Origin: a virus
IMG/VR virus record: IMGVR_UViG_3300037584_000957
Coordinates: 1 to 27,347 of that record
Length of the DNA stretch: 27,347 nt
Strand: one strand, 5' to 3'
Both the position numbers and the translations under genes were made by a program. The notes below the pieces were generated by a model. The model saw only the letters and a program-made list of their open reading frames with translations, did no database searches and was not told the origin of the DNA. Shown here piece by piece: positions 1 through 27,347 of the stretch. How positions within the stretch are numbered: position 1 is the first letter of the stretch; each line of letters opens with the position of its first letter.

Positions 1-69
1 ACGTTTGCCCTGCTTCGTTACAACAATGACATTCACGAAGTAGAGGAAGATTCGGACGATGATCTGTGA
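1..69 (+). CDS. 3' end of an unidentified phage protein (partial)
   Basis: Reading frame 1 is open from the window edge to a TGA at 67-69 and gives the last 22 residues of a protein. The visible end is strongly acidic (EVEEDSDDDL). Its stop overlaps the GTG start of the next gene in a GTGA arrangement, typical of translationally coupled phage genes. Acidic C-terminal tails are common on phage replication proteins, and the downstream genes are replication genes, so a replication or recombination role is a reasonable guess. Too little is visible to name a family. Confidence 0.6.
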   Translation, partial: TFALLRYNNDIHEVEEDSDDDL

Positions 70-719
70 GAATCAGCATCCGTGGGGGTTACTTCTCTGG
101 GCCACCGGAGCTAGATGCATACTGCACACAAATGAGAGCAGTAATCGTCCATGCTTCTGGAGTTCACAGAAGTTACTTCGCTGGTGAATACCAACCAGAA
201 GGTAATCAGTTACCTGCATGTTGGTCAACGGATACTGAGAGACCAGCGTTACAAGTGCCAGCGGCTACTCGCCAATCTGGTAGGTGTATCGACTGCTCTC
301 AGAATATACGGGGGTCGGCAATAGGTGGTAACGGCAGAGCGTGTAGGTTCTTTCAGCTTTTAGCGATTGCTTTTGAGCATGATCTAAACACTGTACATAG
401 ACTGCAAGTTCCGTCAGCAAGCATCTTTGGCAAGAGCAACAGTAACATGTCGCTTGAAGCCTACTCGCGCTTTTTGGCTAGACACGGAACGCCAAGCGCA
501 ACGGTAGTAACAAAAATTTACTTTGATACTACAAGTAACATGCCTCGCTTGTGCTTTGCACCGTCGAGAGCATTGCGGACGGAAGAGTTAGACGTTGTGC
601 GTGAGGTCGTTACTCGGCCCAGCACCCTCAACACAATAACGTTTGAGGTTGTAGATCACACACAGTCACCTTTTCCGGTTAGTAAGGGTTTTGAAATTAA
701 GGAGACATATCATGGCTGA
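66..719 (+). CDS. Conserved phage protein with four-cysteine (putative zinc-binding) motif, function unknown
   Basis: A 217-aa protein starting at GTG 66, which overlaps the preceding stop by 4 nt. It carries Cys52, then Cys74-x2-Cys77, then Cys93, a spacing that could bind zinc, within the context ACWST...CIDC...GNGRACRFF. I recognise this arrangement from unnamed proteins of many tailed phages, where it often sits next to single-stranded DNA-binding proteins, but I know of no assigned function. The end overlaps the SSB start by 8 nt, so the two are probably translated together. A DNA-binding or replication-accessory role is inferred from context only. No signal peptide or membrane segment is seen. 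Confidence 0.7.
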   Translation: MRISIRGGYFSGPPELDAYCTQMRAVIVHASGVHRSYFAGEYQPEGNQLPACWSTDTERPALQVPAATRQSGRCIDCSQNIRGSAIGGNGRACRFFQLLAIAFEHDLNTVHRLQVPSASIFGKSNSNMSLEAYSRFLARHGTPSATVVTKIYFDTTSNMPRLCFAPSRALRTEELDVVREVVTRPSTLNTITFEVVDHTQSPFPVSKGFEIKETYHG

Positions 720-1437
720 AGCCAACTACATAATACCTAGCGCAGAAGCGCTATACCCAAAAATCGACCAGACTTATAAGTTTGACCAGACTGCAAACCG
801 CTCAGTTCCTTGTGATCCTTTTGATGACGGTGCAGCCTACGAGCTAAACTTTAAGTTGTCAGAGTCTGACGCTAAGAAGTTATACAAAGCGATGAAGGCT
901 TACTACCTTGAGAGAAAAGAAAAGAGCTGGCCTGACAAGTTCCCAAATCCTTTCAAGAAACAAGAAGACGGTACTTACGAAGGTAAGACCCGATTAAAAG
1001 GCGCTTTCGGCAAAGATGCCAGCCGTAAACCACTGTTAGTGGATTCTAAAAATACGCCATGCGGTGATGATTTCAGACTAACCAGCGGCAGTATTGTCAA
1101 TATATCTGTGACATTTGTTCCGTACAGTGTCTCAGGTAGCACTGGTGTTAGTTTGCGTATCAACGCCGTACAGGTGTTGAAGTACGAGCCAATGAAAGCT
1201 AGCAGTCCTTTTGCTGCTGTTTCTGATGGCTTTGTGGCTACGGAAGTCAGCCCGTTCTCTCCTGCCCCCGAAGAACCTGTTACCTCTACCGAGGATGATG
1301 ACGATGGTTTTGGGGACGAGGAAGATCTGCCCCCTGTGGCAGAACCGAAAAAGAAGGTCGTCAAAAAGTCTGCTCCTGCACCTACAGACGCTGGCGATCT
1401 AAGTTCGATCATTGATGCTTGGGATGACGAAGACTAG
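712..1437 (+). CDS. Single-stranded DNA-binding protein, T7 gp2.5 / DUF2815-like
   Basis: A 241-aa protein. I chose ATG 712 (MAEANYI) because AAGGAG at 699-704 lies 7 nt upstream; an in-frame start at 691 has no such site. The core (roughly residues 1-165) resembles phage DUF2815/gp2.5-type OB-fold SSBs, with a basic, lysine-rich stretch around residues 55-100 and the segment GSIVNISVTFVPY. The last 60 residues are low complexity and acidic (EDDDDGFGDEEDL), then a short Pro/Lys-rich linker, and the protein ends in DAWDDED. An acidic C-terminal tail is a hallmark of gp2.5-type SSBs and serves for docking replication partners. It would coat ssDNA made by the helicase encoded just downstream. 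Confidence 0.82.
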   Translation: MAEANYIIPSAEALYPKIDQTYKFDQTANRSVPCDPFDDGAAYELNFKLSESDAKKLYKAMKAYYLERKEKSWPDKFPNPFKKQEDGTYEGKTRLKGAFGKDASRKPLLVDSKNTPCGDDFRLTSGSIVNISVTFVPYSVSGSTGVSLRINAVQVLKYEPMKASSPFAAVSDGFVATEVSPFSPAPEEPVTSTEDDDDGFGDEEDLPPVAEPKKKVVKKSAPAPTDAGDLSSIIDAWDDED

Positions 1438-1541
1438 GTTTTAATGGTCACTTCACCACGGCTAGGTATGTGGTAAGCCGAAAAGAGTGGCACATCTGCC
1501 TGTCACTTCTGCCGTGGTGTCTTTTCTTTTTAGGTGCATAA
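1438..1541 (+). promoter_or_regulatory. Structured leader between SSB and primase with mutually exclusive hairpins
   Basis: This 104-nt spacer holds no ORF. A long-range stem pairs 1454-1462 (CACCACGGC) with 1511-1519 (GCCGTGGTG), 9 perfect base pairs, followed by a T-rich run. The same 5' arm can instead form local hairpins: 1455-1459 with 1470-1474 (ACCAC/GTGGT) or 1459-1463 with 1476-1480 (CGGCT/AGCCG). The outcomes exclude one another, which is the layout of an attenuator or a structured RNA. AGGTG at about 1533-1537 is the likely ribosome binding site of the primase at 1542. No energy calculation was made, so regulation is inferred. Confidence 0.45.
1454..1531 (+). terminator. Possible rho-independent terminator after the SSB gene
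   Basis: A 9-bp GC-rich stem (1454-1462 with 1511-1519) is followed at once by TCTTTTCTTTTT. The loop of 48 nt is unusually long for an intrinsic terminator, although it can fold further. It could partly stop transcription so that the abundant SSB is made in excess of the primase-helicase downstream. It might equally be an RNA processing site or a structural RNA. Confidence 0.45.
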
Positions 1542-4382
1542 ATGGATACAAAATTATTTTTGAGGAGTCTGCTGCCCCCCGAAGGAATTTACGTTTTATT
1601 GCGGATCAACCCGCAAACAGGAAACCTTGAGCAAACGTCTTACACGGACATAGACGATTTAGAACGTGCTGCTGTAGAAGCAGACAGGGCAGGGTTGGAC
1701 GTATATTTTGCGTTGAGTTCTTTCGGTAAGGAAAACTCTCGTAAGGCAGTAGACGCCAAGTACATACAAAGTTTCTTTCTGGATTTAGATTGTGGGGCCG
1801 ACAAACCACACGCAACACAGGTAGACGTAATTCAAGAACTGCAAAGTTTCTGTGCAGCAACTAAATTACCAAAACCACTTATAGTTAGCTCTGGTAGGGG
1901 CGTGCACGTCTATTGGATGCTGCGCGAGGCAGTCAGCGTTGTTGATTGGAAGCCCGTAGCGCAAAGACTAAAGAACCTATGTGCAGAGCAGGGGTTTGAA
2001 ATAGACACCAGTGTTCCCGCAGATGCGGCTAGGGTGTTACGTGTTTTAGGTACGCACAACTATAAGCCAAACCCACCCGCCCCAGTGCAGCTTCTAAGCA
2101 GTGTTCCCAAAGCTGTAGATTTCGATTGGTTTTCGGAGGCCATCGGTGGGCCGGTGATAACAGTTCCCACAAAGCATGAAGAGGGGAGCGCAGGGGCTTT
2201 TGCTGAGTTCTTACTAAAATCTAGTGAGTTCAGCTTCAAAGACATTCTAGTTAAAACAAATAACGGTAATGGCTGTGCGCAACTTGGTTTGATAGTAGCT
2301 AACCAAGAAGTTACTACAGAGCCAATGTGGAGAGCAGGGCTATCTATTACAAAGTTCTGTCGTGATGGTGACAAGGCAGCACACATGCTGTCTGCAAAGC
2401 ACCCTGAGTACGTCCCACACCTAACAGAGACTAAAAAGGATCTGGTAAAAGGGCCATACAGGTGTACAACGTTTGACGAAAATAATCCAAACGTCTGCAC
2501 GGACTGCCCTCACTGGGGCAAAATAAAGTCCCCAATAGTGCTTGGACGTAGGTTCAAAGCATCTGAAGATTGTGCCGATAGTGAAAACGCTGCGGAACCA
2601 TTAGATGAATTTACGGAGTCCCCGGAGTACGCACTAGTAGATGATACGTCAGAACATGTTATACCCGCATACCCGCGCCCATACTTTCGTGGAGCTAGCG
2701 GTGGGGTGTTTGTTAGAAGCACCAATGCAGACGGTGAGACAGATGAACGGGTAATCTACCAAAACGACATCTACGTAACACGGCGTTTGCATGATGTTGA
2801 AACCGGCGAAATGGTTGTAGTGCGGTTACACTTACCTAAAGATGGAGTGAGGGAGTTCACACTACCGCTAACAGCACTTACATCTAGAGAAGAATTTAGG
2901 AAGAATATGGCAGCGATGGGCGTTGCCGTTTTGAAACAGGACGACTTGCAGCAGTATATGACTACATGGGTTAACGAGTTACAGGCAAAGTCTGTAGCAG
3001 ATACAGCACACCGGCAGTACGGATGGTCAACAGATGAATGCCGTAGCTTTGTGGTTGGTGACAAAGAGATACATCCTAATAAGATTTCTTATAACCCACC
3101 TACCGTACCTACAATGCAGTCATACCCATTCTTCAAAACGAAAGGAACGCTAGAGGGTTGGCAGGAGATGGCTAACTTCTACCTATCAAGAGAAGGTATG
3201 GAGATGCATCAGTATATCGTGTGCACTGCTTTTGGTTCTCCGCTCATGCAGTTTCTACCGCAGAACTGCGCCACTATGCACGTACATGATAAGGCTGGCG
3301 GTGCAGGGAAAACAGCGGCTATGAAAGTGGCCGCAGCAGCGTGGGGGCATTTCAAGGGGATAGTGGTGGATGATAATGACACTACCTCTTTCAAGATGAA
3401 TCGTGGAGAGGTGTTACACAACCTACCTTTCTATATTGATGAGGTTACAAATACACCCGAGAAGGAGATGAGTGGTCTTGCGTATCAATTAACCAGCGGG
3501 CAGCAGCGCGGGCGTATGAGTAATGGCTCAAACATAGAACGCACAAGAGGCGAACCTTGGAAACTATTGTGCTGCACTACAGGCAACATGAGTGCAATTG
3601 AGAAAATATCGTTGTTCAAAGCTGGGCCGAAAGCAGAAGCACAGAGGATACTAGAGCATCGCGCTAGGCAGATCTTTTCAAAGTCAAAGGACAAAGAACT
3701 TACCGACAACTTTGAAAGAAGCATAGAAGAACACTATGGGCACGCAGGCCCGATCTTTATACAGCACGTAATGAATCACATAGATCATTACAAAGGACAG
3801 CTCCGTATTGTGCAACAAACTATAGACCGCCGTGCTGGGCTGGCTCCAGAAAACAGGTTTTGGTCGGCAGGGGCAGCGTGCGCTATAACTGGTGGCATGA
3901 TCGCTCAGAAGTTGGGGTTGGTGGACTACGATATGGAAGTCATTACCAAATGGGTTGTGGGGCTACTAAAAGAAAACAAGAAGAGCGTAAGTGAAATGGG
4001 GGCATCAGTAGAGCAAGTCTTAAATGACTACATCATGGAGCACTACGGTAACGTGTTATGGATAAAAAGCACTGATGACTTACGAAAACAAAATGAGACT
4101 AACATACTTGCAAACGGGTTAGATTCCCTTGTGGTGCCTGACGCTGTACCAAAAGTTAAGTTTGTTGCAAGGTACGAGACAGACATAAAACGTATGTACT
4201 TGTTACCTAAACCACTAAAAGAATGGTGTGGTAAACAGCAGATAAACTATGCGGGGTTTGTAGAAGACCTCATTGAGAAGCTGAAAGGCAAGCGCACTAA
4301 GATGCGTTTGAGTAAAGGCACGCAAATGAGACTGCCACCTACAAACGTGATCGTAGTGAATTTTTCAATAGATGGCGAGTAG
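1542..4382 (+). CDS. Primase-helicase: AEP primase fused to a DUF927-like helicase
   Basis: A 946-aa bifunctional replication enzyme that makes primers and unwinds the fork. The N-terminus is an archaeo-eukaryotic-type primase: FLDLDCG with catalytic Asp81 and Asp83, SGRGVHVYW (His122), and the third motif DAARVLRVLGTHNYK (residues 161-175). A zinc-type cluster follows, Cys308-x10-Cys319-x2-Cys322, with CPHWGK typical of phage primase-helicases. The C-terminal half resembles DUF927/SF3-like ATPases: Walker A GGAGKT at 586-591, Walker B YIDE with Asp633-Glu634, and a probable sensor TTGN near residue 680. All key residues are present, so it should be active. It starts at ATG 1542 with AGGTG upstream, and its TAG overlaps the next GTG by one base. 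The exact polarity and partner of the helicase cannot be told from sequence. Confidence 0.92.
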   Translation: MDTKLFLRSLLPPEGIYVLLRINPQTGNLEQTSYTDIDDLERAAVEADRAGLDVYFALSSFGKENSRKAVDAKYIQSFFLDLDCGADKPHATQVDVIQELQSFCAATKLPKPLIVSSGRGVHVYWMLREAVSVVDWKPVAQRLKNLCAEQGFEIDTSVPADAARVLRVLGTHNYKPNPPAPVQLLSSVPKAVDFDWFSEAIGGPVITVPTKHEEGSAGAFAEFLLKSSEFSFKDILVKTNNGNGCAQLGLIVANQEVTTEPMWRAGLSITKFCRDGDKAAHMLSAKHPEYVPHLTETKKDLVKGPYRCTTFDENNPNVCTDCPHWGKIKSPIVLGRRFKASEDCADSENAAEPLDEFTESPEYALVDDTSEHVIPAYPRPYFRGASGGVFVRSTNADGETDERVIYQNDIYVTRRLHDVETGEMVVVRLHLPKDGVREFTLPLTALTSREEFRKNMAAMGVAVLKQDDLQQYMTTWVNELQAKSVADTAHRQYGWSTDECRSFVVGDKEIHPNKISYNPPTVPTMQSYPFFKTKGTLEGWQEMANFYLSREGMEMHQYIVCTAFGSPLMQFLPQNCATMHVHDKAGGAGKTAAMKVAAAAWGHFKGIVVDDNDTTSFKMNRGEVLHNLPFYIDEVTNTPEKEMSGLAYQLTSGQQRGRMSNGSNIERTRGEPWKLLCCTTGNMSAIEKISLFKAGPKAEAQRILEHRARQIFSKSKDKELTDNFERSIEEHYGHAGPIFIQHVMNHIDHYKGQLRIVQQTIDRRAGLAPENRFWSAGAACAITGGMIAQKLGLVDYDMEVITKWVVGLLKENKKSVSEMGASVEQVLNDYIMEHYGNVLWIKSTDDLRKQNETNILANGLDSLVVPDAVPKVKFVARYETDIKRMYLLPKPLKEWCGKQQINYAGFVEDLIEKLKGKRTKMRLSKGTQMRLPPTNVIVVNFSIDGE

Positions 4383-4603
4383 TGGGCGTACTCAGAACTG
4401 ATGATATAAACCCTGATGGAATACGTATCGTAATTGATTGGCCCAGCATGGTTATCAGCAGTTCAGTGTTCGTGCCTTGCATAAACACTCACTTGGCAAA
4501 ACAACAAATACTGAAAATAGTTACTGGTTTTGGCTGGGAATGTACGGTAAAAGTTGTTACCGAAAGTGACAAATTAGGTGTTCGCGTTTGGAGAACCATG
4601 TGA
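4382..4603 (+). CDS. Small protein of unknown function downstream of the primase-helicase
   Basis: A 73-aa protein starting at GTG 4382, which shares its first base with the primase stop (TAGTG); that coupling is the main evidence that it is real. The sequence is a mix of short hydrophobic strands (IRIVIDWPSMVISSSVFVPC) and a C-terminal basic stretch, consistent with a small alpha/beta fold. There is no transmembrane segment, signal peptide or metal motif. I do not recognise the family. It is the last rightward gene before the strands converge, and its position suggests a role tied to replication. Confidence 0.6.
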   Translation: MGVLRTDDINPDGIRIVIDWPSMVISSSVFVPCINTHLAKQQILKIVTGFGWECTVKVVTESDKLGVRVWRTM

Positions 4604-4657
4604 TAACATGCCGCTTCATAGGGTGTAGTCTCCAACAAAATCCTATATCTCCCACAA

Positions 4658-4696
4658 CCCCTCTACCTTGGCCTCCCTTACACCTTGGTAGGGGGG
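4658..4696. terminator. Hairpin between convergent operons, possible bidirectional terminator
   Basis: CCCCTCTACC at 4658-4667 pairs with GGTAGGGGGG at 4687-4696: 10 bp including one G-T pair, with a 19-nt loop. It lies in the 98-nt gap between the end of the + strand replication genes (4603) and the stop of the - strand late operon (4702), where both transcripts need to end. There is no clean T-run on either side, so it is not a textbook intrinsic terminator. The loop also carries a direct repeat of ACCTTGG. Confidence 0.4.
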
Positions 4697-4701
4697 TATC
4701 C

Positions 4702-7700
4702 CTAAAAGAACCCTACGTCATCTACTAGATCTTGTGCGCCTTTAGATAATGTAACGCCGTTGTACATCTTGGCCTTGGTCGTGCGTTTATGGCTTTCTAG
4801 AGACCGTTCTATTGTTTTACTATCTATACGCAGTTTAGGGTTTATTCTGACAGCATCGCTGGCGTTAAACTCATTCATCTTCCTACGTAGTCTTCTCTTT
4901 TCGTCAAACTCGCCGAATCTGGTAGCAACATAGTAGCTATTTAATAGTCGGCCTCTTTCTCGCGTGGCCGCAGTCTCTATGTTTTTTACTGCCCGCTTTT
5001 CTGCTTCGCTTCTCGTATATTCGGCTGGTGGGAACCCTAGTATCTTTACTGCCAACTCTCCTGCTGACATGTCATCGTATATGTAGTCGCCGCGTCTGTT
5101 ACGTATCCCTCCCTCCATAGGGTAACGAATTGCACCCTGATACACGTTACGTACTGCTCCGGGCAATAGGTCTTCAAATCCACGCACAAGATCTCTGCCG
5201 GTCTCTGCTTTTACCATTTTCTCAGCGCCTCCAATCGCTCTGGACAAAACGCTCCATGCAGGGCCACCCACATAATGCATGAATGTTTCTGCGGGTGATG
5301 GGTCAGATGCAAACCTGTTTGCTTCAACAAGCAAGTCGGTCAACTTGATACGCTCAGATACATCAATGCCAAGGAGTTCTGTTGGTATTCCTCTGTATAT
5401 AGCCTCGTTGTTTAGTGAGCTACGTACAAAAGTATCGAAATCCTCTTCGTAATCGTCCGTAAATCCGTCGTATAACGCCGAAACTGCTCCGTACAGTGGC
5501 AATCCTTGCACCCCAGCCAACAACAATGCGGATAAATGCACCCCTGCAAGCTGTTTGAACGCTTCTGATTTAGCTGTTTTTACGAGCGCGTCTATCGCAC
5601 TCTTTGCCATACCTTTTGATTCAAGATCTTTTCTGTAGCTGTCGGCGTATACTTTAACAGCCTCATAACCTGTTTTACCCATTGCGTAGTACATTTGAAT
5701 GCCGTAGTTCTTGTACATCAGAGCCACGCGCATCACGCCCTCTCGCGCAAGTCGAGGGCCAGTTTCTAGGGTAGCGCCACCATTTATTAACTGAGTTTCA
5801 TGTAACGCTTTATCTGCTGCTTCTTTTCTTTGCTCTGCCGTCGCTTTGCTTGGATCACCGTTTGTAAGTTTATCTAGTTCTAGCTTATAAGCCGTTACCA
5901 TAGTTACTTGCCGGTTCATCAATTCTGCTTGATGAAACATAAGTGCAGAGGCGTTTGTCATAGCGTCATAACGACTCATCTTACGTCCAGCACCATCTAT
6001 ACTCAGTGTATCTGCGAGGAATGACGAGTTTAAGTGTCCTCGTCTAGAAGCCAGTTGGATCAGCGGTGCTAACTCTTCTAACTCAGTAATTTTATCTTTG
6101 GGCAGTTCTAAATCTTCTCTTACGGAAAAGAGTAAGTCCCCGCTGTTTGGATCTCTGGTAAACGTATAGTAGTTATCCAAGCTCTTGAGAGACATATCTT
6201 GCAGTGTTCCGTATAACCCGTCCTCTGCAAGTTTTTGTTTTATGCTGTCCGGGGTTCTTATATCACCATATAAAGTGCGGCTTGCCTTATTCATAGGCGC
6301 ACCTTGAAACAGCAACGTAGAATTTTTTACTGCGTTAGTGGCTTGTTTGGCCCCGTACTTACCGCTCAACATGGGTAACGCAAATAACGGTATTTGAGAT
6401 AAGTTCACGAGTGCCGAAGATGCGTTAAATCCTATCGTGTATATAAACGCTAGACGGTTAAGGTGTTTAGGATAGCCTTCCACGGTGGGTTGTATCGCAA
6501 ACTGTGCACGGCTTCTAAGCTCTTCGATTAGCTGTGCGTCCCTAGCACTGTCTCTACCCAGCCCCTGTGCTTCAACTTGCTCCAGCATCTGATCTAGTTC
6601 ACGCGATATAGCGTTGCTGTTCTTGATGCGTTCTGTCTGTCGCGCTAAGTCAAAGGCTTTTGTTCTGGCTGCGTCTACTGCATCCATGTCGTAGCCTTCA
6701 GTGTTCTTACGTTTGATTAACGCTTTTGCAAAAGAAGATTCTGGTAGCTCTTCAATGAACAACCTAGTTATTTGTTCTTTTATTGTGGGGTCTACGTTCT
6801 TGTCTGTTAGATCTAGTATCTTCAATACATCAGAAACGAATGACCCCGGCGGTGGGTTTCTATAAGAAGACGACTTACTATTATCCCAAGAATCAACCTC
6901 AAAGCCTTGCTTCTCGTAAGACTCCATAGCGGCAAGTCGTTCCCCCGGCGTGTTAAAAGCAAATACCGCCGCGTTAGATTTATCACCTTCCTTTTGCCGC
7001 ACGGCTAACCAATAGCTGCCACTACGAGTAAGTGGGAAGTATGGCTCCTTACCTGTGTTTTCTAGCAGTTTAGCCAGCAGTTCGTTTTTAAGGTTAGTTC
7101 TTGTGGTCTCTCCTACAGGTAGATCGTCAAGACGCCCCCGCAAAGAATCTATCAGCGCGTTGTACTGATCTCTGTAGAATCCACGCAGCTCTTCATAGGC
7201 TCTTCTTCCGTCTGGCCCCATTTCTGCACTTTGAAATAATGTACGTAACTCGTTATATTTATCTACCTTACGTTGCGAAGTTCCTTCTACCGTTTGATCG
7301 CCGTATTTCTTCTTGGCTTCAGCAGGTGTTAAGTTGGGGTCTACCTCGTTTATAGTGCTTTCATAAACAAGGTTATTGAAGGTCTTCATTGTTTCTTGTG
7401 ATGCTTTACTGGCCCACCGGAATACAGGCTCTAACGTCTGTCTAGTAACCTGTTCTGCCTCCGTTAAACGCCCACGCTGCGTTTCTATGGCATCTAGTAT
7501 TCTTTTTGCGTTGGGTATGCTACGAGCTTCAGCGATGTCTTGTATTGATCCGTTTGGCAGGAACCCAAATATCTTAGTAAGGTACTTCTTAGTTCCTACT
7601 TGCGGGTCTGTCAGGAGGGCGTTTATCTCTTTCGATAGCTTCTTTCTTGCAGTCGCTCTACCCTCGGCTGTTCTAAACCCAGCTTTTTGACCCTTTATCT

Positions 7701-10700
7701 CTTCAAAGATTCTACGCACATCATCGGGCCTACCTGATGCAGCCAGCAGAGGGCCATATCTAAACTCAGGTGCGGGCGCTAGTATCTCTTGTATGCGTCT
7801 AAACGCCTTACCTCTAGCACTGCGGTCAAACCTCTGAATACCCAAAAAGTCCGATAGTATCTGTAGCAGATTCTCCCAAAAGGTTAGTTGCTTACCCTTG
7901 GGCGATATTTTCGCTAGGTCGTTTTGGAACTTAGCGTTGGTAAATGCTTCTGCTACAAACTCTTTTAAGTTGGTTGCTCCATAGGCATCCCCAAGCTGTT
8001 CTTTCACTTCGTCGTAGAGTCTTTGTAGCTTCTTTGTGTTTGGGTGTGACTTGTTCTCCAGCACGTTATCTGTGGCCGCGTGTGTCATCTCATGCAGCAG
8101 AATGCCGACAGAGGTGCCAGATTCTTCGTCTAGTAGTATCTCGTTTGTTTTTGGATTAAACGCACCGTCTAAGGGTACGACTTCCCCCGTAACTGGGCTT
8201 TTGCCCATGATAGAACGGCTAGGCCGCACGCTGATCTTAGTAGTAAACGTGTAGTTTGCTAGCGTTCTAGCTATCTTCTTAGTGGTCGGATCGTCTACAG
8301 TCTCAGCTATCTCCAGCAGAGTACGCCGCAGTTCGCCTTTCTTAGCTGCACGCAGTGCTGCGTCAGGTATGGGTGCGTCTATTGCGTTGTATGCAATGTT
8401 GCTAGCCCCAAGCAAGTTGTCTTGGTCGTTTATGGCTTGCTCATCTCGGGCAGCTTCTACGGCCTGCTTTTGAGTAAGTCCTTCCTTTTTCTTATCAGCG
8501 ACAAGTTTCGTAAACTCTGTGTTACGTGCAGCTCGTTCCTCCTTAGATAAATCATTTAAGGTAACTGCTTCTGTAGTTTCTGCTTCGACTTCGGTTTCTG
8601 GCGCTTGTTGCGTCCTTGCTGCAACTCTTTCTCTACTCTTTCTTTCTAACTCTTCATTTCTAGCAGCCCGCTCACGTTCTCCCTGTTGCTTAGACGCCTC
8701 AGTTGCTCTTGTATTTACAGCTTTTATTTTTTCTTGAAACTGCCTTGTTAGCTCTTCTGTCTTCGCTGCTATTTCTCGCTTACGAGCCTCTTTAGACGAT
8801 ACGGACTTACGAACCCGTTTTTTCATCGCGGTAAGATCTTTTGAGTATTGCTCTCTTATCTTTTTCTTTTCTTTTGCGGCTTCAACTATTATCGGGCCAG
8901 CAAGTTCTGCTGACTGCCGTTCTAACTCCGCAAGAGTTTCTGCATCTACAGGAGGTCTAGCAGGGGGCTTCCTTACTGTAGGTGCAGTGGTAACTTCTTC
9001 TGCAACAGGTGCAGCGGCAGTCTCTTCTACAACAGGAAAAAACCCCTCATCGTCTGCAGTGGTAGCTTCTTCTGTCGGTTTAGCTTTCGCTGCAATCTTC
9101 TTTCTTGTTCGCTGTATCAGCGTAGGGGCGGCTACTTCTTCTGTAACACGGGGTCTTCTACCTGTGGGAGTAACAAGTTCTAGCTGCGCTTCTGGTGTGC
9201 CTTTTAAGAACCTGTTTATAGCGGATTTTGCTTTTCCAGAAGTGCTTCTTCTAGCAGCGTATTTGGTAAGTATGTCCTGCTGCTCAGTTTCTCGTAAGTC
9301 CTTATCTAGTAGTTTTTGTCGCACCGGGTCTTTCGCCGGGATAGATAAACTATTCAGAGCCTCTTCTGTAGCGACCACTGGATCTGGCGCAGTTTCAACG
9401 TCCGCAGACTCGGTAGCGGTGAGCCTCGCCTCTTGCCGTGCTTTAGCTAATTCAGTTGGGAACAAATCAGGCTGGTCTTCTGCGGCTATTGCTGCACGTT
9501 GCTGCCCTAGCCGTGCCTCATCTGACACAGGCTCTTCCGTAATTCGTTGTTCTCTATCTCGACGGTTAATACGATCTAGTACTTCTTCTCTAGTAAGCGC
9601 CTGTCCCTCTGGGGTAAGTGCTAGAGTTTCACCCGCAACAGTATCTGCTTCTGGTGCAAGTAATCTTTGCAGTTGTGGGCCAACCGTGCTTTCTGGTTCT
9701 AACCCCGGTATCACCATTTGGTCAGGAGATACTTCCTCTCGGACAGGTGCTTCAGGTTCTTCTAAAGATCTTTCATACAGTGCACGTTCTTCTGGAGGAA
9801 GTTTCTGCACGCGCTTTGCTATTGACTCTAGCCGACTTTCTTTCTGTTTGTCGGTAAGCTCTGCAAAGGGCTTCTTGTACCCGCCCTCTACCTTGGCTCG
9901 AATCTCGTCAATGTTTAGCTCTGGTGCTTTGGGCACGCCTAGTAAGTCTAGCTGTGTGGGTTCTTCTGGCCTAAACTCAAGCAGCCCTGCAATCTCAGGA
10001 TCGTCAGACTCTTTCTGCGCTGCTTCTCCAATAGTCACCCCACGTTTTCTAGGAGCAAATAAGTCTATAAATCCTTGGATTATTGCCCCAGCGGTGCCGC
10101 CAAGTGCTGCTTCTTCCGCAGTGCCAGCAAAGGTTTCTGCTGCTGCGTTATATTCTTGCTCTGTTAAGTTCTGCAGTATGTTAGATCCAGCCTCTTGCAG
10201 AGCTTCTGCACTACCCGTTACACCGGCACTTTGAATACGCTCACCAAATGTTTCTATTTTTTCTGGGGGTATTTTTTCTAGTAACTTATTAAGAGCTGGT
10301 AAATCAGCAAATTTAACCGCTCGCGCTACAGGTATTATTTCTAATAATCCTGCTGCAATAACACGCGGATCATTTATTGCCCTTTCTCGTTCTTCTTCAG
10401 TAGCACCAGCGGCCCTTGCTCGTTCACTAGCCTCGCCCCTTTGCGCAGCAAGACCTAAAGCACCTACACCTGCTGCAACGGCAGCGCCGGGAGCACCTAC
10501 TAGAGCACCAGCAACAGGCAATGCAAAAAACGCACCCGCAGACCCTAGTGCTTGACCTACTTGATAGCTAATAGAGTCAGGATCACCACCTTCTGGGCGT
10601 ATAGCTGCAATACCGGCTTTAATTTTTTCACGGGCAGCAAGTTCAGCTTCTTCCTCTAATAAAGTGGCCCCACCAAGCAATGCGATTTCGCCCGTGCCAA

Positions 10701-10896
10701 CAGCACCTGCGCCGATTCCAGAAGTAATGTTCTCGACTACGCCAGCTTCTTCGCGTGGAGCAAGAGCACGTAGCATTGCTATGTCTCTTTTTATGTCTTC
10801 TTCGTAGTCTTTGAGGGCTGCTACTGCTCTAGCATCCCCTGCAGCTTGGGCATTCCTAATCGCCGTTTGTACCTGCTCTAAAGAATGAGTTTGCAT
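4702..10896 (-). CDS. Giant virion/ejection protein (large polyvalent type) with HExxH metalloprotease motif
   Basis: A 2064-aa protein, last gene of the late operon, at ATG 10896 overlapping the previous stop by one base. Residues ~105-150 are hydrophobic and Gly/Ala-rich. Residues ~155-275 form a helical module resembling one in the 1819-aa protein. Residues ~350-830 are low complexity, rich in Glu, Ala, Lys, Arg and Pro. Then comes HEMTH (935-939) followed by EFVAEAFTN (979-987), the pattern of a zinc metallopeptidase with a Glu third ligand (candidates Glu979 or Glu983). The second half (~1050-2064) is helical, and GFNASSALVNLSQIP near 1490 recalls large polyvalent protein-associated domains of phage. 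Size, place and composition suggest an internal virion protein injected with the DNA, with peptidase activity inferred. I see no transglycosylase motif. Confidence 0.75.
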   Translation of the reverse strand: MQTHSLEQVQTAIRNAQAAGDARAVAALKDYEEDIKRDIAMLRALAPREEAGVVENITSGIGAGAVGTGEIALLGGATLLEEEAELAAREKIKAGIAAIRPEGGDPDSISYQVGQALGSAGAFFALPVAGALVGAPGAAVAAGVGALGLAAQRGEASERARAAGATEEERERAINDPRVIAAGLLEIIPVARAVKFADLPALNKLLEKIPPEKIETFGERIQSAGVTGSAEALQEAGSNILQNLTEQEYNAAAETFAGTAEEAALGGTAGAIIQGFIDLFAPRKRGVTIGEAAQKESDDPEIAGLLEFRPEEPTQLDLLGVPKAPELNIDEIRAKVEGGYKKPFAELTDKQKESRLESIAKRVQKLPPEERALYERSLEEPEAPVREEVSPDQMVIPGLEPESTVGPQLQRLLAPEADTVAGETLALTPEGQALTREEVLDRINRRDREQRITEEPVSDEARLGQQRAAIAAEDQPDLFPTELAKARQEARLTATESADVETAPDPVVATEEALNSLSIPAKDPVRQKLLDKDLRETEQQDILTKYAARRSTSGKAKSAINRFLKGTPEAQLELVTPTGRRPRVTEEVAAPTLIQRTRKKIAAKAKPTEEATTADDEGFFPVVEETAAAPVAEEVTTAPTVRKPPARPPVDAETLAELERQSAELAGPIIVEAAKEKKKIREQYSKDLTAMKKRVRKSVSSKEARKREIAAKTEELTRQFQEKIKAVNTRATEASKQQGERERAARNEELERKSRERVAARTQQAPETEVEAETTEAVTLNDLSKEERAARNTEFTKLVADKKKEGLTQKQAVEAARDEQAINDQDNLLGASNIAYNAIDAPIPDAALRAAKKGELRRTLLEIAETVDDPTTKKIARTLANYTFTTKISVRPSRSIMGKSPVTGEVVPLDGAFNPKTNEILLDEESGTSVGILLHEMTHAATDNVLENKSHPNTKKLQRLYDEVKEQLGDAYGATNLKEFVAEAFTNAKFQNDLAKISPKGKQLTFWENLLQILSDFLGIQRFDRSARGKAFRRIQEILAPAPEFRYGPLLAASGRPDDVRRIFEEIKGQKAGFRTAEGRATARKKLSKEINALLTDPQVGTKKYLTKIFGFLPNGSIQDIAEARSIPNAKRILDAIETQRGRLTEAEQVTRQTLEPVFRWASKASQETMKTFNNLVYESTINEVDPNLTPAEAKKKYGDQTVEGTSQRKVDKYNELRTLFQSAEMGPDGRRAYEELRGFYRDQYNALIDSLRGRLDDLPVGETTRTNLKNELLAKLLENTGKEPYFPLTRSGSYWLAVRQKEGDKSNAAVFAFNTPGERLAAMESYEKQGFEVDSWDNSKSSSYRNPPPGSFVSDVLKILDLTDKNVDPTIKEQITRLFIEELPESSFAKALIKRKNTEGYDMDAVDAARTKAFDLARQTERIKNSNAISRELDQMLEQVEAQGLGRDSARDAQLIEELRSRAQFAIQPTVEGYPKHLNRLAFIYTIGFNASSALVNLSQIPLFALPMLSGKYGAKQATNAVKNSTLLFQGAPMNKASRTLYGDIRTPDSIKQKLAEDGLYGTLQDMSLKSLDNYYTFTRDPNSGDLLFSVREDLELPKDKITELEELAPLIQLASRRGHLNSSFLADTLSIDGAGRKMSRYDAMTNASALMFHQAELMNRQVTMVTAYKLELDKLTNGDPSKATAEQRKEAADKALHETQLINGGATLETGPRLAREGVMRVALMYKNYGIQMYYAMGKTGYEAVKVYADSYRKDLESKGMAKSAIDALVKTAKSEAFKQLAGVHLSALLLAGVQGLPLYGAVSALYDGFTDDYEEDFDTFVRSSLNNEAIYRGIPTELLGIDVSERIKLTDLLVEANRFASDPSPAETFMHYVGGPAWSVLSRAIGGAEKMVKAETGRDLVRGFEDLLPGAVRNVYQGAIRYPMEGGIRNRRGDYIYDDMSAGELAVKILGFPPAEYTRSEAEKRAVKNIETAATRERGRLLNSYYVATRFGEFDEKRRLRRKMNEFNASDAVRINPKLRIDSKTIERSLESHKRTTKAKMYNGVTLSKGAQDLVDDVGFF

Positions 10897-12764
10897 TACT
10901 GCTGTAGGTACTGACCCATAAGCTCAACCCGCTGTCGCTGTTTAGCTAAAGCGGCTCTTTGCGAACTAACATCTCCCCCCAGTTCTTCTATACGGCGTAA
11001 TAAATCCTCTTCTCTTTCAAATATACCAGTGGCTTGCAAGATAAAGCCCTTAGTTATACCTGCTCTATTTACTGCGTCTTCTACATCACCACCCATTGTC
11101 TGCGCTTGATCTATCAATTGGGTTATTACTGGTGAGAGTAGTTCATCGCGGCGTTCTACTTCTTTCTGTAGTAGTTCCTGCATATCTTCTAACGCGGCTC
11201 CGCGCAGTTCAGCAGACGCTATCGCACGGTCAGTTTCTTGCCCCAGCAAATCTAGCTTCGTCTTGATGTTTTGTACGTCTGCATCAAGCACACGGTTTGC
11301 TTGCTGTTGAGCATCAGAAATATCACCTTCAGAAGCTCTAGACATGATGTTTGAGTACGCTTGCTTTTCTGCTGACAGCACTTGTTCTGCTTTATCTGCA
11401 CTGTCAATGCCTTTCGCTAACACAGTTTGCTCAATATCTAGAAGCTCGTTCTCTATACCAAACTCATCTTTAAGGTTTTGTCGTTGCTGTGCACGTTGCT
11501 GAGACAACTTACCCATATACCCTGCAGCGAAGCCTCCCGGCCCACCACGTTGAGCGGAACCTATTGTGCCAGCTATAAACGCTTCAAATGGATCGCGTTC
11601 TGCAAGTTGCTCTTGCTGTCTACGCAGCCTGTTTATCTGGCTTTGCTTCCTAGTTTGCATCCCTGCAAGACCCATCTCGTCTTTAACTTCAGCTATTCTA
11701 GCTTTTCGCACTGCATCTGGGTCTCTAGCAGCTCGTTTATCTAAGCCTATGTCAGTTAAAATACCCTTCGCAGCATCTTGCCTAGTGGTGCCTATATCTA
11801 GTTTCGGTGTTGTGACTTCAAGCTCGTCAAATAACTTATCTTTGTCAATAGTGCCAACGCCCGGAATGGTGCCTGTTAAGTCATCAGAATCATCGTCGTC
11901 ATCGCTACTATCGACTAGTGGTTTTACTCCCGGTACTGTTGTTTTTTTATCCTCTTGCGTTAGCGCACCTAGTCCTAACCCTGCAGCCCCTCTGCCCGCA
12001 GCTATGGTGCCCGGTAAGGGTGCTCTGCTAAGTGGTGCCCCGAATGGCACTACTTCTCTGGGGCCAACCTCCATGAGTTGTTTCCCCGGCTCCACTGGGC
12101 CATCTTCTGTTTGTCGTTTACGTTCTGCTGCTCCACGCTTCATTCTAGTAACTGAAGGAGCAGTGTCCTGTTTGCGGAGTCTTTCGGTTATTTTTCCTAT
12201 CTTTGGGAGTATTCTTCCCGCAAGACCGGCAATGCGTGCGCCACCAGCAACAAGCCCAAGCCCCGGAACAAACATTAGTCCTGTGGCAAGAGCCTCTAAG
12301 ACTTCAGGGTTCTCTCGCACATAGTCAATAAAACCCTTATCTAGCTGTTCTTCTGCAACTACTACGTTTTGTCCGTCTACCATCTCGCCAGACTGAAACC
12401 CAACAATGCCGCCTTGGGCCATACCCATCCGCTTTTGGCGTTGCATGGCTTCTTTTCGACGCTGCCCAAGAACGCCACCTACTTGTTCGGTGACCTTTCC
12501 AAGATTACGTCCCTGTTCTTGCTTGATAAGCCCTAGAACTTGTTGCTCTCGTTGTTGTGCAATAGTCTGAGGGTTCTGTTGCATCTTTAACTGTATGTCG
12601 CGTGCCGCAGCTTCTTTCTCTGTTTTTAGCTGTTGCAGTGCTAACAGGTCAGTAAGCTGCTTATTCTGCTGATATCGCTGTTGCAGTGCTTGCGGATTGC
12701 CCTGATATGCGTCTTTTTTACGCTGTATCATCTCCACGATGCCTTGAGAGGAATTAGTTATCAT
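10896..12764 (-). CDS. Putative internal virion protein, 622 aa, coiled-coil rich
   Basis: ATG 12764 has AGGAGG about 6 nt upstream, inside the end of the preceding gene, and its first base is the last base of that gene's stop. Residues 1-112 are Gln/Lys/Arg-rich helix. At 115-120 is MAQGGI, a short motif also found in neighbouring genes, followed by GFQSGEMVDG. Residues ~157-185 are hydrophobic (TGLMFVPGLGLVAGGARIAG) and could enter a membrane. An acidic run (SSDDDDDSDD) sits mid-protein. The remaining ~320 residues are charged coiled coil. Proteins of this build occur beside other internal-core proteins in marine podovirus-like contigs. A role in DNA ejection is inferred from position and composition; there is no enzymatic motif. 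Confidence 0.65.
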   Translation of the reverse strand: MITNSSQGIVEMIQRKKDAYQGNPQALQQRYQQNKQLTDLLALQQLKTEKEAAARDIQLKMQQNPQTIAQQREQQVLGLIKQEQGRNLGKVTEQVGGVLGQRRKEAMQRQKRMGMAQGGIVGFQSGEMVDGQNVVVAEEQLDKGFIDYVRENPEVLEALATGLMFVPGLGLVAGGARIAGLAGRILPKIGKITERLRKQDTAPSVTRMKRGAAERKRQTEDGPVEPGKQLMEVGPREVVPFGAPLSRAPLPGTIAAGRGAAGLGLGALTQEDKKTTVPGVKPLVDSSDDDDDSDDLTGTIPGVGTIDKDKLFDELEVTTPKLDIGTTRQDAAKGILTDIGLDKRAARDPDAVRKARIAEVKDEMGLAGMQTRKQSQINRLRRQQEQLAERDPFEAFIAGTIGSAQRGGPGGFAAGYMGKLSQQRAQQRQNLKDEFGIENELLDIEQTVLAKGIDSADKAEQVLSAEKQAYSNIMSRASEGDISDAQQQANRVLDADVQNIKTKLDLLGQETDRAIASAELRGAALEDMQELLQKEVERRDELLSPVITQLIDQAQTMGGDVEDAVNRAGITKGFILQATGIFEREEDLLRRIEELGGDVSSQRAALAKQRQRVELMGQYLQQ

Positions 12765-13774
12765 TAGGTTCCTCCTCCCGTTCCTGTATAGAGGGCAACT
12801 ATTTCTTCAGCGGTCATGCCTGACGTGTCTATAGGATTGCCTTCAGAGTCATAGAACCCTCCAGTTTTTTTATCGTCTTTTTTGCCGCCCAAACCAAACA
12901 ATGATGCAATTAACGAAGACACATCACCTGCACTGCCTAACAACGCACTAAGACCACTAGGCTGAGTTACAGAGTAAGATCTTGCAGCAATCGGCAGTCC
13001 CTGCAGTAATGAACGTTGGTACTGCAACTGTTTGTATGGGAAATCTCGCTCTTCTTCAAACTGTGCTCTATCTGCTGCTATACCTTCAGCTTCTATATCT
13101 CTTTGTGTGCGTCCTGCACCTGCTTGTGCTGCTAATGCTTCAAGTCCAAACCGCCTAGCTGCATCAGTAGCTGTTTGTTGTCTTCCTTGTTCTAAATTAA
13201 ACTGGTCTCTAGCTTGTTGAAACGCTTGTGCATAACCTTTACCTGTTATGTCGGCTAAATTCCTGTTTAGCATGTCATCTCGCTCTAAATCAGCAAGAGC
13301 TTGACGAGAGCCACCAAAAGCACCAGCCCGAGTAAACCTACCCGATTCCGCTTGCCTACTTATTTCAGCTTGCCTACGTGCCTCTGCTAGTTGTGGTTGT
13401 AGCACCGCCGATAGATAGGGGTTCATGTACTGGTTAACATTAGTGCCCCCTGCGGTGGGAGCATCACCAGTTGCGGCAGGAGCATCAGTAGCACTAAAAG
13501 TGCCGGGGGTAAAAGACATCTGTTCGGTGGTAGGTATAACAAGATTACCTAAACCTGCAAAAGCGGTATCTTGTAAGGCTGAAGTTCCAGCAGTAAGTGG
13601 CCCTGTATAGGCTTCGTAGGGTTGGTCTGCTAAAGCGCGACCTTTACCCAAAAAGTCAGTTACATATTCTCCAGCAAACTCGGCTAACGCACCTTGATAG
13701 CCAGTTTGTTGTCCTACTGACGGATCTGTGTCAACGTCAACACCACCACCCGTTTGATATCTTAATATACTCAT
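12764..13774 (-). CDS. Putative virion structural/ejection protein, 336 aa (GAFGGSRQA type)
   Basis: ATG 13774 overlaps the upstream TGA in an ATGA. The N-terminal part is Gly/Thr/Ala-rich with TGYQG at 24-28. Residues ~118-250 are a long Gln/Ala/Arg helix carrying GAFGGSRQALADLE (151-164) and DITGKGYAQAFQQARDQFN (about 175-193), a pattern I recognise from unnamed structural proteins next to ejection proteins in marine phages. Around residues 275-295 is a moderately hydrophobic segment ending in LFGLGGKK. The C-terminus is a small acidic tail ending in Gly/Thr. No catalytic residues are visible. A likely component of the tail or internal core; the precise role is unknown. Confidence 0.65.
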   Translation of the reverse strand: MSILRYQTGGGVDVDTDPSVGQQTGYQGALAEFAGEYVTDFLGKGRALADQPYEAYTGPLTAGTSALQDTAFAGLGNLVIPTTEQMSFTPGTFSATDAPAATGDAPTAGGTNVNQYMNPYLSAVLQPQLAEARRQAEISRQAESGRFTRAGAFGGSRQALADLERDDMLNRNLADITGKGYAQAFQQARDQFNLEQGRQQTATDAARRFGLEALAAQAGAGRTQRDIEAEGIAADRAQFEEERDFPYKQLQYQRSLLQGLPIAARSYSVTQPSGLSALLGSAGDVSSLIASLFGLGGKKDDKKTGGFYDSEGNPIDTSGMTAEEIVALYTGTGGGT

Positions 13775-14466
13775 GCTGGTAGCATCCTCATGGGGTCTAC
13801 TTCTTTACCCTGTTTTTCGTTACCTGTACGTTCTTTGCGTACTCGACTCATCATCTCGTGTAAAACTCTTGCTCCTGCATCTGAGTTGCCATTACCTAAA
13901 TGACTCACTACGTCCGCAGGGATAACAAACTCACCGTCACTTAATCTTGCTTCTTGCCCATTATCAATTCGTGCAGGGACTTTATCAGCCATACCGTCAG
14001 TAGAGCCGTCTAAATATCTACCTTTACTAAGAGCTAAAATGCCACCTGCTGCCATACCCGTACCACCTTGCAAAGCTGCTATACCTTCTGCTTGTTCTTT
14101 GGCTTTAGCACGGGCTTCTGCAATCGACATTGGAGTGGTTTCTGGCTGCTTTGCGTAGATAGTGTCGCTAAAATAACGACGACCTGCAGAGCCGGGGCGA
14201 CGGTTTGGGTCAATACCGTCTTCAGGTATGGGCTGTCTTTCTGGCATAGCGACTCGTTCTCGTACAGCCGCATATCGTGGTATTTCGCCTTGATAGCCAG
14301 TAGATTGCATTTGGGGGTTGAAGAAGTCTGGAGCAAACTTGTTACCTAAAGCAGATATACCAAGCCCAGCAAGTATAGAACCGGCGTCACTACTAAGAAA
14401 ATCTGAAAAGCTAGCGTCTTCTTTACCTGCAAACTTATCTACTAGATCGCTAAAAAATGTGCTCAT
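13771..14466 (-). CDS. Conserved marine-phage structural protein, 231 aa (DGEFVIPADVVSHLG type)
   Basis: ATG 14466 overlaps the stop of the 1819-aa gene by one base. Residues 25-42 are weakly hydrophobic. TGYQG is at 56-60, matching residues 24-28 of the next protein. MAAGGI is at 138-143. The C-terminal third contains DGSTDGMADKVPARIDNGQEA, then LSDGEFVIPADVVSHLGNGNSDAG (177-198) and a basic helix ending the protein. I know this C-terminal block as a well conserved part of virion-associated proteins in marine podovirus-like genomes, where it also stands among internal-core genes. Its function has not been established to my knowledge. Confidence 0.68.
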   Translation of the reverse strand: MSTFFSDLVDKFAGKEDASFSDFLSSDAGSILAGLGISALGNKFAPDFFNPQMQSTGYQGEIPRYAAVRERVAMPERQPIPEDGIDPNRRPGSAGRRYFSDTIYAKQPETTPMSIAEARAKAKEQAEGIAALQGGTGMAAGGILALSKGRYLDGSTDGMADKVPARIDNGQEARLSDGEFVIPADVVSHLGNGNSDAGARVLHEMMSRVRKERTGNEKQGKEVDPMRMLPA

Positions 14467-17400
14467 TAATCTTTCCCAAGTAAACGCAATAATTCTTCAT
14501 TGCTGTTTATAATACCGCCTTGTGCTCTACGCCTTGGAGGTTGCGCAAACGGATTAGTTGCAGCATACCCTCCGTATGGCCCCGCCGCAGCGCGTTCCTG
14601 TTGTGGGGTACCAAAAATACTGCTGAAATCATAAGCTGGTTCTAGTTGCGCAAGCGGCGACTGCCCTACATCTATTTTACCTTCTTCAGAAGCTAAGAGC
14701 ATACTCAAAAAATCCCTTGCAGACGACTCCTTTGCACGTTGTTCGGCTTGCTGCTCCATTTGCATTTGTTGCTGCATTTGTTGCTGCATTTGTTGCTCTA
14801 ACTGTTGTTGCAATTCCTGTTGTTGCTGTAGCTGTGAAGCAAATAAACCTGTAGCAGCAAAGCGATTATCGGCAAGGGGATCTAGTGTTTGGTCACCTGC
14901 CAGCACATCCTGCAACAAGTTAAGATCCGTAGCATCAATTACACCATCGCCCGTGACATCATAAGCTAGCTGTTCTTCGGTAAACGTAAACGTAGACGGG
15001 TCAGCTAGTGCTTCCTGTTGTGCAATTACATCTGTAACAAAATCAATATCTGCGGCTGTTACATCTTGAGCAGGCTTACCTAATACTGTGGCTATAGCAT
15101 CTATGTTGCCGCTAAGTTCTGCCTCTGTTTCGCCCAGTGCCGCAAGCAGGTCATCTTCTGTCTGACCTATGGTGTCGAGAAGCTCGTCTTTTGTTATGCC
15201 TAACTGATCGGCGAGATCGTCTACAGCATTTTTTGTTTCATCTATTTCCGCGTATAACCCTGTCGCGGCTGCATCATCAGTAGCGGCGGTGCCTACACGG
15301 TCAGATAAATCTCCAAGATCGACGCCTAAACCTTCTAATTTTGCAAATAGCCCAGTTGCTTCAACGTCATCGCTAGAAGGACTGCCTATGGCGTCTACTA
15401 AAGCAGCGTTAGATACCCCTAAATCAGCTATATCTGCAAATATACCTGTTGCTGCTTCGGTTTCAGTAGCAGGGTTACCTATAACAGACTCTAAATTAGC
15501 TACCCCCGCATCTACTGCAGCGCCTATTACATTGTTTAGAGCGGTCTGTAAGTCCGTGCCGCTATCTAGTTGTGCGGCTAGTTCTGATGCTACCGCTTCA
15601 GCAACTTCATTAACGTCTACGGTTTCCGTTATGTTGGTAACGTAGGTATTGCTGACGTTATAGGTGTTACTAATGTTCGTTACATTAGTGGTTGTGCCCG
15701 TGTCATCTGTGGTGGTTGTCCCCCCGTCATCCGTAGTAGTTGTAGTAGTTGTAGTCGTGTCCGTAGATGGTTCTTCTCCCATATCTGGCTCAGTTGCAGG
15801 CAAACCTCCTACATCTGTATCTGTGTCTGTATCTGTATCTGTATCTGTATCTGTATCTGTATCTGTATCTGTATCTGTGCCTGCATCTGCGCCTATTAGG
15901 GGGAACAGCTCTGGGCTATTAGCGATTACCTCTGTTAAGCGGTCAGCAGAAAAGTTAAGCCCCCTCCATGTGTACGAGCCGTCAGCATTACGAGTTATGC
16001 CCTCATATACCGTGGATAAGTCAACATCAGCACCAGCATCCACACCAACATCTACACCAGCATCTACACCAGCATCCACACCAACATCTACACCAGCATC
16101 TACACCAGCATCTACACCAGCATCTACACCAACATCTACACCAGCATCTACACCAGCATCTACAGCATCATCAGCGCCAGTATCAGTACCAGCATCTACA
16201 GCATCATCAGCACCAGCATCCACACCAGCATCCACACCAGCATCCACACCAGCATCTACACCAGCATCCACACCAGCATCCACACCAGCATCCACACCAG
16301 CATCTACACCAGCGTCTACACCAGCGTCTACGGTTTCGTCGGTATCCGCCGCTTGTTCAGCAAGCTGCAATAGGTACTCAGCATTAAAATCTACTGCACT
16401 TTGTTTGACGGTAGACTCTGGCAACGTGCCATCTTCACCTACTTCGCCAAGCACTTCTTCTATAGTTTGTCCGGTTATCAATCCTTCTGGGTAGCCTGCA
16501 TCTATCAGTAACTGGCGTGCTTCTTCGGGGGTGGTGTATAGCTCATCAAAACTATCTTGTATATTTTCAAGGACTTTATCTGCATCTACAGTAGTTTGTT
16601 TTACATACTGTTGTGCTTGTTCTTCGGTTAACGTAAGTCCTTCTGCTGCCGCAGCGTTCATAACCTCTTGTGCGTCTACAAACCGGCTGTCTATGTATTC
16701 AGCTACCTGCGTGCCTAGTTCAGCATCGGGTTTGTTGCCTACGTATTCGTCTATAACTTTGTCAGACGCATTAAACTCAGGGTTAGCTGTCTCAAACGCT
16801 TGTTTGACTTCAGATGCGGTTGTGTAGTCTGCATCAAATGCGTCGTTTAATAAGCTAGTTTGCACCCCACCGAAGCCATCACTGGTTATGCCAAACTCGG
16901 CAAGCCTAGCCTCTGCTTCTGCGGCGTCTATTAAACCTGCTTTTGCGTCCGCAATCGTTTTCTGCACCTGTGCAGAGGTAGTTTTTGCTACGTTAGCAAC
17001 TACATCAGATATTTCTGCACCGGCTGTAAGTCCCCCGCCTACGTTTGTGCCGATTATACTGGCGAGTATGGCGCTTTCTGCTACGTTAGCCGCTATAGGT
17101 CTGTCAGGATCAATTTCACGTATTGATATATCCGTAACATATTGCACCGCGCCTTCTTCTAGACCCTCAAGTACACCTTCTCGCACCGCCCCGCTAGCAG
17201 TTCGGTCTATCCTAGAAAGGAACTCGTCCATTGCGCTTATGGTAGTTTTATTTACTTTAGGCCCAAACAGAGATTCTGCTAGCTGTTTACCGCCCAACAC
17301 TTCGGATGCAGTAAGCGCCATAACAGCACCCATGGCTCCTGATTTCTGTGCTACACCTGTAGCAAACTCTGCGGCCTCTAATAAATCTGCATCGCTAAGT

Positions 17401-19925
17401 TCTTGTGCTGGCAGTCCTGTTGCTTCTGCTATACGTGCATACTCTTCTTGACGTTTTCTTATAAACGTAGCGTGTGCATCTTCATACGCCCCGCCAGCCG
17501 AACCACCCGCTGCTTCTGCTACGTCACTTAGTAACGTGGCATCCATAGCAATCTTAGATGCGTCCATGTTATCGGCTATTTTCTTAGCCGCATCATCTCC
17601 AAACTTTTTAAGTGCTGCAGAAGACAGTTTTGCTCCCGCAAATGCTGCCCCACCCACAGCAAACGGCACGATCTCCTGCACAAATTCTTTGGCTACATAG
17701 TCAACGAGAAACTCTGTAGGGTTATCTACAGCCGCACCAAATATGGCTTTTCCTACTTCAAAGAAGCTGTCTTGCCAATCTGCATCTTTTGGTAAGTTGT
17801 CTTTAGCGGCTTGTATGCGGTCACTAATGTCTTTTAGGCCAGCTTGATAGTCCTCTGGCTTACTATCTCCAGCCATCTTAGATATTGCATCTAGGGTCTT
17901 AGCAATTTCGGTATTGCTTGGGTCATACCCAACTAGCGTTGCTAGCCCTAAAAACGACTGCGCTATCTCTGCACCTGCTTCTAACGCAACAGCAGTGCCA
18001 ACAATCCATTTATCATCCCCAGTTTCGGAGGAAGCCTCTACTGCGTCTTTTGCTATCTGATACAAGAAAGACGCTTCTGTTGGGTCTTCTCCTGCGGCTA
18101 CTTTTTCACGTATTACCGCGTTTTCATGCTCTCTACCTACAGATGCACTGCTTTTACCTAGCGCGTCTATATACGCTGCTTGGTCGGTTCCTGCTCTTAG
18201 CTCTTGTAACTTGGTTAAATCAGATTCTTGCACCTTCCGTGAAAAGTCTTCACTAGGATCATAGCCTAGCTCTTCCATAATCCTAAGATGTGAGTAGCCA
18301 TCGTTTTGTAGATCGTTGTAGATCTCTACAGCTTCATCAAAGAATGTAGCTAAATCATTGCCTGTAGGTGAAGATACACCTTCTTCTTGAGCTATCTGTT
18401 GTGCGAGTAAGAAACAACCTTCTATAACATCGCCACTTTCACCAATTACATCACTAAGTGCACCGTTACCAATAAGTGTCGCTGCGGTTGACAGCATTCC
18501 TTCAGCACTGGTGGGATCGACACCCAACCCAGCTATTTTAGCGGTTATTTTCAACCAATCAGGCATGATGTCGCCTAGTGTTTGACCACTTACGGTTACC
18601 ATCCCTGTTGTTTGAGAGGGTAAAGGTATTAACTCTACCGCCCCTGCTGCAATGCCTGCCGTAGCCGCTGCGGTAAGTATTTGAGATAAGTCCTTACCCT
18701 GTAGTGCAGCTATACCCCCTGATACGATTGCTTTTGCGGCAGCAGTACCAGCAAGAGTTGTTCCTCCAGCGGCGGCAGTAGCAGTAGACCCAGACAAAAG
18801 CGACGACATAGGCCCAGCTAAAGCACCGGCGGTTAGGTATCCAAGCCCCGCAAGAGCAATAGCTTTTAAGCCGTTTTGTACACTCTTATCTTTTACCTCT
18901 ACAGTTCTAATCGCACCCGTAGAGAACGGGTCAAACAAGTATGTAGAGCCATCATCAGTCTGCCGATATGGGTTAACGCCGTATTTGAAGTACAACGACT
19001 GCAACATCGGGTCGCGTGTATGTGCTTCTTCTAAGGCTTTCTGATAGTTCATCCCCTCCGTTGCCATAAGATATGGCACTTGCTCCGAAAGTATCGGACG
19101 AACTAAAGACTGAAAAGCTTCAATATCCGATGCAGAGCTAGCAGAGTGTTTTTTGTAAGAGTCTTTGAACCCGTTAGCGGCTAGATCAACTTCTACAGGT
19201 GATATTTCATAGCCGTAATAACTACTCAACGCACTGGCTAATTCTTCCGTAGTAGTTGCGTCGGCTATGGTTGCGTAGGCTTCTATTACAGATTGCTCAT
19301 CAGCACTACTACGCAGCCTTGATAGATACTCAGGGGCACCTTCCACAGTGGACAAATACAATTCTGGAGTTAGCCCCCCAGAAAATAACCCTGCAAACGC
19401 ACCTGATTCTCGCCCACCCTCGCCGCCAATTATGTCAGCATAGGGGTCAAAACCAACAGCTCCAAAGGCTTGCTTAAACCCAAGGTTGTAGTAGTCGTCA
19501 GTCTCGTCTATGTCACCTTCGTAAGTAACGCCTTTGGATAGTATATTTTTGTATTTCTGTACTGCCTTATTAAGCAAACCTTCCACGGCTATAGCGGGGT
19601 TAGCAGGTGGGGGCGTAGTTGCAGGGGTAGTCGTAGTTGTCGTTGCTTCGTCTTCTATTCGTTCTATAGCAGCCAAAATATCTGCTTTAGACGGCTCACT
19701 TTCTGCAAAAGAAGGCAACTCTGGTTCTGGTTCTGGTTCTGGCTTGGGCTTGGGCTTAGGCTTGGGCTTGGGCTTGGGCTTGGGCTTGGGCTTGGGCTTG
19801 GGCTTGGGCTTGGGCTTGGGCTTAGGCTTAGGTGTAGGGTATTGTTCTTCTAGCCGCTCTATAGCCGCTAAAATGTCCTCTTCTGATGGTTCAAAAGCAA
19901 AGTTAGGTGGATTAAACCGACGCAT
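14466..19925 (-). CDS. Giant repeat-rich virion protein, 1819 aa, with PK, VDAG and TD tracts and a dockerin-like EF-hand
   Basis: ATG 19925 overlaps the previous stop (TAATG) with GGAGG about 7 nt upstream. In order: a SxxDILAAIER motif (~14-24) repeated after a rigid (PK)15(PE)4 rod (32-69); a helical N-domain with a hydrophobic stretch (~360-415); a module resembling one in the 2064-aa protein (~820-970); about 26 VDAG-type units (1199-1302); a TD tract (1349-1371); a Thr/Asp stretch and an Asn/Val/Thr strand region (~1386-1435); three exact 31-aa repeats (1482-1574); a calcium-loop DVTGDGVIDATD (1656-1667); a Gln/Met-rich helix (~1697-1730); and RAQGGI near the C-terminus. The position among internal virion genes suggests an ejected or structural core protein. 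No enzyme motif is seen. Confidence 0.75.
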   Translation of the reverse strand: MRRFNPPNFAFEPSEEDILAAIERLEEQYPTPKPKPKPKPKPKPKPKPKPKPKPKPKPKPKPEPEPEPELPSFAESEPSKADILAAIERIEDEATTTTTTPATTPPPANPAIAVEGLLNKAVQKYKNILSKGVTYEGDIDETDDYYNLGFKQAFGAVGFDPYADIIGGEGGRESGAFAGLFSGGLTPELYLSTVEGAPEYLSRLRSSADEQSVIEAYATIADATTTEELASALSSYYGYEISPVEVDLAANGFKDSYKKHSASSASDIEAFQSLVRPILSEQVPYLMATEGMNYQKALEEAHTRDPMLQSLYFKYGVNPYRQTDDGSTYLFDPFSTGAIRTVEVKDKSVQNGLKAIALAGLGYLTAGALAGPMSSLLSGSTATAAAGGTTLAGTAAAKAIVSGGIAALQGKDLSQILTAAATAGIAAGAVELIPLPSQTTGMVTVSGQTLGDIMPDWLKITAKIAGLGVDPTSAEGMLSTAATLIGNGALSDVIGESGDVIEGCFLLAQQIAQEEGVSSPTGNDLATFFDEAVEIYNDLQNDGYSHLRIMEELGYDPSEDFSRKVQESDLTKLQELRAGTDQAAYIDALGKSSASVGREHENAVIREKVAAGEDPTEASFLYQIAKDAVEASSETGDDKWIVGTAVALEAGAEIAQSFLGLATLVGYDPSNTEIAKTLDAISKMAGDSKPEDYQAGLKDISDRIQAAKDNLPKDADWQDSFFEVGKAIFGAAVDNPTEFLVDYVAKEFVQEIVPFAVGGAAFAGAKLSSAALKKFGDDAAKKIADNMDASKIAMDATLLSDVAEAAGGSAGGAYEDAHATFIRKRQEEYARIAEATGLPAQELSDADLLEAAEFATGVAQKSGAMGAVMALTASEVLGGKQLAESLFGPKVNKTTISAMDEFLSRIDRTASGAVREGVLEGLEEGAVQYVTDISIREIDPDRPIAANVAESAILASIIGTNVGGGLTAGAEISDVVANVAKTTSAQVQKTIADAKAGLIDAAEAEARLAEFGITSDGFGGVQTSLLNDAFDADYTTASEVKQAFETANPEFNASDKVIDEYVGNKPDAELGTQVAEYIDSRFVDAQEVMNAAAAEGLTLTEEQAQQYVKQTTVDADKVLENIQDSFDELYTTPEEARQLLIDAGYPEGLITGQTIEEVLGEVGEDGTLPESTVKQSAVDFNAEYLLQLAEQAADTDETVDAGVDAGVDAGVDAGVDAGVDAGVDAGVDAGVDAGVDAGADDAVDAGTDTGADDAVDAGVDAGVDVGVDAGVDAGVDAGVDVGVDAGVDAGVDVGVDAGADVDLSTVYEGITRNADGSYTWRGLNFSADRLTEVIANSPELFPLIGADAGTDTDTDTDTDTDTDTDTDTDTDVGGLPATEPDMGEEPSTDTTTTTTTTTDDGGTTTTDDTGTTTNVTNISNTYNVSNTYVTNITETVDVNEVAEAVASELAAQLDSGTDLQTALNNVIGAAVDAGVANLESVIGNPATETEAATGIFADIADLGVSNAALVDAIGSPSSDDVEATGLFAKLEGLGVDLGDLSDRVGTAATDDAAATGLYAEIDETKNAVDDLADQLGITKDELLDTIGQTEDDLLAALGETEAELSGNIDAIATVLGKPAQDVTAADIDFVTDVIAQQEALADPSTFTFTEEQLAYDVTGDGVIDATDLNLLQDVLAGDQTLDPLADNRFAATGLFASQLQQQQELQQQLEQQMQQQMQQQMQMEQQAEQRAKESSARDFLSMLLASEEGKIDVGQSPLAQLEPAYDFSSIFGTPQQERAAAGPYGGYAATNPFAQPPRRRAQGGIINSNEELLRLLGKD
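14735..14838 (-). repeat. Gln/Met-rich coding repeat (QQMQQQMQ tract)
   Basis: An imperfect short tandem repeat of Gln and Met codons covering about residues 1697-1730 of the 1819-aa protein; on the + strand it reads as TTGTTGCTGCAT-like units. It probably forms a long polar helix or coiled coil. Low complexity makes it prone to replication slippage in multiples of three, which would keep the frame. Confidence 0.7.
14925..14960 (-). other. Dockerin/EF-hand-like calcium loop in the 1819-aa protein
   Basis: Residues 1656-1667 read DVTGDGVIDATD: acidic or Thr ligands at loop positions 1, 3, 5, 9 and 12 and Gly at 6. That fits a calcium-binding loop of the dockerin type, with Asp rather than Glu at position 12. 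Only one loop is present, whereas true dockerins carry two, so it may be a stand-alone calcium site that stabilises the virion protein. Confidence 0.6.
15204..15482 (-). repeat. Three tandem 31-residue repeats in the 1819-aa protein
   Basis: Three copies of exactly 31 codons (93 bp) begin at 15482, 15389 and 15296. The first two open with IGNP/IGSP and the third with VGTA. Shared positions include (E/D)ATG(I/L)(F/Y)A in the middle of all three, LGV in the first two, and Leu plus Asp near each end. They diverge in sequence while keeping exact length, so they are structural repeats rather than recent slippage products. Part of the motif (ATGLFA) recurs once more downstream, just after the calcium loop. 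Confidence 0.8.
15813..15880 (-). repeat. Thr-Asp dipeptide tract (hexanucleotide GTATCT repeat)
   Basis: About eleven near-perfect copies of a 6-bp unit (GTATCT on the + strand, with GTGTCT variants) encode alternating Thr and Asp. High DNA identity among units suggests recent expansion by slippage. The unit length is a multiple of three, so copy-number changes alter protein length without breaking the frame. Confidence 0.9.
16021..16331 (-). repeat. VDAG tetrapeptide array (12-bp minisatellite, about 26 units)
   Basis: A 12-bp unit (CCAGCATCTACA on the + strand, with C/T and A/G variants) is repeated about 26 times and encodes Val-Asp-Ala-Gly. Variants give VDVG, ADDA and TDTG units, and some variants recur in blocks (VDAG-VDAG-VDVG), implying expansion of multi-unit segments. 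It adds roughly one negative charge every four residues. It is not a CRISPR array: there are no unique spacers. Confidence 0.92.
19741..19832 (-). repeat. (Pro-Lys)15 tract (hexanucleotide GGGCTT repeat)
   Basis: Fifteen Lys codons alternate with Pro in a 6-bp repeat (GGGCTT on the + strand, with a few GGCTTA variants), followed by four Pro-Glu pairs towards 19721. Alternating Pro makes an extended, stiff, cationic rod, much like the EP/KP region with which TonB spans the periplasm. The likeness is compositional and does not imply homology. Confidence 0.92.
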
Positions 19926-20248
19926 TACGACACCTCCAGCAAGCTAGCTACTACGTGCAGTCTATCTGCCGTGGCTGCGGTGACTTTAACTATCTCGGAC
20001 TCTTCAATAACGAGTGGTGCAGTAAGCAGTTCTACTGTGGTATTCGCTCCTACTGCTTTAGTCTTAAATACACTAAATACCGCCGAAGCAGAATCGGTAA
20101 TGGTTACAGTAATTGTGTCAGCATTGCCTGAGTCCTCAGACACAAGAATAGACTTAATAATTGCTGTCGTAGCTGTTGGACATGTGTACAGCGTAGTCGC
20201 GGTAGTGGCAGTCAGATCCACCTTTGCGTTTTTGTACTGGTTAGCCAC
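19925..20248 (-). CDS. Small phage structural protein, Thr-rich beta fold
   Basis: A 107-aa protein. I chose GTG 20248 (MANQYKNAKVDL), which shares its first base with the preceding TAG, matching the junction style of the whole operon; an in-frame TTG at 20263 is possible but lacks a ribosome site. The protein is rich in Thr, Val and Ala with alternating strands (TTATTLYTCPT, TITVTITDSA, IVKVTAATADR), as in the small immunoglobulin-like beta-sandwich proteins that decorate phage heads or tails. I recognise the MANQYKN...TLYT opening from marine phage structural gene clusters. The exact location in the virion is unknown. Confidence 0.65.
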   Translation of the reverse strand: MANQYKNAKVDLTATTATTLYTCPTATTAIIKSILVSEDSGNADTITVTITDSASAVFSVFKTKAVGANTTVELLTAPLVIEESEIVKVTAATADRLHVVASLLEVS

Positions 20249-20442
20249 TAGCCTAAAAACCAAGCGGCAGCTTGTGCAGTAGGAGATACCGAAGCATCCC
20301 GTATACCTTTATCAAGCTGGTTAAAATAAAGACGTAGTGTGTTGTTTAGCTGGTTAAACATCCGCACGTCGTACTCATTTGAAGGATCTGGAAGAACAGG
20401 CGCTTTGAAATCTATGTCATAACGTGTTTTGTCTATAGCCAT
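20248..20442 (-). CDS. Small conserved phage protein, 64 aa, in structural operon
   Basis: ATG 20442 overlaps the previous stop by one base and has GGGAGG about 6 nt upstream, a good start. The 64-aa product has a central helix-like segment (DVRMFNQLNNTLRLYFNQLDKG) and ends in AAAWFLG. There is no membrane segment or catalytic motif. Small proteins with this FNQLNNTLRLYFNQLD pattern sit next to the 613-aa-type structural gene in related marine phage contigs that I recall, so it may be a tail or connector accessory, but the role is unknown. Confidence 0.65.
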   Translation of the reverse strand: MAIDKTRYDIDFKAPVLPDPSNEYDVRMFNQLNNTLRLYFNQLDKGIRDASVSPTAQAAAWFLG

Positions 20443-22283
20443 TAGCGCCTCCCATCAGGCCGCATTTCTAATCTAGGAGACCCTAACTGCCATTTCACTC
20501 CTAGATCACTTGATTCTATCTTTAATGCTAGCTGCCTGCCACGTACTCGCAAATCTAATCTAGAGGTGAAGGCTTCAATCGGTGCGGTTGCTGTTCTAGT
20601 TATAGAACCTGTGTTTGTACCACCTTCAGAAGCGGGCGAGTTTCGTCCAGACCCAGAGTTTTGTGCTGCAAACAATGACAATGTAGCACTAGGGCTATCT
20701 ACGGTAGACCCATCAAATGTTACATCTGGGTACACCTTCTGTATAAACGCAAATCTGTGGCCGTCATCTAAGTCAAACTGCGCTGAAGATATAAAAGAAT
20801 CTATGCCTGCAGCCGTGCCGGTCTCATTATCATCAATGCCATCTTCATGGTTTACGACATTGTTGTTATACGTAGCCGCCATAGGAAAGTCACGTATACC
20901 TGAATCAATCCAAGCAGTTCTGCCTAAATTGCCAAAATACCAGATGTTTTGCTCGTAGTTGTAAATGACATAACGATCTATGGTTGTAGCACCGCTAGAA
21001 CAGTAAAACCACCAAATCTCGCTAAACCCTTCATTTGTACCCGCAAATACTTGGTCGTACTGCTCTGTATTGAAGTCATTAAATACGTACCGCTTCAGTG
21101 TGCATGGTAGAGTTTGCACTCGCCCATCATACAAATAGAACCCGCCCACGCCCATCCAATAAGCTACACCGTTTGCATAGGCAACCGTATTCGGCGATGC
21201 AATAGACAAATTTTCTCCGACAGTCTGTGCTCCCCATACAGCAGGAGCGCCAACATACTGCAATGCATAAAGTGCGGAGTCAGTCCAAATAAGTATCTCT
21301 TGTCGGCCTTGGATGGCTGTTATTATTTCTGACCCTTTAGATAATCTAAGATCGCCTGCTTGGTTTGTAGAAGATGGTGTCCAATTGACCGCATTTTCTT
21401 GGTCTGACCAACGCAAAAGCATTGGGTCTAAGTCACTACTGCCAAGGGGAGTTGTGCCAAAACAGAACACGAAGCGGTTATCCGACACAAGTAGCGTGTT
21501 TACTTTAGTAGGCACATTAGAGGCACCGCTTTCACTAGACAGCAATACTCCGCGAGTAGTTAATGCATCTGTTGCATCCCAGAAAAACAAACTACCACCA
21601 CGAGCCGCAAATATAAGGTCTTCTCCAAAGTTAGATTGAGACCATAATCGAAGTGCATCTGTGCCTGTAACGCCCGTGCTCCACGCGCCAAGACCCCATC
21701 CAGCAGCACCCCAACCAACAAGTGCTTCTGCTACTGCAGGGCCAGAATTTATTTGGTACGTTGCAGTAACCGAACCGCCACCTGTGGCTGAAGAACTTGC
21801 GGCCTCACTAGCGGTTATGGTGTATGTGTTACCTGTGAGATATGTTATTTGGAACTCACCGTTTAGCGTCAATCCACCTACCGCAGAAGCGCCGCTAAAT
21901 GTAACAAAGTCATTATTTTTGTATCCAGCATTAGCGTCTGTAACTGTGACCGTGGTAGAACCACTTACGGTGGTAAAAGGGTCTGTAAGCGACACAGCAG
22001 CACGTATAGGAGTAATGTCGTAATACGTCCCACCCTGCTCTATGTAAAACTTTAGATTAGTACCCACACCAAGCAGCTTTTGACTGCCTAGCGTCACCCA
22101 AGAAAATAAAGACCTCGCAACACCAAGAAAAGAGTTAGTAGATATACGATTCCACCCACCTAGTTTTTCTGGCATTCCCCGTCTAAATCGTACTTTGTCG
22201 CAGTCGTACCAACCGCCCTCGCTTGTATAACGTGTGTTCTCTCTGTCTACCCCCGGTTTGAAGACCATTTTTTGTAGCGGCAT
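20442..22283 (-). CDS. Phage structural protein, possible tail/DNA-stabilisation (gp10-like) protein, 613 aa
   Basis: ATG 22283 overlaps the lysozyme stop by one base, with GGGGAG about 8 nt upstream. The opening VFKPGVDRENTRYTSEGGWYD and KVRFRRGMPEKLGGW are a signature I know from marine podovirus structural proteins. An inserted beta-sandwich (about residues 97-175, DPFTTVSG to TASEAASSS) separates it from a strand-rich body with repeated W-x-D/aromatic blocks that could be a beta-propeller, as in P22 gp10 and related tail/packaged-DNA stabilisation proteins. The C-terminus ends in a strand pair and RPDGRR. Virion role is likely; assignment as the DNA-stabilisation tail protein is inferred. 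Confidence 0.68.
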   Translation of the reverse strand: MPLQKMVFKPGVDRENTRYTSEGGWYDCDKVRFRRGMPEKLGGWNRISTNSFLGVARSLFSWVTLGSQKLLGVGTNLKFYIEQGGTYYDITPIRAAVSLTDPFTTVSGSTTVTVTDANAGYKNNDFVTFSGASAVGGLTLNGEFQITYLTGNTYTITASEAASSSATGGGSVTATYQINSGPAVAEALVGWGAAGWGLGAWSTGVTGTDALRLWSQSNFGEDLIFAARGGSLFFWDATDALTTRGVLLSSESGASNVPTKVNTLLVSDNRFVFCFGTTPLGSSDLDPMLLRWSDQENAVNWTPSSTNQAGDLRLSKGSEIITAIQGRQEILIWTDSALYALQYVGAPAVWGAQTVGENLSIASPNTVAYANGVAYWMGVGGFYLYDGRVQTLPCTLKRYVFNDFNTEQYDQVFAGTNEGFSEIWWFYCSSGATTIDRYVIYNYEQNIWYFGNLGRTAWIDSGIRDFPMAATYNNNVVNHEDGIDDNETGTAAGIDSFISSAQFDLDDGHRFAFIQKVYPDVTFDGSTVDSPSATLSLFAAQNSGSGRNSPASEGGTNTGSITRTATAPIEAFTSRLDLRVRGRQLALKIESSDLGVKWQLGSPRLEMRPDGRR

Positions 22284-22702
22284 TACTGATACTCCCCAGT
22301 TCGGATCATCTCAGTAACTTCTACTGCACGACTACCTACCTGTTGGCTCCAGCGCGAGTCCATAAACTCATCGGCTGCAATGTCAAACTGCTCACGGGAC
22401 ATAGCCTCAATAGCCTTTACAAACCCTCGCAACCGAGTTAGTCCAAGGTTGAAACAAATATCAATCATAGCGTCTTGTCGCGCTTCATTAAGTGCAGCAA
22501 ACCAAAAGTAAGTATCCTCAAGCTCTTCTTGCACGCGCTTAATATCGTTATTCAAAAGATATTCGATTTCGTCATCTGACAGCCCTAAACCTGACTCGGC
22601 TATGTTTCTACCAACTGCAATGGTTTCGTAACCAGCGGAGCACAGGTACACATGACTTCGCACACCCTCGTGGCGTTTAAGCATTTCGGTTAGTTTGGTC
22701 AT
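22283..22702 (-). CDS. Endolysin, T4-type lysozyme (GH24 muramidase)
   Basis: A 139-aa enzyme that cleaves the glycan strands of peptidoglycan at the end of infection. The N-terminal catalytic block is HEGVRSHVYLCSAGYETIAVGRN: catalytic Glu12, Thr27 in place, and Cys21 where T4 lysozyme has Asp20. A Cys there is known to be tolerated in T4 lysozyme and occurs in natural members. The rest is helical, with DICFNLGLTRLRGF typical of the family. There is no signal peptide or signal-anchor, so export must rely on a holin, encoded just upstream. ATG 22702 overlaps the holin stop by one base, with GGGAG upstream. The length is short but usual for phage GH24 enzymes. Confidence 0.92.
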   Translation of the reverse strand: MTKLTEMLKRHEGVRSHVYLCSAGYETIAVGRNIAESGLGLSDDEIEYLLNNDIKRVQEELEDTYFWFAALNEARQDAMIDICFNLGLTRLRGFVKAIEAMSREQFDIAADEFMDSRWSQQVGSRAVEVTEMIRTGEYQ

Positions 22703-23085
22703 TACTTCTCCCTGCTAACTCCTTTAACCTTCTCCACGGTTCTCATCGCTCCAATCCCAAGCATTCCCATCATAACGGGGACGAGCAGCGTAGTGTCTAT
22801 TTCTGGCACCTCTACCCAGATGCCAAGTATGTTTGAAAGAATCGTATTGTATAAAAGACCCAGCGCACACACCCAACCAATACAGGGTCTCCACCCGGCA
22901 ACGAATAACGACTTATGTGCAGCCTCTACCTTGTTGATTTCTAACTGGCCCTTGAGTGCTTCCTGAGCGTGACGCTCCGCAAGGGTGCTCAACTCAAAGG
23001 CGATACGATTCTTCTCGTCTTTGTCTTCAATAACCTTGTCGAGCAAAGAGGTAGCTGGGCCTATAAGTGAACTAAGTATACTCAT
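22702..23085 (-). CDS. Holin, GTA_holin_3TM type
   Basis: A 127-aa membrane protein with the family signature SLFVAGWRPCIGWVCALGLLYN (59-80). An amphipathic helical N-terminus (1-58) is followed by hydrophobic segments at about 66-88 and 98-115 and a basic C-terminal tail (VEKVKGVSREK). Proteins of this family, first described in gene transfer agents, are thought to form the membrane lesion that lets the endolysin reach the wall. It precedes the lysozyme with a one-base overlap, the usual holin-endolysin pairing. ATG 23085 overlaps the stop of the EF-hand gene in an ATGA. Confidence 0.88.
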   Translation of the reverse strand: MSILSSLIGPATSLLDKVIEDKDEKNRIAFELSTLAERHAQEALKGQLEINKVEAAHKSLFVAGWRPCIGWVCALGLLYNTILSNILGIWVEVPEIDTTLLVPVMMGMLGIGAMRTVEKVKGVSREK

Positions 23086-23405
23086 CGTCCTCGTGCCATG
23101 TACGCTGTAGCGCCAAAGTATAGCCCTACAATGCTTGCCTGACTAAGAAATAACATGTCACTTAGAGAAGCCAAAGTGGACAAACGGGACTCAGGAATGA
23201 AGGGCAAAAGTGGTAGTAAAGCGAAAACCACCATACTACTAAGACTAACCCAAGCCATTCTTCGTTGACTGTCTGCTTTCTCTTCACGCAATTCGATCTC
23301 AACAAGTTCTTGATTTCTTGCAAGTTCTTCATCGCTTACGACCCCATCTCCGTCTAGGTCGTATTGAGCATACCTTGATTTTGGCTCTAGTTTCTTAGGA
23401 CTCAT
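23082..23405 (-). CDS. Two-helix membrane protein with an EF-hand loop, holin- or antiholin-like
   Basis: A 107-aa protein. Residues 16-27 are a complete canonical EF-hand calcium loop (DLDGDGVVSDEE: acidic ligands at 1, 3, 5 and Glu at 12, Gly at 6). A charged helix (28-50, ELVEIELREEKADSQRRM) leads to two transmembrane segments at about 51-70 and 83-103 and a short basic end. Proteins with this EF-hand plus two-helix layout recur in the lysis regions of marine phages in my recollection, without a tested function. It lies directly upstream of the 3TM holin with a 4-nt overlap, so a role in lysis timing, perhaps calcium-responsive, is plausible but inferred. Confidence 0.75.
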   Translation of the reverse strand: MSPKKLEPKSRYAQYDLDGDGVVSDEELARNQELVEIELREEKADSQRRMAWVSLSSMVVFALLPLLPFIPESRLSTLASLSDMLFLSQASIVGLYFGATAYMARGR

Positions 23406-23653
23406 TCATCATCTCTTTTCTTTGGGTCACGAAACAGTATTTTATTGCCTGCATCTGCTGTCTGTATTTCACGAACTGCACAATAAGTAGAAAAGTATCG
23501 GTTGTTGCTCAGAAGCTGATTGATCCTACCAACTGATTGCGCATTAAGCGCATTACTGTACTCAAGGCAAGACGTAAGCTCTTGAAAATAAAACTCTTGT
23601 CCTGTGGGTTGTCCACGCTCAAGAATAATTAAAACAAAGATCATCATAGTCAT
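23402..23653 (-). CDS. Small protein with hydrophobic N-terminus and two cysteines, lysis region
   Basis: An 83-aa protein whose ATG 23653 overlaps the upstream TGA in an ATGA. MTMMIFVLIIL at the N-terminus is hydrophobic, a possible signal or anchor although short for a full membrane helix. The body has two cysteines (29 and 58) that could form a disulphide if exported, and a strongly charged end (RDPKKRDDE). The middle (FQELTSCLEYSNALNAQS...) looks like a conserved helical core. Position between other small membrane proteins suggests a lysis or envelope role; a spanin component is possible but no lipobox is present. I do not recognise the family with certainty. Confidence 0.6.
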   Translation of the reverse strand: MTMMIFVLIILERGQPTGQEFYFQELTSCLEYSNALNAQSVGRINQLLSNNRYFSTYCAVREIQTADAGNKILFRDPKKRDDE

Positions 23654-23868
23654 ACTTCAAGATCCAAAAAATCTTGTCGTGAAACTTTTAATGTAGAGGT
23701 ATGTATCTCGCCACTACGGTACTCGTATACAAATTCACTGTAACGAGTTATAGCAGAGATTTCTTTTGTGGAATTGCGAGATATTTGGTCGATGCGATAA
23801 GAGTTACGCAACTGGTCGATGCCGTGATAAGGAACATTTACGCTGTTTGGAAACGGTGGTATCTCCAT
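23650..23868 (-). CDS. Small unknown phage protein, 72 aa
   Basis: I chose ATG 23868, which shares a base with the previous TGA (TGATG); a GTG one codon earlier is also possible. The product is soluble-looking, with a Pro-rich N-terminus (MEIPPFPNSVNVPYHG) and a C-terminal half of likely beta strands (YSEFVYEYRSGEIHTSTLKV) ending in acidic residues. There is no membrane segment or metal motif. Only its overlaps at both ends and its protein-like composition support it; I cannot assign a function. Confidence 0.6.
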   Translation of the reverse strand: MEIPPFPNSVNVPYHGIDQLRNSYRIDQISRNSTKEISAITRYSEFVYEYRSGEIHTSTLKVSRQDFLDLEV

Positions 23869-24092
23869 CACAGCCTGCGCTTCTTCTTGACTGCTTGAGT
23901 TCTTACGGCTTGCGGTTTAACAAGATCCCAAGACATTAACTCTACATCAAGCTGATGTGCGGTTCCGAGAACGCGAGACATCGTGTTCTGCACGTAAATC
24001 ATCCCACCGTATCCGCACTGACGATGGTTATACCGCATCCACTCCATGGCGATGCAGTGCCGATACTGGGGCGGGTTGACCAATTCCAACAT
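23868..24092 (-). CDS. Unknown phage protein with His/Cys/Tyr-rich core; true start uncertain
   Basis: From ATG 24092 this gives 74 aa: MLELVNPPQYRHCIAMEWMRYNHRQCGYGGMIY..., ending in a very basic tail (KKKRRL). The frame stays open far upstream of that ATG and the upstream residues look like protein (ELKYDPANPNLYCDLREWR), yet there is no in-frame ATG, GTG or TTG there. All other junctions in this operon overlap or nearly touch, while ATG 24092 would leave a 50-nt gap. The real protein may therefore begin upstream by an unusual start or by a -1 shift from the preceding gene. Cys, His and aromatic residues cluster as in a small metal-binding or structural fold. Function unknown. Confidence 0.6.
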   Translation of the reverse strand: MLELVNPPQYRHCIAMEWMRYNHRQCGYGGMIYVQNTMSRVLGTAHQLDVELMSWDLVKPQAVRTQAVKKKRRL

Positions 24093-24142
24093 CCGCCATT
24101 CTCTTAGATCACAGTATAGGTTTGGATTAGCAGGGTCATACT

Positions 24143-24448
24143 TTAGTTCTGGTTCTTCAGCATTATCTCTATCAGTTGCTGGAGCTTCGCGTCGGACGCT
24201 TTCGCTGTCTCGCTCTGTTCCGCCAATGAATCTACGATAGCCTCTATTTTTGTCGCATTGACTGCTGCGAGTTTTCCCGTGGCTTGGGCCTCTTGTACGG
24301 TCTTCTCAACAACAGCTTCAATACGAGCTACTTCGTCCTGTGTAGCCTGTGCTTGCGCCTGACTAGCGCCCCATACAACGGCACCCGAAAGTACAGCTAG
24401 AAATGCTGGCAAGGCCCATGTTGGGACTCGGATTCCTTCATCTGACAT
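24143..24448 (-). CDS. Membrane-anchored coiled-coil protein, lysis region
   Basis: A 101-aa protein with ATG 24448 and a strong GGAGG 5 nt upstream. A single hydrophobic helix at about 11-28 (WALPAFLAVLSGAVVWGA) is followed by a long Ala/Gln/Glu helix (36-98) with heptad-like spacing, ending MLKNQN. This layout, an N-terminal anchor and a coiled coil, is that of an inner-membrane spanin (Rz-like) or a virion membrane protein. No outer-membrane partner with a lipobox was found next to it, so the spanin idea is weak. The gene starts one base after the upstream stop. Confidence 0.65.
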   Translation of the reverse strand: MSDEGIRVPTWALPAFLAVLSGAVVWGASQAQAQATQDEVARIEAVVEKTVQEAQATGKLAAVNATKIEAIVDSLAEQSETAKASDAKLQQLIEIMLKNQN

Positions 24449-24449
24449 A

Positions 24450-24692
24450 TCAACCTCCTAAAAATTGTGGCACCAAGATGCTCACTACAATTAAACCAAT
24501 AATCCACCATAGCCTGTTAGATACAGTGTCTATTTTCGCTTCAAGCTCATCAAACCGCCTAGACCCACTTGCAAGGCGTTCCTCAATACGCAGGTAACGC
24601 TGCTCACATACTTGCTCGTGAGTAGAGATTTGGTTCAATGCCTTATCACCTTTGTCCAAGCCCCATTCCTCTGCCATCGCTAGATAGCACAT
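24450..24692 (-). CDS. Coiled-coil protein with C-terminal membrane anchor (XhlA-like layout)
   Basis: An 80-aa protein at ATG 24692 (alternative ATG 24677, MAEEWG). Residues 20-60 are a charged helix (EQRYLRIEERL, FDELEAKIDTVSNR), followed by one transmembrane segment at about 61-78 (LWWIIGLIVVSILVPQFL) and a Gly end. Hemolysin XhlA-type and several phage holin-associated proteins have the same order, a short coiled coil then a C-terminal anchor. It starts two bases after the stop of the 53-aa gene. A lysis role is inferred from layout and neighbours. Confidence 0.68.
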   Translation of the reverse strand: MCYLAMAEEWGLDKGDKALNQISTHEQVCEQRYLRIEERLASGSRRFDELEAKIDTVSNRLWWIIGLIVVSILVPQFLGG

Positions 24693-24694
24693 AG

Positions 24695-24856
24695 TTACTC
24701 TTTGGCTTTACCCACATTTAGAGCGAGGGCTTCAATAACCGGATACACATATTTTGCGAGGAATGCGTCATCCTTTGGAGTGGGCGTGGCGGCGCACACA
24801 GCAGATGCAACGACTGACAAAGTGGTCAAAGTGGTTACGATTTCAAGCAAACTCAT
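24695..24856 (-). CDS. 53-aa hydrophobic phage protein, holin-like small ORF
   Basis: A short gene easily missed by length filters. ATG 24856 shares a base with the preceding TAA (TAATG) and has AAGGA about 7 nt upstream; it ends at TAA 24697-24695. The product opens MSLLEIVTTLTTLSVVASAV (hydrophobic helix, residues ~3-22) and continues with TPTPKDDAFLAKYVYPVIE and LALNVGKAKE. I recognise the TPTPKDD...LALN-GKAK pattern from small proteins near lysis and tail genes in many phages. Holin or membrane-associated function is likely but unproven. Confidence 0.78.
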   Translation of the reverse strand: MSLLEIVTTLTTLSVVASAVCAATPTPKDDAFLAKYVYPVIEALALNVGKAKE

Positions 24857-25101
24857 TAGTGTTCCTTGAAGCCTTCGGGCAGACCTTGTGCAGTCTCAGG
24901 CTCTTCTACTGTCTGGACACTTTCGGCAATGCTTTGGGTATAGGCTTGCAGTAACACGTTACGCTCTGCGATCTGCTGTTGCAGTGCAGCGATTTCACGA
25001 CGGATCTCTGCGACTCTAGCAATGTGAGCCTGAGTCTCGACCTTCAGATCGCCAAAGTTGTACTCTTCGTCGTTGATTACGATTGTCTGTACTTCGCTCA
25101 T
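24856..25101 (-). CDS. Small coiled-coil phage protein, DUF6447-like
   Basis: An 81-aa protein. ATG 25101 (MSEVQTIVINDEEYNFGDL) shares its base with the upstream TAA and has AGGAG upstream; a GTG two codons earlier is possible but less likely. The opening short strand pair (TIVINDEEYNFGDLK) followed by one long helix rich in Ala, Glu, Gln and Arg (AEIRREIAALQQQIAERNVLLQAYTQS) matches the small phage proteins labelled DUF6447, as I remember them. The end is acidic. It sits beside the tail-fibre gene, so a fibre-related assembly role is possible; unverified. Confidence 0.68.
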   Translation of the reverse strand: MSEVQTIVINDEEYNFGDLKVETQAHIARVAEIRREIAALQQQIAERNVLLQAYTQSIAESVQTVEEPETAQGLPEGFKEH

Positions 25102-25463
25102 TACCACGGCACTCCTGTAGCTTGTGTTGCGGCACGATCAATCTGCGCTTGAACCTTTGCGGTACGTTCAGCTTCAATGCGAGCTTTATACTGGGCAGCG
25201 GTTTCGTCTTCGGGGCCGCCTGTGCTCGGGCCTTTGTTTTGATCGTAGATCCAGCCCAGCACATCGCTTTCTTTGAGATCCGCATAGGCAATGTAATCGC
25301 TGCTCGACGCATCGTAAGTGAAGCGAGCTTTACCGCCTTCTGTTGCAGTTTCGCCACCTTCGCCATCGCTTGCTGCGACTAGGCTCCAGTAAGCCAGAAT
25401 GACGCCACCATCAGCGTCAACGTGGGTCATATTGTTGACCGACCAAGTTGTGTTTATAGCCAT
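25101..25463 (-). CDS. Tail-fibre-adjacent conserved phage protein, 120 aa (DUF7936-like)
   Basis: ATG 25463 has AAGGAG 8 nt upstream and starts 12 nt after the tail-fibre stop. The opening MAINTTWSVNNMTHVDADGG and VILAYWSLVAASD is a pattern I know from marine cyanophage-type and related phages, downstream of tail-fibre genes; I believe it corresponds to DUF7936, unchecked. A beta-rich N-half is followed by DVLGWIYDQNKG and a C-terminal helix (QYKARIEAERTAKVQAQIDRAAT). Position suggests a fibre-associated or assembly protein. No enzymatic residues are seen. Confidence 0.7.
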   Translation of the reverse strand: MAINTTWSVNNMTHVDADGGVILAYWSLVAASDGEGGETATEGGKARFTYDASSSDYIAYADLKESDVLGWIYDQNKGPSTGGPEDETAAQYKARIEAERTAKVQAQIDRAATQATGVPW

Positions 25464-25475
25464 TTGCTATTCTCC

Positions 25476-27347
25476 TTAACCAATTTTCACCGCGACAAAC
25501 GGTCTGCCATCCTCTTCCGTAGCCCAAATTTTACCAACACAAAGCTGATACTCTTCAAATGTAGGTGAAGATTTTGCTACCGCTTTTATCCCGCTTCCAT
25601 CAGCCTCTGGGTAAACATAATCGCCTACATTAAAAGAACCTGTGATGTTTACTGGAACCTGACCACTAAACGCTATTCTGTCTTGTGATGCTCTGAGAGC
25701 ATTGTATTCATCACTTAACGGATTTATGTACTCAGAACTATCAGGATCACTTTGTTCTGGAGTCATCCAGTTGTCACCGCCAACATAGCTAGGATCAGTA
25801 GATTTGATTACAAAACTAATCGCATCTGCGAATACATCCGTCAATTTGCCGTTTACATCAACACCGACAACATCACCTTTGGCAATAGCGCCGCAACCGT
25901 CTGCTTTCGTCATATACTCAGCGTAGTCGGCTCCAGACGCATTGATTGTTCCAGCGGCACTAATCGACCTCAAGTTGCCACTATCTCTTGACAAAAGCAT
26001 CAAGCCCCCAGCGTTTGAGCTGCCTGACAACCCGTTGACAGAGTTTGTGTCAGCGAGCGTAACTGAAGTCCCCGGCATACCTGTGCCGGAAGCTGCTAAA
26101 CGCTTTGTTATGACACCCACACTGCTTATCCGCATACGCTCGTTTAGAGAGCCGCCAGTAGCTGTCTGAAAAACTAAATCCGCCGCGTTTTCATTAGTGC
26201 CTTCTGCTTCCCCCTCAATTTTTGCTACGACATCACCGCCAGTGCCGCTGATCTGCATACAAAATTCTATTTTTGCGAACTCGCCGCCATCTGCTACGTT
26301 GCCAAACCCAAACAAACTGAGTGAGGCTGGCGCTGTAGCGTTAGCGTCATTGATAACGCGAAGCTGGCCCAAACTGCTGCCGTATGTAGAGTTGCCAAGG
26401 GTAAGAGAGCCATCCGAACCAATCCGCATACGTTCTGCCCCGACACTCCCATCAGAACTACTGCCAGTGAATTGCAGTATCCCAGCGGTAGAGGTGTCAG
26501 CACCGTAAAACCTAATTTGAGAAATAGCAGTGGTGTCCTGACCAATCTTGAGTCGTGACGCACCGTGTGCTGTATTTTGTCCAGTGAAGGTTGCCGCACC
26601 CCCTACTGTTAACATAGTCCCTGTGTCAGTCGTACCAGTACCAATAGCGACTCTATTAGTGGATGCTTCGACAAACAACATATTAGAGTTGCCATCAGAC
26701 TCAACGCGGAAGTCGATGTCATTACTGTCTTCATTGAAAACTGTGCCTACACTGCCGGTCAAATGAAGGAAATTTCTAAGCGTTCCTGCCCTCATTGCGT
26801 TCAGTTGCAGTTGCCCATCTTCACTGCCGTTAGAGACATCTGTCGCCACAGTAGCAATAGAAGCATAGGTCGTAGCGTTGTTTGCGTCATCAAGACCTTG
26901 GAAATTAATAAGACCCAGCTCATCGTTATCAGCGGCAGAACTAGCAGAAGCCCTATACAGACTCATAACTGGGCCACCATTCGCATCTGTGTCAGTGCTT
27001 ACTAGGACTAATTGAGCGGTGTTGTCTCCGTTAGCGATATTTACAGTGCCACCATAATCTACATTTTGCCCAATGTTGATATGGTCGTTACCAGCATCGA
27101 CATTAAACAAATTAGCATTGTTGTTGCTCTCTATGCGAAAGCCTTGGTCATCGCCGTTTTCATTAATAATAACGTCAGCGTTGCTGACCCTCATTCTTTC
27201 AGCCACGGTTCCGCCGTTAGCTGTGTTGAATTGGATCACCCCATTATTTACGGCGCTACCAGTAATAATCCCGATACTGCCAATCGTGGCGTACCCACTG
27301 TTGTAAACCTGCCCAAGAAGGTAGTTGCCGTCACCAGCAGTTGCAGA
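25476..27347 (-). CDS. Tail fibre / tailspike protein with C-terminal autoproteolytic-chaperone-like domain (5' end cut)
   Basis: The frame is open to the right edge, adding residues such as GDGNYLLGQVYNSGYATIG upstream of a GTG at 27239, so the N-terminus lies outside. More than 600 residues are visible. Three copies of ERMR(I/V) and two copies of a block of the form FR(I/V)ES..(N/G)xN..FV or FNVDA..I.IG are typical of trimeric phage fibres. The C-terminal part holds GADYAEYM followed by DVVGVDVNGKL, close to the DYAEY motif of Peptidase_G2 intramolecular chaperones that cut themselves off after folding; this link is inferred. It should bind the host surface. First visible gene of the late operon. 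Confidence 0.85.
   Translation of the reverse strand, partial: SATAGDGNYLLGQVYNSGYATIGSIGIITGSAVNNGVIQFNTANGGTVAERMRVSNADVIINENGDDQGFRIESNNNANLFNVDAGNDHINIGQNVDYGGTVNIANGDNTAQLVLVSTDTDANGGPVMSLYRASASSAADNDELGLINFQGLDDANNATTYASIATVATDVSNGSEDGQLQLNAMRAGTLRNFLHLTGSVGTVFNEDSNDIDFRVESDGNSNMLFVEASTNRVAIGTGTTDTGTMLTVGGAATFTGQNTAHGASRLKIGQDTTAISQIRFYGADTSTAGILQFTGSSSDGSVGAERMRIGSDGSLTLGNSTYGSSLGQLRVINDANATAPASLSLFGFGNVADGGEFAKIEFCMQISGTGGDVVAKIEGEAEGTNENAADLVFQTATGGSLNERMRISSVGVITKRLAASGTGMPGTSVTLADTNSVNGLSGSSNAGGLMLLSRDSGNLRSISAAGTINASGADYAEYMTKADGCGAIAKGDVVGVDVNGKLTDVFADAISFVIKSTDPSYVGGDNWMTPEQSDPDSSEYINPLSDEYNALRASQDRIAFSGQVPVNITGSFNVGDYVYPEADGSGIKAVAKSSPTFEEYQLCVGKIWATEEDGRPFVAVKIG

Follow-up and report, generated by a model that had tools for sequence, protein, structure and literature searches.

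The gap between the genes for a single-stranded DNA-binding protein (SSB) and a DUF927 primase in a marine phage holds, at 1454-1537, what we read as a divergent int-alpA RNA in the primase leader that probably controls primase translation. Positions are those of the window, by which we mean the whole stretch of 27,347 nt that was analysed. This gap measures 104 nt (1438-1541), most other genes of the phage abut or overlap, and no DNA similarity was found between the gap region and named phages. The RNA is arranged as P1-UA-P2-GAAAA-P3-CU-P1', where P1 is the long stem closing a three-way junction and the tail behind it ends at the primase Shine-Dalgarno sequence (Table 1). The int-alpA-type RNA ends 22 nt 5' of the primase start codon. 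Among the cultured CRP-8xx phages, an SSB about 50% identical to that of the window is followed by a primase/helicase gene, and a tblastn comparison of the CRP-8xx primases with the window primase gave no match. The gap of Roseobacter phage CRP-821 (L502:4612-4683) has a minus-strand hairpin with a U-run and no int-alpA junction. Elsewhere in the window, a minus-strand gene block around 14466-19925 includes an ORF of 1819 aa (14466-19925) with N-terminal Pro-Lys repeats (PKPKPKPK...) as well as an ORF of 2064 aa.

Table 1. Parts of the predicted RNA and its flanking genes, in window coordinates.
Feature	Position	Strand	Evidence
SSB gene, upstream: single-stranded DNA-binding protein, Enc34 type	712-1437	+	PF10991, E 7.9e-9
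P1 5' arm CACCACGGC	1454-1462	+	pair probability about 1.0; covariation over 60 sequences
Junction linker UA (CUAG motif)	1463-1464	+	alignments A5 and A6 show CTA then G throughout
P2 5' arm GGU	1465-1467	+	first two pairs formed in 100% of cells
P2 3' arm GCC	1477-1479	+	third pair U-G in the window, U-A in L003 and L032
Junction linker GAAAA	1480-1484	+	near-invariant GAARA in the primase clade; also in the Rfam int-alpA model
P3 5' arm GAGUG	1485-1489	+	two-sided changes in 5/5 pairs; 96% of cells paired
P3 loop, putative antisense segment	1490-1503	+	covaries with the 3' tail in relatives
P3 3' arm CACUU	1504-1508	+	covariation set of 60 sequences
Junction linker CU	1509-1510	+	kept in the primase clade and int-alpA
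P1 3' arm GCCGUGGUG	1511-1519	+	pair probability about 1.0; covariation
U-rich tail UCUUUUCUUUUU, possible terminator tail	1520-1531	+	L002-L005; shorter in L032; absent from most of the clade
Primase Shine-Dalgarno AGGUG	1532-1536	+	sequence; 5 nt 5' of the ATG at 1542
Primase gene, downstream: DUF927 primase/helicase, 946 aa	1542-4382	+	PF06048, E 1.8e-24

Searched with Rfam, positions 1455-1534 matched int-alpA RNA (RF02996) at 36.8 bits versus a cut-off of 35.8, and no other Rfam family matched the window region at E <= 1. The same model scores L003 at 40.3 bits, and the more distant primase-leader relatives that were searched in this way fall below the int-alpA cut-off. The earlier note, which had proposed an attenuator before the primase gene, allowed for a small phage RNA as another option; this option came close, the RNA being in addition conserved, structured and above the int-alpA cut-off. 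A covariance model built from 13 primase-leader RNAs recovered 62 leaders of the 63 loci tried. In the reciprocal test this model, made from primase leaders only, picked out int-alpA copies at unrelated loci of bacteria and viruses, with E values of 1e-7 to 1e-3 (L501, 1.7e-7; L490, 7e-7; L167, 3.8e-6; L179, L208 and others). These reciprocal matches argue that the window RNA is a divergent int-alpA member and not a chance match 1 bit above the threshold.

The window RNA shares with int-alpA the junction layout, the UA, GAAAA and CU linkers and a start codon shortly downstream. In contrast to int-alpA, its P1 letters are GGCUAG/CUGCC instead of GCCUAG/CUGGC, the pairing between its P3 loop and tail is weak, and a second hairpin carrying the Shine-Dalgarno sequence is lacking. 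It also differs in place, being flanked by SSB and the DUF927 primase in a phage replication operon and not located after an integrase, between integrase and alpA. Among bacterial copies, however, the upstream gene is an integrase in only 16 of 44 cases (others include RadC, toxin-antitoxin genes and regulators), so that genomic context is not a strict criterion for int-alpA.

Relatives of the primase leader were collected by using the primase protein as query against viral contigs. Because these loci were picked by protein and not by RNA, the SSB-primase gap could be read without bias towards an RNA. Across 60 distinct sequences, 95.8% of P1 cells were paired, with two-sided changes in eight of the nine pairs; P2 was paired in 100% of cells, and P3 in 96%, with two-sided changes in all five pairs. 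Two-sided cells numbered 221, versus 68 (sd 8) in shuffles. For the whole structure, none of 500 shuffles matched the percentage paired, the two-sided cells and the covariation score, and pairing fell from 86% to 35-50% when the partners were slid by 1-3 columns. A smaller alignment also shows compensatory changes in the junction. The perfect complementarity between 1454-1462 (CACCACGGC) and 1511-1519 (GCCGTGGTG) that the earlier note had described is present, and compensatory change in this long stem, chosen beforehand as the test, was found clade-wide. On this comparative evidence the stem is judged to be real far beyond chance, and the alignments show a conserved three-way junction that occupies the same place in over 60 related phage contigs and has been retained by compensatory change. 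Folding energy alone is unremarkable (z = -1.5 for the gap; 14 of 200 shuffles fold equally well), so that the case for the RNA rests on comparison; inside P1 the single-sequence minimum-energy fold reaches -26.2, versus -19.4 for the junction with its short P3. The three-way junction is supported by covariation and not by energy.

Outside the primase clade, the viral and bacterial sets were fetched with core-motif patterns. The first loose viral pattern scans yielded mostly chance matches, and only loci that passed a structure filter were used; this filter gave 174 matches versus 2 in a shuffled control, a ratio that is inflated because many loci had been preselected by the core-motif pattern. 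Tests of pairing between loop and tail are unaffected by this preselection, since loop and tail are absent from the pattern. The scan of bacterial genomes returned 51 loci, nearly all with the same structure, and four bacterial genomes checked with Rfam had int-alpA matches at 57-73 bits. Matches occurred in 14 of 143 sampled genomes of one class, and about 200 of 5,426 complete E. coli genomes had a sequence closely related to one of the int-alpA copies. The bacterial RNA commonly begins about 12-20 nt 3' of the stop of a same-strand gene, and at most loci a start codon lies 33-45 nt 3' of the matched core. The proteins encoded downstream are mutually dissimilar and nearly all unclassified, the 44 bacterial downstream ORFs containing one Pfam family (DUF6387, two members) and one unnamed PHROG family (two members). 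Defence cargo at this position was considered and rejected, as the same 44 ORFs gave no PADLOC family. The E. coli locus runs from an integrase through the RNA to a hypothetical gene, an HTH regulator and an antirepressor, with a TOPRIM-DUF927 protein further on, and looks like a phage satellite. At several viral loci (L298, L304, L320, L321, L331, L370 and similar ones), the coding sequences that come after near-identical int-alpA RNAs and leaders differ, as though genes had been exchanged precisely behind the RNA. One further viral locus possibly has two RNAs about 1.1 kb apart (L445:1631-1703, E 8e-6; L445:2782-2825, E 0.01).

The P3 loop of these int-alpA copies has a complement immediately 3' of P1 and, in many cases, a second one at the Shine-Dalgarno sequence, the region of which can lie in a small hairpin. 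For example, the loop CCTTCA of L197 meets TGAAGG twice downstream, the loop TTCATCAC of L387 has the sites GTGATG and TGATGAA, and the loop GCCGTC of L490 has GACGGT and GACGGC. Loops were re-dealt among loci for comparison: the bacterial set gave 5.12 observed versus 3.93 (sd 0.13), unrelated viral loci gave 5.87 versus 4.00 (sd 0.14) at site 1 and 4.93 versus 3.81 (sd 0.13) at site 2, and a small independent set drawn with the Rfam model after the idea had been formed (n = 7) gave 1/2000 at site 1 and 34/2000 at site 2, these shuffles being somewhat generous owing to shared ancestry and covering many distinct loop and site sequences. The tests show that the P3 loop, taken over the wider family, covaries with two sites, the one immediately 3' of P1 and another at the Shine-Dalgarno sequence of the next gene. 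This loop-tail pairing is absent from the Rfam alignment shown and may already be drawn in the original description of int-alpA, which is reportedly that of Weinberg in 2017.

In about two thirds of the primase leaders, loop and tail pair in a pseudoknot directly 5' of the primase Shine-Dalgarno sequence, with the independent replacements TGCCGA/TCGGCA, ACCGA/TCGGT, GTGCCG/CGGCAC, TGTGTC/GACACA (L258, L264) and AAAATTTA/TAAATTTT (L008). Taken over all primase leaders, the excess of loop-tail pairing amounts to only 2.5 sd, and no such pairing was found in the primase relatives L232, L239, L248, L254, L282 and L285. A subclade comprising L232, L239, L248, L254, L228, L274, L281 and L293 has a conserved tail CUCUCGGAAUUAGG that is unmatched by the P3 loop and can pair with the junction CCGA instead. 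Complementarity of the loop to the Shine-Dalgarno sequences of diverse next genes is a statistical property of int-alpA copies, and the window alone offers weak matches of 4 bp (GCAC/GUGC or CCUG/UAGG, loop versus 1531-1537). As for a distant target of the window loop, the complement within the RNA itself aside, the sole 8-nt match lies at 3666 in the primase gene and was judged to be chance.

In the mechanism that we propose, the P3 loop would act in antisense and so control whether ribosomes reach the next gene; it could do this in cis by forming a pseudoknot, in trans as part of a released RNA, or in both ways. Primase synthesis in this phage would be held down or timed relative to SSB, and in the closest relatives only, the U-run after P1 may in addition set free a short RNA or reduce read-through. 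From the fixed place of the element and the family's Shine-Dalgarno-linked covariation we strongly infer that it acts on the primase leader, and a role in setting the SSB:primase output is plausible.

If P1 and the U-rich 1520-1531 formed an intrinsic terminator or attenuator, part of the transcripts would end after SSB and primase mRNA would be lowered, an explanation that we consider unlikely. The T-rich run directly 3' of the long stem pointed out in the earlier note (TCTTTTCTTTTT, 1520-1531) does exist, and at 1511-1531 the window has the stable stem followed by a U-run that defines intrinsic terminators, namely a GC-rich 9-bp stem, paired with a probability of about 1.0, and then UCUUUUCUUUUU; this arrangement is not conserved in the clade. 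Canonical terminators occupy this gap in some distant relatives (L034, GCCGCC-TTCG-GGCGG-TTTTTT, and L031). However, the U-run is missing in most relatives with the junction, where the tail reads UCUYUCGG and averages 4.5 U of 12, and a stem that closes a junction is not a compact terminator hairpin. A terminator scan of 1-6000 did not list the 1511-1531 element, the scan permitting loops of 3-8 only. Moreover, no antiterminator helix is conserved, and simple termination would have no need of the GAAAA, UA and CU motifs. Intrinsic attenuators have the GC-rich stem and U-rich run in common with the window lineage but differ from the window RNA, for which neither an antiterminator nor a leader peptide nor a ligand domain is conserved, and whose U-run is not conserved either. 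Termination limited to the window lineage is possible, and attenuation would be a local addition at most, because the alternative helices have a probability of about zero and are broken in relatives, and the U-run is confined to the closest relatives.

Relatives without the junction (L226, L230, L234, L246, L251, L261, L286, L290 and L291) fill this place with unrelated long hairpins of about 10-14 bp that usually lack a U-run, and the SSB-primase gap is always strongly structured in some way. The presence of such simple hairpins means that position alone is no proof of antisense control. The strong hairpins of L286, L290, L291, L246 and L226, mostly lacking a U-run, look as if any strong structure in the gap serves, which would suit an intercistronic stability or processing element that protects the 3' end of the cleaved SSB message and keeps SSB above primase with no switch; SSB is required in larger amounts than primase. 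We nevertheless hold this explanation to be quite improbable, since a mere barrier needs neither conserved junction letters nor a loop covarying with downstream sites.

A true two-state attenuator, as the earlier note had envisaged, is almost certainly not what operates here: the local complementarities 1455-1459/1470-1474 (ACCAC/GTGGT) and 1459-1463/1476-1480 (CGGCT/AGCCG) are present and would form first during transcription, but at every window size folded both have a pair probability of about 0.0 versus about 1.0 for the long stem, and both are broken in L003 and L032, the primases of which are 95-96% identical to that of the window (1476-1480 reads AACCG or CACTG in L003/L032, and 1470-1474 is GTGGC versus ATCAC in L003). 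The supposed mutual exclusivity and the terminator/antiterminator logic therefore fell on the pair probabilities and the loss in close relatives; no antiterminator counterpart exists elsewhere in the primase clade, and the U-run is missing in most relatives.

For the preferred reading, translational control by an int-alpA RNA, several known systems offer a comparison. In IncI/IncB repZ leaders, a loop pairs just before the start of the replication gene, beside a Shine-Dalgarno hairpin; this pseudoknot is of unrelated sequence, and control is exerted by a separate antisense RNA I. C4 RNA (RF01695; phages P1 and P7) and the CI RNA of P4 are similar in having an outer stem that closes two hairpins with the antisense loop in the second, and, as regards the wider int-alpA family, a single loop whose complement occurs at two leader sites close by. 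Both differ from the window RNA in junction letters and helix lengths, and membership in C4 was rejected because the C4 model gave no match in the window at 1300-1700 (E <= 1). As a positive control, Rfam C4 found the P4 CI RNA at 74.9 bits (L503:8420-8507), and in the seqA region upstream of it isrK and c4-a1b1 overlap. CI differs further in acting via transcription termination, with seqA upstream. The P4 CI element restrains replication-gene expression, and the resemblance to C4 and CI is one of working principle (PMC4825925, PMC10111431).

On a broader and more tentative reading, int-alpA RNAs may be widespread C4/CI-like antisense control RNAs in which one hypervariable loop reads two leader sites including the Shine-Dalgarno sequence, the window RNA representing a branch recruited for a replication primase. 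If this is true, the loop of each element would give its own expression or immunity specificity in phages and phage satellites. For int-alpA, an orphan family for which we found no function described, the loop covarying with two leader sites is the first functional clue found. The present data extend the family into a marine phage replication operon and, if the interpretation is right, predict the base pairs on which expression or immunity specificity would depend in many phage satellites.

Follow-up and report, generated by a model that had tools for sequence, protein, structure and literature searches.

The DNA analysed here, which we call the window, is a virus contig of 27,347 bases. On its minus strand, starting from an ATG at 19925, runs an open reading frame of 1819 aa, which we name BIG. 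Reading in the same direction, the gene order is a fibre-like protein of 623 aa, small genes, a holin, a T4-type lysozyme (PF00959), a 613-aa tail nozzle, p64, p112, BIG, p231, p336, p622 and p2064. TAATG overlaps couple BIG to both of its neighbours, and the order lysozyme-nozzle-p64-p112-BIG-p231-p336-p622-p2064 is the same in essentially all related loci that are long enough to show it. At 1455-1534 on the plus strand, between SSB-like and primase-helicase genes, lies a match to the int-alpA RNA (RF02996), with a score of 36.8 against a gathering score of 35.8.

Table 1. Features of BIG and of the neighbouring block in the window; aa positions refer to the BIG protein.
Feature	Position	Strand	Remarks
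613-aa tail nozzle (P22 gp10/tubeB type, phrog_3287)	20442..22283	-	profile and PDB matches
112-aa protein p112 (phrog_1276)	19925..20263	-	homologue in Roseobacter phage CRP-902
BIG gene	14466..19925	-	TAATG stop-start overlap with preceding gene; GGAGG upstream of ATG
N-tail array (PK)15(PE)4	19719..19832	-	aa 32-69; near-twin L001 has 14 PK
Conserved, mostly alpha-helical core	16341..19580	-	aa 116-1195; no sequence relative in Pfam, PHROG or PDB
Hydrophobic Gly/Ala-rich segments, possible membrane-inserting helices	18615..18872	-	aa 352-374 and 415-437
Three degenerate 48-aa repeats, consensus VDPRYTTAEEARDAFADLGYTPTDEEIAQFVGQ	16425..16838	-	aa 1030-1167; relatives have up to 12
VDAG array of 26 tetrapeptides	16020..16331	-	aa 1199-1302
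(TD)11	15813..15878	-	aa 1350-1371
Thr/Asp-rich stretch with T9 run	15687..15767	-	aa 1387-1413
Three ~31-aa repeats	15198..15485	-	aa 1481-1576
Conserved GKPxxxVTxxDIDFV...AQQE segment and Dockerin_1-like Ca2+ loop DVTGDGVIDATD	14910..15062	-	loop aa 1656-1667
Gln/Met tract, predicted helix	14721..14831	-	aa 1699-1735
C-terminal motif RRRAQGGIINSNEELLRLLG	14466..14537	-	its AxGGI core also in p231 and p622
231-aa protein p231, C-terminal DGEFVIPADVV domain	13771..14466	-	
336-aa protein p336, phrog_4287 'DNA ejection protein'	12764..13774	-	
622-aa protein p622, same block	10896..12764	-	
2064-aa p2064, DarB-like/PLxRFG-type large protein	4702..10896	-	contains HEMTH

An earlier note on this DNA, which gave no strand, had described the gene as built from at least six kinds of repeats, and every repeat that it listed is present. 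The runs comprise 15 PK, 4 PE and 11 TD units and 9 Thr, and the 26 positions of the VDAG array include 20 exact VDAG, 3 VDVG and 2 ADDA tetrapeptides. These runs are not due to chance, since in 2000 shuffles of the protein the longest runs were 2 for PK, 3 for TD and 1 for VDAG. At the DNA level, Tandem Repeats Finder reports arrays at 19741-19829 (6 bp, 96%), 16031-16331 (12 bp, 87%) and 15813-15889 (6 bp, 90%). Beyond the listed repeats, BIG also contains degenerate 48-aa helical repeats and a dockerin-type Ca2+ loop near the C-terminus. Open frames on the opposite strand (e.g. 15664-16494) were rejected as shadows of the low-complexity sequence: the minus-strand frame is the one in which more than 50 loci show homology.

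The core, represented by 37 members, matched no family in Pfam or PHROG and had no credible match in the PDB by sequence. One core segment is weakly similar to the N-terminal part of a 2804-aa protein of the isolate MinM2, a homologue of p2064 (E 1e-4), and to the corresponding part of p2064 itself (hhalign p 0.0096, likewise weak). Structure prediction, which the earlier note had proposed, was run on the core and the C-terminus: the AlphaFold models are near all-helical, at low confidence (mean pLDDT 57.7 for the core and 55.5 for the C-terminus), and a comparison with PDB folds was empty at E<=0.001. Among viral folds, the best-matching ones belong to proteins of uncultured phages, large polyvalent proteins included.

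The three 48-aa units of the window are weakly alike in direct comparison, and the repeat is supported by the family HMM; a possible fourth unit, with a weaker match, lies at aa 1558-1597, and relatives carry from 2 to 12 copies. The repeat gives weak EF-hand-like matches to the helix-linker-helix of troponin C and calmodulin (E 0.015; Foldseek E 0.45), convergent hints that we treat as a lead only. The Dockerin_1 model (PF00404) matches BIG with 23.4 bits against a Pfam gathering cut-off of 22.9, and it matches 20 of 24 relatives. As in dockerin type I, Asp is invariant at positions 1, 5, 9 and 12 of the loop. The match spans model positions 10-53 and, unlike dockerin type I with its two tandem F-hand Ca2+ loops, BIG has one intact loop, the first half of the match lacking the Asp ligands; a second loop was not found, no cohesin partner was matched among the scanned neighbour proteins, and there is no cellulosome context. 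Searches of the C-terminus against the PDB also returned an apolipoprotein-type helical-repeat match and one match in the dockerin region, which we put down to composition together with the dockerin loop. The whole-protein matches to phrog_332 and phrog_4785 fall on the Q-rich tract and the VDAG array and were dismissed as low-complexity.

The nozzle matches phrog_3287 at 8e-71 and PDB entry 9nwi at 3e-15 (6 chains); chain Y of 9nwi matches full-length LUZ24 gp56, which also matches chains deposited as 'nozzle'. In ejectosomal podoviruses the telltale arrangement is a tubeB gene with (candidate) ejectosomal genes behind it (PMC10386132), and here the tubeB/nozzle gene lies immediately upstream of the candidate ejection genes. 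In LUZ24, the products of the genes that come after the nozzle, gp49-53, carry annotations as virion or phage-particle proteins, and LUZ24-like modules form a major oceanic metagenomic group (PMC10386132). With this layout, the block that contains BIG is an ejectosome block of the LUZ24-like podovirus type. Tape-measure (PF10145) and sheath (PF04984) families were found in none of nine related contigs of 43-66 kb; the Pfam models of the P22 portal and the HK97-type capsid also had no match in nine relatives, which is uninformative. Besides a zinc-peptidase-like HEMTH motif (GILLHEMTHAATDN), the large p2064 has an N-terminal domain that is strongly conserved.

A short motif is common to BIG and two of its neighbours, at a fixed position in each. 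AxGGI(I/V) lies about 18 residues from the C-terminus of BIG and about 92 from that of p231; in p622 it falls within the N-terminal part. Among distinct relatives, AxGGI occurs in 54 of 69 BIG, 55 of 63 p231 and 52 of 53 p622 proteins, against 22.5, 6.2 and 8.4 after shuffling; the pattern was picked after the sequences had been seen, and these counts are descriptive. In p336, p2064, the nozzle and p112 it is not enriched. The distribution suggests that BIG, p231 and p622 share a partner or a processing step, and the presence of the motif in three neighbouring products supports counting BIG with the same assembly. AxGGI(I/L/V) is also found in the proteins P0002 and P0005 of the isolate DSL-LC04; the motif may be a shared docking or protease site.

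Three scans of viral contigs yielded more than 100 loci related to BIG, all of them viral; some share a contig, and several of the contigs are about 60-65 kb long. Among 84,980 bacterial and archaeal genomes, 82 pattern matches included no BIG relative, and there is hence no link to a host or prophage. Searching 50,697 phage records, from which near-identical records may be left out, by tblastn with whole BIG, the core, the C-terminus and a divergent relative gave nothing. BIG evolves fast: its identity is 47-69% in loci where the nozzle stays above 90%. The cassette around it is kept in isolates, with homologues of p231, p336 and p2064 in MinM2, of p112, p231 and p336 in DSL-LC04, and of p64, p112 and p336 in HTVC023P. 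BIG itself was not detected in these three, the single match in MinM2 falling inside the 2804-aa protein, and the proteins at the gene position of BIG in DSL-LC04 and CRP-902 are not detectable homologues. Judged by detectable homology, then, BIG is an extra gene of its lineage within a conserved cassette and not a universal part of the ejectosome. One of the cassette proteins, the p231 homologue of DSL-LC04 (L046, 16132-18411; E 5e-9), bears the deposited name 'tail tape measure protein', yet its phage has a short-tail nozzle, and the label is probably wrong.

The 46 complete distinct BIG proteins range from 995 to 3005 aa, and their N-tails and middle tracts differ in kind. The N-tail may be (PK)n(PE)n, (PT)n, a helix-like AKAEAE stretch of about 200 aa, or absent; the middle tract is built from VDAG, TD, EP, DPVV, PEPQ, VDPDP, VDDA or other units, or is absent. 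EP arrays of 14, 17.5, 21.5 and 39 units occur, and a C-terminal helical repeat of about 55-65 aa, which many relatives have at the site of the 31-aa repeats, is present in roughly 0 to 10 copies. Whole tracts are replaced at one point: L024 has a PEPQ tract where L034 has DPVV, between flanks that are 96-100% identical in most windows of the comparison. In one sub-clade (L022, L025, L038) the EP array is followed by thrombospondin-3-like DTDGDGVxDDSDAFPDDPDE repeats, so that this place holds another Ca2+-binding repeat type.

The earlier note had argued that slippage would alter the length of the protein without breaking its frame, and had proposed comparing repeat numbers across related contigs, constant counts being one outcome that would tell against it. 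The counts vary. Over 4,094 bp of BIG, the window differs from its near-twin L001 by 4 SNPs and a single 6-bp deletion in the PK array (PK15 vs PK14). In stretches at least 97% identical we find nine indels, all multiples of 3, of which eight fall in the low-complexity arrays that make up 6.6% of the columns; the ninth, of 195 bp, lies in a helical-repeat region. One event was counted twice (L025/L026 vs L038), and the distinct count is 7 of 8 (binomial p ~4e-8, for pairs that are not fully independent). Several contigs (L001, L004, L030, L032, L035, L037) stop inside tracts, as expected where arrays are hard to assemble; the copy numbers given for the longer arrays are therefore provisional, and short-read assemblies do not give a reliable count for the 312-bp VDAG array. 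At about 90 bp, the PK array is short enough to trust, and two contigs that were assembled separately agree on the length of the VDAG array.

Exchange is also seen outside the arrays. For the middle of the core there are two or more strongly divergent versions, 25-55% identical (L022 8001-11852, L025 5882-9733, L038 1698-5765), and between L025 and L038 the divergent middle is flanked by ends that are 97-100% identical; the alignments indicate that the core middle is swapped by recombination. Comparing the window with L001 over 9.6 kb, 75 of 87 differing columns lie at 25000-25477, by the fibre-like gene, which suggests a recombination boundary there.

With a net charge of -203, BIG carries -11 per 100 aa, compared with -1 to -4 for the rest of the block, nozzle through p2064. 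All 45 of 45 distinct complete relatives are acidic, from -5.2 to -15.1 per 100 aa with a mean of -10.6. The earlier note had pictured a bipolar molecule, with a cationic N-terminal rod and an anionic middle. The PK15 stretch does contribute +15, but acidic flanks offset it and the 115-aa N-tail as a whole has a net charge of just +1; in relatives, the N-tail is absent, neutral or a long helix, with a charge from -17 to +1 where present. With so small a net charge, on a segment so variable, we dropped the bipolar model. The middle tract, where present, is always strongly acidic despite its unrelated units. What is conserved in BIG is acidity, and neither polarity nor a given repeat.

We consider it probable, though by no means secure, that BIG belongs to the ejectosome as an accessory protein whose (acidic) spacer linkers are exchangeable. 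The evidence for placing it in the ejectosome is the coupled operon with its kept order, the nozzle, the 'DNA ejection protein' p336 and the DarB-like p2064, the motif common to p231 and p622, a core predicted to be helical with hydrophobic segments, the viral fold matches to large polyvalent and other phage proteins, the weak likeness of a core segment to the MinM2 protein and p2064, and the lack of tape-measure or sheath families in nine related contigs. That BIG is a virion protein, and perhaps an ejection protein, was the reading of the earlier note; gene context speaks for it, with the BIG gene coupled into one operon, the tail nozzle on one side and ejection-type proteins on the other, and sequence or profile similarity to a known ejection protein is confined to the weak partial MinM2/p2064 matches. 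Against the ejectosome assignment stand the absence of BIG from syntenic isolates that have the nozzle and p231/p336 (MinM2, and HTVC023P with none detectable), the low AlphaFold confidence and the lack of a PDB fold, and a charge far more acidic than that of the neighbours. Known ejection proteins (T7 gp14/15/16, P22 gp7/16/20, LUZ24 gp49-53) resemble BIG in forming a block directly after the nozzle, in being large and, as predicted for BIG, helical, and in diverging fast with very variable size, e.g. 431-982 aa for gp15-like and 609-1337 aa for gp16-like proteins (PMC8954989). BIG differs from them in having no detectable sequence similarity, in being an extra gene absent from LUZ24 as well as from MinM2 and HTVC023P, and in its size range, extreme acidity, tandem arrays and dockerin-type loop.

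As an ejectosome component, BIG would be a late product of the coupled operon that also encodes the nozzle and ejection proteins, and would most likely be carried in the head and leave it either together with the DNA or before it. The working parts of BIG would be the conserved helical core with the hydrophobic segments and the conserved C-terminus with its helical repeats, Ca2+-loop module, Q-helix and GGI motif, which may meet membranes and other ejectosome proteins. The N-tail and the acidic middle tract would be exchangeable spacers, free in length and chemistry as long as the frame stays open and the whole protein strongly acidic. The spacer role is suggested by the PK indel in the near-twin, the tract swap between conserved flanks, the range of N-tail types and the indels in the arrays. 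That BIG serves as a spacer across the periplasm, as the earlier note had suggested, is plausible by analogy with TonB and TolA, whose linkers reach across it and tolerate deletions until too short (PMC12204202, PMC10771500). The N-tails of the BIG family resemble these linkers in their charged Pro-X arrays, (PK)n(PE)n, in their long AKAEAE helices and in their tolerance of length changes; however, BIG lacks the architecture of TM anchor, linker and CTD, and the likeness is one of low-complexity chemistry and not of homology.

A different account of the variable repeats makes BIG an external appendage of the tail, or a protein related to adhesion, that varies under host-surface selection as tail fibres do. 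BIG is indeed of low complexity, recombining and variable in length; the hypervariable repeats of marine phage tail fibres, which are host-recognition proteins, or of metaviromic islands likewise form a phage-specific stretch between conserved ends, and the tail fibres of pelagiphages under-recruit (PMC3909814). Dockerin modules, moreover, usually mediate protein docking, and the fibre-like protein of the window is also acidic, at -6.1 per 100 aa. However, internal virion proteins are among the under-recruiting marine phage genes too (PMC3909814), BIG is predicted to be almost all alpha-helical with hydrophobic segments and matches no beta-fibre or lectin family, and, unlike fibres, it is encoded in the ejection block, away from the fibre gene at 25476-27347. 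We therefore regard an appendage as unlikely.

The acidity itself could mean that BIG is an injected early-phase effector of the polyvalent type, or a DNA mimic whose acidic tract occupies nucleases or nucleoid proteins and so protects the incoming DNA, a role that the earlier note had raised. The net charge and the acidity of every complete relative fit this, as does the DarB-like neighbour p2064, since DarB-like and other large polyvalent phage proteins are argued to be injected and are, like BIG, very large and encoded beside virion genes (PMC5512222). Mimicry as the core function is nevertheless disfavoured, because several family members (L054, L055, L057, L059) lack the acidic tandem tract, and the VDAG, TD, EP and DPVV tracts conserve no spacing of charges. 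Nor did Pfam and PHROG searches of BIG find an enzymatic domain: the methylase, helicase, peptidase or ART domains of polyvalent proteins, of which two or more disparate catalytic domains would be typical, were not detected. On balance this role is quite unlikely.

It is doubtful enough to be called improbable that BIG is instead a morphogenesis factor, i.e., an internal scaffold, chaperone or ruler for which ejection is not required. Like tape-measure proteins, BIG is (by prediction) helical, repeat-rich and variable in length, a homologue of its neighbour p231 bears the tape-measure annotation mentioned above, and a few relatives match phrog_1538 or phrog_332, the phrog_332 match of the window lying on the Q-rich tract. 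Yet the nozzle implies a short tail, the nine large related contigs hold no tape-measure or sheath family, and the length of a ruler should be constant among near-identical phages, where we see PK14 and PK15 and EP arrays of 14 to 39 units. Least credible of the alternatives is that the repeats are neutral slippage junk, merely tolerated in a dispensable linker: the arrays do differ in unit, length and presence, and departures within the VDAG array show no clear constraint (16 synonymous vs 15 non-synonymous), but the tract sits at one fixed place between well-conserved flanks, is strongly acidic wherever it occurs although its units are unrelated, and belongs to a protein whose overall acidity is kept in every relative.

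A more daring extension of the ejectosome assignment, which we offer as a long shot, makes BIG a calcium-responsive polyanionic ejection device. The protein would lie extended and non-sticking beside the DNA in the head and then leave through the nozzle, where Ca2+, at the millimolar concentrations of seawater or periplasm, would bind the dockerin loop and the EF-like repeats as well as the acidic tract, and in some relatives also the thrombospondin-3-like DxDGDGxxD repeats. Binding might stiffen or fold the emerging chain and pull or lock BIG across the envelope, and the exchangeable repeat linkers would set the reach for different hosts.

The BIG family is a large one, its core lacking a Pfam or PHROG match and a relative among the roughly 50,700 phage records searched, and it sits inside the DNA-injection block of widespread uncultured short-tailed phages of a marine type. 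Since its linkers change both by steps of single repeat units and by whole replacement between near-identical neighbours, they amount to a natural length-variation experiment on a protein proposed to span the envelope. This makes the question of reach versus charge in DNA entry testable with sequences already in hand and, if BIG is in the virion, it would be a new type of podoviral ejectosome component.
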